A DNA stretch of 64,000 nucleotides, taken from the NCBI RefSeq assembly GCF_903645315.1, contig NZ_CAHJXL010000001.1, positions 3,400,841 to 3,464,840 on the forward strand. Reading direction: 5' to 3'. The translations under genes were made by a program, and so were the position numbers. Within the stretch, counting starts at the first letter, position 1, and each line of letters starts with the position of its first letter. Under the pieces are notes generated by a model that made no database searches, was not told the origin of the DNA, and worked only from the letters and a program-made list of their open reading frames with translations. The DNA comes from Victivallis sp. Marseille-Q1083. GTDB taxonomy: Bacteria > Verrucomicrobiota > Lentisphaeria > Victivallales > Victivallaceae. Shown one piece after another: positions 1 to 64,000 of the stretch.

Positions 1-417
1 CGCCGAACAACAACGGGGGAAAGGGGGAATATGCTCAATTTGCAAAAAAACGACAATATCCGACTCTGAAAATAAAAACTTCCGAATCTTCTGAACATTT
101 CTCGACGATTCGAAAGTTTCATGCAACATTCAGGCTAACATAATCCAATAGGCGATCAGCCATAGCTCAAAGCGCTTGGGGGGTTCGAGATGGATTTTGG
201 TTGTAAACCGCAGGCCGATACAGAGTATATGATGAGGATTTACGGCAGAAATCGGCTCGAAAGCACAAGCGGTGAATCGATGAATGTGAGCGAACCAGTA
301 TTACACTGGAAACAGCACGATGCAAAACCAAATATCAAAAAACAGGGTATCGGATTCATCAGTCAAGCCGATTTTCGGGCGATTTGAAGGCAACTTCCAT
401 GAATAAAAGTTACTTTT
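1..417. other. Non-coding stretch before the first gene
   Basis: No gene is supported here. A 65-codon frame at 190-387 (+) follows a G-run but its product resembles nothing I recognise and its composition is not convincingly coding. The 14-mer at 122-135 recurs exactly at 26985-26998. The stretch lies beyond the 3' end of the kinase gene on the minus strand, and no clear terminator hairpin with a T-run was seen. Confidence 0.4.
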
Positions 418-3400
418 TCAATGAGTCGGCCGCTGATTCCTCCTCAGGATAATCTGCAGTTTTTCCAACGTGATCGGCTTCAAAAGAACATCCTGAAATT
501 CTTCCGCCCCGTCCCCGGATATCTGCGAATCCGCCGTGACCACGACAATCGGAATTCCGGCAGTGGCCGGATTCGCGTGGATTTTTCGGGCCAGCTCCGT
601 GCCGTTCATTCCCGGCATCCAGAGGTCGGTCAGGATCAGGGTGAAATCCCGATCCTCCGCCAGCAGTCGCAGCGCTTCCGGTCCGGAGTTCGCCATAATG
701 CATCCGATCTGCAATTTACGCAGCATCGCTTCAAGCACTTTCAAATTCATCATCACATCGTCCACCAGCAATACACGGGGATTACGGAGCGTTTCAGGCG
801 GCATGATGCGCTTTTCTTCCGGAGATATGTGTTCAGCAACTGCAATTTCGACATTTTTGAGCACAAGGGTAAAACAGCTCCCGCGACCGACCTGGCTTTC
901 CAATGTGATTTCCCCGTTCATGCGTTCCGCAAGTCGCCGGGAAATCGCCAGCCCGAGGCCGGTTCCGCCATGAATATGGGTGTCGCGTATCACATCGCTC
1001 TGCTCAAACGGGTTGAAAATCTTTTTCTGCACCGCAGCGGGAATACCGGCGCCGGTATCCAGAACGCTGACGGTCAGCATTCCGGCGGAACAATCGGCGG
1101 CCGGGCTGAATTCAGTATTGACGGCGATGCCGCCTCTCTCCGTGAATTTCACCGCGTTGCCGACCAGGTTCAACAGGATCTGGCGCAGCCGGAGGCTATC
1201 CAGCTTGAATAATGGCAGGTTTCCCGGGCAGTCCAGCCGGAAAAAAATGTTCTTCTGCTGCGCTTTGTATTGAAAAATCGCCTGCACTTCCCGCAACAGT
1301 TTCATCAGGTCGGTCGGTTGCGGCGTCAACACCGTCTGCTCCGCTTCCAGCCGGGAAAGGTCGAGTACGTCGTTGATCAGCTGCAATAACGAATTTCCGG
1401 CCAGACTGATTGAATTGAGGTACTCAAGCTGTTCCTCCGCCGAAAGCCCGCCATCCTTCAACAATTCCGAAAATCCGATCACCGCGTTCAGCGGCGTCCG
1501 GATTTCATGGCTTATGCTGGCGATGAAGTAGCTTTTCGCCCGATTGGCGGCTTGTTCAGCCTGAAAGCCTTTCTCCAGCTGCCGCTTGCTTTCATTGATT
1601 TCAGTGACATCGACGGCACTTTCGATAATATTGCGGATTTCGCCGTTTTCATCCAGGACGGGTTCCGCTTTGATCACATATTCCCGGCCATTGAGACAGA
1701 TTTCAATCTGATTGTCTTTGCCGTTCTTCAGCGCCTGCCGTACCGGACACCAGGCCGGTTCCCGGGCTTGGCGGCAGAAAGTGCCATGACACGGTTCCGC
1801 CAGGATTTCCGCTTCGCTCTTATGAACCATATTGCAAACCGCCGGATTCACCCTGGTAAGCTTGACCGTCCGATCGAAAAACATGATCGGCATACTGATA
1901 TTGCGGAAGATCGCTTCCCGGTCGCTGATTGCTTCCTTCAGTTCCCGGTGCCTGGCATCCCGCTGCAGGCCCAACGAAATAATCTGCGCCACGGAACGGA
2001 TCATGTTTTCATCGAATTCGGAAATATTCCGCCGATGCCGGATGAAACCCAATCCGACAATCCCATGCAATCTCTGGTTGACCGCAACCGGAGCGCACAA
2101 CAGGGTCCGGCAGCCGGGTTCCCGCAGCACTTCCGCATAGCGGGAATTTCTGATGTCCGGAATCTCCAGAAGTTCATTGTTCTGAAATCGCCGGCGCCAA
2201 ATGCTGAATTGTTCTTTGAAACGGGGATCGCGGACTTCAAGCAGGGAGGATACTCCGGCATTGAGCCACTCATGCGTGATTTCATAGCTTCCGTCCGGTT
2301 CGTAGCGGCCATAATAGGCCCGGTCGCTGTCCAGCTGCTTGGCCAGGGTTTTCAGGATATGATTGATGTTCAGGTCGAAGTTTTCATCCTGTACCAGCTG
2401 TGTCAGACAGGCGTTGATGATCTTTTCATTTTCCACATAAGCTTTTTGCTTCAAAATCAAGTCGTTTTTCTCCGCCGTCGCCTTCACTGCTTCCGTAACG
2501 TCCTGTAAAATACCGAGATAGATATCATCCCGGCGGCTGTAAGCGGTGGCGTACAATTGATAAGTCCGGATTTCTCCGGATACGGCGGTCGCGCGGCAAA
2601 CGAATTCCAGCACCTCCTTGCGGCCTTCCACCAACGCTTTTTTCTCTTCCAGAAAAGCCGGCCGGTCTTCGGCCAGGAGCCATTCCACAAATTCGCCGTT
2701 GTCCTTCAATGTCCCCGCATTCCTGAGGTTGCCGCCCAGCAAGCTGACTTTTCCGGCCGCATTGCCTTTGAAATAGATGATTTCGGCAATTTCCCCGGCA
2801 CGCTTCAGAAACACATTGGTAACCTCCTGCTCTTGCTTCTGCTTGAAGAGGTCCGTGATATCCAACGCATTCTCCAGAGCGCCGGTCAATTGCCGATCCC
2901 GATTGAAAATCGGTTGGAGCGTGACCTGATAATGGTGATCGCCATGGCCGTGAAAATTGATCCGGTGAGACTGGTGGTCTTCCAACATCAGTCGCATCGG
3001 GCACCATTCCGGCGGAGCGTCATGACCGCAGAGCGCATGATAACATTTCCGTCCCAGCAATTCTCCCGGCTGTCTGCCGATGGTGTGGCAGGAAGCCGGA
3101 TTGACGACCGTAATGTTATAATCGAGGTCGAACATCACGATCGGAATCGCGACGCTGTCGAAGATCTGTTTCTGAAGAAAGGCGCCGTCGGAAATTTCCC
3201 GCATCTGCCGGCGGCGTTCGCGGGCCAGCAAAAACAGGTTGACCGCGTTATCCAGCAGCTTCCGGTCGCTTTCGGAAAAGCTGTGAAACGACCGGACGAA
3301 ATCCATCCCCATGAATCCCCATAATTTCCCCTGTTCCCAAATTCCGCACAGGCGGACCGACCGCACCTCCTGGGTCAGAATAAAATCGGCGATGTTCCGC

Positions 3401-4905
3401 AGTTCGGTCGCCGGCTGGCGGGTGTCGGCAATTTCCATGGAGCGCTTTTCCTGAAAAATATTTTGCAGCAGTGGAAACTCATTCATATCCACATGCCGCA
3501 GCCGATCGATCTGCGGGGAGATCCCCGGAGCTGTCCATTCATAAATATTTTCAACGAACCGGCCGTCGCGATATTGAAAAATGTAAGCGCGATCGGCGCC
3601 GATATGGGAGCCGGTCGCCCCAAGCATCCTCCTGACCGCCTCGCCGGAATCTTCGGCGATGATGATTTGCTGCAGGCATTGATTGATGATTTGTTCGTTG
3701 CCTACGTGATTGTCCAGCCTGGCGATCAGCGATTCCTGCTCTTCCCGCATCCGGCGGCTTATGCGCCGGAAACGGATATGGATAATGACCAGCGCCGCGA
3801 CCAACGCAGTCAGCAGGAAAAGGGCGGCGGCGGCGGCGGCGACCGCTTCACGGTGGGATTCCCACAACGGAATATCGCGATTGACGGTCAGGGTTCCCGC
3901 CGGCAATCGCGACGCCGGCAGATTGAATTTTTTCATAACGGCCATATCCGCGACGAATTCACCGTTGTCGTGGACAAAGGGGATGGCCGCGGCATGGTTG
4001 TTTTTCAGAATCCGCCGGATGAGCTGAGCCATTTCCCGCCCGCCGGTAGCGCCGCGCGACATGCAGCCCCCCAGGGCCCCCTGGCCGAGCAGAACATCGG
4101 TGATGACCAGATAAGGCCGGCCGGTTTTTTCGAGTTCCCTGCCGACGTTGAGCAAAGAAGAATACCCGTCCCGGGCATAATTGCGCCAGGGACAGAACAC
4201 GACGAAGGATTTTTCCGGCATCGAACGCACCGCTTCGAGCATCTGCGAGGTGGAGTATTGCGCGCCGTTGATCAAAGTGAGCCTGCAGCGCTTGAAATCG
4301 GCGGCTTCCGCCTGCAGCCGTTGATGAATCTGCATCCCGGAAGGAAAATCATCGGTTACCACGGCGATTTCCTCGGTATCCGGCATCAGCGCCAGGCCCA
4401 TTTCAATGGTTTTCAGCACCTGGAAATCGACCGCGACCCCGGTGATATTGGGGTGAAGCCGGGTAAATCCGGGAATCAGCTCCTGATAACCGCAGAACAC
4501 AATCGGCTGGTCGGGCGGAACGGAATCGAGATTTTTGATCAGAAGATTGATCGCGTCGTCGAGGATTGCCACCACCAGGTCATATTTACGTTCCCGGATG
4601 GCCCGGCGATAGGGCTCGAATTTGCCGATGAAATCCGAACTCCGGTTGCGGACGGCATTCAATTCCAGATAATCGACGATCGGCGTTTCCGGCATTTGGT
4701 CCAGTTCCCGGATGATGGCGTTATTGACCTCCGACGTCCATTTATGAGAAAGGTGGAATGAAGAAATCAGCAGGATTTTCGGCACGGCCTGCGGTTCCGC
4801 GGGAACTTGCCCGGCGCGGACGCCGGATACCGGCGCCAGCAGACAGAACCATATCAGAACTGTTCCGGCGAATGTCGCCAGTCGGTCTGTTTTCCGTCCG
4901 GTCAT
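418..4905 (-). CDS. Membrane-anchored hybrid sensor histidine kinase with periplasmic binding-protein-like sensor
   Basis: The N-terminus is a signal-like segment, followed by a periplasmic region of about 300 residues that resembles the ABC_sub_bind family. A hydrophobic span lies near residues 350-380. GAF and PAS modules follow, then a HisKA box with SHEIRTPLNAVIGF near residue 1135, an HATPase domain (GGTGLGLAISRRL near 1315) and a C-terminal receiver domain whose ILTDLWMPGMNG carries the phospho-aspartate near 1425. Two PAS modules contain a C-x4-C-x8-C motif that also occurs in the kinase at 19342-21408. I chose ATG 4905 because it overlaps the stop of a leader ORF that has a strong ribosome binding site; an ATG five codons upstream is possible. 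There is no adjacent response regulator, so the output partner is unknown. Sensing a small periplasmic ligand is inference. Confidence 0.88.
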   Translation of the reverse strand: MTGRKTDRLATFAGTVLIWFCLLAPVSGVRAGQVPAEPQAVPKILLISSFHLSHKWTSEVNNAIIRELDQMPETPIVDYLELNAVRNRSSDFIGKFEPYRRAIRERKYDLVVAILDDAINLLIKNLDSVPPDQPIVFCGYQELIPGFTRLHPNITGVAVDFQVLKTIEMGLALMPDTEEIAVVTDDFPSGMQIHQRLQAEAADFKRCRLTLINGAQYSTSQMLEAVRSMPEKSFVVFCPWRNYARDGYSSLLNVGRELEKTGRPYLVITDVLLGQGALGGCMSRGATGGREMAQLIRRILKNNHAAAIPFVHDNGEFVADMAVMKKFNLPASRLPAGTLTVNRDIPLWESHREAVAAAAAALFLLTALVAALVIIHIRFRRISRRMREEQESLIARLDNHVGNEQIINQCLQQIIIAEDSGEAVRRMLGATGSHIGADRAYIFQYRDGRFVENIYEWTAPGISPQIDRLRHVDMNEFPLLQNIFQEKRSMEIADTRQPATELRNIADFILTQEVRSVRLCGIWEQGKLWGFMGMDFVRSFHSFSESDRKLLDNAVNLFLLARERRRQMREISDGAFLQKQIFDSVAIPIVMFDLDYNITVVNPASCHTIGRQPGELLGRKCYHALCGHDAPPEWCPMRLMLEDHQSHRINFHGHGDHHYQVTLQPIFNRDRQLTGALENALDITDLFKQKQEQEVTNVFLKRAGEIAEIIYFKGNAAGKVSLLGGNLRNAGTLKDNGEFVEWLLAEDRPAFLEEKKALVEGRKEVLEFVCRATAVSGEIRTYQLYATAYSRRDDIYLGILQDVTEAVKATAEKNDLILKQKAYVENEKIINACLTQLVQDENFDLNINHILKTLAKQLDSDRAYYGRYEPDGSYEITHEWLNAGVSSLLEVRDPRFKEQFSIWRRRFQNNELLEIPDIRNSRYAEVLREPGCRTLLCAPVAVNQRLHGIVGLGFIRHRRNISEFDENMIRSVAQIISLGLQRDARHRELKEAISDREAIFRNISMPIMFFDRTVKLTRVNPAVCNMVHKSEAEILAEPCHGTFCRQAREPAWCPVRQALKNGKDNQIEICLNGREYVIKAEPVLDENGEIRNIIESAVDVTEINESKRQLEKGFQAEQAANRAKSYFIASISHEIRTPLNAVIGFSELLKDGGLSAEEQLEYLNSISLAGNSLLQLINDVLDLSRLEAEQTVLTPQPTDLMKLLREVQAIFQYKAQQKNIFFRLDCPGNLPLFKLDSLRLRQILLNLVGNAVKFTERGGIAVNTEFSPAADCSAGMLTVSVLDTGAGIPAAVQKKIFNPFEQSDVIRDTHIHGGTGLGLAISRRLAERMNGEITLESQVGRGSCFTLVLKNVEIAVAEHISPEEKRIMPPETLRNPRVLLVDDVMMNLKVLEAMLRKLQIGCIMANSGPEALRLLAEDRDFTLILTDLWMPGMNGTELARKIHANPATAGIPIVVVTADSQISGDGAEEFQDVLLKPITLEKLQIILRRNQRPTH

Positions 4906-5009
4906 ATCGCCGGCCCGCATTCGGAAGCTTCGCGAGTCCGCGGCGTCATCGCCGGAAGGAAGAACGGCAATGAAAAGTTTGAAATGAAAAAGCGTAATTG
5001 CCGTATCAT
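4902..5009 (-). CDS. 35-codon leader ORF coupled to the hybrid kinase
   Basis: An ATG at 5009 follows AGGAGAATTACC, a good Shine-Dalgarno site. The frame runs 35 codons and its TGA overlaps the kinase ATG in the ATGA arrangement. The product begins MIRQLRFFISNFSLP, is basic and hydrophobic at its start, and matches no family I know. The kinase start itself lacks a strong ribosome binding site, so translational coupling is the likely role. It could be a true small protein or only a leader; the overlap and ribosome site are seen directly, the function is inferred. Confidence 0.45.
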   Translation of the reverse strand: MIRQLRFFISNFSLPFFLPAMTPRTREASECGPAI

Positions 5010-5053
5010 GGTAATTCTCCTGAAAGAATGGTAAGGGGGGCCAAAAGAGAACA

Positions 5054-5082
5054 GTGTCCGGCGAATCGCATCGGCCGGAGCA
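5054..5082 (-). promoter_or_regulatory. Stem-loop in the kinase 5' leader
   Basis: GTGTCCGGC at 5054-5062 pairs with GCCGGAGCAC at 5073-5082, with one bulged base and a short loop. It sits about 45 nt upstream of the leader-ORF start on the minus strand. It may affect mRNA stability or translation, but no known riboswitch is recognised. Confidence 0.3.
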
Positions 5083-5292
5083 CAGTTGGAATTATTTGCG
5101 AAAAGCGGCGGAGTTGTTGAAAAAAATCGACGGGAACTGTTAGTGAACATGGTAACAGGGAGTCTTGGAGGCGGATTGGGGAAAAATTTTTCCTGTTGCA
5201 TGCGCTGCAACGATCCCGCATTGTTTCCTTCTCCTGGTCAAATGCGTCTGTCCGGACGGGATAACTTCGTTATCGACAACAGACCATCCTAT

Positions 5293-5320
5293 ATAATAAT
5301 ACATCCATGAGTTTTGTCAA
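5293..5320 (-). promoter_or_regulatory. Candidate sigma-70 promoter for the leader ORF and hybrid kinase
   Basis: On the minus strand a perfect TTGACA (5315-5320) is separated by 16 nt from TATTAT (5293-5298). Transcription would start near 5286, giving a leader of about 277 nt before the 35-codon ORF. Confidence 0.5.
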
Positions 5321-5590
5321 GCGTCGGAGAACACAAATAATTTCTTTTATTTTTTCCTCATTCCTGCGATTTGCTGATGGTTTGTGCCGAAATACCAAAG
5401 AAAAGGAGTTGATTTCAGGAAACCTGTGGAATATAATATAAAGGAGATGGTATGATAAATAACTGACGTTCGCGGAATCAGCTTTCTGCGTGTAATTTAT
5501 GGCGATTAACTTACACGTTTGGAAGCGGACAGGTTGCAGACTGAATGTTTCAATGAGGCGCATCAGAAACGATGACGACCCCGGAAAGGA

Positions 5591-5721
5591 GATTAGTCAG
5601 ATCTGTAAACCAGAGCGCCACCGTAGAGAGCGACTGATTAATCGACTACTCTGTATGGGAGGATGGTGAGGCCGTGACAGCAGTTCCGCTTCGATTCGTG
5701 AAAAACGAATGGAGGCAGAGA
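5591..5721 (+). ncRNA. Candidate bridge RNA region upstream of the IS110-family transposase
   Basis: GATTAGTCAG at 5591-5600 pairs with CTGATTAATC at 5634-5643, giving ten base pairs with one G-U and a 33-nt loop. A second short hairpin (ATTCG/CGAAT) lies at 5694-5709 just before the transposase ribosome site. A 7-bp inverted repeat (5489-5495 with 5511-5517) lies further upstream. IS110-group elements are known to encode a guide-type bridge RNA in the non-coding end next to the transposase. Assignment here rests on position and structure only. Confidence 0.3.
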
Positions 5722-6741
5722 ATGATGACAAGTTTTGTTGGAGTGGATTTGCACCGGAACAATTTTACTTATTGCATCCGGGTAAATGGGGAAGAACGGA
5801 AAATCGGCAAGTGTGAGATTACCGAACTGAAGGGCTTTGCCGCAATGCTCGGTCCGAACACGGCGATGGCGGTGGAGGCGACCGGAAATACGTTCATGTT
5901 TTGCAGCTCGCTGAAAGCTCATGTCGGGCGACTGGTGGTGGTGAATCCATCACAGTTCAAAGTCATCAGCATGTCCACCAAAAAGACGGACAAACATGAC
6001 GCAAAAGTGTTGGCGGAGTTCCTGGAAAAGGATATGCTTCCGGAGGTAAGAGTGAAAGACGATTTGCAGGCGAAAATTTCAAGTCTGACGCAGACCAGGG
6101 AAAAACTGGTTCAGTTGCGTACCGTATTGAAAAACAAAGTCAACAATCTGTTAGCAGCTAACTTCATCGTGCTGAAACGGGAAGAACTGTCCACGGAGAA
6201 AGGGCTTTTGAAAGCATTGAGTTATCACTTCGACCCGATCACCGACACGGAAATGCTGGTGGTTGTCGAACAGATTCGCAGTCTGAACAAAAGCATTGAA
6301 AAACTGGATAAGGCGATTGAGGATCACGGCAGCAAGATGGACGGCTTCGACAACCTGAAATCCATCAAGGGAATCGGCTCGAAAGGTGCGGCGATCCTGT
6401 TGGCAACCATCGGCAATATCGCTGATTTCCGATCGGCAAAGCAGTTGGCCGCTTATATCGGAATCGTCCCCAGAGTGAGCAATTCAAATGACACGGTTTG
6501 CCACGGAAGAATCACGAAGAGCGGCAGCAAGATCGCCAGAACCGCTTTGGTGCAATGCGCTTTGATCGCCAAACGCTACAGCCCGTATCTCAATGCCTTT
6601 CATGAATCGGTAAAAAGTCGGCGGGGAGGTGCGAAAGCCAATATCGCCTTGGCTCGCAAATTCCTCGATATCGTGTATAGAACATTAAAAAACAATTGGA
6701 TGTTTGAGAATTTTACTCAATTCAAGCTCGTAAAAAATTGA
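5722..6741 (+). CDS. IS110-family transposase (DEDD recombinase)
   Basis: A 339-residue DNA recombinase. The RuvC-like N-terminal half shows FVGVDLHRN (first Asp), AVEATG (Glu) and DKHDAKVLAEF (the Asp pair), the DEDD pattern of IS110. The C-terminal half carries the Transposase_20 helix-hairpin region, with IKGIGSKGAAILLATIG and the serine-containing segment around TKSGSKIARTALVQCAL. Length is normal for the family and no frameshift is seen, so it may be active. The start at 5722 is preferred over in-frame 5674 because GGAGG lies eight bases upstream and the product then begins MMTSFVGVDLH. Confidence 0.9.
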   Translation: MMTSFVGVDLHRNNFTYCIRVNGEERKIGKCEITELKGFAAMLGPNTAMAVEATGNTFMFCSSLKAHVGRLVVVNPSQFKVISMSTKKTDKHDAKVLAEFLEKDMLPEVRVKDDLQAKISSLTQTREKLVQLRTVLKNKVNNLLAANFIVLKREELSTEKGLLKALSYHFDPITDTEMLVVVEQIRSLNKSIEKLDKAIEDHGSKMDGFDNLKSIKGIGSKGAAILLATIGNIADFRSAKQLAAYIGIVPRVSNSNDTVCHGRITKSGSKIARTALVQCALIAKRYSPYLNAFHESVKSRRGGAKANIALARKFLDIVYRTLKNNWMFENFTQFKLVKN

Positions 6742-6885
6742 GTTTTTCTCGACATCGAAGTGGAAATTTATCATGGGAGGCGGTAAGATATGACAAAGAG
6801 CTGTATAAGTTGAGGCATTGGGGAGAAAATGCATTTTTGACATGAAAGCGTTGGCGCGGAATTGCAACCCGATATGCCAAGAACA

Positions 6886-6906
6886 CTGCTGCATTTCTCG
6901 CAGCGG
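6886..6906 (-). terminator. Weak stem-loop after the AraC gene
   Basis: Seven base pairs (6886-6892 with 6900-6906, one wobble) around a 7-nt loop lie 35 nt past the stop of the minus-strand AraC gene. Only a short T-rich tail follows, so termination is possible but unproven. The same hairpin could belong to the right end of the IS110 element. Confidence 0.3.
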
Positions 6907-6940
6907 TACAAATCAGGTGCATCGCTGCTTGGACTCTAAA

Positions 6941-7825
6941 CTATTGACGACACTGTCGGCAGGAAGAGGGGGCGGCGCCAAAGATCTTTTTATAATGGCG
7001 ATAAAAAGTCGATGTGCCGTCATAACCGACCGCCTCCGCCGCTTCGGCAATCGAACGATTTTCCTGCCGGATCAGATAGTTTCCGAGCCGGATGCGGTAG
7101 GTGATCAAATATTCCACCGGCGATTTGCCGAAAACTTCCTGGAATAACTTGTAAAACAGACTGACGCTCATGCCGCAGGCGGCCGCCAGCCCGGAGACGG
7201 TCAATTTTTCACCGCAGCGATGTGAAATGAGGCTCAACGCCGGCGAGAGCCGCCGGATTTTTTCCGCCCGCCCCCGCCAGCGGCGGCCGCCGCGCCGGGC
7301 GTCGGCGACCAGAAGTTCCAGCGCGGCTTTCAGCATGGTCCGGGCTGTATGGTCCGGCTGGTTGTCATGCGCCGCCAGCCAATCGCCGAGCAGCAGCAAC
7401 TGGCGGCTCAGAAACGGATCTTTCTTCCGGTTGCAATACTCCGGCCCGGCCAGGGAGTGATCGGCCGGAAACAGAAGCCCGTCCCCATCGGCCGCCGCCG
7501 GAAAAAACGGCTTGAAATGAAAGAAATACCAGTCGGCATAAGCGCAATTGGTGATTTTCGCCCGGTGAAATTCCGCGTCGGTCACGGCAATGACATCACC
7601 GGCGGTGAAGTCCATGACCTTGTCTTCGACGATGAAAATTCCCGTGCCGGAAAGGCAAACGCCCAGCTCCATCGAGTCATGGATATGCAGGTCCTCGATC
7701 TGTAATTGGCACATCCGGAACCGGAGGGCGCGCAGGAAAAAACAATCCGCCCGGTTGCCGGTCGACTCGAAATGACAAGGCAAGTCTTTGTAACGATTGT
7801 GCACGATAATATCCCGATTCCGCAT
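6941..7825 (-). CDS. AraC-family transcriptional regulator with N-terminal cupin sensor
   Basis: Residues 1-130 form an AraC_binding (cupin) region with HDSMELGVCLSGTG-type spacing. The C-terminal 100 residues carry two helix-turn-helix motifs (LAAACGMSVSLFYKLFQEVFG, then IAEAAEAVGYDGTSTFYRHYKK), the usual AraC DNA-binding domain. I prefer the start at 7825 (MRNRDIIVHNRY, about 294 aa): a good promoter at 7862-7890 overlaps the longer frame, so the upstream ATGs would fall in or before the promoter. It diverges from the glycosidase-like gene at 7957, the classic layout for an activator of its neighbour, and two 13-bp direct repeats lie between them. The inducer is probably a sugar; this is inference. 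Confidence 0.85.
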   Translation of the reverse strand: MRNRDIIVHNRYKDLPCHFESTGNRADCFFLRALRFRMCQLQIEDLHIHDSMELGVCLSGTGIFIVEDKVMDFTAGDVIAVTDAEFHRAKITNCAYADWYFFHFKPFFPAAADGDGLLFPADHSLAGPEYCNRKKDPFLSRQLLLLGDWLAAHDNQPDHTARTMLKAALELLVADARRGGRRWRGRAEKIRRLSPALSLISHRCGEKLTVSGLAAACGMSVSLFYKLFQEVFGKSPVEYLITYRIRLGNYLIRQENRSIAEAAEAVGYDGTSTFYRHYKKIFGAAPSSCRQCRQ

Positions 7826-7861
7826 CCCGCCATTATTTGCTATCAATTGCTTCGGCATCGA

Positions 7862-7890
7862 AATTATAGCATGATCGATCAAAAAAAGCA
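7862..7890 (-). promoter_or_regulatory. Sigma-70-type promoter for the AraC gene
   Basis: Minus-strand TTGCTT (7885-7890), a 17-nt spacer and a perfect TATAAT (7862-7867). Transcription would begin near 7855, which supports the AraC start at 7825. Confidence 0.6.
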
Positions 7891-7920
7891 AGGAAATTCA
7901 GGTCCGGGTCGATCAAAAAA
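7874..7920. promoter_or_regulatory. Pair of 13-bp direct repeats, candidate AraC operator
   Basis: TCGATCAAAAAAA occurs at 7874-7886 and again at 7908-7920, 34 bp apart and in the same orientation. The first copy overlaps the AraC promoter and the second lies 37 bp before the glycosidase-like gene. Direct repeats about three helical turns apart are typical of AraC-family binding sites. Confidence 0.4.
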
Positions 7921-7956
7921 ATTATCGGGCACCCTACAACCAGACAGGAGGTACTC

Positions 7957-9942
7957 ATGACGTTGGACAAAGCATCCCGGCAGTCGGAAATTCGCCGGCT
8001 GGTCGAACTTGAAAATCGCGGCGATGTCCATTTCTTTCTCGGCGATCCGCAATCCGATACCGGCGACAAGACCACTGTCGAACGGGGCAACGTCTTTTCG
8101 CCCGGCCTTTGGAGTGCCGGAATTTCGACTGTCCGGATCCTGGAGGACAAACTTATTTCGGTGGAGGAACTGCCGTCGGAGGAGATCGCCTGGAGTTTCA
8201 TGGCGACGGAAAATGCGCTGCCGATTTCAAAAAGTTCGTTTCGGATAGCCGGAATGCAGTTTTGGACGGAACTGTTTTTCCTGGGTGGCCCCGGCTCGGG
8301 GGGAAGTGATTTCCTGCGGGTCCGTTGCCTGGCGCCGAGTTCCGGCTGGGGAATCTTGGTCCGGAGCTGCGGACCGGCCGGCCGGCGGATCGACCGGATG
8401 ACGGCGGTGGAAAATGGCGTGTGTTTCGGCGAAGGTACGGCGGTTCAATTGCTGAACGGAAATTGCGAGGTTCTGATTTTCACGCCGGAAGAAACCGGCG
8501 GCGGTTTTGCTGCCCTGCTGGTGCCGGCGGCCCCCGATCACCGGTATGACTTCCGGATCGCTCACGCCGGTCCGCCGGCGTTCTTGACGGAGCGGAACCG
8601 GCGGATTCGAACGATGTCGCTGGACGGGGCCCGGGAGGTGTTGCACCAGGACTGCCGGGGGCGGCAACTGCCGAAAATCGCTTGTCCGGATCGGCGTTTG
8701 AATATCGCCTGGCAATGTCTGGCATATCACCTGCTTGCCGCCATGGAGTGCGGGTCACCCCGGATCGGCGTGGCGAATTATCCTTTTGTCTGGCTGCGCG
8801 ACGGGGTGGCCATGTTGGAAGCGTTGGACTATCTGGGCTTGAGCGAATTGGCGGCCCGCGGCGTCCGGGAGGTGGCCGCGCTGGACTTTTGCGGCGGTTT
8901 CGGCGCCGAATCCGATGCGCCCGGCGAGGGAATTCACGCCATTGTTTTTCATACTTTCTTCCAGCGTAACCGGGACTTGCTGGAGGAATGTTTTCCGGCA
9001 ATCGAACGAAAAGTCGGTTGCCTGTTGGAAATGCTGACCGCCCGGGATATCCGGTTTCTGGCTGCGCCGGGGAAGAATCTGGCGCATTTGCGGTCGCCCG
9101 GTGCCAATCTCCTTTGTTTTCCGGCCCGGCATGGCTGGATTCACGGACGAATGGATGGTCACTCGCCGGATTTCTATATCAACGCCTGGGCGTGGCGCGG
9201 CCTTGACGCGGCGGTGGCGGCGGCCGGTTGGCTGGGGCGGCCCAAAGAGGCGGAAGCCTGGTCCGGAATACGGGAAAAACTGGCCGGGGCCATTCGGAAA
9301 AATTGGCCGGCAGAAGCGTCGAATGAGCGGGATTTGATCATCTTTCCTCACCCGACCGGCCTCTTTGGTTCCGACGGTTGCCGGCCGGCGGCCCAGGCGC
9401 GTTTCCTGAGACAATTCCGGCACAAGTACCTGACCGGCCGAAACGAACGGATTCCGGAGAAACTCTGGCCGTATTTCGAAGTTGCCGCCGCGCACAACGC
9501 GTTGCTGCTCGGTGCCGGAGAAGAGGCCTGGATTCTGTTGAACGGCCTGCTGGAAGAGATGGGCGAATGCGGTATTTATACCGAAGGACCGCCGAATGGC
9601 AATGAAATGCTGCCGTTCGGCAATTACCCGGCGGAAATGGCCGGCTGGCTTTCGCCGGAACGCGCCGTCGCCGGTAATATGCCGCACAACTGGACCAATG
9701 CGGAGATGATCGCCTTGCTCCGGGCGTTGCTGATTGCGGAAACGCCGGATGGCCTGCTCTGGGGCAGGGGGCTTCCGGCGGCCTGGGCGCGAAAGGATGC
9801 CGTCGTCCGGCTGGAAGCGATGCCGACCGCGTTCGGCCGGGTTTCCGGTTCATTGCGGTTCACCGGCCGGGAGTGGCGGCTGGAAGATTACCAGGGGCCG
9901 CCGCTCTGCCATCGCGTTGCCGGTTGCCCGGCCGGCGGTTGA
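7957..9942 (+). CDS. Six-hairpin glycosidase-like protein, probable glycoside hydrolase
   Basis: 661 residues, no signal peptide, so probably cytoplasmic. Residues 1-230 look like a beta-rich N-terminal domain. Residues 240-590 have the repeated helical pattern of (alpha/alpha)6 glycosidases related to amylo-1,6-glucosidase and GH63/GH94-like folds, including NYPFVWLRDGVAMLEALDYLG, DGHSPDFYINAWAWRGLDAA and PNGNEMLPFGNYPAEM. Acidic residues in WLRDG and the TEGPPNGNE segment are candidate catalytic positions by analogy. AGGAGGT precedes ATG 7957. The divergent AraC regulator probably controls it. The substrate cannot be named from sequence. Confidence 0.6.
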   Translation: MTLDKASRQSEIRRLVELENRGDVHFFLGDPQSDTGDKTTVERGNVFSPGLWSAGISTVRILEDKLISVEELPSEEIAWSFMATENALPISKSSFRIAGMQFWTELFFLGGPGSGGSDFLRVRCLAPSSGWGILVRSCGPAGRRIDRMTAVENGVCFGEGTAVQLLNGNCEVLIFTPEETGGGFAALLVPAAPDHRYDFRIAHAGPPAFLTERNRRIRTMSLDGAREVLHQDCRGRQLPKIACPDRRLNIAWQCLAYHLLAAMECGSPRIGVANYPFVWLRDGVAMLEALDYLGLSELAARGVREVAALDFCGGFGAESDAPGEGIHAIVFHTFFQRNRDLLEECFPAIERKVGCLLEMLTARDIRFLAAPGKNLAHLRSPGANLLCFPARHGWIHGRMDGHSPDFYINAWAWRGLDAAVAAAGWLGRPKEAEAWSGIREKLAGAIRKNWPAEASNERDLIIFPHPTGLFGSDGCRPAAQARFLRQFRHKYLTGRNERIPEKLWPYFEVAAAHNALLLGAGEEAWILLNGLLEEMGECGIYTEGPPNGNEMLPFGNYPAEMAGWLSPERAVAGNMPHNWTNAEMIALLRALLIAETPDGLLWGRGLPAAWARKDAVVRLEAMPTAFGRVSGSLRFTGREWRLEDYQGPPLCHRVAGCPAGG

Positions 9943-9953
9943 AAACTTCGCGT

Positions 9954-12005
9954 TCAGGCATCATATTCCGTACGGTCGATGAGCTCCTGCTGTTCGGCTG
10001 GGGAAAGGGCGACGAAAAATTCGGAAAAGCCGGTTTTGCGGACCAGCAGGGTACGGTATTGCTCCGGATGCCGGCGCGCCGCTTCAAGGGTTTGCCGGTC
10101 GGCGAACGTAAAACCGATATGCAGGCCGCCGATGGCGAAAAAGCTGCGGATCAGGGCGGCCAGTTGGTCTGCGGCCGGACGGCTGCCGAATTTCAGGTTC
10201 AGGCCGCCGCAAATACAGCGGTCGAGCGGCAGGGCCGCCACGCTGGCCAGCAGGGCGGTCGGGCTGTTCCGGTCGGCGCCGTGTTCGGGGGATTGGTTTT
10301 CGCTGACGCTTTCGCCGCTTCGCCGCCCGTCCGGTGTCGCGCCGATTTCAGCCCCGAATTCGGCATGGAGCGTCAGGGAGTAAAACGACGGCATCATCAG
10401 GAAGCCCTCACGCCGGCCGGCCTCTTCGGCGGCATCGATCAGGGCATTGGCTGCCGCGGCGGCGAGTGAATCGACTTCCCGGTCGGCGTTGCCGTATCTG
10501 GGGAAACGGTTGACGATTTCCTGGCGCAGCGCCTGGTGATCGGCGTAATCGTCGGCGAGGATGGCGACCAGCCCGGAGAGAGTGTAACGCTTTTCATCGT
10601 CGACCAGCCGTTTGACGGCGATGAGACTGTCGGCCATATTGGCGATGCCGGAGAACATCCGGTGCATCCAGCGGTAGTTTTCGGCGCCCATCCGGTAAAT
10701 GTCGCGGCAACTCTGTCGGCAACTGGCGAAAAAAAGCGATTCAAAATGAAAACAAAACCGTTCGCTATAAAGGGAAAGCCGGTTGTTTTGGATATCCGAT
10801 CGGATTTTTTCTACGGCAATCCGGCGCAGCGCGGCAAGAACCGCTTCGACGGCCGGGCCTTCTTGCGGCGCGGCGGCAAGCAATGCTTCGCGGAACCAGG
10901 CGAAACTGTTGTCGAAGACATCGATGCGGCGCATGATATTGTACAGCCGGCCCGGCAGATCGACCCGGTTGCAGGCCGTGAAGGCGTAATTCCAGGCATC
11001 TGCCGGGAGGATGCCGGAATTCAGCAATTTGTTGACGATCAAACGGTCGTTGAAAAAATTGCTCTGAGCATCAAGATTACAGGCGGCTCTTTCGACCAGT
11101 TGCCAGGCGGTTTCCGGCATGGCGTCGCCGAGGCGGAAGTTCAAGGTCGGCTGCGGCAGTTTGACCAGTTCGGCGGCCGCGACGAACAGTTCGGATAATT
11201 CATTGAAGACCCATTCGCCGGCCGGATTGCGCCCGCCGAGGGTCAGGTATTGTTTGCTGGCGTGGCATGGAATCGGTTTGATTGCGAAGTTGTCGGTGGC
11301 GGTGCCGGTGATTTCGTTGAATTTGACGAGAAAGAAAGCAATCAGTTCCAACGCCTTGTCCCGATCCGGTTCCGCCTGGAAAAATGGCAGCAGGTATTGG
11401 TCGATCCGTCCCGGCGCAAAGTCGCGCGCGCCGCAAACCGTGCTGGTGAGAAATTGCATGAACCAGATGGATTGCAGGGCCGAAAAAAGATCGTAGGCGC
11501 CTTCGTACGGGACGCGTCGCAATGCTTCTGCCGCTTCCGTTTTGCCGACTTTTTCCGCCGCGTCGGCATAACGGAAGCTGTAACGGCGGATCGCGTCGAT
11601 GCAACCGAGCGCCTGGCGTTCGAAGTAGGCGGCTTCCGGCGAGGCGATCCGGGCGGCATGGACGGAAATTTCCGCCGCGATGCCGGAAAGTCCATGAGTC
11701 AGCACTGCCGGCATCGGCAGGGTGATATGCCCTTCGCTGCTGAGGCCGCCCGGAAGGCGGGTGAACGGTTCCGGGCCGGGCCAGCGTGCTTCCGCCATCC
11801 GGCCGAGGAAGCGGTCATCCGGATCGATTGGCGTGGAGAGGTGGTCGAGCAGCAATTCAAATTCAAAGCGATAACGTTCCTCCTCCGGCAACGCCTGCGT
11901 TTGTGCTGCATGATTGTGCAGCAGCAGTTCCCGCTCGATAAAACATGCGCTGTTATCCGAAACCAAAATCTTTTCCCGCAGGCGTTCCAGAGCTTGGTGG
12001 TCCAT
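9954..12005 (-). CDS. Glycyl-radical enzyme of unknown substrate (PFL-like), diverged radical site
   Basis: 683 residues with the pyruvate formate-lyase-like barrel: the N-terminal GGLSSEGHITLPMPAVLTHG region, a mid-protein cysteine in AFTACNRVDLPG (near residue 344) at the expected thiyl-radical position, and a C-terminal glycyl-radical region VRKTGFSEFFVALSP with the glycine near residue 659. The Prosite-type motif around the glycine (R-[IVT]-[CSA]-G-Y-x-[GACV]) is broken at several positions, with Lys, Thr, Phe and Glu in place of the usual residues. The protein is shorter than most family members (about 760-840). No radical-SAM activase lies nearby. Function could be a dehydratase, C-C lyase or C-S lyase, or a diverged non-radical paralogue. 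Oxygen-sensitive chemistry would fit the nifJ-type metabolism. Confidence 0.75.
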   Translation of the reverse strand: MDHQALERLREKILVSDNSACFIERELLLHNHAAQTQALPEEERYRFEFELLLDHLSTPIDPDDRFLGRMAEARWPGPEPFTRLPGGLSSEGHITLPMPAVLTHGLSGIAAEISVHAARIASPEAAYFERQALGCIDAIRRYSFRYADAAEKVGKTEAAEALRRVPYEGAYDLFSALQSIWFMQFLTSTVCGARDFAPGRIDQYLLPFFQAEPDRDKALELIAFFLVKFNEITGTATDNFAIKPIPCHASKQYLTLGGRNPAGEWVFNELSELFVAAAELVKLPQPTLNFRLGDAMPETAWQLVERAACNLDAQSNFFNDRLIVNKLLNSGILPADAWNYAFTACNRVDLPGRLYNIMRRIDVFDNSFAWFREALLAAAPQEGPAVEAVLAALRRIAVEKIRSDIQNNRLSLYSERFCFHFESLFFASCRQSCRDIYRMGAENYRWMHRMFSGIANMADSLIAVKRLVDDEKRYTLSGLVAILADDYADHQALRQEIVNRFPRYGNADREVDSLAAAAANALIDAAEEAGRREGFLMMPSFYSLTLHAEFGAEIGATPDGRRSGESVSENQSPEHGADRNSPTALLASVAALPLDRCICGGLNLKFGSRPAADQLAALIRSFFAIGGLHIGFTFADRQTLEAARRHPEQYRTLLVRKTGFSEFFVALSPAEQQELIDRTEYDA

Positions 12006-12062
12006 TTTTACAGTCGCTTTCCGATTGTTTGAAAGAGTTTTTGTTTTAAAAATAAAATATTG

Positions 12063-12078
12063 TTCTTTATTTAAAGAA
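12063..12078. promoter_or_regulatory. AT-rich palindrome upstream of the glycyl-radical enzyme
   Basis: TTCTTTA and TAAAGAA, separated by two bases, form a perfect 7-bp inverted repeat about 60 bp upstream of the glycyl-radical gene start. It is placed like an operator or activator site; the binding protein is unknown. Confidence 0.35.
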
Positions 12079-12100
12079 TAACGGAGGCGGCTGATTTTTC

Positions 12101-12134
12101 AAGCGGAGTTTTGAAAAAATCGAAAACTCCGCTT
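12101..12134 (-). terminator. 12-bp stem-loop, probable terminator of the redox operon
   Basis: AAGCGGAGTTTT (12101-12112) and AAAACTCCGCTT (12123-12134) pair perfectly around a 10-nt loop. T-rich sequence flanks both sides, so it could end transcripts from either direction. The arsR operon on the minus strand ends about 360 nt before it. Confidence 0.45.
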
Positions 12135-12492
12135 TTTCCACCGGAGACATCCGGACTGCGACGGTTTTGTTGCGGCCGCTGCGACGGTATCGTATTGGAT
12201 CGAGCGGAAAGTGAATGGGAGTGAAAAAAGGTTGAAACTGTCGGGACGGGAAATTTACCCGATTGTCCCCGGATGCGGGGATTGCCGGTACGGCTCCGGT
12301 CCGGTCGGGATGGGAATGGGCAGGCCTGCCGACCGCAGTCGAGGGGGGATGGCCGGCAGGCGCTGGAGTTGAGCTTGGAACATGGTTTCATCCGGTCGGA
12401 GTTGGCATGCGTCGCCGCCAATACGCGGCGGCCGAACCGGGCGGCCGGAATAACCGGATGAGCGCCGTGGCCGTTCGCGGCGCTTCCGAGAA

Positions 12493-12828
12493 TCAGTGCT
12501 GTTCCGGTTTACGGCATGGGCGGTAGGGATGTTGTTCCGCCAGCAGTGCAAAGACGGGTCTCAGCAGGCTCGGACGGCAGATGAAATAACAGTGCTGGGT
12601 GCTTTGCAGCCGGTAGTCGATCAAACCGGCCTCTTTCAAGACCTGCAGATGCCGGGAAAGATTCGGCTGGGAAATGCCCAGTTTGACACAGGGCAGCGTG
12701 GCGCAGCAGGGGCCGTTGTGCAGAAACCGGAGAATGGCGATCCGGGTCGGATTAGCCAGAGCCCGGAACACTTGCAACTGCCGGTCCGGATCGTTCAAAT
12801 CGATGGGCGGATTTTTTTCTTCAACCAT
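12493..12828 (-). CDS. ArsR/SmtB-family repressor, cysteine-rich
   Basis: 111 residues with the winged-helix pattern FRALANPTRIAILRFLHNG, recognition helix SQPNLSRHLQVLKEAGLI and a beta wing. CCATLPC precedes the recognition helix, where classic ArsR proteins bind metal or metalloid through a CxCxxC-type site, and further cysteines lie near residues 90 and 105. Sensing of metal, thiol or oxidant is therefore likely. ATG 12828 is preferred because AAAGG lies six bases upstream; in-frame 12843 is the alternative, only 2 nt after the upstream gene's stop. It is the last gene of an operon with an RclA-like flavoprotein and a thioredoxin, which it may autoregulate. Confidence 0.85.
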   Translation of the reverse strand: MVEEKNPPIDLNDPDRQLQVFRALANPTRIAILRFLHNGPCCATLPCVKLGISQPNLSRHLQVLKEAGLIDYRLQSTQHCYFICRPSLLRPVFALLAEQHPYRPCRKPEQH

Positions 12829-12845
12829 AAGATGCCTTTGCATGA

Positions 12846-14222
12846 TTAGTGAATTGCGCCGAAAAGGTCGTTCAGACTCTCGGCCATGGTCGGGTGAGTG
12901 TAGATCTGGTCGCGCAGCACGGCATAGGGCAATCCGGCATCCATCGCCAGTTTGATCAGATTGATCAGCTCATGGGATTCGGCGCAGAACAGCATCGCGC
13001 CGAGAATACGGTCCGTCCTGGTGTCGATTACCGTTTTCAGCAGCCCGTCGGTTTCCCGCAATACCTGCGCTTTCGGAATCGCCGCCGCCGGAATGCTGCC
13101 GATTTTGATCTCGTAACCCTGCTGGCGGGCTTCGCGTTCGTTGAGCCCGACCCGGGAGAATGGCGGCGAGAGGAACACACTGTAGGGAATGTTGCGCCCG
13201 CTGGCGGTTCGGGAGGCTTCCAGGCCGAAGAGTTGCGCCCGGACGATCCGGTGGTCGTCGAAGGAGACATAGGTGAACTGCGGTCCACCGGTGACGTCGC
13301 CGATTGCCCAGACGCCGGGGATATTGGTGCGCAGGTATTCGTCGACGGCGATGGCGCCGCGCGGAGTCACGGCCAATCCGGCTGCTTCCGGCTGCAAGGC
13401 GGCGGTGTTGGGCCGGCGGCCGGCGGCAACTAGAACGGCATCGCCGCTCCATTGACGGTTCCGGCCGCCGGCATCCCGGCCGGTGAGAACGGCGTTTCCG
13501 GCTTCCGACGCGAGGGCGGTCGGTTCACAACCGGTCTGGATGGTGACGCCGGCGGCGGTCAGTACTTCAGCGATCGCCCCGGCCACCTCTTCATCCTCTT
13601 TGGGCAGGAAGCGCGGACCGTGTTGCACCAGGGTGACCCGGCTGCCGAAATTGGCGTAGATGGAAGCGAACTCCACGCCGATATAACCGCCGCCGACGAT
13701 GATCAAATGCTCCGGCAGGCGTTCCAGCTCCAATAATGTTTCGCTGGTATAAACCGGCGGATTGGGCTGCATGCCGTCGATGGCAGGCAGCACCGCCTGC
13801 GAACCGGTATCGATGACGATCCGCCGGCCGGAAATGGTTTCCCGGAGGCTGGCGCCGGTCACTTGAACTTCGCGGGCGGCAGTAAAACTGCCGACGCCGT
13901 TGAAAATTTCAACATTTTTGAAATCGTGAAGTTTTTCATACATTTTACGGCGCAACATCGTTACCAGGCGGCGCTTTTCGGCAATCGCTCCGGCATAAAA
14001 CCGGGCGCGCTCGCCGAAGGAGCCGAATGCCATCGTTTTGGCCTGCGCCGCGCTGGTCACCAGGGATTTGCTCGGAATGCAGCCGACGTTGATGCAGGTG
14101 CCGCCATACATCCGGCTGGATTGTTCAACCATTGCGACGGTTTCGCCACGCGCCGCCGCTTCCGCCGCCAGTGTTTTACCGCCTTTGCCCCAACCGATGA
14201 CGATCAAATCGAATGTTCTCAT
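12846..14222 (-). CDS. rclA: RclA-like pyridine nucleotide-disulfide oxidoreductase
   Basis: 458 residues of the flavoprotein disulfide reductase family. It shows the FAD-binding start (DLIVIGWGKGGKTLA), the redox disulfide in GGTCINVGCIPSK, the NAD(P)-binding VGGGYIGVEFASIYANFG, the second FAD motif WAIGDVTGG, and a dimerisation domain ending DQIYTHPTMAESLNDLF. As recalled, this resembles E. coli RclA (formerly YkgC), which counters reactive chlorine and reduces copper, more than mercuric reductase, which would have an extra C-terminal cysteine pair. Upstream is a thioredoxin (14-nt gap) and downstream an ArsR regulator, giving a redox-defence operon. The exact substrate is inferred. Confidence 0.85.
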   Translation of the reverse strand: MRTFDLIVIGWGKGGKTLAAEAAARGETVAMVEQSSRMYGGTCINVGCIPSKSLVTSAAQAKTMAFGSFGERARFYAGAIAEKRRLVTMLRRKMYEKLHDFKNVEIFNGVGSFTAAREVQVTGASLRETISGRRIVIDTGSQAVLPAIDGMQPNPPVYTSETLLELERLPEHLIIVGGGYIGVEFASIYANFGSRVTLVQHGPRFLPKEDEEVAGAIAEVLTAAGVTIQTGCEPTALASEAGNAVLTGRDAGGRNRQWSGDAVLVAAGRRPNTAALQPEAAGLAVTPRGAIAVDEYLRTNIPGVWAIGDVTGGPQFTYVSFDDHRIVRAQLFGLEASRTASGRNIPYSVFLSPPFSRVGLNEREARQQGYEIKIGSIPAAAIPKAQVLRETDGLLKTVIDTRTDRILGAMLFCAESHELINLIKLAMDAGLPYAVLRDQIYTHPTMAESLNDLFGAIH

Positions 14223-14236
14223 GATCGGCGGCCTTC

Positions 14237-14791
14237 TTATTTCAACAGCGATTCGAGATGCTTGAGGTAATTGGTCGCGCCACCCGCTTGATAACCGGTG
14301 CGGGCAATTTCGCGACCGTCGGGCGAGAGCAGCACCACGGTTGGAAAGCCTTCAACCTGATATTGTTCCGCCAGCTTGCTGTTCTGCTTTTCCAATGCGG
14401 CGCTCTGCGGAATGTTCTGCGGAAAATCGGCACTGAACAGAACGGCGTTCTGTTTGGCCCAGTCGATAAATTCCGGTTGACTGAACACTTCTTTGTCCAG
14501 TTTGATACACCAGCCGCACCAGTCGGACCCGTGAAACAGCAGCAGCAATGGTTTATTTTCCTGTTTGGCCCGGACCTGAGCTGCTGGAAAATCGGTAAGC
14601 CAGAATGCCTCGGCATCAATTGTTTGCGGCGGAACGTCCGTCGCTGTCGCATTGGGTGCTGCTGGTTTGCAGAGAGCGAACGGGCATTTGCCGGTCATCG
14701 CCGACCAGGAGAGAATGCCGAGAACGATCACTGCGCCGACCGCCCAGCCGATGGTCCGGCCAGTTTTCTGCCAATTGAATTTTGCTTCCAT
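14237..14791 (-). CDS. Membrane-anchored thioredoxin-fold protein
   Basis: 184 residues. An N-terminal transmembrane span (about 13-32) is followed by a short CPFALC segment and an extracytoplasmic thioredoxin domain with the active-site WCGWC near residue 93 and the cis-proline segment GFPTVVLLSPDG. It resembles the Thioredoxin_7 family and the C-terminal domain of DsbD. It probably reduces or protects exported proteins and may pass electrons within the redox operon. GGAGGTCGACG precedes the ATG, so the start is secure. Confidence 0.85.
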   Translation of the reverse strand: MEAKFNWQKTGRTIGWAVGAVIVLGILSWSAMTGKCPFALCKPAAPNATATDVPPQTIDAEAFWLTDFPAAQVRAKQENKPLLLLFHGSDWCGWCIKLDKEVFSQPEFIDWAKQNAVLFSADFPQNIPQSAALEKQNSKLAEQYQVEGFPTVVLLSPDGREIARTGYQAGGATNYLKHLESLLK

Positions 14792-14857
14792 CGTCGACCT
14801 CCATAAAATAATAGGTTTGGGGTATCAAATATTCATGGTTTGTTATATTCTATTTTT

Positions 14858-14885
14858 ATTATATATCAATAATTGAATATAGCAA
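14858..14885 (-). promoter_or_regulatory. Promoter of the thioredoxin-rclA-arsR operon
   Basis: Minus-strand TTGCTA (14880-14885), a 16-nt spacer and TATAAT (14858-14863). An exact decamer ATCAATAATT at 14865-14874, within the spacer, recurs at 14941-14950, so a regulator site is possible. Confidence 0.45.
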
Positions 14886-14977
14886 GGCGTTTTTGGAAAA
14901 AACTGGAAAATAGTTCAATATCGAGGGAGTTTTCGAAACGATCAATAATTTCAGAATGACAAGATCAGGGGAAAAAA

Positions 14978-15307
14978 TTGGCAAAGACTCGACAGGACGA
15001 TAAGGAAAGTGAATGGCCAGAAGGTCCGGTTGCCGATGGCCAAGAAGGGTTGCCCCCGGGTGATATCGAATCCCAACCGCCGTTTGCGGTCCTGGTCGAA
15101 TTATTGGCCGGACGCGGCGAAGACCGGCAGCAGGTCCGGCAGCGGCTCCTGGAACATACTGCCCGGGAGTTGCGTTGGGATTACAGCGAGCTGCTGGCGG
15201 CCTTCGGGGTGCCGTTTGAAACGGTTGAGCCGTTGATCCGGCGGCGTTATCAGGCGGAGTACACCGTCTATCCGGACATGATTGCCGCGATTGGAGCGTT
15301 GCGGTGA
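14978..15307 (+). CDS. Hypothetical protein, probably shortened by a frameshift
   Basis: TTG start with AGGGG seven bases upstream; 109 residues, acidic N-terminus and a helical middle (VLVELLAGRGEDRQQVRQRL). No family recognised. Right at its end, removing one G near 15303 would let the frame continue GALRDRYEGGASSIYSGW on to a stop at 15408-15410, giving about 143 residues with natural-looking sequence. Either the gene is broken or the read has a one-base error. It diverges from the redox operon. Confidence 0.45.
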   Translation: MAKTRQDDKESEWPEGPVADGQEGLPPGDIESQPPFAVLVELLAGRGEDRQQVRQRLLEHTARELRWDYSELLAAFGVPFETVEPLIRRRYQAEYTVYPDMIAAIGALR

Positions 15308-15501
15308 TCGTTATGAAGGCGGCGCCAGCAGTATTTACAGCGGTTGGACCAATGCGCCGATCGGTTTGGCTTTATTGAGCCTGTTATGGCCGGAAAATGG
15401 AGACAAATAATGCGCTGACTGATGAACTCCACTGATGGAATCATTGCAACGGATTTCCTGTCGTTTTATATTTGACTATTAATGCGCAATTTGCCTTGTA
15501 A

Positions 15502-15831
15502 AAGGAGGCAAGTGATGATATTTATACGAAAGAGTTGAATCACGTTTATACAACCAGCGGCTCAAAGGGAAGTTACAACGGATTGAATCCCGGTACGGTC
15601 AATTTTTGTACCTGTAGTTACGACCGATACAGCCGCTTGAATAAAGCGACTGCCGGGGCCGGCGTATTCAATTATATTTTCCCTGCCGATAGTGGTCCGA
15701 CCGTTATTGTTCCTGTTCTTCCAGCTCTGGACGTGTGGTATTATGGGGGGCCAACCTTTCTAAAGACTGTTTCCTTTATGTCGTGTGCGCTAATATGGTG
15801 GCAAATATGTGGGATAACTTGGGACTGTTAA
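15502..15831 (+). pseudogene. Rhs/YD-repeat fragment
   Basis: An open frame without a credible start (open from 15502) encodes TCSYDRYSRLNKATAGAG, which matches the YD-repeat pattern (YDxxxRLxxA) of Rhs proteins, then loses similarity. No complete Rhs gene surrounds it, so it is a relic. It lies just upstream of the IS-split small gene and may be the remains of its carrier. Confidence 0.4.
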
Positions 15832-16106
15832 ATTGCAGCAAATAACGGGAAGATACCCTCGATAACGATCAGATGATGGATAATTACCGTGATAGAATCA
15901 AGAAAGCTTTGAATGACAGCGGATGCATAGGAACTTCATTGTTAGGTGCGTATCAAGGATTTTCGTCTGGAGATACAATTGAAGGTTTATCCCCAACAGG
16001 GGAGGCTATTGTTGGTATGGCAGGTATATTTTTCCCGCCATTGGGACTTGCAGTTAGTCTTGAAGCTACGGGCAGAGCTGCCATTAATACTGGCTATGGT
16101 GTATAT

Positions 16107-16133
16107 ATTGCACATCACTGCTGTCCGGTAAAA
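16107..16133. repeat. Left IS junction: target duplication and terminal inverted repeat
   Basis: 16107-16115 is attgcacat, the left copy of the 9-bp target duplication. 16116-16133 is the 18-bp left inverted repeat CACTGCTGTCCGGTAAAA, matching the right end with one mismatch. Confidence 0.85.
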
Positions 16134-17421
16134 AATTCAGCATAGAAACTCGTTGAAAAGTTCGAGTTGTTCGGGAGCATTCCAATCCGGCGGCTTCGTA
16201 ATGGTTTTGCGGTTCAGAGCGAGGACTTCGAGCAGGGAAAGATTCTGCATAAGCGTCTCGCGGATTCGGTTCGTTAATTCCGAGAGGCTGAGCTTGAATC
16301 CATGCAGGAATTTGATGTATGCGACCAAAAGATAATGGATAAGCGCGACATAGATTTGCGTCATGACGGCGTTTTCACTGGTTCCAAGAAAGCTCTTGAT
16401 TTTGAGATTTTGCTTGATCCATTTGAAGAAGATTTCGATCTGCCAACGCTGTTTATAAATTCCGGCAATGCTCGCTGCCGCCAGTTTGAAGTTGTTGGTA
16501 ATGAAGCGGTATGTTTTTCCGGTCGATTCATCCAGGAACTCAATCAGCCTCAGTTCTCCGGGATATTTTCTTGCTGATTGATATCCGGTAAACCACACGG
16601 CTTCATCCCGCAAAACCCCACGTTTTTCATTTGCCTCCCGATGCTGTCCGAGAAACTCAATTTTTGCATTGTCTTTCAGTCTCGTGACAAAATAAGCCTC
16701 GCTGTCCGCAATGTGTTGAAACCAGTTCAGATCATAGTATCCTTTGTCAAAGGTGTAGATGCTGTCCGGAACGATGATAATGTTCTCTCGTGCCGCTCGA
16801 ATATCTGCTATTTTCCCGTTGCTCAGCATCACAAAGCAGGGCAGATTTCCGGATAGATCAAGCTCGGTATGAAGTTTGATAGCACCCTTGTTTTTACGAT
16901 AATGCGCCCAATCGTAAAGATTTAGGCACAGATCAATCGTCGTGCTGTCAATCGCGTACAGCGGATTGTGGAATCGGAACTTGTGCGAGGGCGCACATTT
17001 CAAAGCCCGGTCAAGAATTTCCTCAAACAACGCCTTGAATATCTCCGGATCACGTCGATTCATCGCTTCGGACAAGGTCGATTTTGGAACAACCTCCATG
17101 CCGAGGTGATACAGCCGATCATGGTTTGCAAGAAGACCGTTTTCAATTTCTCGCAAGGAGTCTTTGCCCGTAATTTGCGCGTAAAGGCACGTCAAAAACT
17201 GCCGCCATGCGGTAAAATGTTTGCAATAGCGGTCGCCGGATAAGTTTTCTACGGATTTCTCAAAACGATGTCTCGGTATGAAATTGAAAAGCTGCTGAAA
17301 GATGCTACTGTAATGCATTGTCGGGACTTTCTTGTTCAATATTATGGGTTTGAGCTCTTCTAATATAGAACAAGTCCCGATTTTAACAATCAAGTCCGGA
17401 AACTTTTACCGGACAGTAGTG
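16116..17421 (-). mobile_element. Complete IS4-family insertion sequence, 1306 bp
   Basis: The ends are an 18-bp inverted repeat pair (16116-16133 and 17404-17421, one mismatch), flanked by exact 9-bp direct repeats attgcacat. One intact transposase on the minus strand fills the element. Size, repeat type and target duplication fit the IS4 family. The near-perfect ends and intact gene suggest recent insertion. Confidence 0.9.
16137..17318 (-). CDS. IS4-family DDE transposase
   Basis: About 393 residues. The N-terminus (MHYSSIFQQLFNFIPRHRFE) matches the DUF4372 domain found in one IS4 subgroup. The catalytic core shows YAIDSTTIDLCL (first Asp), YTFDKGYYDLNWF (second Asp) and YKQRWQIEIFFKWIKQ, the Y-x2-R-x3-E-x6-K signature of IS4 elements with the catalytic Glu. 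I prefer the internal ATG at 17318 over the longer frame from 17393, because the upstream 25 codons are not family-like. The gene is intact. Confidence 0.9.
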   Translation of the reverse strand: MHYSSIFQQLFNFIPRHRFEKSVENLSGDRYCKHFTAWRQFLTCLYAQITGKDSLREIENGLLANHDRLYHLGMEVVPKSTLSEAMNRRDPEIFKALFEEILDRALKCAPSHKFRFHNPLYAIDSTTIDLCLNLYDWAHYRKNKGAIKLHTELDLSGNLPCFVMLSNGKIADIRAARENIIIVPDSIYTFDKGYYDLNWFQHIADSEAYFVTRLKDNAKIEFLGQHREANEKRGVLRDEAVWFTGYQSARKYPGELRLIEFLDESTGKTYRFITNNFKLAAASIAGIYKQRWQIEIFFKWIKQNLKIKSFLGTSENAVMTQIYVALIHYLLVAYIKFLHGFKLSLSELTNRIRETLMQNLSLLEVLALNRKTITKPPDWNAPEQLELFNEFLC

Positions 17422-17430
17422 ATTGCACAT
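17404..17430. repeat. Right IS junction: terminal inverted repeat and target duplication
   Basis: 17404-17421 is TTTTACCGGACAGTAGTG, the complement of the left end apart from one base. 17422-17430 is the second attgcacat target copy. Confidence 0.85.
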
Positions 17431-17561
17431 ATAAAAGATGAAACAAATAGAAAAATGTTGGAAGGATATGGAAAATTACTTGATAGACGTGCGCAAAAAG
17501 GACAAGATTTGCGAGATTTATACATAAAATGTTGCAAGAAATAATAAGGGAAGCGTCTGTT

Positions 17562-18449
17562 ATGCGTAAAATGGTAATATATATAATACTGGATTACATC
17601 ATTCTCATTTTCCTAATCATTGCAGTGAATATATTACTGTCTTTAATCACTCATGGGGAATTAGAGTTTAGATTAAGTGTAATTATCATTTCTGTTTTTA
17701 TCATACCACATTGGCTTACAATCAGTTGTTTTAATAAAAATATACTCTTTGGTCGATGTTTAGGATTTAATCCGTTTTCAGTAAATTTAATCAAAAATAA
17801 TATGGTTAAAAAGAAAGAATATCATATACTATCATTTTGTTCTACTTGGAAAATCCATATAACATTATTAACTATTTTAGGAATTATAAATACTATAGCT
17901 TTTGCTATATCAATGTGGCAATATAATCTGAACCTGTTACTTGTAATAGGGGGAGTTATCATAATTTCTGGATATTTTTACAGTATGATTGCAATTTACT
18001 ATACAAATGGATATAAGATTCATAATGATTTAAGAAAAAAATTTTGTAAAATAAACTATATAATTCAAGGGAAGGAAATTTTAAAACAATATGATTCAAA
18101 AAACATTCAGGAAATTGGCAAATATTATTTGTCTCTGAAACTTGATTATAAAAACGGTTATCGCTGGTTTTTCTTAACGTGGTTTTCCGCCAAAACACCA
18201 ATTCCAGCAGACTTACAACAATATATAGATTCACGGGATAAAGCATTGATAAATTTATTTCGACCTGATCCCAATGCGGAAGATCCTTTGGAAAAAGCTC
18301 TTTTTCCGTTGTGGGCATATATTTACTGGACGCTTATCGGTAATGACGATGCCGCAAGAGAAAAATATTATCAGGAAGCCGCAAAAATCGGATTTGATGA
18401 TACGCAATGGCAACTATTTTATCCGAAGCAGCTATCTGCAGCAGCATAA
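17562..18449 (+). CDS. Four-span membrane protein, possible immunity protein
   Basis: About 295 residues with hydrophobic spans near 5-28, 38-58, 100-122 and 126-148, then a soluble C-terminal half ending in a segment rich in small repeats (DPLEKALFPLWAYIYWTLIGNDDAAREKYYQ). The gene is much richer in AT than the window average, suggesting transfer. ATG 17562 is chosen because AGGGAAG lies about eight bases upstream; the longer frame from 17529 would overlap the preceding ORF. It directly follows the IS-split small ORF, the position expected for an immunity gene paired with an Rhs tip. No family is firmly recognised. Confidence 0.6.
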   Translation: MRKMVIYIILDYIILIFLIIAVNILLSLITHGELEFRLSVIIISVFIIPHWLTISCFNKNILFGRCLGFNPFSVNLIKNNMVKKKEYHILSFCSTWKIHITLLTILGIINTIAFAISMWQYNLNLLLVIGGVIIISGYFYSMIAIYYTNGYKIHNDLRKKFCKINYIIQGKEILKQYDSKNIQEIGKYYLSLKLDYKNGYRWFFLTWFSAKTPIPADLQQYIDSRDKALINLFRPDPNAEDPLEKALFPLWAYIYWTLIGNDDAAREKYYQEAAKIGFDDTQWQLFYPKQLSAAA

Positions 18450-18684
18450 ACAAATGGACGGATAAATGGAATGTGTTTTATGGCTTGTCAATTGAGACAA
18501 TGTTACTCGAAATGGTTTGGAAAAGAAAGAGCGCAAGAAGGAAAGAACATTTCCTCAAAGAATTTTTCCTTCTCGCATCAAACTTTTGCATCGCCGACTA
18601 TATACATTCCAATTTTTAGGATAATTGTTCATAATATTGCAAAGCTAAAGTTGCCACAATAAGCTGGTTGCTATGTGTAAAATT
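18450..18684. other. AT-rich gap
   Basis: Short frames at 18407-18619 and 18471-18662 (+) show no ribosome site and no recognisable protein; I see no supported gene. Confidence 0.3.
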
Positions 18685-19190
18685 TTAATCAGTCATGACT
18701 AGACGAATACGCTCTATAGTGTTATTCATGTTATCGTACTTATCTCCTTCTTTCCAAAATGTTTCAATCTCTTCAGTATTCATTACTTCATCCGTGTTTT
18801 TGAGTATCACTTGAAGCCAATCGACAGAGTCATGTTTATCTGAACTGTTTGGGCCGAAAGCATCAAAATAATACAAATAATTTAAAAAAAATACTTCATC
18901 CCTGTTACAATCACATTGGTCGTATATACATGCAAATGCAAAATAATTTTTTTATTTATTTCAAAGTCGTTATAATTTTGAATTAAAATAACTTCATTAA
19001 AAATTTTTTTTAATTCTGATATACAAGTTTCCTAAACGTTATAAATTCCCAGGGTGATAATTTGAAACTCACATATCTATGAATATTTTTTAATTTCTAC
19101 TGTATTTTTTTTGAGTTATTGGGAAAAAATTGACTTTGTCGCTTATCGTTTTTTTTAACTGAATTTGAATGTTCAATTTTGAAAGATGTT
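18685..19190 (-). pseudogene. Frameshifted relic of an AT-rich gene
   Basis: The last 63 codons (18685-18876) read as natural protein (DSVDWLQVILKNTDEVMNTE), and the frame continues upstream without ATG to a stop at 18952. Above it, other frames give NDFEINKK, SPWEFITFRKLVYQ and DKVNFFPITQKK, each break lying near a run of seven or eight A residues. Joining them yields a plausible protein of about 150 residues. No family is recognised; small acidic proteins of this kind are often Rhs-linked immunity proteins. Homopolymer sequencing errors could mimic the decay. Confidence 0.35.
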
Positions 19191-19341
19191 TTAAGCTACC
19201 TTAGCTATTATACCTGATTTTGTTAAAAGACTGGATATGTTTCGATATCTTACTATACCCATATGGAACTCAATCAAAGGCAAGCGGAAAATTGTTTTCT
19301 TTGAACAACGTGGGGCGTTGTCGAGTCGGGCGATGGCCGAC

Positions 19342-21408
19342 TCAGCGCCGCTGATTGATTGCAGACACCCCCATATCATTGAGCATTATCGTCAGGGATT
19401 CCAGCGTAATCGGCTTATACAGAATATAATCGAACGCCGCCCGCTCATCCGTGGATACCTGGGTATCCGCCGTAATTGCTAAAATCGGCACATCGGTGAT
19501 CCGCAGGTCCTGTCGAATGTATTTCGCCATTTCCAGCCCGTTCATTCCCGGCATCCACATATCGGTGAGAATCATGTCATAACATTTTCCCTGCCGCAGA
19601 AGTTCAATTGCCGCTTCCGGAGATTCCACCGATGTACATTGAATCCCCAGGCGCGTCAGCATGACTTCCAGTACTTTCAGATTAATCGGCACATCGTCAA
19701 CCAGCAGCATGTGCCGTTCGCCGGTCACGGTTCCGCTTTGCGCTGCCGTTGCCGTCTTCCGGGCGGCATCATCCTTCCGGTCATCCCGACTGGTATCGTA
19801 TTTGACTCTGATTTCCAGGATAAAAGTACTGCCTTTGCCCGGTTCGCTCTCCAGCCGTATGGAACCGCCCATTTTATCGGCCAGGCGCCGGGAGATGGTC
19901 AGCCCGAGTCCCGAACCCTCGTACATCCGTTTGCCGCGGATGATCGAATCGTGGACAAACGGCTCGAATATCCGCTCCTGGTTTTCGGACGAGATGCCGA
20001 CTCCCGTATCGGATACGCTGATCCGCAACAGCCCCTGCCGGTCATCTTCCGCCGCAAACGCTCCCCTGACTGTCACGCCGCCTTCCGTGGTGAATTTTAT
20101 CGCGTTGCCGATCAAGTTCAGCAAAATCTGGCGCAGGCACAGACTATCCACATAGAGCGGATAGCACAACGCCGCAGCGTCAACCTCCAGGCGGATTCCT
20201 TTTTGCCGTGCCTTGAGGGTAAAAACCGTCGCCACCTGTTGCAGCAGGTCGGCAACATCACTTTTCACCGGGTCTATCAGCACTTTGTCCGCTTCCAGGT
20301 TCGACAGGTCCAGAACATCGTTGATCAGATTCAAAAGCGACGTGCCGGCAAAGTTGATCGCATTCAGATACTCCTGCTGGGTTGCGGCATCGACATTGCC
20401 GTTCTGCAGAATTTCACTGAAGCCGATTACGGCATTCAACGGCGTCCGCAATTCATGGCTCACCGTCGCCAGAAAATAACTTTTGGCCAAGTTGGCCGCC
20501 TGCGCCTGTTCCATTGCCGCTTCCAGCGCTTCTTTCTGCCGGGTGACTTCGGTAATGTCGATATCGACGCTCAGGACGGACTTCATCTTGCCGTGACGGT
20601 CGAAAATCGGCTGCGAGGTTGAAATCAGCCGCTTGCCGCCGAAGCTGAATTCCTTGCGGCTGGGTTGACCGGTATGCAACGTTTCCTGAACCGCGCAGAA
20701 TTCCGGCGGCGCCCCGAACTTGCATACCGTTTCATAACAGAAAGTTCCCAGCAGTTTTGGCAACGGCAAATCCACATTGATCTTCTTGGTCGGATTCGCG
20801 GCCCTGACCCGGAAATCCGTATCGACCAGCAGGATCGGTAACGGCAGGTTGTCCATGATCTGACGGGATTGCGAAGCGGTTTCGAGCAACTGTTCATGCT
20901 GGTGGGTCTGTTTGAATGCCAGCGCAAACATGATCGCGGCGTTTCGGAGTATTTTAACCACGCTGTCGCTGCAGTTGTCGTCAAAAGAACAGTAGTCAAT
21001 TCCGACAAATCCGTACAGACGGTCATTGGCCCAGATGCCGGAAAGCAGCCTGCACTGAATGTCCGGTTGGCGGCCGTCTGCCAAATCACCGGCTTTCAAA
21101 ATTACCGGCCGCTGCTCGAGCAGAGCATCCAGACATCCGGAAAAATCTTCCGGCATGAGCGGCGGCAGCTTCGCCGGCGCCAGCCATTCGAATATTTTCA
21201 GCGGCGGGCTTATATAGTCATCACCATACCGGAATACAAAGCCCCGGGCCGCACCCAGGCTTTCACTGACGATCCGTAACATCTCATCGCCGATCCGCTC
21301 ATAATCGTCATTGCGGTTGATGAGCTCGAGCAACAAGCTGAGTGTACATTCTCCTTGGGGGTCATCCCGTAACATGGTACACAGCGGTACGGACGTTTTT
21401 AATTTCAA
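19342..21408 (-). CDS. Cytoplasmic hybrid histidine kinase (GAF-PAS-HisKA-HATPase-REC)
   Basis: 688 residues, no membrane span. A GAF-like domain (about 25-165) is followed by a PAS domain (about 175-290) with the C-x4-C-x8-C motif CYETVCKFGAPPEFC, HisKA with SHELRTPLNAVIGF (His near 317), HATPase with GSGLGLTISRRLADKMGG near 499, and a receiver with ILTDMWMPGMNG (Asp near 615). It shares domain order and motifs with the C-terminal half of the kinase at 418-4905, so the two are paralogues. The start codon appears to be TTG with GAGG eight bases upstream; an in-frame ATG twelve codons in is possible. No response regulator is adjacent. It lies inside the AT-rich island but has ordinary composition. 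Confidence 0.85.
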   Translation of the reverse strand: MKLKTSVPLCTMLRDDPQGECTLSLLLELINRNDDYERIGDEMLRIVSESLGAARGFVFRYGDDYISPPLKIFEWLAPAKLPPLMPEDFSGCLDALLEQRPVILKAGDLADGRQPDIQCRLLSGIWANDRLYGFVGIDYCSFDDNCSDSVVKILRNAAIMFALAFKQTHQHEQLLETASQSRQIMDNLPLPILLVDTDFRVRAANPTKKINVDLPLPKLLGTFCYETVCKFGAPPEFCAVQETLHTGQPSRKEFSFGGKRLISTSQPIFDRHGKMKSVLSVDIDITEVTRQKEALEAAMEQAQAANLAKSYFLATVSHELRTPLNAVIGFSEILQNGNVDAATQQEYLNAINFAGTSLLNLINDVLDLSNLEADKVLIDPVKSDVADLLQQVATVFTLKARQKGIRLEVDAAALCYPLYVDSLCLRQILLNLIGNAIKFTTEGGVTVRGAFAAEDDRQGLLRISVSDTGVGISSENQERIFEPFVHDSIIRGKRMYEGSGLGLTISRRLADKMGGSIRLESEPGKGSTFILEIRVKYDTSRDDRKDDAARKTATAAQSGTVTGERHMLLVDDVPINLKVLEVMLTRLGIQCTSVESPEAAIELLRQGKCYDMILTDMWMPGMNGLEMAKYIRQDLRITDVPILAITADTQVSTDERAAFDYILYKPITLESLTIMLNDMGVSAINQRR

Positions 21409-21895
21409 AGAAAATTCCTCTATGGCATTGTCGGATTCAATTCAGACTACATCGTTACTATACACCGATTCAAGAAAAAGTAAATTCCGTATTCAATCCA
21501 TCTTTAAATTGTATGGCATTTCGCCGACGCAACTTCCTCTATTCCATCAGACAACCGCAAGAGTCGTCTTGTTCAACTTGTTATCGAAAGTTGAGCCGGT
21601 ATCTTTCTTCCGTATTTTCTCGCGCCGTCCGCTTTCCCGCTTTCCGCTCCTGCCTGTCGCTGCGCCCCCTGGCAATTGCCGGAAACGCAACCTGTAAAGG
21701 TCGCGTTCCAGGCTGATTCGATGCGGTGGGAGACGGCAATGCTTTTTCTGGATTGTGGCGTTTTTTACGAAAATTGGCTTGTAAAGAATGAAAGGAAATT
21801 TTACTTTACGAAAAAGCCATCGAAATGAATTGTCCTGGGAAATGTGCTTTATCGCAGGAATTCAATCGAATTCATGAACCAATGGGAGGAGAGGG
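21409..21895. other. Intergenic region between the divergent kinase and flavin-oxidase genes
   Basis: About 490 bases with no credible gene. On the minus strand a TATAGT near 21460 could be the -10 of the kinase promoter, with only a weak -35. Nothing else recognised. Confidence 0.3.
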
Positions 21896-22366
21896 GTGAG
21901 AAAACGACTCCAGGAAGTGACGGACAGCGGACTGATTGACGAGATCATCGAACAATGTGACTGCTGCCGGATCGCTTTGATCGATGGCGACAGGCCGTAT
22001 ATTGTCCCGTTGAATTTCGGCTATGTGCGGAAAGGCCGGCAACGACTGTTCTATTTTCACGGAGCGGCACAGGGGCGGAAAATCGATTTGATTCGACGCA
22101 ATCGGTATGCCGGTTTCGAATTGGATTGCCGCCATCAGCTTCACGTTCGCGACGAGGCGTGTCAATTTTCGTTCGGTTATCGAAGCGTTGTCGGTACCGG
22201 AATCATATCGCTTGTCGAGGACGACGCGGAGAAAACGGCGGCGTTGCGCGCCATTATGGCGCATTATTCCGAACGAACGGATTGGAGATTCGCGGCCGGG
22301 GCGCTGGCGGCCGTCGCGATTATCAAGCTCGAGGTTGAAACGTTATCCGGCAAACAGCATGATTGA
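21896..22366 (+). CDS. Pyridoxamine 5'-phosphate oxidase-like flavoprotein (NimA-type)
   Basis: 156 residues of the split-barrel FMN-binding fold. YIVPLNFGYV, RLFYFHGAAQGRKIDLIRRN and FELDC follow the pattern of small NimA-like proteins that reduce nitro compounds or bind heme or flavin. GTG start at 21896 behind GGAGGAG. It stands alone on the plus strand. The substrate is unknown; redox detoxification is the likely role. Confidence 0.75.
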   Translation: MRKRLQEVTDSGLIDEIIEQCDCCRIALIDGDRPYIVPLNFGYVRKGRQRLFYFHGAAQGRKIDLIRRNRYAGFELDCRHQLHVRDEACQFSFGYRSVVGTGIISLVEDDAEKTAALRAIMAHYSERTDWRFAAGALAAVAIIKLEVETLSGKQHD

Positions 22367-22674
22367 GCTGAACTTTGACGGTGCGCCGCCAGGCTGGGAA
22401 CTATAACGAAACGTTGATTTTCCATTGTCGCGGCGGCTCCGACCGGCAATTGAAACTGCCGGCCACAACCGGACAACCCCGTTTGGCCGTACCGACATTT
22501 TTCAGCGTCATTGATGCAAAGCGACAAAAATGCAAATGGGAAACGGGTGCATTGGACCTTGAAGCGGCTTTGTCTCGAAATCAAAACACCGTTGGATATC
22601 GAAATCTGGCATAGTGCTTGGGCGGAAACTCTTGCGGAAATGAAACTTGCCGTCAAGCGGCCTCGGCCGACGCA
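22367..22674. other. Unassigned stretch
   Basis: Short frames on both strands (for example 22375-22614 and 22511-22729 on +) have no ribosome site and look non-natural. No gene supported. Confidence 0.3.
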
Positions 22675-22893
22675 TTATAACCATGCCCTGAAGAAAGCGG
22701 AATACTCTCCCCAAAAGCGCCCGAAATAATCGCTGTAATTGAACGACTGCCCGGCAATCCCTCCGGAAGCATTCTTGCGCACCGCGTTGATCACCTGTCC
22801 ATAATTGTCATACGCATAATCCCAGTAACTGCCGTCCGCCAGCGTCGTCTTGATCCGCTGATTTTGCTTTACATTCAGAATAGAATTATTCCT
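22675..22893 (-). pseudogene. Rhs/YD-repeat fragment
   Basis: A frame without start codon, open from just after the stop of the membrane protein gene, encodes ADGSYWDYAYDNYGQVINAV and a further SFNYSDYFGRF, clear YD-repeat pattern. It stops at 22675-22677. It is an internal piece of an Rhs core, lying after the tip-and-immunity-like pair upstream, as in tandem displaced Rhs modules. Confidence 0.55.
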
Positions 22894-22896
22894 TTA

Positions 22897-23394
22897 TTAC
22901 TTTCCTTCATCATTTTTCTGATACATTTTTATATATTTCTCACGCTCTTGTTTCCAATCCTCAATTTCATCCTTGCGGAGTTCATAATCCTTCTTTTGAT
23001 TATCATATATTTCTTTTAATTCTAATGCAAATTCCGAATTTGGTTCAACTTTATAGATTGCCAAAATATGCTTACTGAATAACTGTAAGAAAAATTGACC
23101 GTCTTTTTCAAAGCAAAGAAACTTTCTCCAACTATCTGTATAAAGAAATCTCATATAAAAATAATTTTCATTCTTAAAATCAATTGGAGCTGTAATCAAT
23201 CTGGCTTTTCCTGTCTCTCCATGAGAAAAATACAGTGTCTCACTTTTATTCCAATCAGAATTTATATATTCAAATCCAGATACTTCTTTAACAGGAATAC
23301 GCATAATGGCCATGCGAATATATCCAGCTAAGATAACCAGAAGAACTATTGTTACTCCTGCTATAATGATAATTTTTTCTCGTTTATAAATCAT
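22897..23394 (-). CDS. Single-span membrane protein, possible immunity protein
   Basis: 165 residues. One N-terminal transmembrane helix (about 8-30), then a soluble domain with alternating aromatic and charged residues (YFYMRFLYTDSWRKFLCFEK) and a very charged helical tail (KKDYELRKDEIEDWKQEREK). It is AT-rich compared with housekeeping genes. It starts 20 nt after the Rhs tip-encoding frame on the same strand, the usual place of an immunity gene. No family recognised. Confidence 0.6.
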   Translation of the reverse strand: MIYKREKIIIIAGVTIVLLVILAGYIRMAIMRIPVKEVSGFEYINSDWNKSETLYFSHGETGKARLITAPIDFKNENYFYMRFLYTDSWRKFLCFEKDGQFFLQLFSKHILAIYKVEPNSEFALELKEIYDNQKKDYELRKDEIEDWKQEREKYIKMYQKNDEGK

Positions 23395-23414
23395 TATTCA
23401 TAAATTCCTTTAGT

Positions 23415-24125
23415 CTATCCGATTGACGGTACTAAATATAGCTCTAAAATATCGTGATATTTTAAAGGATTATTTCCGACAAAGCCGTACAAATTCATGC
23501 CGCCATTTTCCTCAATTGGCTCACGGCTGATCCGCCGGCCGTGCTGGGGGGCGTAATAACGGTAACCGTAGTAGTGCACTTCCTGCTGCCAAATATCCAT
23601 CACTTCGCCCTCTACGCGAGCCTCTGAAATATCAAAATTTCTATGAAAAATTCGATAAACAGTTTCCCCTGGAAACCAAGTAAAAAGTAAATCCCATAAC
23701 ATTTGAATTGTCGACATGCCGCCGAAGTTGTTGTAGCTGAACTCCTGCGTGTAAGTCTCCGCACCCGACCCCTTCTTCAACTCGCCGGTCGGATGGAACT
23801 CATAGTTGACGATCCGGTTCCCGGGCAGCAGATAATTATACAGCCGGTTCAGATTGTCGTAAGCCATGCTGACCGACTGCCCGTTTACCGTCCGCATCAG
23901 CACGTTGCCGTTCGCGTCATAGCTGTTGTTGGCCAGCGTATTCACCACCGTCGCGCCGCGCTTTTCAGTCATTGTGCTCAACCGGTCGAACTGATCGTAA
24001 GTGTAAGTCGTCACGTTGCCGGCGGTGCCGTCACTGTTGAACAATTCTTCCTTCGTAACCAACCCGTTCTCCTGCGTCGTCACTTTCTTTACTCTAACCG
24101 CATTGATTTCGGTTAATCGTACCAC
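23415..24125 (-). pseudogene. Truncated Rhs protein: YD repeats and core end
   Basis: The frame encodes YD repeats ([36 protein letters not shown]) and the Rhs core-end signature ([31 protein letters not shown]). Between them the normal core segment is replaced by an unusual stretch ([18 protein letters not shown]), and upstream the frame is broken by a TAA just before 24125. The variable tip after NNPLKYHD is only about ten residues. So this is a degraded orphan Rhs module and cannot make a full toxin shell. Confidence 0.7.
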
Positions 24126-24179
24126 CTCATCTTCCGGATATTCGAATTCGTTGCTTTATTCGACATACCGATGGTCACG

Positions 24180-25340
24180 TCATCGTTTTGACATCTTTCT
24201 TATTTCTTTGCCTGATAATGCGCCCAAGGCTTTCATTCTCTTCTTGAGTTTAAAATGTTCCCTGAAATCATCATATTGATTCAATAGATCAAGCGGCGTA
24301 TAACCGTAGTTATTTACCGCATTTATTTCAGCGCCTGCTTCGATCAAAGAAAAAATTGCTTCACTGCGGTCCCTCGCTGCAGTGTGTAATGGCCTATCAC
24401 CAGCTCCGCATGCTATATTGACATTCGCACCATTTGCTATCAGTAACTCTGTAACGCTTTGCGATCGACTGGCTGAAAATATCGGAGTATAGCCATCGTA
24501 GTTAGGAATATTGATGAAAACTCCAAGATCAATAAACTCTTGAATCAAAGACACGTCCAAATTATATTTGGCACATGTAAAAACGACGTTATGAAAAACA
24601 GAACAACAATTATGTATATACCCATTCACCAGATAACGATGTTCCCGTAAATAAGCAATGGCCGCATCAAAATTTCCGTAATTAATAAAATGAAACAACT
24701 GTTCTGCCGGCAACCGTTTGCAGCCCAACTTATCCAAACGCTCATACCAATTCTTTATTTCTTCATTTGAACCCAAAGAGAGTATGCCATAACTTCCACC
24801 CAGTCCTCCAAATAAACTTTCATTCCTGCTGGTAATAATATTCAATGCACTGAATGGCAACAATAATTCTGCATAGGAAAACTTCTGCAAGCGCAAACTT
24901 ATATACAGTAGATTCTCTCCATTCGAATTTGTCATTCCGGCAATTTCAGGGTGTGCTTTCAATAATGAATCCAGCTGATCCTCCTTCTGATTTCTAAAGT
25001 AAGAAATAATAAAACAAGCCTCTTCCCAGGGAGTCAGACGGCAACCGACTTCAACCATCTTTTGACATAAATCTTCATCTAGAAAAACAGGAAAAGACAA
25101 TAAGGGAGGGTAATTATTTTTATTGTTTTTCAAGCTGAAATCATAGTTCATCGCTTTTAAAAAATCGATAAATTCAACCGGACAATGGTTCGCAACACTT
25201 GCACGTAACACTGTGGAGCCATATTCGTCATCCGCAAATTGATTCAGGCAATAAGGATATTGACGAATCAACTGCTTCGCCTTTTCAAATTTTCCTTGTT
25301 GAATGTATTCAAAAAGAACATCTTTCATTTTTTCAGCCAT
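24180..25340 (-). CDS. Ankyrin-repeat protein
   Basis: 386 residues, no signal or membrane span. The C-terminal third has canonical ankyrin repeats (NYDGYTPIFSASRSQSVTELLIANGANVN, shown in part by DRPLHTAARDRSEAIFSLIE and NNYGYTPLDLL). The N-terminal half has weaker helical repeats. GAAAGGAGTATTGT precedes the ATG. It overlaps by 16 nt a small upstream frame and is followed by an Rhs fragment, so it sits where immunity genes of displaced Rhs toxins sit. It is AT-rich. Binding to a partner protein is the likely role. Confidence 0.75.
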   Translation of the reverse strand: MAEKMKDVLFEYIQQGKFEKAKQLIRQYPYCLNQFADDEYGSTVLRASVANHCPVEFIDFLKAMNYDFSLKNNKNNYPPLLSFPVFLDEDLCQKMVEVGCRLTPWEEACFIISYFRNQKEDQLDSLLKAHPEIAGMTNSNGENLLYISLRLQKFSYAELLLPFSALNIITSRNESLFGGLGGSYGILSLGSNEEIKNWYERLDKLGCKRLPAEQLFHFINYGNFDAAIAYLREHRYLVNGYIHNCCSVFHNVVFTCAKYNLDVSLIQEFIDLGVFINIPNYDGYTPIFSASRSQSVTELLIANGANVNIACGAGDRPLHTAARDRSEAIFSLIEAGAEINAVNNYGYTPLDLLNQYDDFREHFKLKKRMKALGALSGKEIRKMSKR

Positions 25341-25525
25341 ACAATACTCCTTTCATGGACTCCTGAGGGACTAAGCGCTCCTGCCGTTTGTTTGTCTGAT
25401 GGCAATAAGTCTATCATTTGGAGATATCCACCACTAAGATCGACCCCTTCTATATTATCTCCTATATTGATATCATTTAAGTAATTCACGCCATGTGTAA
25501 GCTTTTTTGAATGAGAATTGAACAT
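25325..25525 (-). CDS. Small ORF overlapping the ankyrin gene
   Basis: 66 codons from an ATG, AT-rich, ending HERSIVWLKK and overlapping the next gene start by 16 nt. No family recognised. It could be a true small protein or the C-terminal tail of a lost Rhs toxin whose body was replaced by the decayed IS just upstream. Confidence 0.3.
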   Translation of the reverse strand: MFNSHSKKLTHGVNYLNDINIGDNIEGVDLSGGYLQMIDLLPSDKQTAGALSPSGVHERSIVWLKK

Positions 25526-25582
25526 AAGCAGGTTTGGGTTTAAATTTGGATAACAACAGACAAATCAAAAGGGCTCCCAAAC

Positions 25583-26175
25583 ATGCTCCCGGAAGACTAT
25601 ATCACAGAAGTATACTGTTTGGTAGACGACATGCTGAAAAAAAGCGAAAAAACCTTGAGACGCCGTGGCCGCATCCGAAATTATCAGATGCGGAAGTAAT
25701 CGCCAGGGAGATCGTCGGCGAATCAATAGGTATAGACGAAGCCAAAGCGATTCGCCGTTATTTTCGAAATCATTGGAACCCGAATCACCTTTTTGTGGTA
25801 GGCGGCGAATCTCTGGAAATTGAAACAACAGATTCGGGAAGATTTGCGTAAGTGCCTTCTTCCGTCCAGTAGTCAAATCTGTATCGCAGATGGTTTTCCC
25901 ATGCCGGGTTGCAACTTCCGTCGAGTGAATTGCTGCCGTCTCCTTAAAGGGAGCGCTGCCTATGGATATGGGCCGCCCAAGCGATGTTTTATTACGGCTT
26001 GAAAGGATCCCTGCTGATAGACCAACATGGAATCATCCTGGATTGCAAAGTAGCTATTGACGACACAACCTGGAATATCTCCGCCCCCAAACCGGCGATG
26101 AAGCGTGGCGCTGGAGCGGCAGGAATCCTGGGAAATAACCGATGATTTTGGAAACGAGGTTGAATCGAAATTGTA
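25583..26175 (+). pseudogene. Decayed DDE transposase
   Basis: Frames in series give LPEDYITEVYCLVDDMLKK, KLSDAEVIAREIVGESIGID, RRYFRNHW, CIADGFPMPGCNF, YYGLKGSLLIDQHG and VAIDDTTW. These follow, in order, a common IS transposase family that has LSDSEV near its N-terminus, the DGFPVP segment and the YGFKGH-like segment. At least two frameshifts and a truncated 3' end make it non-functional. It marks the edge of the Rhs island. Confidence 0.65.
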
Positions 26176-26368
26176 AAAGAAAAGATATGCTGTATAATAG
26201 CATGATAAGAGAGGATCTGATTGAAGGGAGGGGAGTCCCGAGCTGATGGCCTGCCAGCAATTATTTGCCCAACCGGAAATAAGGGGAACCCGATTGGGCA
26301 ATTTGAGCAGATTTTCTGTAAAAAATTTGTACCTCGCATAAAATTCAATCAATCGTGAAGGAGAAAAC

Positions 26369-26806
26369 ATGGATCAATTTTTACGGGTGGCCTATGAGGA
26401 GGCGCTTCTGGGATTGCATGAGGGAGGAATTCCCATCGGAGGCGTTTTGGTTCATTGTGGTGTGGTTGTCGCGCGCGGCCACAACCGGCGGGTGCAATCG
26501 GGAGATCCAACCTTGCATGGCGAAATCGACACATTGTCTAAGGCGGGGCGACATCCGGCCGCGTTTTACCGGAAATGCACGCTTTATACGACGCTTTCAC
26601 CATGCATTATGTGTTCGGGAGCGATTGCGTTGTATAAAATTCCGAAAGTGGTAATCGGTGAAGATGTGAATTTTCCCGGAGAAACAGATTTTTTGCGTTC
26701 GCGTGGTGTGGACGTGACCATTGTCAACCAGCCGGAATTGATCGCGATGATGAGAGAATATATTGCTGAAAATCCGGCAGTCTGGAACGAAGATATCGCG
26801 GAGTAA
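26369..26806 (+). CDS. Zinc nucleoside/cytosine deaminase, yeast Fcy1-like
   Basis: 145 residues of the CDA-type deaminase fold. The zinc site is HGEID (His and catalytic Glu) and SPCIMC (two Cys). The layout, including AYEEALLGLHEGGIPIGG, LYTTLSPCIMCSGAI, VVIGEDVNFPGE and the C-terminal WNEDI, is strikingly like fungal cytosine deaminase (Fcy1), which converts cytosine to uracil, rather than tRNA deaminase TadA. GAAGGAG lies before the ATG. The gene is monocistronic. Confidence 0.85.
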   Translation: MDQFLRVAYEEALLGLHEGGIPIGGVLVHCGVVVARGHNRRVQSGDPTLHGEIDTLSKAGRHPAAFYRKCTLYTTLSPCIMCSGAIALYKIPKVVIGEDVNFPGETDFLRSRGVDVTIVNQPELIAMMREYIAENPAVWNEDIAE

Positions 26807-27119
26807 GAAGAATATCATGCAGCAGACAGCAAATAGGACTTGAGGGAAAATACCTTGAGGCGACGTAAGGCAGGGCTTGCAGTGCGACACCTTGTTATGG
26901 GTAGAACTCAATATTATATTTGGCGTAAAATATTGTAATGCAATTTGTTATTGTTTTATTCTCCTCTTGATGGCATGAGATTTGTGCAACATTCAGGCAG
27001 AACCGGGAGATTTCATATCCCGGCCGCTTCGACAAAGTTGCCGCCTAGATTGTCCGGGACTGAATGTCGATACTTGGACGCTGGACTGTGAACGAAACTG
27101 CCGGCGCGGCGAGACAGAT
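26807..27119. other. Gap between convergent deaminase and tsaE genes
   Basis: About 310 bases with no gene. A CCGGGA/TCCCGG hairpin at 27003-27023 lacks a T-run. A 14-mer at 26985-26998 matches 122-135 exactly. Nothing else recognised. Confidence 0.4.
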
Positions 27120-27560
27120 TTATGATTGCAGCGAAAGTTTACGGCTGGTGTCGTCGAGCTGTTCGATGGTCAGGCGGCGGGTTTCCGGCGGCAGGATGTC
27201 GGCGATCCGTTCCGACCACTCCACCAGTGCGTACGCGCCGGGATCGTTGAGATATTCGTCCACGCCGAACGCCAGCGCCGAACGGGAGTTTTCGATCCGG
27301 TAGAGGTCAAGATGAAACAGATAGCCGCCCTCCGGCAATGGATATTCCTGGATGATCGTGTAAGTCGGGCTGGAAACCGGTTCGGTAATGCCGAGGCCTC
27401 GGGCGAAACCGCGCGAAAAGACCGTCTTGCCGGCGCCGAGATTGCCGTGCAGCGCCAGTACGGTGCCGCGCGGCAGCCGGCGGGCCAGTTGGGAAGCGAA
27501 CGCTTCGGTTTCCTGCTCTGAACGGCTGATGAGTTCCGTCACGTCATTGAAAGTGGACAT
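27120..27560 (-). CDS. tsaE: tRNA threonylcarbamoyladenosine biosynthesis ATPase TsaE
   Basis: 146 residues. Walker A GNLGAGKTVFSRG near residue 40, SSPTYTIIQEY and the LVEWSER motif are those of TsaE (YjeE), the ATPase that works with TsaB and TsaD to make t6A37 in tRNA. ATG 27560 has AAAGGAAA upstream and overlaps the end of thiL by 17 nt, so the two are coupled. It is the last gene of the hisA-thiL-tsaE run. Confidence 0.9.
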   Translation of the reverse strand: MSTFNDVTELISRSEQETEAFASQLARRLPRGTVLALHGNLGAGKTVFSRGFARGLGITEPVSSPTYTIIQEYPLPEGGYLFHLDLYRIENSRSALAFGVDEYLNDPGAYALVEWSERIADILPPETRRLTIEQLDDTSRKLSLQS

Positions 27561-28446
27561 AGCCTGAATTTCCTTTGTTTGATAGGTGGTTGCCGAAACG
27601 GTCGACAACGGTTCCCGGCCTTTGGCCGGCAATCCGGCCGATGACGCTCAAACGAGTAGCGAACGGCCAGCGGTTTTGCAAGGTTTCCAACTGTTCCGGC
27701 GGCAGTGTGAAGAGCAGTTCGTAATCTTCACCGTCGCCCAGCGCCATGCCGGTGTCGGCGCCGGAGCGCAGCGGCAGCGCTTCGGTATCCAGTACGATAC
27801 CGGTTTTCGATTGTTCGGCCAGCCGCTGCGCATCCAGCAGCAGGCCGTCGCTGATGTCCATCATGCAGCGGGTGAAGTCTCCGGCCAGGAAAGCGCCTTC
27901 GGCCAGCCGCGGCTGGAAATCGAGATGGTGCTCGCTGGCCAGCGAATTGCCGAGTTCGCCGGTTACCAGCAGTAATTCGCCATCGCGGGCGGCCGTCCGG
28001 CGACAGAGCTTGGTCCGTTCAACTTGACCGAGGATGGTCAGCGTGCCGACTTCGCCTTCGATGCCCGGCGGCAGCGCGGCCAGGTCGCCGCCGCAGATTG
28101 CCACGTTATACCGGCGGGCGCATGCTTCCAGGCCGGCATAGAAGCGCTTGAGCCAGTCGTCGGAAACGCCGCCGAGCGCCAGCGTCAGCAACGCCCAGGC
28201 CGGCCGGCCGCCCATCGCGGCGATGTCGCTTAAGTTGCGCTTCAGCAGCTTGGCGCCGATGCGCTCCGGCTCGGTGCGCTGTCGGTAATAATGGACGTCG
28301 CCGATCAGTTGGTCGACCGCCGCCAGCAGCAGTTCCGTGCCGCCGGAGTCGATGGCGGCGCAATCGTCGCCCGGCGGCACGACGACGTCCGGCCGTTGCC
28401 GCAGCGTCGGCAGAATTTCGCGGAGCAGTTGCAGTTCGTCCGCCAT
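27544..28446 (-). CDS. thiL: Thiamine-monophosphate kinase
   Basis: 300 residues. ThiL phosphorylates thiamine monophosphate to the pyrophosphate cofactor. Conserved pieces are PPGDDCAAID, the GDVHYY segment, CGGDLAALP, MMDISDGLLLDAQRLA and GEDYELLFTLP. ATG 28446 overlaps the hisA stop in a TGATG arrangement. A longer frame upstream of this ATG is antisense-like noise in another reading frame of hisA. TPP made here would serve enzymes such as NifJ. Confidence 0.92.
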   Translation of the reverse strand: MADELQLLREILPTLRQRPDVVVPPGDDCAAIDSGGTELLLAAVDQLIGDVHYYRQRTEPERIGAKLLKRNLSDIAAMGGRPAWALLTLALGGVSDDWLKRFYAGLEACARRYNVAICGGDLAALPPGIEGEVGTLTILGQVERTKLCRRTAARDGELLLVTGELGNSLASEHHLDFQPRLAEGAFLAGDFTRCMMDISDGLLLDAQRLAEQSKTGIVLDTEALPLRSGADTGMALGDGEDYELLFTLPPEQLETLQNRWPFATRLSVIGRIAGQRPGTVVDRFGNHLSNKGNSGYVHFQ

Positions 28447-29207
28447 CAGCGCTCCTGCCAGGCCGCCTGCACGACCGCCGAATAGGCGAGGGGACCGCCG
28501 AACAGGTCCAGTGCGGAACCGACGGTGAAATGAATTTTGCCGTGACCGGCCTGCCGGATCTGTTCGATGTCCTCCAGGGTGCGGATGCCGCCGGCATAAA
28601 CGCAGTCGATCGGCGAGTATTCCGCCATCTGCCGCAGCAGCACCGTGTCGATGCCGGCCTGTTTGCCTTCGACGTCGACGGCGTGGATCAAAAATTCCGT
28701 GCAGTAATCGGCCAGGAAACGCAGCAATTCCCGGTCGATTTTGCAGCGGGTGAATTTCTGCCAGCGGTCGGTGACGATATAGTAGCCGTCCTCCCGTTTC
28801 CGGCAGCTCAAATCGAGCACCAGCCTTTCCCGGCCGGCAATCCGGAAGATTTCCTGCAGGTTGTCGCGTTTCAGTTCGCCGTCGGCAAAGATGTAACTGG
28901 TCAAAATTACCTGGGACGCCCCGCGGTCCAGCCATTCGGCCGCGTTGCCGGCGCGGATGCCGCCGCCGACCTGCAAATGACCCGGCCAGGCGTCCAGCGC
29001 ACGGCGGGCCGCCTCTTCGTTGCCGGCCCCGAGCATGATGATGTGACCGCCATCCAATTGGTCGCGCCGGTACAATTCGGCGTAAAAGGCGCTGTCGTGT
29101 CCGGACTCGAAGTTGGTAGTCAGGCTGCTGTCGTCATCGGTCAGGGTGGAACCGACGATTTGTTTGACTTTGCCGCCGTGTAAATCGATACATGGTCTGA
29201 ATTGCAT
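28446..29207 (-). CDS. hisA: Phosphoribosylformimino-5-aminoimidazole carboxamide ribotide isomerase, eukaryote-type
   Basis: 253 residues of the (beta/alpha)8 HisA family, fourth step of histidine synthesis. The first catalytic Asp is in RPCIDLHGGKVKQIVG, the second in LIHAVDVEGKQAGID, and CVYAGGIRTLEDIE binds phosphate. The pattern KVKQIVG, the SxHDSAFYAELY-like segment, GGHIIMLG and LDLSCRK is that of yeast HIS6 and plant enzymes, not the usual bacterial HisA. No other his genes are in the window. It heads a tight run with thiL and tsaE. Confidence 0.9.
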   Translation of the reverse strand: MQFRPCIDLHGGKVKQIVGSTLTDDDSSLTTNFESGHDSAFYAELYRRDQLDGGHIIMLGAGNEEAARRALDAWPGHLQVGGGIRAGNAAEWLDRGASQVILTSYIFADGELKRDNLQEIFRIAGRERLVLDLSCRKREDGYYIVTDRWQKFTRCKIDRELLRFLADYCTEFLIHAVDVEGKQAGIDTVLLRQMAEYSPIDCVYAGGIRTLEDIEQIRQAGHGKIHFTVGSALDLFGGPLAYSAVVQAAWQER

Positions 29208-29403
29208 GTGGTTATCCCGCTGTTAAAAAAAACTTCGTAAAATATACCCCGTTTCCCGGCAAAAAGAAAATGAATCTCCGGAAAAAATCACTGCCGGCAA
29301 CAATGAGGAACGAAGAAAATCCCCAAAACGGGCGTATCCTCCCAACATCGCTGCACGATCCCATCCGAAGCGCCCTCTGAAACCGGAATGGTAAAATTCC
29401 CCG

Positions 29404-29883
29404 TTAGGACAACACCTTGGTCATCCAGGTGATTTCCAGCGCGACGTCTTCCGGCGGTTGGACGGCATCAACCGTGAAGCCGAAGTGCCGATAAAATTCC
29501 AGCCCCGTCCGGCTGCTTGGCACCTGCAATTGCCGGAGTTTTCGCTGTCTGGCCGTATCGACCAGGAAATGCAGCAGTTGTCTGCCCAGCCCTTTGCCGT
29601 GCAGCTCCGGCCGGACGAAGAAATTGGAAAGGCAGATTCTGGGGTGGCCCTGGCGGCCGAAATCCACCAGCGAACCGGTGCTGCCGAGGTGGCCGGCGAT
29701 GTTGCCGGCCACATACATCTCCCGCCAGGAGAATTCCTGCCGCAATCGGTCGGCGCTGGAATGTTGTTTGCAGAACTCCCGTACCGGCAACGAGTGTTCC
29801 GGCATCGCCCGGTCGAAATTGTCCGCGATGATTGCGGCGATTTCTTCGATGTCCTCCAGGGTGGCGCGGCGAATTTTATACAT
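29404..29883 (-). CDS. GNAT-family N-acetyltransferase
   Basis: 159 residues with the GNAT fold. MYKIRRATLEDIEEIAAII opens the domain and FFVRPELHGKGLGRQLLHFL is the acetyl-CoA-binding motif A (the RxxGxG/A-type loop HGKGLG). ATG 29883 has GGAGGTCACT directly upstream; the longer upstream frame is not supported. The acceptor is unknown. It lies downstream of nifJ but beyond a terminator. Confidence 0.85.
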   Translation of the reverse strand: MYKIRRATLEDIEEIAAIIADNFDRAMPEHSLPVREFCKQHSSADRLRQEFSWREMYVAGNIAGHLGSTGSLVDFGRQGHPRICLSNFFVRPELHGKGLGRQLLHFLVDTARQRKLRQLQVPSSRTGLEFYRHFGFTVDAVQPPEDVALEITWMTKVLS

Positions 29884-30052
29884 AGTGACCTCCAATTGTT
29901 TCCCCGAAAAGTTGCCTTCCTTCGGCCCCGGGCCTCGGAACTTTGGGCATTCGCCCCAAGCAGAGGGTACTTTTCGGAGGCCCCGGCTCTGCGGCATTCC
30001 GTTCGGCTTCGCCGTACTCATGCCTTCAAGTGGGCGTTGACGTTCAGACCTC

Positions 30053-30101
30053 TGAAAATGAAAAAGCGTAAAAGAAGAATTGCCATCTCCTTTTACGCTT
30101 T
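30053..30101 (-). terminator. Rho-independent terminator of nifJ
   Basis: AAAGCGTAAAAG (30063-30074) and CTTTTACGCTTT (30090-30101) form a perfect 12-bp stem with a 15-nt loop, followed on the minus strand by a T-rich tail. It lies 53 nt past the nifJ stop. Confidence 0.75.
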
Positions 30102-30153
30102 GAATTTTTCAAGGCGGCGGAGAAATTGGCAATTCCTCCGCCATCGTTTCCGA

Positions 30154-33100
30154 TTACATCAGATTGCCGAGGTTCTTGAAGAATTCCATGCGGCGTTTGG
30201 CATCGGCTTCCGCCTCCGCGTATACCTCATCGGCTTCGGTCGGGGCGACCTTCTGCAGCGATGCATAACGGCGTTCGCTCTTGATGAAGTCCATGAAGCT
30301 CTGAGTTGCCTCCTTGGTTTCCCAGGTGAACGGTTTTTCCGCATTGTTCGGGTTGAACCGGTAGAGCGGCCAGTAGCCGGCGTCCACGGCGCGTTTCTCT
30401 TCGACCTGGCTCATCCGCATGTCGCCCTTGATCCCGTGGGCGATGCACGGCGCGTAGGCCAGAATGATCGACGGACCCTGGTGCGCTTCCGCTTCCTGGA
30501 TCGCCTTCAGCGTCTGCTGGCGGTTGGCGCCCATCGCGATGGAGGCGACGTAGACGTTGCCGTAGCTCATGCACATGAATCCGAGATTTTTCTTGGTCAG
30601 CCGTTTGCCGGCGGCGGCGAACAACGCCACCGCGCCGATCGGCGTGGATTTCGAAGCCTGGCCGCCGGTGTTGGAATACACTTCGGTGTCCAGCACCAGG
30701 ATGTTGACGTTGCGGTCCTGGGCGACGACGTGATCGAGGCCGCCGAAACCGATGTCATAGGCCCAGCCGTCGCCGCCGAGAATCCAGACGGATTTGTCGA
30801 CGAAGTAATCTTTGAGCTCGAACATCTTGGACAGGACGTCCCTGAGTTCGCCTTCGCTCTTTTCGATCGCCTTCGGCAGGATTTCACCGATCTTGTTCTG
30901 GAGGGCGATGGCATCGGCATCGGTCTTGTCGAAATTGGCGGCGGCCGTTTCCAGCATACCTTTGAATTCGTCGCAGCAGACGCCGAGTTCAAGCGCCCGC
31001 TTGACCAGCGACATCAACTGTTTGCGGTTGGTGTCGACGGCGATGCGCATACCGAAGCCGTATTCGGCGTTGTCTTCAAAGAGCGAATTCGCCCAGGCCG
31101 GACCGCGGCCGGACTTGTCTTTGCAGTACGGCAGCGACGGGAACGAACCGCCGTAGATCGACGAACAGCCGGTGGCGTTCGCGACGATCATCCGGTTGCC
31201 GAACAACTGGGAAACCAGCTTGACGTACGGCGTTTCACCGCAACCGGCGCAGGCGCCGCTGAATTCGAAATACGGCATCAGGAACTGCGACCCCTTGACC
31301 GTATCGATCGAAGCGCCTTCGGTCAGATTGTCCGGCAGTTGCTCGAAGAATTCGGCATTTTCGTCCTGGCCGGCCTTGCGGGCATCCGGCAGATGAACGA
31401 AGCTCAACGCCTTTTCCTTGGCCGGGCAGGTTTCGATACAGACGCCGCAGCCGGTGCAGTCTTCGCAATAAACTTGAATGCGATACTGCAAATTGGAGCT
31501 GTTCTTGGTCTTGGACGGCACCGTTTCGAAGGTCGCCGGCTTGCCGGCCAGGTCTTCCGGCCGGATCTGCTTGGCGCGGATCACGGCGTGCGGACAGGCC
31601 ATGACGCACTGGTTGCACTGGATGCACTTCGAAGAATCCCACTGCGGGACCATCGGCGCGATACCGCGTTTTTCCAGCTTGCTGGTCGCCGTCGGCATCG
31701 AACCGTCGTAGGACATCGCCGAAACCGGAATGGCGTCGCCCTGCTGGTGGATAATCGGCTTCATCAGCGTGTTGGCGAAAACGCCGGCGGCTTCGCTGAT
31801 CAGGACCGGAGCCTTGTAGGATTCGGTAATCGCTTCCACCGTCGCCGGCACCGGCACTTTTTCCAGGTTGGCCAGCGCGTTGTCGACGCACTTGATATTC
31901 TTGGCAACGACTTCGTCGCCTTTTTTCTTGAAGGTCTTTTCGATCGCTTTCTTGATATAGCCGATCGCTTCATCCTGCGGGATGATGTTGGCCAGCGCGA
32001 AGAAACAGACCTGCATGACCGTGTTGATCCGGGCGCCGAGGCCGGCCGCCATCGAAATCTTCAACGCATCGATCGTATAGACTTTGATCTGCTTCCTGAT
32101 GATGGTTTCCTGCATGTCGCGGGTGAAGCTGGCGAACACTTTATCGGCCGGCAGTTCGCTGTTCAGCAGGAAGGTGCCGCCTTCCTTGATGCCGGAGAGC
32201 ATGTCGTAACGGCCGATGTAAGCGGCGTTGTGGCAGGCGACGAAGTTCGGGCTGGTCACCGCGTATTCCGACTTGATCGGGCTGTTGCCGAAACGCAGGT
32301 TGGAAATGGTGATGCCGCCGGATTTCTTGGAGTCGTACTGGAAGTAGGCCTGGACGTACTTGTTGGTATTGTCGCCGATGATTTTGATCGAGTTCTTGTT
32401 GGAACCGACCGTACCGTCGGCGCCCAGTCCCCAGAACATGCAACTGGTGGCGTCCGTCGGTTCGGAGATGATCTCTTCGGTGATCGGCAGCGAGAGATGG
32501 GTGACGTCGTCGTTGATGCCGACGGTGAAATTGTGGGTGCATTTGCCGGCCAGGTGCTGGTAGACGGCGTTGACCATCGACGGCGTGAACTCCTTGCTCG
32601 CCAGACCGTAGCGGCCGCCGATCACCTTGATATCGGAACCGGCCAGCGCGCTCTGGACGTCGAGGAACAACGGTTCGGCCAGCGAGCCCGGCTCTTTCAG
32701 GCGATCCAGCACGGCGATGCGTTTGACGCTCTTCGGCAGCGCCTTGAGGAAGTAGTCGACCGAAAACGGCCGGTACAAACGGACTTTCAACAGGCCGTAT
32801 TTACCGCCCCTGGCGTTGAGGTAATCGATGGTCTCTTCGATGGTTTCGCAGCCGGAACCCATCGCGATGATGATATTCTCGGCATCGGCAGCGCCGACGT
32901 AATCGAAGAGGTGCAGTTGCCGGCCGGTCACTTTGGCCAGCTCATCCATATAGTGCTGGACGGTCGCCGGCAGGTCGGCGTACTGCCGGTTGGTCGTTTC
33001 GCGGCCCTGGAAGTAGACGTCCGGATTCTGCGCCGCCATTTTGGCGTACGGCGCTTCCGGACGCAAAGCGCGGTTGCGGAACCGCTCGACGTCCTTCATG

Positions 33101-33687
33101 TCGAGCAGCGATTTCATATCGGCGTAATCGAGCAGTTCGATTTTCTGGATTTCATGCGAGGTACGGAAACCGTCGAAGAAGCTCAGGAAAGGAATTTCGC
33201 TATGCAGAGCGGACAAATGCGCGACGATCGCCAGGTCATGGGTTTCCTGGATCGAGGCGGCCGACGTCATCGCGAAACCGGTGCTCCGGCAGCTCATCAC
33301 GTCGGAATGGTCGCCGAAGATCGACAGCGACTGGGCGGCCAGCGCCCGGGCGGAAACATGGAAGACGGTCGGCAGCATTTCGCCGGCGATCTTGTACATG
33401 TTCGGAATCATCAGCAGCAAACCCTGGGAGGCGGTGAAGGTGGTGGTCAGCGCACCGGCGCTCAACGAACCGTGGACGGCTCCGGCGGCACCCGCTTCGG
33501 ACTGCATTTCGACAACCTCAACTTTTTCGCCGAACATGTTCTTCTGGCCCATGCTGGCCCATTGGTCGGCATACTCGCCCATCGTCGAGGACGGGGTGAT
33601 CGGATAGATCGCCGCGACTTCGCTGAACGCGTAAGCGACGTATGCAGCCGCGTAATTCCCGTCGATGGTCTGCATTTTTTTGCCCAT
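30154..33687 (-). CDS. nifJ: Pyruvate:ferredoxin (flavodoxin) oxidoreductase
   Basis: About 1177 residues, the full-length single-chain enzyme that oxidises pyruvate to acetyl-CoA and CO2 and reduces ferredoxin. Domain I starts AFSEVAAIYPITPSS. Two 4Fe-4S motifs are CIQCNQCVMACP (near 690) and CEDCTGCGVCIETCP (near 747). The TPP domain has ACAGCGETPY and GDGWAYDIGFGG (near 972), and EVYSNTGGQASKSTP is typical of the family. ATG 33687 is chosen because GGAGG lies about ten bases upstream. This implies an anaerobic, ferredoxin-based metabolism. The gene is monocistronic, with terminators on both sides. Confidence 0.95.
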   Translation of the reverse strand: MGKKMQTIDGNYAAAYVAYAFSEVAAIYPITPSSTMGEYADQWASMGQKNMFGEKVEVVEMQSEAGAAGAVHGSLSAGALTTTFTASQGLLLMIPNMYKIAGEMLPTVFHVSARALAAQSLSIFGDHSDVMSCRSTGFAMTSAASIQETHDLAIVAHLSALHSEIPFLSFFDGFRTSHEIQKIELLDYADMKSLLDMKDVERFRNRALRPEAPYAKMAAQNPDVYFQGRETTNRQYADLPATVQHYMDELAKVTGRQLHLFDYVGAADAENIIIAMGSGCETIEETIDYLNARGGKYGLLKVRLYRPFSVDYFLKALPKSVKRIAVLDRLKEPGSLAEPLFLDVQSALAGSDIKVIGGRYGLASKEFTPSMVNAVYQHLAGKCTHNFTVGINDDVTHLSLPITEEIISEPTDATSCMFWGLGADGTVGSNKNSIKIIGDNTNKYVQAYFQYDSKKSGGITISNLRFGNSPIKSEYAVTSPNFVACHNAAYIGRYDMLSGIKEGGTFLLNSELPADKVFASFTRDMQETIIRKQIKVYTIDALKISMAAGLGARINTVMQVCFFALANIIPQDEAIGYIKKAIEKTFKKKGDEVVAKNIKCVDNALANLEKVPVPATVEAITESYKAPVLISEAAGVFANTLMKPIIHQQGDAIPVSAMSYDGSMPTATSKLEKRGIAPMVPQWDSSKCIQCNQCVMACPHAVIRAKQIRPEDLAGKPATFETVPSKTKNSSNLQYRIQVYCEDCTGCGVCIETCPAKEKALSFVHLPDARKAGQDENAEFFEQLPDNLTEGASIDTVKGSQFLMPYFEFSGACAGCGETPYVKLVSQLFGNRMIVANATGCSSIYGGSFPSLPYCKDKSGRGPAWANSLFEDNAEYGFGMRIAVDTNRKQLMSLVKRALELGVCCDEFKGMLETAAANFDKTDADAIALQNKIGEILPKAIEKSEGELRDVLSKMFELKDYFVDKSVWILGGDGWAYDIGFGGLDHVVAQDRNVNILVLDTEVYSNTGGQASKSTPIGAVALFAAAGKRLTKKNLGFMCMSYGNVYVASIAMGANRQQTLKAIQEAEAHQGPSIILAYAPCIAHGIKGDMRMSQVEEKRAVDAGYWPLYRFNPNNAEKPFTWETKEATQSFMDFIKSERRYASLQKVAPTEADEVYAEAEADAKRRMEFFKNLGNLM

Positions 33688-33784
33688 TTTCTCATTACCT
33701 CCAGAGCTTATTGGCATCTAATAAATCGACTATGTCCGACGAAACGAAAAATGCCCCGCCGGCCACAAAACAAAAATCGGTCTT

Positions 33785-33842
33785 AAAAAATACACCCGGA
33801 CGACCTTTTTTTCAAACGATCCTTTGAAAAATGTCATCCGGG
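33785..33842 (-). terminator. Terminator with nested stems after the lipoprotein gene
   Basis: Outer arms CCCGGA-C-GAC (33795-33804) and GTC-A-TCCGGG (33833-33842) enclose a perfect inner stem TTTTTCAAA/TTTGAAAAA (33808-33831). On the minus strand a T-run follows. It begins 26 nt after the lipoprotein stop. Confidence 0.65.
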
Positions 33843-33867
33843 AAGGAACGGTCGAACGGAACGGTAG

Positions 33868-34263
33868 TTATTTGACCGCCGTGCCGGAAATTTGTACTTC
33901 GCGATAGCTGAAGAGCAGCGTGTACCAGACCCAGTTCGAATCCATCCGCGAGCTCAGATTGATCACCTTGCTGGCGCCCTGCGCCCGGGCGACCTTGTTC
34001 ATCTGCAGCAGCGCTTTGTCCAGCGTCACCGTGTCGGTGAAAATCGCGCAACTGTTGCTGCGTCCGACACTGCCGGTCAGGATCGGAATGCCGAAGAAAT
34101 AATACCCGTAGATTGTCGAATTCAAATGGGAAATCGCCTGGGTGGGAGTGGCCGCCACGCCGAGCGCGTTGAAACTCGAAGCGCTCTCCACGGAACTGCA
34201 GCCGGTGGCAATGCCCAACAGCGAAACTGCCGCCAGCAGCGGCAACGTCCATCTTTTTATCAT
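33868..34263 (-). CDS. Small lipoprotein
   Basis: 131 residues. The signal peptide MIKRWTLPLLAAVSLLG leads to a lipobox ending GIATGCSS, so Cys22 or so would be lipidated and the protein anchored in a membrane facing the periplasm. The mature part contains FTDTVTLDKALLQMNKVARAQGASKVINLSS and resembles the TRL-like family of small lipoproteins of unknown role. ATG 34263 has a GGAG upstream; a longer frame is not supported. Confidence 0.75.
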   Translation of the reverse strand: MIKRWTLPLLAAVSLLGIATGCSSVESASSFNALGVAATPTQAISHLNSTIYGYYFFGIPILTGSVGRSNSCAIFTDTVTLDKALLQMNKVARAQGASKVINLSSRMDSNWVWYTLLFSYREVQISGTAVK

Positions 34264-34336
34264 CTCATTTTCTCCGTTGTGATTGTTGGTGCGGTAAACA
34301 ATAGTCCGTCTTGCACCGGCTTGCAAGTTTTTTCGT

Positions 34337-35623
34337 TCACTTTTTTGGGCGCGCCAACGCCCGGAAGCCGATGTCGCGCCGGCAGAAACAATCATCCCAT
34401 TCAATCAAATCTACCGCCTCGTAAACTTTGTCGATCGCTTCGGTGATCGTCGCGCCGAGCGCGGTGACGCCGAGCACCCGGCCGCCGGCGGTGATGATTT
34501 CGCCGCATTTCTCGGCGGTGCCGGCATGGAAAACGATCGCGCCGGTGGCGCCGGCCGCCTCGAGTCCGAAGATCGGAAAACCCTTTTCATAATGTTCCGG
34601 ATAGCCGCCGGAGGCGAGCACGACACAGACCGCCGGCTGATCGTTCCAGCGGAGTTCCGCCTCGTCCAGCCGGCCGTCGACCGTCTTTTGCATGACGTCG
34701 AGCAAATCGCCTTCGAAGCGGCGCAATACCGCCTGGACTTCGGGGTCGCCGAAGCGGACGTTGAATTCCAGCACCTTCGGGCCGTCATCGGTGATCATAA
34801 TCCCGACGAAAATGATGCCTTTGTAATCAAGTTTATCCGCCTGGATGCCTTTCAAAAACGGCGTCAGAATTTCGGACTGGATCCGTTCCATCATCGCGGC
34901 GTCGACGACCGGCGCCGGCGAATAAGCGCCCATACCGCCGGTATTGGGGCCCTCGTCGTTGTCGAATGCCCGTTTGTGGTCCTGGGCGCTGGCCAGCGGG
35001 ACGATCGTCTTGCCGTCGGTCAGCGCCAGGATGGAGGCCTCTTCTCCGAACAGGCATTCTTCGATCAATATTTTTTTGCCGGAGGAGCCGAAGGCACCAT
35101 TGAAACAGTCGCTGACGAAATCGATGGCGGAATCCGGATCATAGGCGACCAGCACCCCTTTGCCGGCGGCCAGGCCGTCCGCTTTGACGACGACGCCGCG
35201 GGCACCGCGGTCGAACTGCTTGGCGATATACTCGACCGCGCCGATCTGGTGGGTGAAGGTCGCCGACTGGGCGGTCGGAATATGATGTTTGACCATGAAC
35301 GCCTTGGCGAAATCTTTGCTGCCTTCGAGCCGGGCCGCCGCCTGGGTCGGTCCGAAAATTTTCAATCCGCGGGAACGGAAGAGGTCGACGATGCCGGCGC
35401 ACAGCGGCGCTTCCGGCCCGACGACGGTGAAGTCGATCTGATGCGAGACGGCAAAGTCGGCCAGCGCTTCGAGTTTGTCGACCGGAAGGTCGACGCATTC
35501 TGCATGTTGCTTGATTCCGGCGTTGCCCGGCGCGCAGTAGACTTTATCGACCCGGGCGCTTTGCGCCAATTTCCAGCACAGGACGTGTTCGCGACCGCCG
35601 CTGCCAATCACCAATACATTCAT
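34337..35623 (-). CDS. purD: Phosphoribosylamine-glycine ligase
   Basis: 428 residues, the normal length. The ATP-grasp enzyme joins phosphoribosylamine and glycine in purine synthesis. [19 protein letters not shown] opens the N-domain, [25 protein letters not shown] and the GMGAYSPAP segment mark the ATP-grasp core, and [10 protein letters not shown] is the metal-binding signature. The gene is complete and alone on its strand here. Confidence 0.95.
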
Positions 35624-35769
35624 GAATTTCTATCTCCAGATTTTTTCCGATCAATACCGCTTGCTTGCCGCAGCCGATTTTGAGTTCCAAAAGATTGATT
35701 TGGTAATTTAGCCTGTTATAGTAAAAGAACCAAGTCGAAAATGCAGGATAAGTAGGAAAATTTCAGCCA

Positions 35770-36261
35770 ATGAATATTACCCGCCGGGATCGGGACCGGT
35801 TTTTGAGTGATTCGGACGAAGAATTGGCGGCGGCGTGCACGCTGGATTTTTTCAAAAGCACCGGCCGGGGCGGCCAGAAACGCAACAAAACTTCCAGCGC
35901 CGTCCGGTTGACCCACCGGCCGACCGGGTTGAGTGTTACCGACTGTTCCGAGCGCAGCCAGCATCGCAACCGGGCGGCGGCATTGGCCAAGCTGCGGCTG
36001 TTGATCGCCCGCGAAGTGCGCTGCCATCCCGCCGAGGCGCCGGAACCGGTTGCCTGCGGCCTGTCGAATCCGCGCTACCCGTTGTGGTGCGCCCGGCTGC
36101 TGGATTGCCTGGCGGAGCGGCAGTGGGATTTGGAATGCACCGCCGGGCTGCTCGGCTGCTCCAGAAGCCAGTTGACGAAACTGTTGGCCCGGGATGGCGC
36201 GCTGCTGGAAAAGGTCAACGCCGAGCGATTGGCCGCCGGCCTCGGTTTCCTGCACGGCTGA
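35770..36261 (+). CDS. Stand-alone peptide chain release-factor-like protein
   Basis: 163 residues. An RF-1 domain carries the peptidyl-tRNA hydrolysis motif GRGGQKRNKTSSAVRLTH with its GGQ tripeptide near residue 38, but the codon-recognition domains of RF1/RF2 are absent. The C-terminal 60 residues (LLDCLAERQWDLECTAGLLGCSRSQLTKLL) look like a small helical, HTH-like domain rather than the basic tail of ArfB. It probably rescues stalled ribosomes or acts on ribosomal complexes. It diverges from purD. Confidence 0.75.
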   Translation: MNITRRDRDRFLSDSDEELAAACTLDFFKSTGRGGQKRNKTSSAVRLTHRPTGLSVTDCSERSQHRNRAAALAKLRLLIAREVRCHPAEAPEPVACGLSNPRYPLWCARLLDCLAERQWDLECTAGLLGCSRSQLTKLLARDGALLEKVNAERLAAGLGFLHG

Positions 36262-36298
36262 TGCCTTGTCCCCGCCCGCGGCTTTTCAGGTAAAAAAA

Positions 36299-37576
36299 CT
36301 AAATTTTGCTCAGCGCGCCGTCGAAATCGGCGATGATATCGTCGATGTTTTCCAGACCGACCGAAACCCGGATCAGATCCGGCGACACGCCGGCCGCCCG
36401 TTGCGCCGCTTCGTCCATCTGGCGGTGCGTCATGCTGGCCGGATGCAGCACGCAGGTCCGGACATCCGCCACATGGACGACAATCGCCGCCAGGTGAAGG
36501 TTGTTCATGACGATTTCTCCCTCTTTTTTACCGCCTTTGACGCCGAAGCAGAGGACGCCGGAGCCGCCGCGCAGATATTTCTGGGCGAGATCGTAATATT
36601 GCCCGCCGGGCAGCATCGGATAATTGACCCAGCTCACTTTCGGATGGGACTGGAGGAATTCCGCCAGCTTCAATGCGTTCGAACAATGCCGGTCCATGCG
36701 GACGTGCAGCGTTTCGCTGCCGAGATTGGTCAAATAGGCGTTGAACGGCGTCATCGCCACGCCGAGGTCGCGAATCCACTGCACCCGCAGTTTCGTCGAA
36801 TAGGGCGTTTCCGGAAAATCGCGCATGTAGACGACGCCGTGATAGGTGGCGTCCGGTTCGTTGAAGTTCGGAAATTTGTCGGCATCCCAGTAGAAATCGC
36901 CTTTTTCAACGACGATGCCGCCGACGCAGCAGGCATGGCCGTCGAGGTATTTGGTCGTCGAATGGGTGACGATATCGGCGCCGAAATCGAACGGATTGCA
37001 CAAGTAAGGGGTCGGGAAGGTGTTGTCGACGATCAGCGGCAACTCATGGGAATGGGCGATCTGGGCGAATTTTTCGATGTCCAAAACTTCCAGCGCCGGA
37101 TTGGCCAGCGTTTCGGTGAAAATGCAGCGGGTGTTCGGCCGGATTGCCGCGGCGATTTCCGCCGCCGGAGCCGAAGGGGAGACGAAGGTCACTTCGATTC
37201 CCATCTGCTGCAGTTTGCTGGAGAACATCGTGAACGTCCCGCCGTACAGGGTCGCCGAACTGACGAAGTGGCCGCCGGTCGGACAGATGTTCAGGATCGC
37301 CAGCGCATTGGCCGCCTGGCCGGAGGAGGTGGCCACCGCGGCGACGCCGCCTTCGAGCGAAGCGATCTTCTTTTCGAACGCTTCGACGGTCGGGTTGCTG
37401 ATCCGCGAATACATATGGCCCGGCGCTTTGAGGTCGAACAAATCGGCGACGCTCTGGGCGGTGTCGTATTTGAAGGTGGTACTCTGCCACAACGGCAGCA
37501 CGCGCGGTTCACCGTTGTCCGGGGCATAGCCTTCCTGGATGGTCCGGGTTTCAAATTTCCAATTTTTCTGATTCAT
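36299..37576 (-). CDS. metY: O-acetylhomoserine sulfhydrylase
   Basis: 425 residues, PLP enzyme of the Cys/Met metabolism class. ETRTIQEGYAPDNGEPRVLP at the start and HSTTKYLDGHACCVGG, with the PLP-binding lysine, are typical of O-acetylhomoserine aminocarboxypropyltransferase, which forms homocysteine from O-acetylhomoserine and sulfide. ATG 37576 has GAGGAAAA upstream; the longer frame covers another gene's antisense. The leader to the upstream SDR gene is only 62 nt, so no SAM riboswitch fits. Confidence 0.9.
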   Translation of the reverse strand: MNQKNWKFETRTIQEGYAPDNGEPRVLPLWQSTTFKYDTAQSVADLFDLKAPGHMYSRISNPTVEAFEKKIASLEGGVAAVATSSGQAANALAILNICPTGGHFVSSATLYGGTFTMFSSKLQQMGIEVTFVSPSAPAAEIAAAIRPNTRCIFTETLANPALEVLDIEKFAQIAHSHELPLIVDNTFPTPYLCNPFDFGADIVTHSTTKYLDGHACCVGGIVVEKGDFYWDADKFPNFNEPDATYHGVVYMRDFPETPYSTKLRVQWIRDLGVAMTPFNAYLTNLGSETLHVRMDRHCSNALKLAEFLQSHPKVSWVNYPMLPGGQYYDLAQKYLRGGSGVLCFGVKGGKKEGEIVMNNLHLAAIVVHVADVRTCVLHPASMTHRQMDEAAQRAAGVSPDLIRVSVGLENIDDIIADFDGALSKI

Positions 37577-37638
37577 GATAATTTTCCTCGCAATAATGTT
37601 GATCAAGGCATTTACTCTAAAGCATCGAGTGGAGTTTG

Positions 37639-38361
37639 TCAACGGTAACTGGCGAAAGTATTGAACAAAGCCGCGTCGAAACGGCCGTGCAGTACCGGCT
37701 TGTCCGCCGCCGCGGCGAAGGCCTGCAGTTTGGCGGCCAGCGCACTGACCGTCAGACGATCGGTGGCGGCGATGGTGACGGCGGGAGAATCGGGCGGCGT
37801 CAGCAGGAGGTCCCGGATCGCCCGCACCAGGTCGTCGACGTAGATCAGTTCGAGCAGGCTGTCGCCGGTCACCGTGCATGGCTGCCGCCGGGCGCATTGC
37901 CGGCAGAAGGTCGACACCACCGAATTATAGAAAGGGCGGCTGCCCGGGCCGAAGGTGTTGGCCATCAGCAAGGTCGTGCAGCGCCCGCCGGTTTCGGCCG
38001 CCCAGGCTTCCAGCCGGGCCCGGCTGGCGCGTTTGGAAGCGTGATAGGGTTGTTCCTTCGCCTCGTGAGTGGTCGAACCCAGGTAGATGGCGCCGCGGAA
38101 ACCGGTCGCCCGGGCGGCCGCCAGCAGCCGCTCGGTCAATTGCAGGTTGGTTTGGAACAGTCGTTCGCCGTCCGGATGACGGCTGACCGCCGCCAGGTGG
38201 ACGATGCTGTCGCACCGCCGGACGAAACCGGCCAGCGCCTCCGGCGATGCGAAGTAGTCGCGATGGAAATCGACGCATTTGATATGCTCGGTGATGCGGA
38301 GCAAACGGTACAGCGTGCCGCCGATGAAGCCGGATTGTCCGGTGATGCCGACCCGGATCAT
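37639..38361 (-). CDS. NAD-dependent epimerase/dehydratase-like SDR, CapF N-domain type
   Basis: 240 residues, extended SDR fold. GITGQSGFIGGTLYRLL binds the dinucleotide; YHASKR supplies the Tyr and Lys of the catalytic pair, and FGPGSRPFYNSVVSTFC binds substrate. The sequence ends LFNTFASYR, where bifunctional CapF/FnlB enzymes change from the SDR to a cupin domain, which is absent here. A role in nucleotide-sugar reduction is likely. The start overlaps the M16 peptidase stop by 4 nt (ATGA), so it is cotranscribed with it. Confidence 0.75.
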   Translation of the reverse strand: MIRVGITGQSGFIGGTLYRLLRITEHIKCVDFHRDYFASPEALAGFVRRCDSIVHLAAVSRHPDGERLFQTNLQLTERLLAAARATGFRGAIYLGSTTHEAKEQPYHASKRASRARLEAWAAETGGRCTTLLMANTFGPGSRPFYNSVVSTFCRQCARRQPCTVTGDSLLELIYVDDLVRAIRDLLLTPPDSPAVTIAATDRLTVSALAAKLQAFAAAADKPVLHGRFDAALFNTFASYR

Positions 38362-40889
38362 CTGGCCTCCGGTCCGGTGATGACGCCGACGCCGACCGGT
38401 TCGGCAAAATATCGTTTGAGGCAGGCATTTACTTCGGTCAGGCTCAAGCGGTCGTACAGACGGTCGAGTTCATCCGGCAGCAGCAACTCCTGCCGGTAAA
38501 ATGCGGCCAGCAGCAGATTCAGCAGCAGCAGATCGCTGCGTTCCTGCATTTCCGCGTTGTCCTGTTTAAGCGCGGCCTTGGCGGCGGCCAGCTCTGCGGC
38601 GCCCAGTCCCTGCCGGCCAAGCCGGCGGCGCTCTTCCTTCAGCAATTCCAGTGCCGCGGGCGCCTGGTCCGGGGCGGTGCCGGCGTAAAAATTGATGACG
38701 CCGGGGAAAAAGCCGCGGATGGCGTTGGCGCCGGTCGCGTAGGCCAGCGCATTGTCCTCCCGCACCGTCTTGAACAGATTGGCGGACAGTCCGTTCAGCA
38801 CATGCTGCAGCAAATCGAAGACGAAACGGTCCGGCGACAGGTTGTCGCAGGCGGGAACCGCATAGATGACCGCCGCCTGTTCGCGCGGCAGCGGCAGGAA
38901 CACCTGTTGTTCCTGCTGCGGAAATCGCGGCGGCGGCGGCCATTCCGGCTCGGTTGCGGCCCACGGAATCGCCGCGTCGAGTTCTTCGAAGAAACGGGTG
39001 ACGACAGCGTGGTCGAAGGCTCCGGCGGCGCCGAAAACGGTCCGCCCCGGCAGCCGGAGCGTCCGGTAAAATTTGCCGATGTCGGTCGGTTTGAGGCGTT
39101 GCAGGCTTGCTTCGGAGCCGAGATGCGGCAGGCCGCAGGGATGGTCGCCATACAACAGCGCCAGCGCTTTTTCCTGGGCCACATGCAGCGGTTGCAGCCG
39201 GCGGCTTTTCAATTGTTCGAGCAGATTGGCCCGTTCCCGCTCGAAGACGGTCGCCGGGAAGGTACTTTCCAGCAGGATGCTTTTGACGAGTTCCAGCACT
39301 GCCGGCAAACGTTCTTCCGGACAGTTGAAACGGAACATCAGTGAATTGTTGCCGGGAGAGATGCGGTATTCCACCGCGTTGTCGTCGAGTCGTTCCGCCA
39401 GTTCCGCCTCGGGAAACTGTCGGGTGCCGCCCAGCAGCAGGGCGCTCAGCAACCGTGAAATGCCGGCGTTGCGGCGGTTTTCCCAGATCTGGCCGCCGGG
39501 CATGAGGACGGCCAGGTCGACCAGCCGGTGCCGGCTGTCCGGCTGCAGGATCAATTCAGAACCGTGCTGCAGGCGACGGCGTTCCGGCCGGCCGTGCCGG
39601 ACGCCGGACGCGGAGCGGACTCGCCTGGCGCGGAGCTGTTCCGGAGGGACCAGCAGATTCCAGGTCAATTGTTCCGGCGCGAAGTAACGCCGGGCGGCGG
39701 TCTGGATATTTTCCGGCGTCAGGGCTTTCAGTTGGTCGAGATATTGTTCCGGATCGACGATCTGGCCGTACCCGGCCAGCGAATTAAGCAGATTCAGCGC
39801 GAGGGCGTTGTTGCTCTTCAAATCGCGGCGCAGCGCTGCGGTCTGCTGGATGATTTCCCGGTTCAATTCCGCGACGCTGACGCCGTGTTGCCGAATCGTT
39901 TCGAGTTCGCCGCCGATCGCCTGTTCCAGCGCCGCCAGTTTGCCCGGTTCGGCGGCGGCGAAAATTCCCAGCAGGCCGGTGACCCGCGAGGCGAAACAGA
40001 ACGTCTGGATCTGGATAGCCAGTTGCTGCTCCTGGCGCAGCTTGCGCAGCAGCCGGGAGCTGTCGTTCTGGCCGAGGATGCCGTTCAAAATATCGATGGC
40101 CGGAATGTCTGGATGCCAGAGCGGCGGAATTTTAGCGCCGACGGCGAGCCGGGCCTGCGGGTCCGGGAAGGGGTGGACTTCCCGCCGGCTGCGGCATTGC
40201 GGCGGTTCCTCCGGCAGCGGCTGGTCGGCCAGGGAACGGCGGGGCCAGGCCTCGAAACGTTTGGCGGCCTGTTGAAGTGTCCTGGCGATGCTGACCGGCC
40301 CGACGATCACCAGGTCGCTCCGGCCGGGCGTATAGCGGCGCCGGTAATAACCGCACATGATATCGCGGTCGACCTGGTCGATCAGCTCCCGGTAGCCGAT
40401 GATCGGATGGCGGAGCGGATGGACCAGGAAACTGTTGGCGCAGAGTTGCTGCAGCAGCACCGTATTCGGCTGATCGAGACTCATCTCGCGTTCCCGCTGG
40501 ATGACCTTTTTTTCGGCCTGGAAGCGCGCTTCCGGAAACAGCGGGCGCATCAGCATGGCGGCGAGAATGTCGAGCCCGGCGGCCAGCGATTCGGACGGCA
40601 GTTCGAGTTGGTAGACCGTCCGCTGGTAGTCGGTGAATGCGTTGGCGTAACCGCCGAGCGCGTTGACAGTGTCGGCGACGGCGTTGTTCGGAAAACCCTC
40701 GCAGCCTTCGAACATCATGTGCTCAAGGAAATGGGAAAGGCCGTAGCCGAGAAATTCGCCTTCGTGAATGCTGCCGGTGCCGACCTGCGCATAAAGCGCC
40801 AGCCGGGAAGAATCCGGCCGCGGCATGATGTGGATTCCCATGCCGTTGTCGAGGTGGAACGATTCGACGTGAAAAGTGGGCTTACTCAA
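38358..40889 (-). CDS. M16-family zinc metallopeptidase
   Basis: 843 residues with two M16 repeats. The active N-terminal half has the inverted zinc motif HFLEHMMFEG (HxxEH, near residue 52) and the downstream Glu in the AVADTVNALGGYANAFTD region. The C-terminal half is a non-catalytic partner repeat (LLLGGTRQFPEAELAERLDD). No signal peptide is visible, so it may be cytoplasmic or periplasmic by another route. Peptide degradation is the likely role. It overlaps the upstream gene by 8 nt and the downstream SDR by 4 nt. Confidence 0.9.
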   Translation of the reverse strand: MSKPTFHVESFHLDNGMGIHIMPRPDSSRLALYAQVGTGSIHEGEFLGYGLSHFLEHMMFEGCEGFPNNAVADTVNALGGYANAFTDYQRTVYQLELPSESLAAGLDILAAMLMRPLFPEARFQAEKKVIQREREMSLDQPNTVLLQQLCANSFLVHPLRHPIIGYRELIDQVDRDIMCGYYRRRYTPGRSDLVIVGPVSIARTLQQAAKRFEAWPRRSLADQPLPEEPPQCRSRREVHPFPDPQARLAVGAKIPPLWHPDIPAIDILNGILGQNDSSRLLRKLRQEQQLAIQIQTFCFASRVTGLLGIFAAAEPGKLAALEQAIGGELETIRQHGVSVAELNREIIQQTAALRRDLKSNNALALNLLNSLAGYGQIVDPEQYLDQLKALTPENIQTAARRYFAPEQLTWNLLVPPEQLRARRVRSASGVRHGRPERRRLQHGSELILQPDSRHRLVDLAVLMPGGQIWENRRNAGISRLLSALLLGGTRQFPEAELAERLDDNAVEYRISPGNNSLMFRFNCPEERLPAVLELVKSILLESTFPATVFERERANLLEQLKSRRLQPLHVAQEKALALLYGDHPCGLPHLGSEASLQRLKPTDIGKFYRTLRLPGRTVFGAAGAFDHAVVTRFFEELDAAIPWAATEPEWPPPPRFPQQEQQVFLPLPREQAAVIYAVPACDNLSPDRFVFDLLQHVLNGLSANLFKTVREDNALAYATGANAIRGFFPGVINFYAGTAPDQAPAALELLKEERRRLGRQGLGAAELAAAKAALKQDNAEMQERSDLLLLNLLLAAFYRQELLLPDELDRLYDRLSLTEVNACLKRYFAEPVGVGVITGPEAR

Positions 40890-41289
40890 TGATCGGTATC
40901 CTGTCGGTTGAATGGTTGTTGGAGTCGGTCGCGGCGGAGACGGCGGCGGTCAGGTCGAAGTCGATGTTGAAATCCTCCGGGGAATCCTGCTCGTCGGCGC
41001 AGAGGATCTGTTCCCTGATCAGTGCGAAGACGATCGCGCCGATATCGCTGGCATATTTCAGGCGCCATTCCGCCAGCACGGCGGCGGCCATCGGCCCGAA
41101 TTCGGCGACCGCCAGTTCGCACAGGTGCAGAAGGATTTCCCGGGCCGTGATGTGACGGCAGTGACCGGCGGCCTTGACGGCGCGGACGACGGAAGCCTGA
41201 ACGAATTCATAAGCTTCGCGCGGATAACGTCCGTTCCGGGCGAGCAGCCGGGCCAGTTTCAGATCGTATTCCTTGTTGGGTGCAGCCAT
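40882..41289 (-). CDS. Conserved Minf_1886-family protein
   Basis: 135 residues, all-helical, no membrane span. YDLKLARLLARNGRYPREAY and HITAREILLHLCELAVAEFGPMA match a conserved family of unknown role found in PVC bacteria and relatives (named after Minf_1886). ATG 41289 has GGAGGCATCG before it. It overlaps the M16 gene by 8 nt, implying coupled expression. Confidence 0.7.
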   Translation of the reverse strand: MAAPNKEYDLKLARLLARNGRYPREAYEFVQASVVRAVKAAGHCRHITAREILLHLCELAVAEFGPMAAAVLAEWRLKYASDIGAIVFALIREQILCADEQDSPEDFNIDFDLTAAVSAATDSNNHSTDRIPIIE

Positions 41290-41422
41290 CGATGCCTCCG
41301 GGGTGTTTGGAACCGATTTTGGCCGTTGCGGCAAAATCATTTTTTATCTTCATTTATTGTAACCGTTTTTTGGCGAAAATAAAGCGGCGGTTTCACTTTT
41401 TTGCCGGCCGGCGGCGGGAAAT

Positions 41423-42163
41423 TTACAAACAATAGGAAAGATAGCGGAAGGTCAGGTCCCAGAGCACGATGGCTCCGGAAATCAGCAGCGCCGAATAAAC
41501 GATCAACTGACGGCAGCGGGCCGCCCAGTTGCGGCTGGTCAGCGGCGGGAAGGCCAGGATCGGATAGAGCGGCGCCGCCCAGGCGATGACGAACAGCATC
41601 CCCTGCAGCAGCAGCAGAAAAGAGGTCAGCGCCAGTTCCTTGAGGGTGAATTGCAACTGCAGCAGCAGCAGGCAGCTCAGCCGCCCGATCAGGAACAGCG
41701 CGATCAAGCCGCCGATTTTACGGACGTAGCCGGAACGGCGCAGCGCGTAGAGCAGATGAAGCCAACTGATGCCGTAAAAGACCGCCAGCGGCAGGATCAG
41801 CAGGGCTTCGCGCGGTTTGCCGACCGAATGGTAAAAGAACGACATGCTTAGAATGCCGGCCGAACCGCCGGCGCACAAACCGATGAAATCGGCCAGCAGA
41901 TATTGCCGGAAAACGGAACGGCTGGTCGGTCGGCGGTTCAGCAGCAGCACCAGCAGGAAACCGGCGGCCAGACAGAAACTCAGCAGGGCGCTGTTGAAGA
42001 CATCGGCCAGCATGACGGTGCGCGGCAGGCGCGCAGTGCAGACCAGGGTCGGCAGCATGCCGGCGGCGGTGCAACACAAAACGCTGCCGGCCAGCGTATT
42101 CCAGCGATACGGCAGACGGACGGCATTCTCCGTCGGATGTTCGGCTTTCACCGTCATAAACAT
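41423..42163 (-). CDS. Multi-span membrane protein of unknown function
   Basis: 246 residues with about six or seven hydrophobic helices: roughly 25-45, 55-75, 90-110, 117-140, 150-172, 175-200 and 220-240. Few charged residues occur except in loops. No family or catalytic motif is recognised. It ends about 130 nt before the Minf_1886-family gene and may share transcription with it. Confidence 0.65.
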   Translation of the reverse strand: MFMTVKAEHPTENAVRLPYRWNTLAGSVLCCTAAGMLPTLVCTARLPRTVMLADVFNSALLSFCLAAGFLLVLLLNRRPTSRSVFRQYLLADFIGLCAGGSAGILSMSFFYHSVGKPREALLILPLAVFYGISWLHLLYALRRSGYVRKIGGLIALFLIGRLSCLLLLQLQFTLKELALTSFLLLLQGMLFVIAWAAPLYPILAFPPLTSRNWAARCRQLIVYSALLISGAIVLWDLTFRYLSYCL

Positions 42164-42267
42164 TCACAGCTTCGAATTGATTGCAACTCCATATTCAAAC
42201 AGTAGCACACCCGGTTGCCGAAAACAAATGGCGATCGGCCGCTTTTTCGAATTTCTTGAATGATTGC

Positions 42268-42296
42268 TTGAAATAAGAACAACTTAGATTTATAGT
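42268..42296 (+). promoter_or_regulatory. Promoter of efp-epmA
   Basis: TTGAAA (42268-42273), 17-nt spacer, TATAGT (42291-42296). Transcription would start near 42303, giving a 40-nt leader with CAGGAG before the efp ATG. Confidence 0.55.
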
Positions 42297-42343
42297 ATAA
42301 GCTATAGTAATCTCATGGAACAATCATTCAGGAGTTTTGTTAA

Positions 42344-42910
42344 ATGTTCAGTGCTTCCGACCTCCGCAAAGGCTTGAAAATTCAGATCGACGGCCAGCCG
42401 TGGATCATCACCGAATTCGAATTCTGCAAACCGGGCAAAGGGACCGCATTGTATCGTTGCCGGATGAAGAATATGATCACCAACATCGGCATGGAAAAAA
42501 CCTACCGGCCGACCGACAAGATCGAAAAACCGGATTTGAGCGAGCGGGAAATGCACTATTCCTATCCCGATGGCGACAGCTTCGTTTTCAGCGACGCCGA
42601 CACCTACGAGGAATTTCATGTCAGCAAGGAGACGCTCGGCGACAAGGCCTATTTCCTGCTGGACAACTGCGTCTGCAACTTCGTGATGTTCAACGGCGAA
42701 CCGATTGAAATCACTTTGCCGACCTTCATCGAGAAGGAGATCGTCGAAACCGAGCCGGGCGCCCGCGGCGATACGGCGACCAACGTGATGAAGCCGGCCA
42801 AGATCGACAACGGCTATGAACTGCAGGTGCCGCTGTTCATCAACATCGGCGATGTCGTCAAGATCGATACCCGTACCGGTGAATACGCGGAGCGCGTCAG
42901 CAAGGCCTGA
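42344..42910 (+). CDS. efp: Elongation factor P
   Basis: 188 residues, normal length, three beta-barrel domains. EF-P frees ribosomes stalled on polyproline. The loop FCKPGKGTA holds the lysine to be modified (Lys32), the position that EpmA beta-lysylates. The EpmA gene follows two bases downstream, which supports that modification route. Confidence 0.95.
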   Translation: MFSASDLRKGLKIQIDGQPWIITEFEFCKPGKGTALYRCRMKNMITNIGMEKTYRPTDKIEKPDLSEREMHYSYPDGDSFVFSDADTYEEFHVSKETLGDKAYFLLDNCVCNFVMFNGEPIEITLPTFIEKEIVETEPGARGDTATNVMKPAKIDNGYELQVPLFINIGDVVKIDTRTGEYAERVSKA

Positions 42911-42912
42911 GC

Positions 42913-43839
42913 GTGGAGACGTTACCGGAATCGATTCGGCGGAGGCGGGAAGTGCGTCCGCATTTGGAGTTGCGCGCCGCATTGCGGCGCGCAATTCGTT
43001 CCTGGCTGGACGCGCGCGGTTTTCTGGAAGTGGAAACTCCGGTGTTGATTCCGGCGCCGGCGCCGGAGGAGTTCATCGAGACGCTGCGGGCCGGCGGCGG
43101 CTTTCTGCGGCCGAGTCCGGAGCTGGAGATGAAGTTGCTGCTCGGTGCCGGCCTGGCGAAGATTTACCAGTTCGGTTCCTGTTTCCGGGCCGGCGAACAC
43201 GGCCGGAAGCATCGCGAAGAGTTCACGATGCTGGAATATTATGAAGCCGGCGCTGACTACCGGCAACTGGCGGAGCTGACGGCCGGCTTTATCCGGTCGG
43301 CGGCCCGGGAGCTGTTCGGCGGGGGGCGCCTGGAATATTGCGGAACGACGGTCGATTTGGAAGCCGGTTATGAATGGCTGACGGTCGACGAGGCGTTCCG
43401 GCGTTATGCCGGCTGTTCGGCGCAGGAAGCGTTGGAACGGGACTGCTTCGACGAACGGATGGTTTGCGCCGTCGAACCGCAGCTGGGGCGCGGCCGCCTG
43501 ACCTTTTTAACCGATTATCCGGTCGAACGGGCGGCGCTGGCGCGGGTCAAAGCGGACAATCCGGCGGCGGCCGAACGCTGGGAATTGTACATCGCCGGCA
43601 TCGAATTGGCCAATGCCTACAGCGAGCTGATCGACGGGGCGGAACAGCGCCGCCGTTTTCAAGCCGCATTGGATTTCCGGGCCGCCGGCGGCATGCAGCC
43701 GTATCCGGCGGCGGAAGAATTTCTGGCGATGATGGATGCCGGGCTGCTGCCGCCGTGCGCCGGCAGCGCCCTGGGATTCGACCGGCTGGCGATGATTTTC
43801 GCCGCGGTCGACGATATCGGCCAGGTGCGGGCGGAATAG
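42913..43839 (+). CDS. epmA: EF-P beta-lysine ligase EpmA (GenX/PoxA)
   Basis: 308 residues, a class II lysyl-tRNA synthetase core without the anticodon domain. Motif 1 lies around GFLEVETPVL, motif 2 is FRAGEHGRKHREEFTMLEYYE and motif 3 is GSALGFDRLAMIF. It attaches (R)-beta-lysine to EF-P. GTG start two bases after the efp stop. EpmB (the aminomutase) is not in the window. Confidence 0.92.
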   Translation: METLPESIRRRREVRPHLELRAALRRAIRSWLDARGFLEVETPVLIPAPAPEEFIETLRAGGGFLRPSPELEMKLLLGAGLAKIYQFGSCFRAGEHGRKHREEFTMLEYYEAGADYRQLAELTAGFIRSAARELFGGGRLEYCGTTVDLEAGYEWLTVDEAFRRYAGCSAQEALERDCFDERMVCAVEPQLGRGRLTFLTDYPVERAALARVKADNPAAAERWELYIAGIELANAYSELIDGAEQRRRFQAALDFRAAGGMQPYPAAEEFLAMMDAGLLPPCAGSALGFDRLAMIFAAVDDIGQVRAE

Positions 43840-43908
43840 CGGATTCTGGCCTGCAAGCGGTCCGTTCCTTGCGGTCCCACACGTTTGTTGCTGACTTCTT
43901 TTGCTGAA

Positions 43909-43931
43909 TTAATAATCCATTGGACTAATAA
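43909..43931. promoter_or_regulatory. Imperfect palindrome, candidate upstream operator
   Basis: TTAATAATCCA and TGGACTAATAA around a central T form a palindrome (nine of eleven positions). It shares the CCAnTGG core with the site at 44048-44069, 138 bp away, and lies upstream of the promoter of the GntR-type gene. Confidence 0.4.
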
Positions 43932-43958
43932 AAAATTCCTGATTATAGCTTCGATGGG

Positions 43959-43987
43959 TTGCTTTTTCTTCTTTTTTTTGCTATAAT
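43959..43987 (+). promoter_or_regulatory. Promoter of the first GntR/LacI-type regulator
   Basis: TTGCTT (43959-43964), 17-nt spacer, perfect TATAAT (43982-43987). Transcription would begin near 43994, about 130 nt before the start codon. Confidence 0.6.
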
Positions 43988-44047
43988 TAAAAATAAAGTG
44001 ATCATTTGGAATAAGAATCACCGAAAAACTATCTGGTTTATCGAAAA

Positions 44048-44069
44048 AAATATTCCAGTGGATTAATTT
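44048..44069. promoter_or_regulatory. Imperfect palindrome, candidate downstream operator
   Basis: AAATATTCCA-G-TGGATTAATTT, similar to the upstream copy (11 of 13 in the core). It lies in the leader, 54-76 nt before the regulator ATG. With the upstream copy it could support a repression loop. Confidence 0.4.
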
Positions 44070-44124
44070 GGGGAAGACGATATCATGCTGTCGTTTTCCA
44101 GCGGTTCAAAGGAAAAGGAAGAAC

Positions 44125-45207
44125 ATGTTGCTGTTTGAACGAATTGCCGAGCAGATTGCCGAAGACTGTTATGGCCTGACGGTCGTTCCGAGCGAGCGCG
44201 AGCTGGCGGCACGCTATGATTGCAACCGGCTGACGGTCCGCAAGGCGCTTCGCAAGCTCTGCCGGCACGCGGTGCTCGAAGCGCTGCCGCGGGGCGGTTA
44301 TCAGTTTCCGGTGAAGCGGGAAGTGCCGGTTCCGGAATGTCCCCGGCCGACAACGGTGCTGCTGCTGTCGTTTGCCGACCGTTTCAACGACCCGGCTCAC
44401 ACCTATATGATCGGCGGCGCGGTCCATCAGGCCCGGCTGGCCGGCGTCGAACTGATGGTTCGGGAACTGGACCCGCTGCATTATGAGGAACAGGTTTGTT
44501 CGCTGCTGGACAGCCTGTCGTTCGAGGCTTGCATTGTCGCCGGCATTTCACCGTTCCGGCTGACTGAAATCCTGGCTGCCGCCGGCCGGCCGCTGGTCAA
44601 TCTGGGGCTGTTCTACGAGCAGCGGACGATGGAAATTTGTCCGGATACGTTGCAGTTGCTGTTGTCGCTGTCCCATATTTATCAGCAGGTTGGGCATCAT
44701 CTGGCGATTCTGGGCCATCGCCGGATCATGTTGGCCTCGACGGTGAAGGACAAAGCGATCATCGAAATTCACCAGGCCTTGGAAGCGGCATTTCACCGGC
44801 TGGAGATCGAGGATTTTCAAATCGATCTCTACAATCCGGAAGTCGCCTGGGACGGCAAGACGCCGGAAGTGTTCCGGCAGGCGGCGGCGGAAACCGTGGA
44901 CCATCTTGACAGTCATACCGCACTGGTCATTGCGCAGGGACATATTTATGCGTTGGAAATCATCCGGCAGTTGCAGCAGCGCGGCATCCGTTTCCCGGAG
45001 GATATCAATCTGGTGATCCAGGGGTGCGAAACGGACTGGTTCATCGATGTTTACAACATCAGTTGCGTCTATGCCGAATATCGCGAACAGGGGATCGCCT
45101 GTGTCAAGGAAGTGATGCGGCAGATTCACAATGGCCGCAAGGAATCCGGCATCCGTTATACGCCGGCCCAATACATCATTCGGAATTCCACTCATGAGTT
45201 GATCTGA
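44125..45207 (+). CDS. GntR-headed regulator with LacI-type sugar-binding sensor
   Basis: 360 residues. The N-terminal 70 residues form a GntR winged helix ([26 protein letters not shown]). The rest resembles the periplasmic-binding-protein core of LacI/GalR regulators ([35 protein letters not shown]). ATG 44125 has AAGGAAG upstream; the longer frame is not needed. It precedes a pseudopilin and a secreted hydrolase gene on the same strand, so it likely controls them in response to a sugar. Confidence 0.85.
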
Positions 45208-45242
45208 TAAATTCAATAACCAAAGAAAAGGAGCATGTTGAA

Positions 45243-45890
45243 ATGAAAGTCAGAAGATTTACATTAATTGAACTGCTGGTTGTGATTGCCATCATCGCCA
45301 TCCTTGCCAGTATGTTGCTGCCGGCATTGAGCAAGGCAAAAGCTTCGGCACAGGCGATCCGTTGCGTGAGTAATCAGAAACAGAAGGGACTGGGAATTGT
45401 ATTGTATGCCGACGACAACGATGACTACGGTCCGATGGGCAGGGATGCCGGCGGCAATTTCTGGTACATGGTTTTGGCTCCTTATGCCGGAACTCAGAAT
45501 TATAAATGGGACTCGCCGGATTTTACGATCTGGAAACAGTGGTCCACGTCAATTTTCAGTTGCCCGGTCTTTGCCGGAGATGCGATGGATGCGCCGTACA
45601 GTTATGCAATTAATTACAATATCTGTGGTTATATGAACGGCGCGACAGTGGGCAATCCCGGCGTCAAACTGACCAGGGTTTTACGGCCGAGCGAGCGGGG
45701 ACATATCCTGGAAGGCATGGGTGCTTGGCAAATACATGGCAATGGCGCTCCGAAAACCATCGATCCGGACTGGTATCGTCACAACCGGAAAATGAATACG
45801 TTGTTCGTTGATGGCCATGTCGATACCGTCTGCGAGCTTCTGCAATGGCCGAGTGAAGTACTCTATCCGATTGTCAGCGATGAATGGTAA
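45243..45890 (+). CDS. Type II pseudopilin-like protein with H-X9-DG box
   Basis: 215 residues. A short basic leader and [20 protein letters not shown] form the prepilin cleavage/methylation segment, with processing before Phe7 and Glu at position +5. The C-terminal part has [15 protein letters not shown], exactly H-x9-DG, the box seen in large paralogous families in Lentisphaerota and Planctomycetota. AAGGAG before the ATG. It lies 35 nt after the regulator and 17 nt before a secreted enzyme. A role in presenting or exporting that enzyme is inference. Confidence 0.88.
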
Positions 45891-45906
45891 GAATCGGTCT
45901 GTATTC

Positions 45907-48330
45907 ATGCGATTGTTACTTGCTTTGCTGTTCATTCTCTCCGGCCGGTTGGCCGTCGCCGGAGAGGAAGAAGATCGGTTGCTGTATGATTTCGGCAGGA
46001 CCGATAAGACTACCGAATTGACCTGGCGTGGCGTGGAAGGTGGATTGGAGACGGTGCCGGACGGCAGCGGCAGGAAGGCACTGCGGCTCCATTATCCGGT
46101 CGAGGAGGCTAATCAATGGCCGGCGCTTGTCGTGCCGGGAGGAGGGTTGTCAGAAAATAACTTCATGCTGTACGAGCGGTTGACGCTGGAAGTTTTCAAT
46201 CCGGCCGAAAAAAATGAATTGTTGTTGTTTCATGCTGTCGGAGTGGACGGAGGAAAATATTTTTTTTCATTGACTCCGCCGCCCGGCTGGAGTATTCAGA
46301 ACATTCCAATCGATGAAATTCTGTTGAACGAACCGGTCAAGGAGATCCAACTGTTGCAGGACCGGGCGATGGAACCGCATGAAGTTTATGTCGGCAAGTT
46401 ATTGCTGCACGGGCCGCTCCATAGCGAGCGTATTCCGGCGGAGGAAACTTTGGAGAAGGTGTTCTGGCAATTGCTGGCCGCGCCGGAGCCGGTCGTGCCG
46501 GCCATTGTCGAACGGCGGCGGCTTTTGACGGAAAATTACCGGCAGAAGTTACAGCAACTTAGGCTGGTGAAAACGCCGTCGGAACAATTTCTAGCCGCGA
46601 AAGCGGTCGAAGCGTTGATCCCGGAAGCCGAGCGTCTGGCCGCTTTTCTGGTGGATGTGGCGGCGCTGGAGAGTAATAAGGGGCCGGTGTCAATTGGTTT
46701 CGTCGACGGACTTACCCGGGTTTATCCGGAGTGCGGTTTGTACCGGCCGCTGGCTGAGGGAAGCTGGGCATTGGCTTGTAATGAAGCGGAAGCGATTCAG
46801 CTTTGCCTGCTGCCGGCAGTGGAGTTGAATGGGGTTGTCGTTTCGTTGACGCCTCTGGTTCACGAAGCCGACCCGATGGCAATCCTGCCGGCTTCCATCG
46901 CGCCGGTCGGTTTTGTCAACACCATTCAACCGGCTTATCCGGTCGATTATCTCGGCTGGACACCCGATGTAGTACTGACAGGATTGGAATTCTGCCAATT
47001 GCCGCCGTACCGCTGGCAGCCGTTTTGGCTGGAAGCTGCGGCCGCTCCGGACCAGCGTCCCGGCATTTATCGTGGTGCGGTTACCGTTCGGGCCGACGAA
47101 TTGCCGGAACCGTTGCGGATTCTGATAGCGGTAGAAGTTTGGAATTTTCGTCTGCCGTCGAAAAATTCTCTGCCGCTGGCGATGACCGGCATTTATGAGG
47201 AAGGAATAAATGCTCCGCTGTTTGTGCCGGGAATTGGGGATGAAGATGTGCAGTTGTTCAAAAAATTCATTCGCAACGAATGTACGCAAAGTGAACTGAC
47301 CGCCGCTGCCGCCGAAATGGTCGCTGCTGTCGAACGTTATGAAACGTTCATCGCTTCCCACCGTATTCCGGTAGATAATATTTACCGTCGCCGTCCGCCG
47401 CGGCCGGAAAAACTTGCCGAATGGCTGAACGGCTCCAATACGGTGTTGAATCTATTCTGCTACGAGGATCCGGCCCAGCTCGGCTGGTTCGACGCGGTGA
47501 TGCCGACAGTGGAACGGCATGGCTGGCAACGGCGGGTTTATACGTATGGGTTTGATGAAATTCATCATTCGCAGTTTCCGGCGGCGTTTGCCGCTTATCG
47601 GGCATTGAAAGCAAAATACCCGTGGCTGCAGACGATGACGACAGCGTATGACGATTCGTTCGGAGTGGAAAGCGGCTTGGATGATTTGGTCGATATCTGG
47701 GTGCCGCTGACGACGGTCTACGAACAAAAGCAGGCTGAAATCGTTGCGGCGCGGAAACGCGGCAAGCAAATCTGGACTTACGTGGCGATGACGCCGGCGC
47801 CGCCGAGTATGAATCTGCTGCTGGAAACACCGGCAGTCGGAACCCGGATGCTGCCCGGCTTCTGGGCTTATCAGTCTGGAATCGATGGTTTCCTTTATTA
47901 TCTGTTGACCAATTATCATGCAAGTGTCCGTTCGGTCAATGCCGCCGGCGTCGCTGTCGAAGGCGGTGAGCAACCTTGGCCGGAACCGTTGCGGGGAGGG
48001 CCGTATACTAATTTGAACGGCAGGAGTTACCGCAATTATAATGGTGACGGCATGTTGGTCTATCCCGGCGAACGGGGGCCGCTGGCATCACTGCGGCTGA
48101 AGTTCTTTCGGGACGGCCTGGAAGATTACGAGTATCTGGCGTTGCTGGAACAAATGCTGTCCAGCGATTCCAATCTGCCGACGGCTTGGCGGCAAGCGGC
48201 TGAAAAACTGTTGTCGAGAGATGATGAGTTCCTCAAATCGACGACGGAATACAATCGCGACCCGGCTGCGCTGTTCCGGCGGCGGGCGGCGATTGCCGCA
48301 TTGCTGGAGCAAGCCGCCGCTTTCAGGTGA
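45907..48330 (+). CDS. Secreted DUF4091/GH123-like glycosidase
   Basis: 807 residues. Signal peptide MRLLLALLFILSGRLAVAG. Residues 40-200 look like a beta-sandwich. The centre has YTYGFDEIHH near 546-555, where GH123-like enzymes carry the catalytic Asp-Glu pair (about Asp550-Glu551). The C-terminus GERGPLASLRLKFFRDGLEDYEYLALL is the DUF4091 end. GH123 members act on N-acetylgalactosamine-type sugars, but the substrate here is unknown. The start at 45907 (after the signal-like start) is chosen; ATG 45880 is an alternative. It overlaps clpA tail-to-tail by 8 bp. Confidence 0.75.
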   Translation: MRLLLALLFILSGRLAVAGEEEDRLLYDFGRTDKTTELTWRGVEGGLETVPDGSGRKALRLHYPVEEANQWPALVVPGGGLSENNFMLYERLTLEVFNPAEKNELLLFHAVGVDGGKYFFSLTPPPGWSIQNIPIDEILLNEPVKEIQLLQDRAMEPHEVYVGKLLLHGPLHSERIPAEETLEKVFWQLLAAPEPVVPAIVERRRLLTENYRQKLQQLRLVKTPSEQFLAAKAVEALIPEAERLAAFLVDVAALESNKGPVSIGFVDGLTRVYPECGLYRPLAEGSWALACNEAEAIQLCLLPAVELNGVVVSLTPLVHEADPMAILPASIAPVGFVNTIQPAYPVDYLGWTPDVVLTGLEFCQLPPYRWQPFWLEAAAAPDQRPGIYRGAVTVRADELPEPLRILIAVEVWNFRLPSKNSLPLAMTGIYEEGINAPLFVPGIGDEDVQLFKKFIRNECTQSELTAAAAEMVAAVERYETFIASHRIPVDNIYRRRPPRPEKLAEWLNGSNTVLNLFCYEDPAQLGWFDAVMPTVERHGWQRRVYTYGFDEIHHSQFPAAFAAYRALKAKYPWLQTMTTAYDDSFGVESGLDDLVDIWVPLTTVYEQKQAEIVAARKRGKQIWTYVAMTPAPPSMNLLLETPAVGTRMLPGFWAYQSGIDGFLYYLLTNYHASVRSVNAAGVAVEGGEQPWPEPLRGGPYTNLNGRSYRNYNGDGMLVYPGERGPLASLRLKFFRDGLEDYEYLALLEQMLSSDSNLPTAWRQAAEKLLSRDDEFLKSTTEYNRDPAALFRRRAAIAALLEQAAAFR

Positions 48331-50635
48331 ACAGCAGCCGGTCGTTGGAGGCGGTCAACCGGACGGTGCCGCCTTTTTTCAATTTGCCGAACAGAATCAA
48401 CTCGGCGAGCGGCAACTGCAGTTCCCGCTTGATCAGCCGTTCGAGCGGCCGGGCGCCGAGTTTCGGGTCGAAGCCGTGCCGGGCCAGATAGGCGACCGCC
48501 GCATCGTCGGCTTCCAGCACGACATTTTTCGGCATCAGGTCGCCCTGCAGTTGACGCAGGAATTTCCGGACGATTTTCTGCATGATTTCCGGCGCGAGCG
48601 GATGAAAATATAAAATCCGGTCGAGCCGGTTGCGGAATTCCGGCGTGAAGAATTTTTCCACCGCCTTTTGCGGCGAATGCGCCGCCCGGGTGAGCACGGT
48701 TTCGCCGAAGCCGATCGGTTCGGCGTCCAGTTCCCGGGCGCCGACATTGCTGGTCAGCATGATGATCGTCTGCCGGAAATCCGCTTTTCGGCCGTTGTTG
48801 TCGGTCAGCGTGCCGTAGTCGAAGATTTGCAGCAGGATGTTGAAAACGTCGCTGTGCGCCTTTTCGATTTCATCGAGCAGGATCACGCCATGCGGCTGCC
48901 GGATCACGCCCTCGGTCAGCAGTCCGGCCTGTTCGAAGCCGACGTAACCGGGCGGTGCGCCGATCAGTTTGGAAACCGTGTGCTTTTCGGAGTATTCGCT
49001 CATGTCGAAACGCAGGAACGCGATGCCGAGCTGGCCGGCCAGTTGCCGGGCCAGTTCGGTTTTGCCGCAGCCGGTCGGACCGCAGCAGAGAAAGGCGCCG
49101 ATCGGTTTGAGTTTGTTGCCGATGCCGGCCCGGGCGATTTTGATCGAAGCGGTGACCGCTTCGATCGCCTCATCCTGGCCGAACACCTGGAGCTTCAAAT
49201 TCCGTTCCAGGTGGCGCAAATTGGTCTGCACGGTGGCGGTCAGCCGCTGCGGCGGCAAATTGGCCATGCGGGCGACCACCGCTTCGATTTCCGCCACCCC
49301 CAGCGTCTTGCGCCGCTGTTTGGCGCCGGAAAGCGTATTGGCCGCGCCGGCTTCGTCGATGACGTCGATCGCTTTGTCGGGCAGGAAGCGGTCGTTCAGG
49401 TGGCGGGCGGAAAGTTCGGCCGCCGTCTGCAGTGCGCCCGGGGTGTATTTGACCTGGTGAAATTTCTCATAGAACGGCTTGAGGCCGTGCAGGATTTCCA
49501 CCGTTTCGTCGATCGACGGTTCGGCGATGTCGATCTTCTGGAGCCGGCGGCTGAATGCCTTGTCCTTGAGAATGTGATTCTTGTAATCGTCGTAGGTGCA
49601 GGTGCCGATACAGCGCAGCGTCCCGGCCGCCAGCGCCGGCTTCAGCAGGTTGGAGGCGTCCAGTGCGCCGTTGCCGACCGAACCGGCGCCGACGATGTTG
49701 TGCAATTCGTCGATGTAGAGGATGCCGCGCTCCAGCGACTGAATCTCCTCGATGACTTTTTTCAGCCGTTCTTCGAAATCGCCGCGGAATTTTGTCCCGG
49801 CGATCAAAGCACCGAGGTCGAGCGCGAAAATTTCACTGCCCTGCAGCGTTTCCGGCACTTCACCGGCGACGATCGACCGGCACAGCCCTTCGATGATCGC
49901 GCTTTTGCCGACGCCGGCTTCACCGACCAGGATCGGGTTGTTCTTCTTGCGCCGGCAGAGAATCTGCATCGTGCGCTGCAGCTCTTCGGTGCGGCCGATG
50001 ATCGGGTCGATACGGCCCTGCCGGGCCTGTTCGGTCAAATCGACCGCATATTTTTCCAGCGCGCCGGCGGCCGTCCGCCGCGGCGCTTCCCCGTCGCCGT
50101 TCTCTTCATTCGCCGCGGCGTCCGCTTCTTCCGGTTCGTCGGGTTCCCCGTCATCCTCCCACTCTTCCGCGGCGGAATAGTCGCTGTCCCCTTCCTGAAA
50201 CAACGGATTGCCGGCGATGCACTTAATCAGCCCGAACCGGGTGATGCCGAGTTTTTTGAGGAAGAACACCGCGTGGGTCGATTCCTCTTCGAACAGCGCG
50301 ACCAGCGTGTCGATGACGCCGAAGGTGTGGCGCTGGACATTGACCGCATGGCGCATGGCGTTCTGCAGCACCCGGTTGACCGCCAGCGAACGCAACGGCG
50401 TGGTTTTGCGTCCGAAACTTTCGACCTGGTTGCGGAGGAAATCCAGCAGTTGCCGTCTCAGCGTTTCAATGTCGATATCCAGCGGTTCGAACAACGCGGC
50501 GATGCGGGCATTGCGGCTCAGTGCGTACAGCAGATGTTCGGTCAGAACCAATTCATGGTGCAGCGACTGGGCCAGCTCTTCGGCTTGCTGCATGGCCAGG
50601 ATGAGTTCTTCACTGGGACGGGGCAATTCATTCAT
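48323..50635 (-). CDS. clpA: ATP-dependent Clp protease ATP-binding subunit ClpA
   Basis: 770 residues. The N-domain (SEELILAMQQAEELAQSLHHE) is followed by an acidic linker, D1 with Walker A GEAGVGKS near 240, and D2 with GPTGCGKTEL near 519. It unfolds substrates for ClpP. ClpS lies 8 nt upstream and supplies N-end-rule substrates. Normal ClpA length. ClpP is not in the window. Confidence 0.95.
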   Translation of the reverse strand: MNELPRPSEELILAMQQAEELAQSLHHELVLTEHLLYALSRNARIAALFEPLDIDIETLRRQLLDFLRNQVESFGRKTTPLRSLAVNRVLQNAMRHAVNVQRHTFGVIDTLVALFEEESTHAVFFLKKLGITRFGLIKCIAGNPLFQEGDSDYSAAEEWEDDGEPDEPEEADAAANEENGDGEAPRRTAAGALEKYAVDLTEQARQGRIDPIIGRTEELQRTMQILCRRKKNNPILVGEAGVGKSAIIEGLCRSIVAGEVPETLQGSEIFALDLGALIAGTKFRGDFEERLKKVIEEIQSLERGILYIDELHNIVGAGSVGNGALDASNLLKPALAAGTLRCIGTCTYDDYKNHILKDKAFSRRLQKIDIAEPSIDETVEILHGLKPFYEKFHQVKYTPGALQTAAELSARHLNDRFLPDKAIDVIDEAGAANTLSGAKQRRKTLGVAEIEAVVARMANLPPQRLTATVQTNLRHLERNLKLQVFGQDEAIEAVTASIKIARAGIGNKLKPIGAFLCCGPTGCGKTELARQLAGQLGIAFLRFDMSEYSEKHTVSKLIGAPPGYVGFEQAGLLTEGVIRQPHGVILLDEIEKAHSDVFNILLQIFDYGTLTDNNGRKADFRQTIIMLTSNVGARELDAEPIGFGETVLTRAAHSPQKAVEKFFTPEFRNRLDRILYFHPLAPEIMQKIVRKFLRQLQGDLMPKNVVLEADDAAVAYLARHGFDPKLGARPLERLIKRELQLPLAELILFGKLKKGGTVRLTASNDRLLFT

Positions 50636-50643
50636 AAAACCGG

Positions 50644-50946
50644 TTACTCCTTTTCCATTTCGCAGCGCAGCGGATACTGGTGTTCTTCGGCCAGCATTCG
50701 GACCTGGGCGACTTTGGTTTCCGCCACTTCGAACGAATAGACGCCGCAGATGCCGCGCCCCTGGCGGTGGACCGCCATCATGATCTGTTCGGCCGCCGCC
50801 AGCTTGTGGTTGAATACCACCATCAGGACCATGACGACGAAATCCATTGTCGTAAAGTCATCGTTGTAGAGCACCACCCGGTAACGCGGCGGTTCGGCCA
50901 GATCGGTGTCGCTGCGCTGTTGCAGCAGTTGTTCGGTCTGCGGCAT
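50644..50946 (-). CDS. clpS: ClpS adaptor
   Basis: 100 residues. YRVVLYNDDFTTMDFVVMVL is the ClpS core, VFNHKLAAAEQIMMAVHRQG continues it and VAEQIMMAVHRQGRG-type helix binds ClpA. ClpS delivers N-degron substrates. It lies between a small membrane protein (6 nt gap) and clpA (8 nt gap), one operon. Confidence 0.95.
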   Translation of the reverse strand: MPQTEQLLQQRSDTDLAEPPRYRVVLYNDDFTTMDFVVMVLMVVFNHKLAAAEQIMMAVHRQGRGICGVYSFEVAETKVAQVRMLAEEHQYPLRCEMEKE

Positions 50947-50952
50947 GATGGC

Positions 50953-51279
50953 TTACTCGTCCTGCTGTTCCGTCGGCGGCGCCGGTGGCTGCGTTTTCAA
51001 CAACTGCTGCAGCAAACTGCGTTCCTGGGTCCGCCGCCACTGCAGTTGGGCGCCGAGGGCGATCAACAGCCAGGAACCGGCGAACAGCAAGCCGAGATAA
51101 AAGACCTGGGTGATGCCGTTGCGCCGGTAATCGATGCCGATCATCGTCAGGATGGCCAGGCAGAAAAACAAGGCCAGGAAACGCAGTGACCAGGCGATCA
51201 CCCGCACCCGGGAGTTCGGCAGCCTGGCGGCGAGGATTTCCCGCTTCAGCGCCGCGGTTTCTTTTTCGTTCAACAACAT
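50953..51279 (-). CDS. Small two-span membrane protein
   Basis: 108 residues. Hydrophobic segments near 27-48 and 57-78 lie between charged ends; the C-terminus is rich in Pro, Gln and acidic residues. No family recognised. It sits in the tgt-clpSA run, 31 nt after tgt and 6 nt before clpS. Confidence 0.6.
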   Translation of the reverse strand: MLLNEKETAALKREILAARLPNSRVRVIAWSLRFLALFFCLAILTMIGIDYRRNGITQVFYLGLLFAGSWLLIALGAQLQWRRTQERSLLQQLLKTQPPAPPTEQQDE

Positions 51280-51310
51280 GATCGCTCTCTTTCTTCAATT
51301 CAGGGGTTTG

Positions 51311-52417
<1,107 letters not shown>

Positions 52418-52966
52418 TTAAAGGGTGACGAACATGCCGTGATACAGCGTTTTCACTGCCTCGCTCCTGCCGAGTTCCGCGGCGATTCTGGCGGCGAAGG
52501 CGAAGGTCGCGCCCGGTCCTCTGCCGGTGATGATGCGGCCGTCGACTTCGGTGGGTTTGCCGGTCGGCTTGCCGCCGGAAAAGTATTCCTCGAAACCGGG
52601 GTAGGCGGTGAATGTCCGGCCGGCCAGCAGGCCGGCGCGGGCCAGGACGATCGGCGCGGCGCAGATGGCGGCGCAGAGCCGGCCGGCGCCGTAAGCGGCT
52701 TTCAGCGATTTCAGCACCGGGTCGCTCTCATAGAGATGCCTGGCGCCCGGCATGCCGCCGGGCAAAACGATGGCGTCGAAATCGGCGGCATGACACTCCG
52801 CCAGCAGCGCGTCGGCGGCGACGGTCAATTGATGGGCGCCGGTGACCTGCCGGCGGTCCAGTCCGGCGGCGGTGACGTCGAAATCGAGACGGCGCAGTAC
52901 GTCGATGGTGATGACGGCTTCACTTTCTTCGAAACCGTCGGCCAGAATGATTAAAATTTGGGGCAT
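52418..52966 (-). CDS. DJ-1/PfpI-family protein
   Basis: 182 residues, DJ-1 fold. The nucleophile Cys is in LCAAICAAPIVL at the elbow, and Glu in DGFEESEAV pairs with it. Related to YajL/ThiJ, which act as glyoxalase- or chaperone-like proteins. First gene of the run to clpA. Confidence 0.88.
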   Translation of the reverse strand: MPQILIILADGFEESEAVITIDVLRRLDFDVTAAGLDRRQVTGAHQLTVAADALLAECHAADFDAIVLPGGMPGARHLYESDPVLKSLKAAYGAGRLCAAICAAPIVLARAGLLAGRTFTAYPGFEEYFSGGKPTGKPTEVDGRIITGRGPGATFAFAARIAAELGRSEAVKTLYHGMFVTL

Positions 52967-53012
52967 CGTTCGGGTTTTCCTATTTTAAATTTATTTTTAT
53001 CCGGTCATCTTC

Positions 53013-53042
53013 TTGGTGATTTGCACCAGTTGCTTCTATATT
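53013..53042 (+). promoter_or_regulatory. Possible xerD promoter with repeated TTGCACCA
   Basis: TTGGTG (53013-53018), 18-nt spacer, TATATT (53037-53042). The octamer TTGCACCA occurs at 53021-53028 and 53044-53051, so a regulator may bind. Match to consensus is moderate. Confidence 0.3.
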
Positions 53043-53070
53043 ATTGCACCAAAATGGAGTTTTTGCCAGA

Positions 53071-53967
53071 ATGTTAGAGCGCAACTTGGAGTATTTTGTC
53101 ACATATTTGACGATGGAGCGCGGTTTGAGCCGCAACAGCGTGACGGCCTATCGGACCGATTTGAGCGATTTCATCGATTTTCTGCAACGCCGCCGTCTCG
53201 ATTCCGCCGCGGCAATCGACCGGGAGGCGATCCTCGATTACCTCGGCTCGCTGCAGGAAGCCGCCGTGGCGGCGACGACGCTGGCCCGGCGGTTGATCTC
53301 GATCAAGCTGTTCTGCCGGTTCCTGGCCCAGGAGAAAATCGTCGCGAACGATGTGACCGCGGTGATGGATTCGCCGAAGCTCTGGCAACTGCTGCCGGAT
53401 TATCTGTCGGAGCGGGAGGTGGAGCAATTCCTGCGGAGTTTCGCCGACACCGGCGGCGATCCGCTGCTGGAGCGCAACCAGATGATCATGGAATTGCTTT
53501 ATTCCTGCGGATTGCGGGTGTCGGAGGCGGTCAATTTGAAAATCAGCGCCGTCGATTTCGACGAAGCGACGCTGCGGGTCGTCGGCAAGGGCAGCAAGAC
53601 ACGGCTGATTCCGGTCGGCGAAAGGGCGCTGCAGATGCTGCGGCGGTATCTGCGCGAAGTTCGTCCGCAGTTGACGCAGAGCAACCGCGAACCGTTGCTG
53701 TTCCTGTCCAGGAACGGCCGGAAACTGAACCGGGAGTGGATCTGGAAAATGGTGAAGGACGCCGCCGTCCGCGCCGGCATCGTCAAAAATATCCATCCGC
53801 ACACGTTGCGGCATTCCTTCGCCAGCCACTTGCTGGCCAACGGCGCCGATTTGCGGGTCATCCAGGAGATGCTCGGCCACAGCGACATCAGCACGACGGA
53901 AGTTTATACCCATGTCGAGAGCAGCCGGTTGCTGGAGATTCATCACAAATTCCATCCGCGCGCCTGA
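53071..53967 (+). CDS. xerD: Tyrosine recombinase XerD-type
   Basis: About 298 residues. An N-terminal SAM-like DNA-binding region (YLTMERGLSRNSVTAYRTDL) precedes the catalytic domain: Arg in YSCGLRVSEAV, Lys in VGKGSKTR, HTLRHSFASHLL, GHSDISTTEVYTHV, with the nucleophile Tyr in the last. XerC/XerD resolve chromosome dimers. Its length and context (no phage genes) favour the housekeeping enzyme rather than an integrase. ATG 53071 is preferred over 53044. Confidence 0.88.
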   Translation: MLERNLEYFVTYLTMERGLSRNSVTAYRTDLSDFIDFLQRRRLDSAAAIDREAILDYLGSLQEAAVAATTLARRLISIKLFCRFLAQEKIVANDVTAVMDSPKLWQLLPDYLSEREVEQFLRSFADTGGDPLLERNQMIMELLYSCGLRVSEAVNLKISAVDFDEATLRVVGKGSKTRLIPVGERALQMLRRYLREVRPQLTQSNREPLLFLSRNGRKLNREWIWKMVKDAAVRAGIVKNIHPHTLRHSFASHLLANGADLRVIQEMLGHSDISTTEVYTHVESSRLLEIHHKFHPRA

Positions 53968-54110
53968 GGGCTTCCGGACTCCGGCGGCGGCGTTTTCCAT
54001 GGGATGGCTTGTTCCCGGCCAAACTGGTCGAGAAGTGTTTTTATGCTATTCACGATAATTTCTCCGGTTGTTTAACCAGTCTGTTATGAAACTGTGTTAA
54101 CCGTGTGTAT

Positions 54111-54192
54111 ATATCTGTATAAGTTTTTAATTTTTAATTAGTTAAACGACAAAAAATTCGTTTTATTTTTGGCTTTTTCCTTATACAGATAT
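54111..54192. promoter_or_regulatory. 13-bp inverted repeat pair upstream of the second GntR-type regulator
   Basis: ATATCTGTATAAG at 54111-54123 and its exact complement CTTATACAGATAT at 54180-54192 lie 69 bp apart. A further ACAGATAT occurs at 54131-54138 downstream of neither, but within the leader region near the promoter. The second arm abuts the -35 box, as an autorepressor site would. Confidence 0.5.
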
Positions 54193-54220
54193 TGACATTG
54201 GGACAGAATTTTGCTATACT
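54192..54220 (+). promoter_or_regulatory. Sigma-70 promoter of the second GntR/LacI-type regulator
   Basis: Perfect TTGACA (54192-54197), 17-nt spacer, TATACT (54215-54220). Transcription would start near 54227, 35 nt before the ATG. Confidence 0.75.
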
Positions 54221-54261
54221 ATCCAATGTAACAGATATAGCACATAGGATCAGAAAACACA

Positions 54262-55476
54262 ATGTACCGCCGTCCGACCAAATCACAATCGATTGCCGAT
54301 GCCGTCACCACTGCAATTGTCAACGGGGAATTGAAAGCCGGAGAACGCCTGCAGCCGGTCCGTCAACTGGCGGCGCAATTCGAAACCAGTCCGCCGGTGG
54401 TGCAGAGCGCGCTGGACATTCTGGAGCGCAACGATCTGATCATCCGCAAGCCGCGCAGCGGGATCGTGGTGAAGCCGTGCCGCCATGACGGCGGGGTGAA
54501 CAACGGCAAGGTGCTGGTCTGCCTGCCGGCCAGTTGCCGGATCATGCAGAACATGTGCCGGCTGCTGGAAACCAAATTGCGGGGGAAATCAGGTTGGTCC
54601 GAGCTGGAACTGCATCGCTCGATCGGCAAGATCCTGCCGCCGATCGGCCAGTTGTACCAGGACATCTTCGAACTGATGCATGAACGGCTGAACCAGAACG
54701 GTTTGCTGCCGGTGCTGGCCAGCCACGACCTGATCATGAAGCCGATGCCGAATCCGGCGCTGATGAACCATTTGAATGCGGCGCTGGAGGACGATTTGCA
54801 GGCGGCGATCGTGTTCGGCAAGGACTATATCGACAATCCGTTTCTGCAGAATTTCCCGTCACTGCGTTCGATTTTCCTGTTTGAGCTGGATTACCCGGAA
54901 ATTCCCGGCAACGCGGTGCTGCTGGACTTCGAGCAGGCTTTCTATATGATGACGGCGCACCTGGCGAAACTCGGCCGGAAGCGGATCATGTTTTCGGTTT
55001 CCGAGCCGCACCGGTCGCCGGCTCAGCCGGGCTGGAACAACCAGCACCATTTCCTGATGATCTACGGCGGCTACGAACGGGCGCTGCGGGAGTACAATCT
55101 GGCCAATTACAATGTGAAATTCACCGGCATCTACGGCAGCTATATCACCAAAAAAGTGCTGGCCGACATCATGAGCGCGCCGAACCCGCCGGACGCGATC
55201 ATGTGCCATATGGATTTCTGCGCCCTGAATTTCATCAAGGCGGCGCAGGAGCTGGGCATCCGGGTGCCGGAGGACCTGGCGATCACCGGGTTTTTCAACA
55301 CCGCCTGGTCGGATTATTCGCCGGTAAAGATCACGACGGTCGGTTTCGACACCGAGGAGCTGGTCAACGCGGCGGTGGCGCTGGCCCGCGACCTGCCGGC
55401 GGAGCGGCGGGTGATTTACCTGAAACCGCAGTTATATATCAAGGATTCCTGCGGCGCGAGCCTGGAATTGTTGTAG
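54262..55476 (+). CDS. GntR-headed regulator with LacI-type sensor (second copy)
   Basis: 404 residues. GntR helix-turn-helix QPVRQLAAQFETSPPVVQSAL and SGIVVKP wing at the N-terminus, then a binding-protein-like domain (GRKRIMFSVSEPH, GIRVPEDLAITGFFNTAWSDY). It heads a cassette with a pseudopilin, a LamG-endonuclease/phosphatase-like protein and a GH18 protein. Its architecture parallels that of the regulator at 44125. Confidence 0.87.
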   Translation: MYRRPTKSQSIADAVTTAIVNGELKAGERLQPVRQLAAQFETSPPVVQSALDILERNDLIIRKPRSGIVVKPCRHDGGVNNGKVLVCLPASCRIMQNMCRLLETKLRGKSGWSELELHRSIGKILPPIGQLYQDIFELMHERLNQNGLLPVLASHDLIMKPMPNPALMNHLNAALEDDLQAAIVFGKDYIDNPFLQNFPSLRSIFLFELDYPEIPGNAVLLDFEQAFYMMTAHLAKLGRKRIMFSVSEPHRSPAQPGWNNQHHFLMIYGGYERALREYNLANYNVKFTGIYGSYITKKVLADIMSAPNPPDAIMCHMDFCALNFIKAAQELGIRVPEDLAITGFFNTAWSDYSPVKITTVGFDTEELVNAAVALARDLPAERRVIYLKPQLYIKDSCGASLELL

Positions 55477-55641
55477 TGAAAACGGAAAAATGAGTAGTCT
55501 GGAAGAGGGTTGTTTTCCCCGGATGATCGGAAATTTGCTGCCTGGCGCGCACGGCGGCGGAGGAACGGTGTTCCTGGCGGAAAATGACCGGAAGCCATTC
55601 GATAACAAGGATAACCGGAAATACGAGAAAGGATTCGAACG

Positions 55642-56352
55642 ATGAAAAAAGGCACTTTCACACTGATTGAATTGCTGGTAGTAATTGCTATTATAGCTAT
55701 TCTTGCCAGTATGCTGCTGCCGGCGCTGGCCAAGGCCAAACAGGCGGCGTTGAGTTCCAATTGCCGCAGCAACCTGAAACAGTTGGGGTTGGGGTTCGTC
55801 ATGTATTCCAACGATTCCGATGATTTTCAAATGCCGGTATATCCGGCGATTGATCCGGATCCGGCGGTGGCGTATTGCTGGGCGGCCGGTCTGATGGAGT
55901 TATACGGACTGGGCGAAAAGGTGATGACCTGTCCGTCCGGACCGATCACCAAGCTGATTTACCAGGCCAATATCGACGCCGGCGGCATGTGGGGCTCGGA
56001 CAAAAACGCGTTGGGGATCGATTGGGGATATGTGACGGTCGAGGATGCCACCAGCGGCAAGACGGCGACGCCGCGGGTTTGCGGTTATACGGTGTCGGCG
56101 ACGGTCAACGGTTATACGCCGTGGAAGAACAATACCAATCTGCGTTACGGGCCGTCGGAGATGTACCAGTGCTCGGACGGTACGACGATGGACTTCGATT
56201 ACAACTGCCTGGACCGTATTCACAACACCAGAATCCGCCATTCCGGCAAAGTGAACTGGGCGTTCATCGACGGCCACGTCGAAGCGGTCAAAATGGGCTC
56301 CAGAGAGCTGAGCGACAAGGATTATACCCGGCTCTACGACCTGCGGCCCTGA
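55642..56352 (+). CDS. Type II pseudopilin-like protein with H-X9-DG box (second copy)
   Basis: 236 residues. Prepilin segment [20 protein letters not shown] follows MKKGT; the end has [15 protein letters not shown], an exact H-x9-DG box. It is a paralogue of 45243-45890, with a nearly identical N-terminus and an otherwise diverged body. Synonymous codons in the hydrophobic segment (gtagtaattgctattatag) are AT-rich compared with the rest. It stands between the regulator and the secreted enzymes. Confidence 0.88.
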
Positions 56353-56436
56353 GGCGGTAGTGCCCTGCGGCGGCGGCTTTTCCGCCGCCGGTTAAGTGGA
56401 ACGATGGAAAAGTCAACGAATCGAAAGGAAACGACG

Positions 56437-58068
56437 ATGATGACAGTGCGGCGCATGACGGCAATTCTGCTGGCGGCAATCGGGCTGTGGAGTGTGAATG
56501 CCGCGAGGGCGGAAGAGGTGCACCTGGATTTCGATACCGGCATGGTTTCGCGCTTCGAGCCGCGCAATTTGAACGGTTCTTCCTATGGCCGGGTGGAACT
56601 GCAGACCAACCGCTTCTGCGAAGGGATCAACGGCGGCCGGGCGCTGGATCTGTCGAGCCGGGCGGCAGTCCGGATTCCGCTGCTGCTGGAAAATGCGGTG
56701 AATTACGACGAAAGTTTCAGCGTGGCGCTCTATGTCAAAACCTTGCCGGAGGCGGCGCAGGGAACGGCGATCGCCGGCAACTGCCGTTATGAGGAGGCGG
56801 CCGGAACTCCCGGCTGGCTGATTTATGCGCAGGAAAACGGCGCCTGGGCGGTTCGATTTTCCGACGGCCGGAAAACCTATTTTTACCGGCCGACCGCCCG
56901 GCAGGCGATCAACGACGGCCGGTTTCATCAGTTGGCTTTCAGCGTCGATTATGCCAACGAATGTGTGCGGTTTTACCGGGACGGCGTTTGCCGGGCGATT
57001 TACCGCACCCCCGACCTGGGCAGCCTGGCGGCCGGCCGGACGGTGATCGGCGGTTCGGCCGATCAGGAATATTTCGGCCAGGAATACGCCTTCAACGGGA
57101 TGCTCGATGAAGTGCGGTTGTGTCAGCAGCCGTTGACCGACGCGGCGATGCGCATCGAATTCGAAACCTGTTTCCCGGACCGGGCGGCGGCGGAACCGCG
57201 CAACCGGACCGGCCGGCTGCGGCTCTTGGAGTGGAACATCTGGAGCGCCGGCAAAAATTTCGGCCGCAAGGTCGGCCTTGAGCGGACCATTGAAATTCTC
57301 CGGGCCGCCGACCCGGACATCGTCGGTTTGGTCGAGACCTACGGGCACGGCGCCGAACTGGCCGACGCATTGGATTGCCAATTGTATCTGATCGGCGATA
57401 ATTTGTCGATTCTGAGCCGTTATCCGATCGAGCAGGTGATCCGGATTTACGATCCGGTGTTGTCCGGCGGTGCGATCATCCGGCTGGACGACAAGCGCAA
57501 AATTGCCGTTTTCGATCTCTGGCTGCACTATCTGCCGGATTATCTGGGCAGTATCACCGGGGGCGAGAAAAAGACGGCGGCGGAGCTGATCCGGGACGAG
57601 GAGCCGACCCGCCATGCCGAGATCAAGCAGATCCTGGCCGAGCTGGAACCGTTCCTCGCCGGCGCCGACACGGTACCGGTGATCATGATGGGGGATTTCA
57701 ACGGCGGTTCGCATCTGGATTGGACGACGGACAATACCGCGCCGCATCAGGGATACGCGGTGGAATGGCCGGTCAGCAAAACGATGCAGCAGCATGAACT
57801 GGTCGATTCCTATCGGCTGCTGAATCCGAACATTCACACTTCGCCGGGCGCGACCTGGTCGCCGTGGATGATTCCCGGCCGCTATGACGTCGATCGCCAG
57901 ACTTTGCCGGACCGGGTCGATTACATCTATTTCAAGGGCGCGTTGCTGCGGCCGCTGCATTCGCAGGTCATCGACTATCACCCGGTGATGTTTCCGTCGG
58001 ACCACGCCGCATTGCTGACCGATTTCGCCTGGGTGGAAACGGCGGAGCCGGAAGGAGGCGCGCAGTGA
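56437..58068 (+). CDS. Secreted LamG-endonuclease/exonuclease/phosphatase family protein
   Basis: About 543 residues. Signal peptide MMTVRRMTAILLAAIGLWSV to ARA. Residues 25-245 form a LamG/concanavalin-like domain (MLDEVRLCQQPLTDAAM). Residues 250-540 are an EEP domain: LEWNIWSAG, DIVGLVETYG, MMGDFNGGSHLDW, and SDHAALLTDF with the catalytic His. The EEP domain can be a phosphodiesterase acting on nucleic acids, sphingomyelin-like lipids or sugar-phosphates. The substrate is unknown. ATG 56437 has AAGGAAACG upstream; ATG 56404 is possible. Confidence 0.8.
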   Translation: MMTVRRMTAILLAAIGLWSVNAARAEEVHLDFDTGMVSRFEPRNLNGSSYGRVELQTNRFCEGINGGRALDLSSRAAVRIPLLLENAVNYDESFSVALYVKTLPEAAQGTAIAGNCRYEEAAGTPGWLIYAQENGAWAVRFSDGRKTYFYRPTARQAINDGRFHQLAFSVDYANECVRFYRDGVCRAIYRTPDLGSLAAGRTVIGGSADQEYFGQEYAFNGMLDEVRLCQQPLTDAAMRIEFETCFPDRAAAEPRNRTGRLRLLEWNIWSAGKNFGRKVGLERTIEILRAADPDIVGLVETYGHGAELADALDCQLYLIGDNLSILSRYPIEQVIRIYDPVLSGGAIIRLDDKRKIAVFDLWLHYLPDYLGSITGGEKKTAAELIRDEEPTRHAEIKQILAELEPFLAGADTVPVIMMGDFNGGSHLDWTTDNTAPHQGYAVEWPVSKTMQQHELVDSYRLLNPNIHTSPGATWSPWMIPGRYDVDRQTLPDRVDYIYFKGALLRPLHSQVIDYHPVMFPSDHAALLTDFAWVETAEPEGGAQ

Positions 58069-59162
58069 AACGGCGGCGGTTCTGGATTCTGGTCGCCGGC
58101 GTTCTGCTGCTGGCCGGCTGCGCTTCCGGCCGGCCGGAAACCGGACAGCCGTTTCTGACGGCCGGTTATTATTACGGGGCGCCGGATACCCTGAAGGAAC
58201 TGCCGCCCTCGGCGGTCGATTACGGTTCCTACCGGCTGATTTATCACGCCTTCCTGCTGGCGGACCGGGAGGGCCGGCTGCTGGAACAGCCGGACTGGGG
58301 AATGCCGTCGGCGGAGCTGGTGCGTCTGGCGCATCGGCACGGCTGCCGGATCATCGTTTCGCTCGGCGGTGGCGGGTACGACGTGTTCCCGGCAATTGCC
58401 GCCACTGACGAAGGGCGGCGGCAATTCGTTCAACGGGTGGTGGAGTTTGTCCGGATTCACGGTTACGACGGCGTCGACCTCGACTGGGAACCGCCGCCGG
58501 TTGACCCGGCGACCGGCGAACACTGGTCCGCGCTGATTCGGCAGTTCCGCCGGGCGCTGGACGACCTGGGGCGGACGCAGTCGCGCCGTTATTATTTGAC
58601 GACTGCGCTGCCGCCGGGCGAATGGGCGGTCCGCCGGCTCGATTACCGGACGATGCGGGAATGCCTCGATTATCTCAACTTGATGTGTTATGATTACAAC
58701 TGCGATCTGGCCGGTTATCAGGCGCCGCTGCTGCCGGACCCGGCCGACCCGACCGGTTCCGATTTGCGGAACGGACTGCGATTTATCACCGAAACGGTCG
58801 GCATGCCGAAGGAAAAACTGTTGATCGGCATACCGTTCTACGGCCACCGTTTTTCCGACAGTGAAAAATACCGGAAATACCGTCCGGAAAATCACCGCAT
58901 CGCGGGATTCAATCAGTTGTCGGCGGAGTGGAGCGACGGTTGGCGGCTTGAACGGGAACCGACATCCGGCGCGGCCTGGCATTACAGTCCGGACCGCCGG
59001 ATTTTCACCGTCTGCGACGATGCCGAAACGGTGAAACACAAGACGGCCTGGGCGAAAGCGCAGGGCTATGGCGGCGTTTTCTGCTGGGCGATGGCCCATA
59101 CGGCGATGCCGGACGGCAGCCAGCCGCTGGCCGAAGCGATGCGCCGGGCGGCAGAGGAATAG
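58065..59162 (+). CDS. GH18-family lipoprotein (chitinase-like)
   Basis: 365 residues. The signal ends with lipobox LLLAGCASG, so it is lipidated. GH18 motif YDGVDLDWE (DxxDxDxE) holds the catalytic acid near Glu142; LGGGGYDVF is the first conserved segment and CYDYNCDLAGY the later one. GH18 enzymes cleave beta-1,4-GlcNAc polymers or endoglycans. GTG start overlaps the previous gene stop by 4 nt (GTGA). It ends the cassette before a strong terminator. Confidence 0.88.
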   Translation: MKRRRFWILVAGVLLLAGCASGRPETGQPFLTAGYYYGAPDTLKELPPSAVDYGSYRLIYHAFLLADREGRLLEQPDWGMPSAELVRLAHRHGCRIIVSLGGGGYDVFPAIAATDEGRRQFVQRVVEFVRIHGYDGVDLDWEPPPVDPATGEHWSALIRQFRRALDDLGRTQSRRYYLTTALPPGEWAVRRLDYRTMRECLDYLNLMCYDYNCDLAGYQAPLLPDPADPTGSDLRNGLRFITETVGMPKEKLLIGIPFYGHRFSDSEKYRKYRPENHRIAGFNQLSAEWSDGWRLEREPTSGAAWHYSPDRRIFTVCDDAETVKHKTAWAKAQGYGGVFCWAMAHTAMPDGSQPLAEAMRRAAEE

Positions 59163-59212
59163 AAAGTATGGTTCGATAGCCGCGAAGCACGGCAGAACTG
59201 ATTGGATTGTGA

Positions 59213-59272
59213 TCCCGGCCGGCGGTGGCCTTTTTCGTCACCCGGAAACCGTCGCCGGGATTTTTGTTTTTT
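59213..59272 (+). terminator. Rho-independent terminator of the hydrolase cassette
   Basis: TCCCGGCCGGCGGT (59213-59226) pairs with ACCGTCGCCGGGA (59248-59260) with one bulge or mismatch, followed by TTTTTGTTTTTT. It lies 51 nt after the GH18 stop. Confidence 0.8.
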
Positions 59273-59395
59273 GGAAAGGCGGCGGGCGGCTGCCGGCGGT
59301 TGCGGGATTGCGATTTGCAAAGATGGCGTTATGTTATGGGAAAGAAGGTTTGCCGAGTGAAAAATTGATCAGAAGTGGGGGGAGGCGCTTGCCAA

Positions 59396-60745
59396 ATGTT
59401 TCTCGATGAAAATTATCTGTTGGAAAATGAGCCGGCCAAAAAACTTTACACCCAGATCGCCAGATTGCCGATCCTCGATCCGCACAACCATGTCGATGTG
59501 CGCGCCATCGCCGGGGACCGCCCTTTCGCCGATTTGTGGGAACTGCTGGGGGCTACCGACCATTATGTCTGGGAAGTGATGCGCAAACGCGGCATTCCGG
59601 AGGAGTTGATCACCGGCAAAGCGGCGCCGGCGGATAAATTTTCGGCGTTGGCGCGAATTTTTCCGGAATTGGCCGGCAATCCGGTTTACGAATGGATTCA
59701 CCTGGATTTGCGTTTTCTCGGCATTTCCGATCTGTTGAATGCCGACAATGCCGCCAGGATCTGGCGGGACGGCAGCCGCCTGCTGCAGCAGAAAACCCCG
59801 CTGGAACTGCTGCGCGCCAGCAACGTCGAAGTGATGTGTTCGACCGACGATCCGGCTGATACGCTGGAATTTCACGAAGCGGTCAATCACCGGGCCGGCT
59901 GGACGCTGGTCCGGCCGACCTGGCGGCCGGACAAAGCGATGAAGCTGCATTCGCCGGGCTGGCGTGCTTACCTGGAGCAGCTGGCGGCCCGTTTCGGTCG
60001 GCCGATCGGGTCGCTGCGGCAGTTGCTGGATGCTTTGAAACTGTCGCACGACTATTTTGCCGCCCGGGGGTGCCGGGCCAGCGACCACGGGCTGGAAGTG
60101 ATGGCCGGCGCGCAGTGCGATTGGCGGATTGCCGAGCGGGCCTTTGCAAAAGCGGAAACGGCGACGCCGGAAGAAGCGGCGCATTTCGCCGGCGTTCTGT
60201 TGATGGCCTTCGGCGAATGGAATGTGGCGGCGGATTGGGTGACGCAACTGCATCTCGGGCCGGTCCGCGATGTCCGCGCCGGATTGTTCGAGCGGTTGGG
60301 ACCGGACGCCGGCGGCGATATTTCCAGCCTGCATCAGGATCAGTTGCCGGGGTTGCTGGCTTTCCTGAACCGTTACGATGACCGCTTGAAGGTGGTGCTG
60401 TATTGCCTCGATCCGATGCAGCAGCCGACGTTGGCGGCGGTATCGCGGGCGTTCGGCGGCAAGGTGCGCCTGGGGGCTGCCTGGTGGCTGAACGATACGC
60501 CGATCGGCATGAAGCGCCAGCTGGAATACATCGGCAGTGTCGATCTGCTGATGAATTTCGGCGGCATGGTCTCCGATTCCCGCAAGATATCGAGTTATCA
60601 ATCCCGTTTCGAAATGTTCCGTCGGGTCCTGTCCAGTCAAATCGGCGCGTTGATTCAACATGGCCAGATCCCGGAAAAAGTCGGTTCGGCGCTGGCCGGC
60701 AAAATGGCTTATGAAGAGGTCAAGGTTTTCTGGAAACTGGGCTGA
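59396..60745 (+). CDS. uxaC: Glucuronate (uronate) isomerase
   Basis: 449 residues. UxaC interconverts glucuronate/fructuronate and galacturonate/tagaturonate. LPILDPHNHVDVRAIAGDRPF holds the metal-binding His pair; CSTDDPADTLEFH, RPTWRPDKAM and LGAAWWLNDTPIGM are typical. ATG 59396 has GGGGGAGG upstream. It starts a region for sugar-acid and amino-sugar use. Confidence 0.92.
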   Translation: MFLDENYLLENEPAKKLYTQIARLPILDPHNHVDVRAIAGDRPFADLWELLGATDHYVWEVMRKRGIPEELITGKAAPADKFSALARIFPELAGNPVYEWIHLDLRFLGISDLLNADNAARIWRDGSRLLQQKTPLELLRASNVEVMCSTDDPADTLEFHEAVNHRAGWTLVRPTWRPDKAMKLHSPGWRAYLEQLAARFGRPIGSLRQLLDALKLSHDYFAARGCRASDHGLEVMAGAQCDWRIAERAFAKAETATPEEAAHFAGVLLMAFGEWNVAADWVTQLHLGPVRDVRAGLFERLGPDAGGDISSLHQDQLPGLLAFLNRYDDRLKVVLYCLDPMQQPTLAAVSRAFGGKVRLGAAWWLNDTPIGMKRQLEYIGSVDLLMNFGGMVSDSRKISSYQSRFEMFRRVLSSQIGALIQHGQIPEKVGSALAGKMAYEEVKVFWKLG

Positions 60746-60772
60746 CACGGGCCGGTAAACGGGAAAGGCGGT

Positions 60773-60807
60773 TGCCGGGCGGCAGCAAAAAGAACGACGG
60801 CCCGGCA
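60773..60807 (+). terminator. Stem-loop between convergent uxaC and ROK-MurQ genes
   Basis: TGCCGGGC (60773-60780) and GCCCGGCA (60800-60807) form an 8-bp stem with a 19-nt loop. No T-run follows, so it is a weak terminator candidate for either strand. Confidence 0.35.
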
Positions 60808-60852
60808 GAGTCGATCCCGTTGATGGTGATGTCGAATCAAACCCGGTGCGCG

Positions 60853-62469
60853 TCAAGCCGGCGGCATCGCCGCCGCCCGGCGCCGCAATTTTTCATTCAG
60901 CGTCTGCAGGTTGCACATTCTGGAACATCTGGTTTTGCCCAACCGGATTATGACGGCGGTCGACAGGAAATTCAGAAGTTTCTTGGTGGCGGTGCCCGCC
61001 TTCATCCGGGTCGAGCCGGCGACCAGTTCGGCGCCGGAGCGCAGCGCGAGCACCGCATCGCAGGCCAGGCGCGGGCTCGGCGACTCCTGAATCATGACGG
61101 TGTAACAGCCGCAGGAGCGGGCGTACGCCAGCCCGGAGCGGACGTAAAAGGCACTGCCGCTGGCGGAAATGCCGATGACGACATCCTGCGGCGTCAGCTT
61201 GAGCAGCAGCAGTTCCGGGATGCTCGAGGCGTCTTCCTCGCCGTCGCTTTCGATCGTCAGCGCCGCATCGTCGTTGCCGCCGGCGATCAGCGCCGCCACC
61301 CGGGATTCGGGGACGCCGTAAGTGCACGGCAATTCCACCGCGTCCAGCGCCGCCAGCCGGCCGCTGGTGCCGGCGCCGAGGTAGATCAGCCGGCCGCCGT
61401 CGCGCCACCTGGCCGTCACCTGCCGCACGGCCTGCGCCATCGCCGGCAGCGTCGAACGCAATTCGGCGTCCGCCCCGGTTTCGGCCTCGAACAGCAGGGT
61501 GCACAATTCCTCTTCAGCCAGATCGCCGAGTTCGAGGTTGGCGAACAACGGCTGTTCGGTGGCCATTTCGCCGGCCGGCGGCAGCGCGGCGTCCGGCAGT
61601 TGCGCGGCGCCGGCGGCGAGCAGTCCGGCGCCGAGCAGTTGCAGCGAATTGCCTTGCGGGGCGACTTTGAGCCGGACCGGCTGACGCAGTTCCGGCGCCG
61701 GCGGGTCTAGCCGGCTTTGCAGCGCCGCGGCCAGATTGAAGTCAACTTCGGCGGCGGCGGCGGTCAACCCGCCGGCCAGGATGACCGTATCCAACTGGTA
61801 CAGAATGGCGGCGGTGGTGACGATGCCGGCCAGCGTATCCAGATAGTCATCCAGGGCCGGCGGCCGAAGCCGGAACAGTTCCGCCGGATTGCCGTCGGAC
61901 GCCAGGGCGGCCAACCGGGTGGCGCTGGCCAGTTGGTCGAAACTGCCGGCCGGCGTCCGGATGCTGCCGAGCAGCGTCAATTCGCGTCCCGGCCGGCAGC
62001 GGTGTCCTTTTTTGAGCACGGCGCAGCCCAGGCCGGTACCGATGGCCAGCAGCGCGTTATTGCCGTCCGGTTCGGTCAGGTTGCAATGAACCGCACCGAT
62101 CAGCGCCGCATCGGCGTCGTTGATGAGGACGACCGGCAATCGGAATTCCCACTCCAGCGTTTCGCGCCACTGCGGATCACGCAAAGCGGCGAGGTGGTCG
62201 GCGGTGCGGGCAAGGCGTTTGCCGGCATAATCGACGATGCCGGCGGTGGAAATGCCGATGGCCGCCACTTCCCGGTTCCGGCAGTCCAATTGCGCGAACG
62301 CCGTCCGGATGGCCGACAGCATGTTGTCCGGGCCGGCGGCGCCGGCCAGTTGACTCGGCAGGCGCAGAATGTGTGGCGTGGCCGCTTCGGCCAGTTGCTC
62401 CTGGGAATAGAGGACCGCTTTCAAGTAACTTCCGCCCAGATCGAGCGCCAGAAAATGTTTCAATTTCAA
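60853..62469 (-). CDS. ROK sugar kinase fused to MurQ-type etherase
   Basis: 538 residues. Residues 1-290 are a ROK kinase: ALDLGGSYLKA, GISTAGIVDY, NDADAALIGA and LAIGTGLGCAV. Residues 330-530 are an SIS domain with MurQ pattern YLGAGTSGRLAALDAVELP and GSTRMKAGTATK; the two Glu of the MurQ active site are retained (about Glu379 in DAVELP and Glu412 in DGEED). MurQ cleaves MurNAc-6-phosphate to GlcNAc-6-phosphate and lactate, and the kinase could make its substrate. The fusion is unusual. It precedes the uxaC end and follows an AraC gene. Confidence 0.85.
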   Translation of the reverse strand: MKLKHFLALDLGGSYLKAVLYSQEQLAEAATPHILRLPSQLAGAAGPDNMLSAIRTAFAQLDCRNREVAAIGISTAGIVDYAGKRLARTADHLAALRDPQWRETLEWEFRLPVVLINDADAALIGAVHCNLTEPDGNNALLAIGTGLGCAVLKKGHRCRPGRELTLLGSIRTPAGSFDQLASATRLAALASDGNPAELFRLRPPALDDYLDTLAGIVTTAAILYQLDTVILAGGLTAAAAEVDFNLAAALQSRLDPPAPELRQPVRLKVAPQGNSLQLLGAGLLAAGAAQLPDAALPPAGEMATEQPLFANLELGDLAEEELCTLLFEAETGADAELRSTLPAMAQAVRQVTARWRDGGRLIYLGAGTSGRLAALDAVELPCTYGVPESRVAALIAGGNDDAALTIESDGEEDASSIPELLLLKLTPQDVVIGISASGSAFYVRSGLAYARSCGCYTVMIQESPSPRLACDAVLALRSGAELVAGSTRMKAGTATKKLLNFLSTAVIIRLGKTRCSRMCNLQTLNEKLRRRAAAMPPA

Positions 62470-62511
62470 ACTCCTGTGGATTTTAGATCGTTCCGGCTGC
62501 CGTTCCCGCTA

Positions 62512-63441
62512 TCAGATCCGCTTGCCGGCGGAATAAAGCTGCCGGAATCTGGCCGGCGACAGACCGTATTGTTTTTTGAACAGATGATAAAAACGGCTGA
62601 GGCTTTGAAAACGGAGCCGTTCGGCGATGACGACGATGTCGTCACGGGTATCGGTCAGCCAGCGGGCCGCCTGGGCGATGCGCAGCTCATTGATGAAATC
62701 GGTCGGCGTTTTTTCCAGATAGCGGCGGAAACTCTTGCAGAGGTGTTCCGGCGTCCGGCAGGCCAGCCGCTGCATCCGGCCCAGTCCGGCGATGAAATTT
62801 TCCGGCTTGCGCATTTTGGCGCAGAGTTCCTCGAGCCAGTCCGGCACCTGCGCCTCGGAAAGGCGGTTGGCCTCGTCGAGGAAATAGTGCGTCATCAGCT
62901 CGGCCAGCAGGATTTTCAGTTTGACCTTGCGCAACTGCGGCAGCGCGTAATGGGAATTGATGCGCAGCAGATTGCCGTACAGCTCGGCGGTGGCCGCCGC
63001 GTCCAGCCGAAACGTCGGCGGCAGCACCGGCGCGGTCAACTGCTGCAGAAAAGCGTCATTTTCCAGATAGCGGCTCAGGGTCAGAAAGAGTTCCAGCCGG
63101 AAATCCAGCAGTACGAATTCGCATTTCTCCGCCTGGCCGGCCGGTTCGAAATAGTGCAGGTCGTTCGGCCGGATGAAGAGCAGGTGGCCGGTTTGCAGGA
63201 ATTGGCGTTCGGCGTTGACCCGGTGGACCAGCGCGCCGTCGGTCACCAGCAGAATTTCGGCGAAATCATGGGTGTGCGGCGAAGTGCCGCTATGCGGCAG
63301 TACGTGGAAATTCAGATCGCCGCCGGTCCGGATGGATTCCGGTTTCCGGCTGTCGCTCCAGGTGATTTCGTGGCAGGATATCCGCGCTTCCAGCGTCGGG
63401 TCGAGCCAGTCCGCACTCTCCTGGAGGACGGCGGAGATCAT
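62512..63441 (-). CDS. AraC-family regulator
   Basis: About 309 residues. The N-terminal cupin region has HDFAEILLVTDG and GHLLFIRPNDLHYFEP. The C-terminal half has AraC helix-turn-helix motifs, the second being IAERLRFQSLSRFYHLFKKQYG. ATG 63441 overlaps the upstream stop by 4 nt (ATGA), so it is coupled with the preceding gene. It may control the ROK-MurQ fusion 42 nt downstream. Confidence 0.85.
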   Translation of the reverse strand: MISAVLQESADWLDPTLEARISCHEITWSDSRKPESIRTGGDLNFHVLPHSGTSPHTHDFAEILLVTDGALVHRVNAERQFLQTGHLLFIRPNDLHYFEPAGQAEKCEFVLLDFRLELFLTLSRYLENDAFLQQLTAPVLPPTFRLDAAATAELYGNLLRINSHYALPQLRKVKLKILLAELMTHYFLDEANRLSEAQVPDWLEELCAKMRKPENFIAGLGRMQRLACRTPEHLCKSFRRYLEKTPTDFINELRIAQAARWLTDTRDDIVVIAERLRFQSLSRFYHLFKKQYGLSPARFRQLYSAGKRI

Positions 63442-64000
63442 ACATGGGCCCCCTGCAGCGGGCTGTTCGGACAGCGGTTTTGCAGTTTGCAGTAATGGCA
63501 AGGGCAGAAATCGGCATCGGCTGCCTGAAAATAGACGCCGGCCCGGCTTTTGTTCGGCAGCATGTAGAGATTGTCGGTCAATTCGATGGCGAGAAATTGC
63601 CGCATCGGCTCCGGCATCGCCCGGAAGAGATCCCGCAGGCCGCTCAACGGCCAGATGCCTTCGTCGGTCGGTTCGATCGCCTTCAGATTGTCCACGGCCG
63701 GCAGCCGGTGGCGCAGCTCTTCGGAAACCTGGCGCAGCGCCTCGAATTTCAGGACGTCGAGCCAGTAATCGCGCAGCACGTCATCGCCGTCGCGGTGCAG
63801 TTTGTCCAACCGGTTGCCGCAACTGGCGGCAAATAGATACAGCGTATCGCCGGCGCACTGCCTGGCCAGCAGCGGTGAAACGAATACGGCGCCGGGCACG
63901 CTCAGACTTTGATGGCGGCGTTCGAGAATCGGCAGCGGCAGAAATGCCGCCCGCGGATCGGCGGCGGCGCCGGCCTGCTCCAGCAGTTTGGCAAATTCTT
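63438..64000 (-). CDS. Partial: protein resembling the B12-dependent methionine synthase activation domain
   Basis: The frame is open to the window edge, so the N-terminus is missing; at least 186 residues are seen. SVPGAVFVSPLLARQ, a helical segment, LTDNLYMLPNKSRAGVYF and the C-terminal cysteines CPCHYCKLQNRC follow the pattern of proteins with the MetH reactivation-domain fold and a C-terminal Cys cluster. These are common in anaerobes with corrinoid enzymes. The assignment is moderate. It overlaps the AraC start by 4 nt. Confidence 0.5.
   Translation of the reverse strand, partial: EFAKLLEQAGAAADPRAAFLPLPILERRHQSLSVPGAVFVSPLLARQCAGDTLYLFAASCGNRLDKLHRDGDDVLRDYWLDVLKFEALRQVSEELRHRLPAVDNLKAIEPTDEGIWPLSGLRDLFRAMPEPMRQFLAIELTDNLYMLPNKSRAGVYFQAADADFCPCHYCKLQNRCPNSPLQGAHV

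Follow-up and report, generated by a model that had tools for sequence, protein, structure and literature searches.

Two cassettes of the same layout lie on the plus strand of the window, the 64-kb stretch of Victivallis sp. Marseille-Q1083 DNA that was analysed. In each, a regulator gene is followed on the same strand by a prepilin gene and then by genes for exported enzymes; this order, the strand and the coordinates (44125–48330 and 54262–59162) agree with the original prediction. Cassette 1, which is locus L120 in a set of 269 loci, begins with P0001 (44125–45207, 360 aa), a regulator in which domain profiles place a GntR head (34.4 bits, cut-off 27) on a LacI-type sensor (Peripla_BP_3, 50.0 bits, cut-off 26.5). 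P0002 (45243–45890, 215 aa) was recognized from profiles and motif as a prepilin with a literal H-x9-DG box, and P0003 (45880–48330, with its start at 45880 or 45907) is a GH123-like protein with a signal-like start. Based on a GH123_cat score of 67 bits (cut-off 23.1; profile positions 144–324 of 324), P0003 belongs to GH123, and its activity is predicted. Cassette 2 begins with P0004 (54262–55476, 404 aa), which has the same two domains (54.2 and 70.4 bits against the same cut-offs). The prepilin that follows, P0005 (55642–56352, 236 aa), scores above the cut-offs for both DUF1559 (34.7 bits, cut-off 23.3) and the H-X9-DG model TIGR04294 (24.6, cut-off 19); P0002 gave no match to TIGR04294 at 0.01, although the H-x9-DG box is literally present. 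P0006 (56404–58068, with its start at 56404 or 56437) combines LamG with an endonuclease/exonuclease/phosphatase fold behind a signal-like start. The last gene, P0007 (58065–59162), has a lipoprotein-like start with a lipobox recognized by eye. DGxDxDWE is the GH18 motif, and P0007 has both a GH18 domain (149.9 bits, cut-off 29.6) and DGVDLDWE, read in the sequence, which together mark it as a predicted GH18 enzyme.

The two cassettes had been described as a duplication, and this description does not survive comparison of their parts. Four regulators match P0001 at 1e-5 and P0004 is not one of them, which rules out plain duplication of one cassette; the enzyme families also differ between the two. 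P0004 has a 92% identical paralogue in L113. Among 21 matches to P0004 in contigs of named genomes, 20 end by residue 76 and the longest extends to residue 102, the others corresponding to the GntR head.

Inverted repeats are present near both regulator promoters, as had been proposed. In cassette 1, two copies of the palindrome TCCANTGGA, found by word search, are candidate operators 1 (43916–43924) and 2 (44054–44062) of P0001. Between them, a TATAAT preceded by TGN (43982–43987, plus strand) was read directly in the sequence as a candidate extended −10 element, which the promoter scan did not list. These are the only two copies of TCCANTGGA in the window, both around the P0001 promoter; two copies per window are common by chance (23 of 100 shuffles), and it is their closeness that is unusual. 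A longer word, WTCCANTGGAHTA, defined post hoc from the two P0001 sites, occurs in one of the 269 loci, L120 itself. In cassette 2, the inverted repeat is an 18-nt pair with 89% complementarity. Here, a sigma-70-like promoter (TTGACA-17-TATACT, 11/12; 54192–54220, plus strand) is accompanied by three ACAGATAT half-sites: a candidate operator of P0004 on the minus strand (54111–54118), one on the plus strand whose last base is the first of the −35 element (54185–54192), and one on the plus strand approximately 10 bp after the −10 element (54231–54238). Three of the four copies of ACAGATAT in the window thus lie at 54111–54238, against an expected total of 0.63 for a word chosen after the inverted repeats had been seen, as all of the operator words were defined post hoc; the fourth copy is within P0002. 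The stretch scanned here contains seven promoter-like sites, compared with 2.8 in shuffles. The candidate operator of P0004 recurs at L113, the home of its 92% identical paralogue. The word ATACAGATAT also occurs once each in the unrelated records L145, L158 and L159, and a longer operator word is found with one or two mismatches at window positions 6796 and 23131. Generic palindromes were considered as a mark of cassette promoters and rejected, as they occur at 7 of 54 cassette promoters versus 11 of 60 control genes, with no enrichment.

An identical 24-residue segment is found in 135 of 160 called pilins, including P0002 and P0005; the 160 also include L064 (363 aa, a regulator flagged by overlap) and L114 (a sensor–pilin fusion). 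The DNA that encodes this segment exists in 135 versions in these 135 genes, with a third-position identity of 59%. Because so many DNA versions encode the same residues, the segment is constrained at the protein level, and gene conversion was rejected as the source of the identical starts. The N-termini, previously called almost identical, are thus fully identical as protein and not identical as DNA. The bodies are highly diverged, with few fixed residues, and a literal H-x9/10-DG box is present in 128 of the 154 own-genome pilins listed. Both P0002 and P0005 match the TIGR02532 prepilin N-terminal motif (22.5 and 22.3 bits, cut-off 16.3). Matches of the N-terminal helix to PDB chains are to GspG and PilA and do not reach beyond the first ~70 residues, and in an AlphaFold model of a pilin (pLDDT of 50) the helix alone is confident.

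The pairing of sensors and pilins extends across the genome. Of 101 LacI-type sensors, at least 57 are followed within 500 bp by the start of a pilin on the same strand, compared with a mean of 0.77 and a maximum of 4 in 300 random placements; among the pilins scored, none lies within this distance for the other 44. The pairing exceeds chance placement, which would have told against the original prediction. The cassettes of the window are two of these pairs. Among the pilins scored, pilin-before-sensor pairs number 8 (random 2.1), convergent pairs 0 (random 1.4) and divergent pairs 8 (random 1.85), where the distances for reverse and convergent pairs were fitted to a sensor domain ~570 bp into its gene and a pilin match at the N-terminus. 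As 150 pilins were scored of 166–267 candidates per genome, the pairings are lower bounds. Called genes, of which shuffles were drawn from stretches selected around pilins, give about 54–55 sensor-to-pilin neighbours (shuffled mean 10, maximum 21) and 8 pilin-to-sensor neighbours (shuffled 10). Gene calling and the signal-peptide rule were purpose-made for this analysis, and 5 of 161 pilin matches lack a called gene. The spacing is tight, with a median of 50 bp between sensor and pilin (n = 55) and 56 bp between pilin and enzyme (n = 129). Approximately half of the pilins have no adjoining regulator.

The proteins encoded behind the pilins are largely glycan-type enzymes. Among the families listed for the 118 of 121 downstream proteins scanned, GH123_cat occurs 21 times, DUF4838 12, GH42 7 and DUF6259 5; some pilins are followed by non-glycan genes, namely a RecQ-type helicase, an ABC transporter and a sodium:solute symporter. 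By the purpose-made rule, 94 of 114 enzymes have a signal-like N-terminus versus 1 of 20 other genes of the window, and 93 of 221 other long genes of the same stretches have such a start. Domain profiles found no SusC or SusD in either cassette of the window, and neither is among the families listed for other operon genes (25 of 28, 33 and 47).

The regulator–pilin–hydrolase unit is kept beyond the source genome, the outcome by which the original prediction was to be judged. Two further genera of the family show the sensor–pilin order, as does a second family of the class: at least 27 of 67 sensors are paired in genome G003 (67 of 98 matches used; 0.42 predicted by uniform density), at least 43 of 140 in G013 (140 of 145; 0.95) and at least 5 of 10 in G084 (10 of 11; 0.05), where 10 of 112 pilins, chosen by eye near sensors, were used. 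Each of three genomes of the same family has at least 150 pilin genes, and one genome of another family has 112. In the source genome, a pilin starts on the same strand no more than 5.5 kb upstream of eight of nine P0003-like matches, P0003 included; in other genera, a called pilin immediately precedes 7 of 11 homologues.

These operons are probably substrate-inducible, PUL-like glycan loci, each composed of a sensor, one or more exported enzymes and an exchangeable pilin that would use shared T2SS/type IV filament machinery. Repetition of the design suggests a separate pilus subunit for each glycan, switched on by that glycan. In such a scheme, the GntR/LacI-type regulator would bind the sites around its own promoter and repress the operon until a sugar ligand frees it; the operon layout is observed, whereas a repressor role and a sugar ligand are inferred. 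The pilin precursor would be made next, and its invariant helix would direct processing and assembly by the shared machinery. The exposed variable body may bind a glycan or its fragments, our first choice, or may bind the enzyme for export, our second. Most of the enzymes, with their own signal-like N-termini, would act outside the cytoplasm, and the slots of the operon would be interchangeable, with regulators, pilins and enzymes replaced while the order stays constant. The substrate induction proposed originally holds in outline only, from the sugar-type sensors, the candidate operators and a pseudopilin in an alginate cluster described in PMC13274419. PMC11361711 is likewise cited in support of the reading preferred here.

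That each pilin body is instead matched to its own cargo, recognizing its enzyme and bringing it into the pseudopilus of the T2SS to be exported or displayed, appears rather unlikely. Pilin and enzyme adjoin in one operon, the genome encodes a T2SS, and similar bodies do share operon genes: a homologous operon gene is found for 9 of 26 and 13 of 27 pilin pairs in the two top body-similarity bins, versus 544 of 7583 pairs in the bottom bin. In 14 of 88 cases, a pilin and the pilin closest to it have homologous enzymes (permuted mean 4.7, maximum 12). The pilins of L040 and L045 are 0.92 similar, and both operons hold a GH123-like gene (37% identical); this pair was rejected as a swap, as L040 has in second place a homologue of the first gene of L045. 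These observations speak for the predicted matching, and the correlation between body similarity and enzyme homology among close relatives, which cargo matching also predicts, counts against the explanation preferred here. Without pairs above 0.3 similarity, however, r falls to 0.03 (reached by 41 of 1000 permutations), and the partial r of pilin and enzyme given regulator is −0.02 on 45 triples. Near-identical parts also sit beside unrelated partners. The enzymes of L051 and L079 are 97% identical yet lie behind unrelated pilins, one 296 bp away, and the 66% identical homologue of P0006 in L074 lies behind an unrelated pilin and an unrelated sensor. Conversely, the pilins of L059 and L075 resemble the two of L111 (0.75 and 0.68), and the first enzymes are unrelated. 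When the seven pilins that accompany P0003 homologues of other genera are compared, P0002 ranks in the top five for one (L170, fifth). The homology between P0004 and L113 (54104–55490) ends just past the regulator, beyond which the conserved pilin start alone is alike; therefore the regulator moved together with its promoter, and recombination within the pilin start was rejected as the swap point. Together, sequence comparisons indicate that regulators, pilins and enzymes are exchanged independently in several cases with slot order kept, and they speak only weakly for a fit of each body to its own enzyme.

The same swapping of parts, with the invariant helix and the few fixed residues of the bodies, would also suit a pilin that is an interchangeable filament subunit of no ligand specificity, switched on when polymer is present. 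We consider this improbable, as ~160 highly divergent bodies would be hard to explain without specificity for a ligand or partner. Chance neighbourhood, or a selfish or mobile pilin gene that has spread, is very improbable. The pilins are very numerous, and Transposase_20 occurs in 4 of 58 upstream non-sensor neighbours scanned (of 71; the 13 omitted were neighbouring enzymes or genes truncated by the end of a stretch), but the preferred order and tight spacing already contradict such an origin, as do the order kept in another family of the class and the helix constrained at the protein level.

The preferred reading, an inducible glycan operon with its own pilin, resembles the Sus-type PULs of Bacteroidota, in which each glycan has one sensor, a surface protein and exported enzymes. 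The plan would be the same, judging from gene layout and signal-like starts; unlike those PULs, which have SusC/SusD, the cassettes of the window have a pilin in the surface slot. By this analogy, the role of the pilin body is most likely that of SusD. More tentatively, and at somewhat below an even chance, the system may be a pilin-based alternative to Sus, in which each sensor switches on its own glycan-binding pilin, the shared machine is re-dressed and the parts are reshuffled. P0001 and P0004 share their domain layout with AraR of Bacillus, a GntR head on a LacI-type sensor, but in contrast to AraR they head pilin operons. The pilins resemble GspG of the T2SS in the N-terminal helix, but P0002 and P0005 score 24.6 and 28.5 bits with the GspG model TIGR01710, below its cut-off of 88.85, whereas the GspG of the genome's own T2SS operon in L141 reaches 157.4. 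Modular pilins offer a further parallel: PMC8179133 describes PilB and PilC of Streptococcus sanguinis, in which a pilin start bears a functional module, lectin-like in PilC. Here, in contrast, such proteins number well over 100 in one genome, mostly head glycan-type operons, often with their own sensor, and carry a body without a recognized fold. A further related case is Verruconatronum alginivorum, also of the Verrucomicrobiota, for which PMC13274419 reports a PulG-like pseudopilin within an alginate-induced depolymerase cluster, 67 homologues in the genome and a further pseudopilin that is over-expressed. That study likewise places a pseudopilin among substrate-induced depolymerase genes; it concerns one substrate, and the text available contains no sensor per pilin, slot order or census of pilin neighbourhoods.

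The link with sugar sensors and exported enzymes provides a testable job for every pilin and would suggest how these glycan degraders manage when the locus lacks a SusC/SusD pair. For each orphan enzyme, the sensor and candidate operator point to an inducer, and the proteins linked to pilins, more than 100 in number and in many cases of no named family, are candidates for new glycan activities. If the more tentative reading, a pilin-based alternative to Sus, is true, these bacteria would have combinatorial glycan loci, in which one filament or secretion machine is re-dressed for each polymer.

The order regulator, pseudopilin and putatively secreted enzyme(s) on one strand is present in both cassettes of the window, in agreement with the original prediction. 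In cassette 1 (43.9-48.3 kb), a regulator that joins a GntR head to a LacI-type sensor (P0001) is followed by a prepilin and a GH123-like enzyme (P0003). In cassette 2 (54.1-59.2 kb), a regulator of the same build (P0004) is followed by a prepilin, a LamG-EEP protein (P0006) and a GH18 protein, and the enzymes of both cassettes have signal-like starts. The proposal that the cassettes are a duplication is not borne out. Within the fetched set, just four regulators match P0001 at 1e-5 and P0004 is absent from these; the cassettes share a common plan but no recent origin.

This sensor-pilin-enzyme operon plan is real, conserved and repeated many times. The genome (4.82 Mb, 5 contigs) contains 101 LacI-type sensor domains (E 0.01) and at least 161 prepilin starts. 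For 57 of the 101 sensors, a pilin start on the sensor's own strand lies no more than 500 bp downstream, versus a mean of 0.77 and a maximum of 4 in 300 runs of random placement. Other arrangements number 8 for a pilin ahead of a sensor on the same strand (2.1 at random placement), 8 divergent (1.85) and 0 convergent (1.4). When the 822 genes called in 116 fetched stretches were shuffled, the 54 observed sensor-to-pilin neighbours compared with a mean of 10 and a maximum of 21; the corresponding values were 8 and 10 for pilin-to-sensor, 7 and 3.1 for divergent and 0 and 3.4 for convergent neighbours. Median gaps of 50 bp (sensor-pilin) and 56 bp (pilin-enzyme) are operon-like. Among 58 other upstream neighbours of pilins scanned, 11 have AraC-type heads, 10 GntR-type heads, one a DeoR domain and one a ROK domain. 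On the minus strand of L114 (4832-6652), the reading frame of a LacI-type regulator runs on without a stop into its own pilin; this 606-aa open frame is either a natural fusion or the product of a stop lost between the two slots.

Adjacency beyond this genome, the check proposed for the prediction, is observed in two other genera (27/67 sensors paired in G003 and 43/140 in G013; uniform density predicts 0.42 and 0.95) and in another family of the class (G084, 5/10; 0.05 predicted). All five fetched G084 stretches encode a regulator, a pilin and a protein of ~960-1150 aa. Homologues of P0003 at 1e-40 occur in 11 of 60 family genomes, this one counted. Among the 11 matches in other genomes, 7, from four genera, follow directly on a called pilin. 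The regulator scan of these loci, with L176 left out, found GntR plus sensor in L170, L171, L172 and L174 and AraC in L175 and L178. Of the other matches, L179 and L177 are preceded by an open frame ending in a pilin-like DGH box (~0.9 kb away in L177), L173 has neither a called pilin nor such a frame upstream, and L180 meets a contig end. Across the phylum, 59 of 155 genomes contain a match to the H-X9-DG model.

Among the open-licence PMC papers listed by the searches, none was recognised as a description of the plan. The portions consulted place a pseudopilin with 67 homologues within an alginate-induced gene cluster (PMC13274419, with a proteome based on one replicate per treatment), report Lentisphaerae secretion-system genes raised by laminarin with no mention there of a pilin (PMC11361711), and describe modular pilins (PMC8179133) and DUF1559 in Planctomycetes, where the layout was not found (PMC2754498, PMC5352709).

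A same-strand gene begins within 300 bp downstream of 133/160 called pilins (median length 766 aa). Among the matches listed for 118 of 121 such proteins are GH123_cat (21), DUF4838 (12), GH42 (7), LamG (6), DUF6259 (5) and GH20b (4); some are non-glycan genes. By our own scoring rule, 94/114 have a signal-like start versus 7/75 regulators; the figure is 93/221 for other long genes in these stretches, of which many belong to the same operons, and 1/20 for other window genes. Counting P0003 itself, the genome has nine P0003-like matches; eight of them have a same-strand pilin start within 5.5 kb upstream, against 9% of random positions. Proteins of 775-1019 aa behind pilins in L075, L182, L185, L186 and L187 lack a Pfam match at 0.001 and are candidate new enzyme families.

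The pilins themselves were described as having near-identical N-termini and diverged bodies, and this description holds: an exact 24-residue segment occurs in 135/160 called pilins, and few body residues are fixed (two Cys, one His and one Asp across 48 aligned pilins). Gene conversion would also yield identical starts; it is excluded by the 135 DNA versions of the segment, whose third positions are 59% identical, which instead indicates protein-level constraint. PDB relatives align over the N-terminal part only, and AlphaFold predicts the helix alone with confidence. A separate T2SS operon (L141) encodes GspF, GspG (157 bits, above its cut-off) and GspH-, GspJ- and GspK-like proteins, each under its cut-off. 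Together with six strong matches among 12 to GspE/PilB-type ATPases, it points to shared assembly machines in this genome. Within the L141 operon, the gene directly after gspG (4754-5113, minus strand) encodes a 23S rRNA intervening-sequence protein (PF05635).

Upstream of cassette 2, a near-consensus promoter-like site (54192-54220, 11/12) is accompanied by ACAGATAT candidate operators at 54111, 54185 and 54231. One ends at -35 and one lies just beyond -10, a placement consistent with repressor-like geometry. In cassette 1, two TCCANTGGA candidate sites 138 bp apart flank a TGNTATAAT element. These words were picked only after the repeats had been seen, and two copies of TCCANTGGA in 64 kb are not rare by themselves. 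In its long form, the cassette 1 site is found in 1/269 loci, namely cassette 1. The cassette 2 site occurs again at L113, where the regulator shares 92% identity with P0004, and once each in three unrelated records. The single long site and the L113 recurrence are more telling than site counts.

Parts change between loci while the slot order stays. At L113, a regulator with its promoter that is 90% identical in DNA to 54104-55490 precedes pilins and an enzyme unrelated to those of cassette 2, and P0006 has a 66% identical homologue in L074 that follows an unrelated pilin and an unrelated sensor. The L051 and L079 enzymes are 97% identical behind unrelated pilins, one 296 bp away, and the L059 and L075 pilins resemble those of L111 (0.75, 0.68) with unrelated first enzymes. 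Enzymes at 2276-4720 in both L087 and L111 are 99.6% identical with pilin bodies 0.82 similar, a recent duplication in which the pilin changes faster than the enzyme. Several pilins in L027-L142 have upstream neighbours that match transposase families, IS110-type included, which may drive part swapping.

The expected covariation of pilin body and enzyme is seen in part. From most to least similar bodies, pairs sharing a homologous operon gene number 9/26, 13/27, 4/33, 15/84, 61/484 and 544/7583, but body similarity predicts almost nothing once recent duplicates are removed. The Mantel r is 0.23 for pilin-enzyme and 0.26 for both pilin-regulator and regulator-enzyme. Judged from these sequence comparisons, swaps under a constant slot order argue against strict pilin-enzyme matching and fit a pilin body that reads something other than the enzyme, most simply the glycan.
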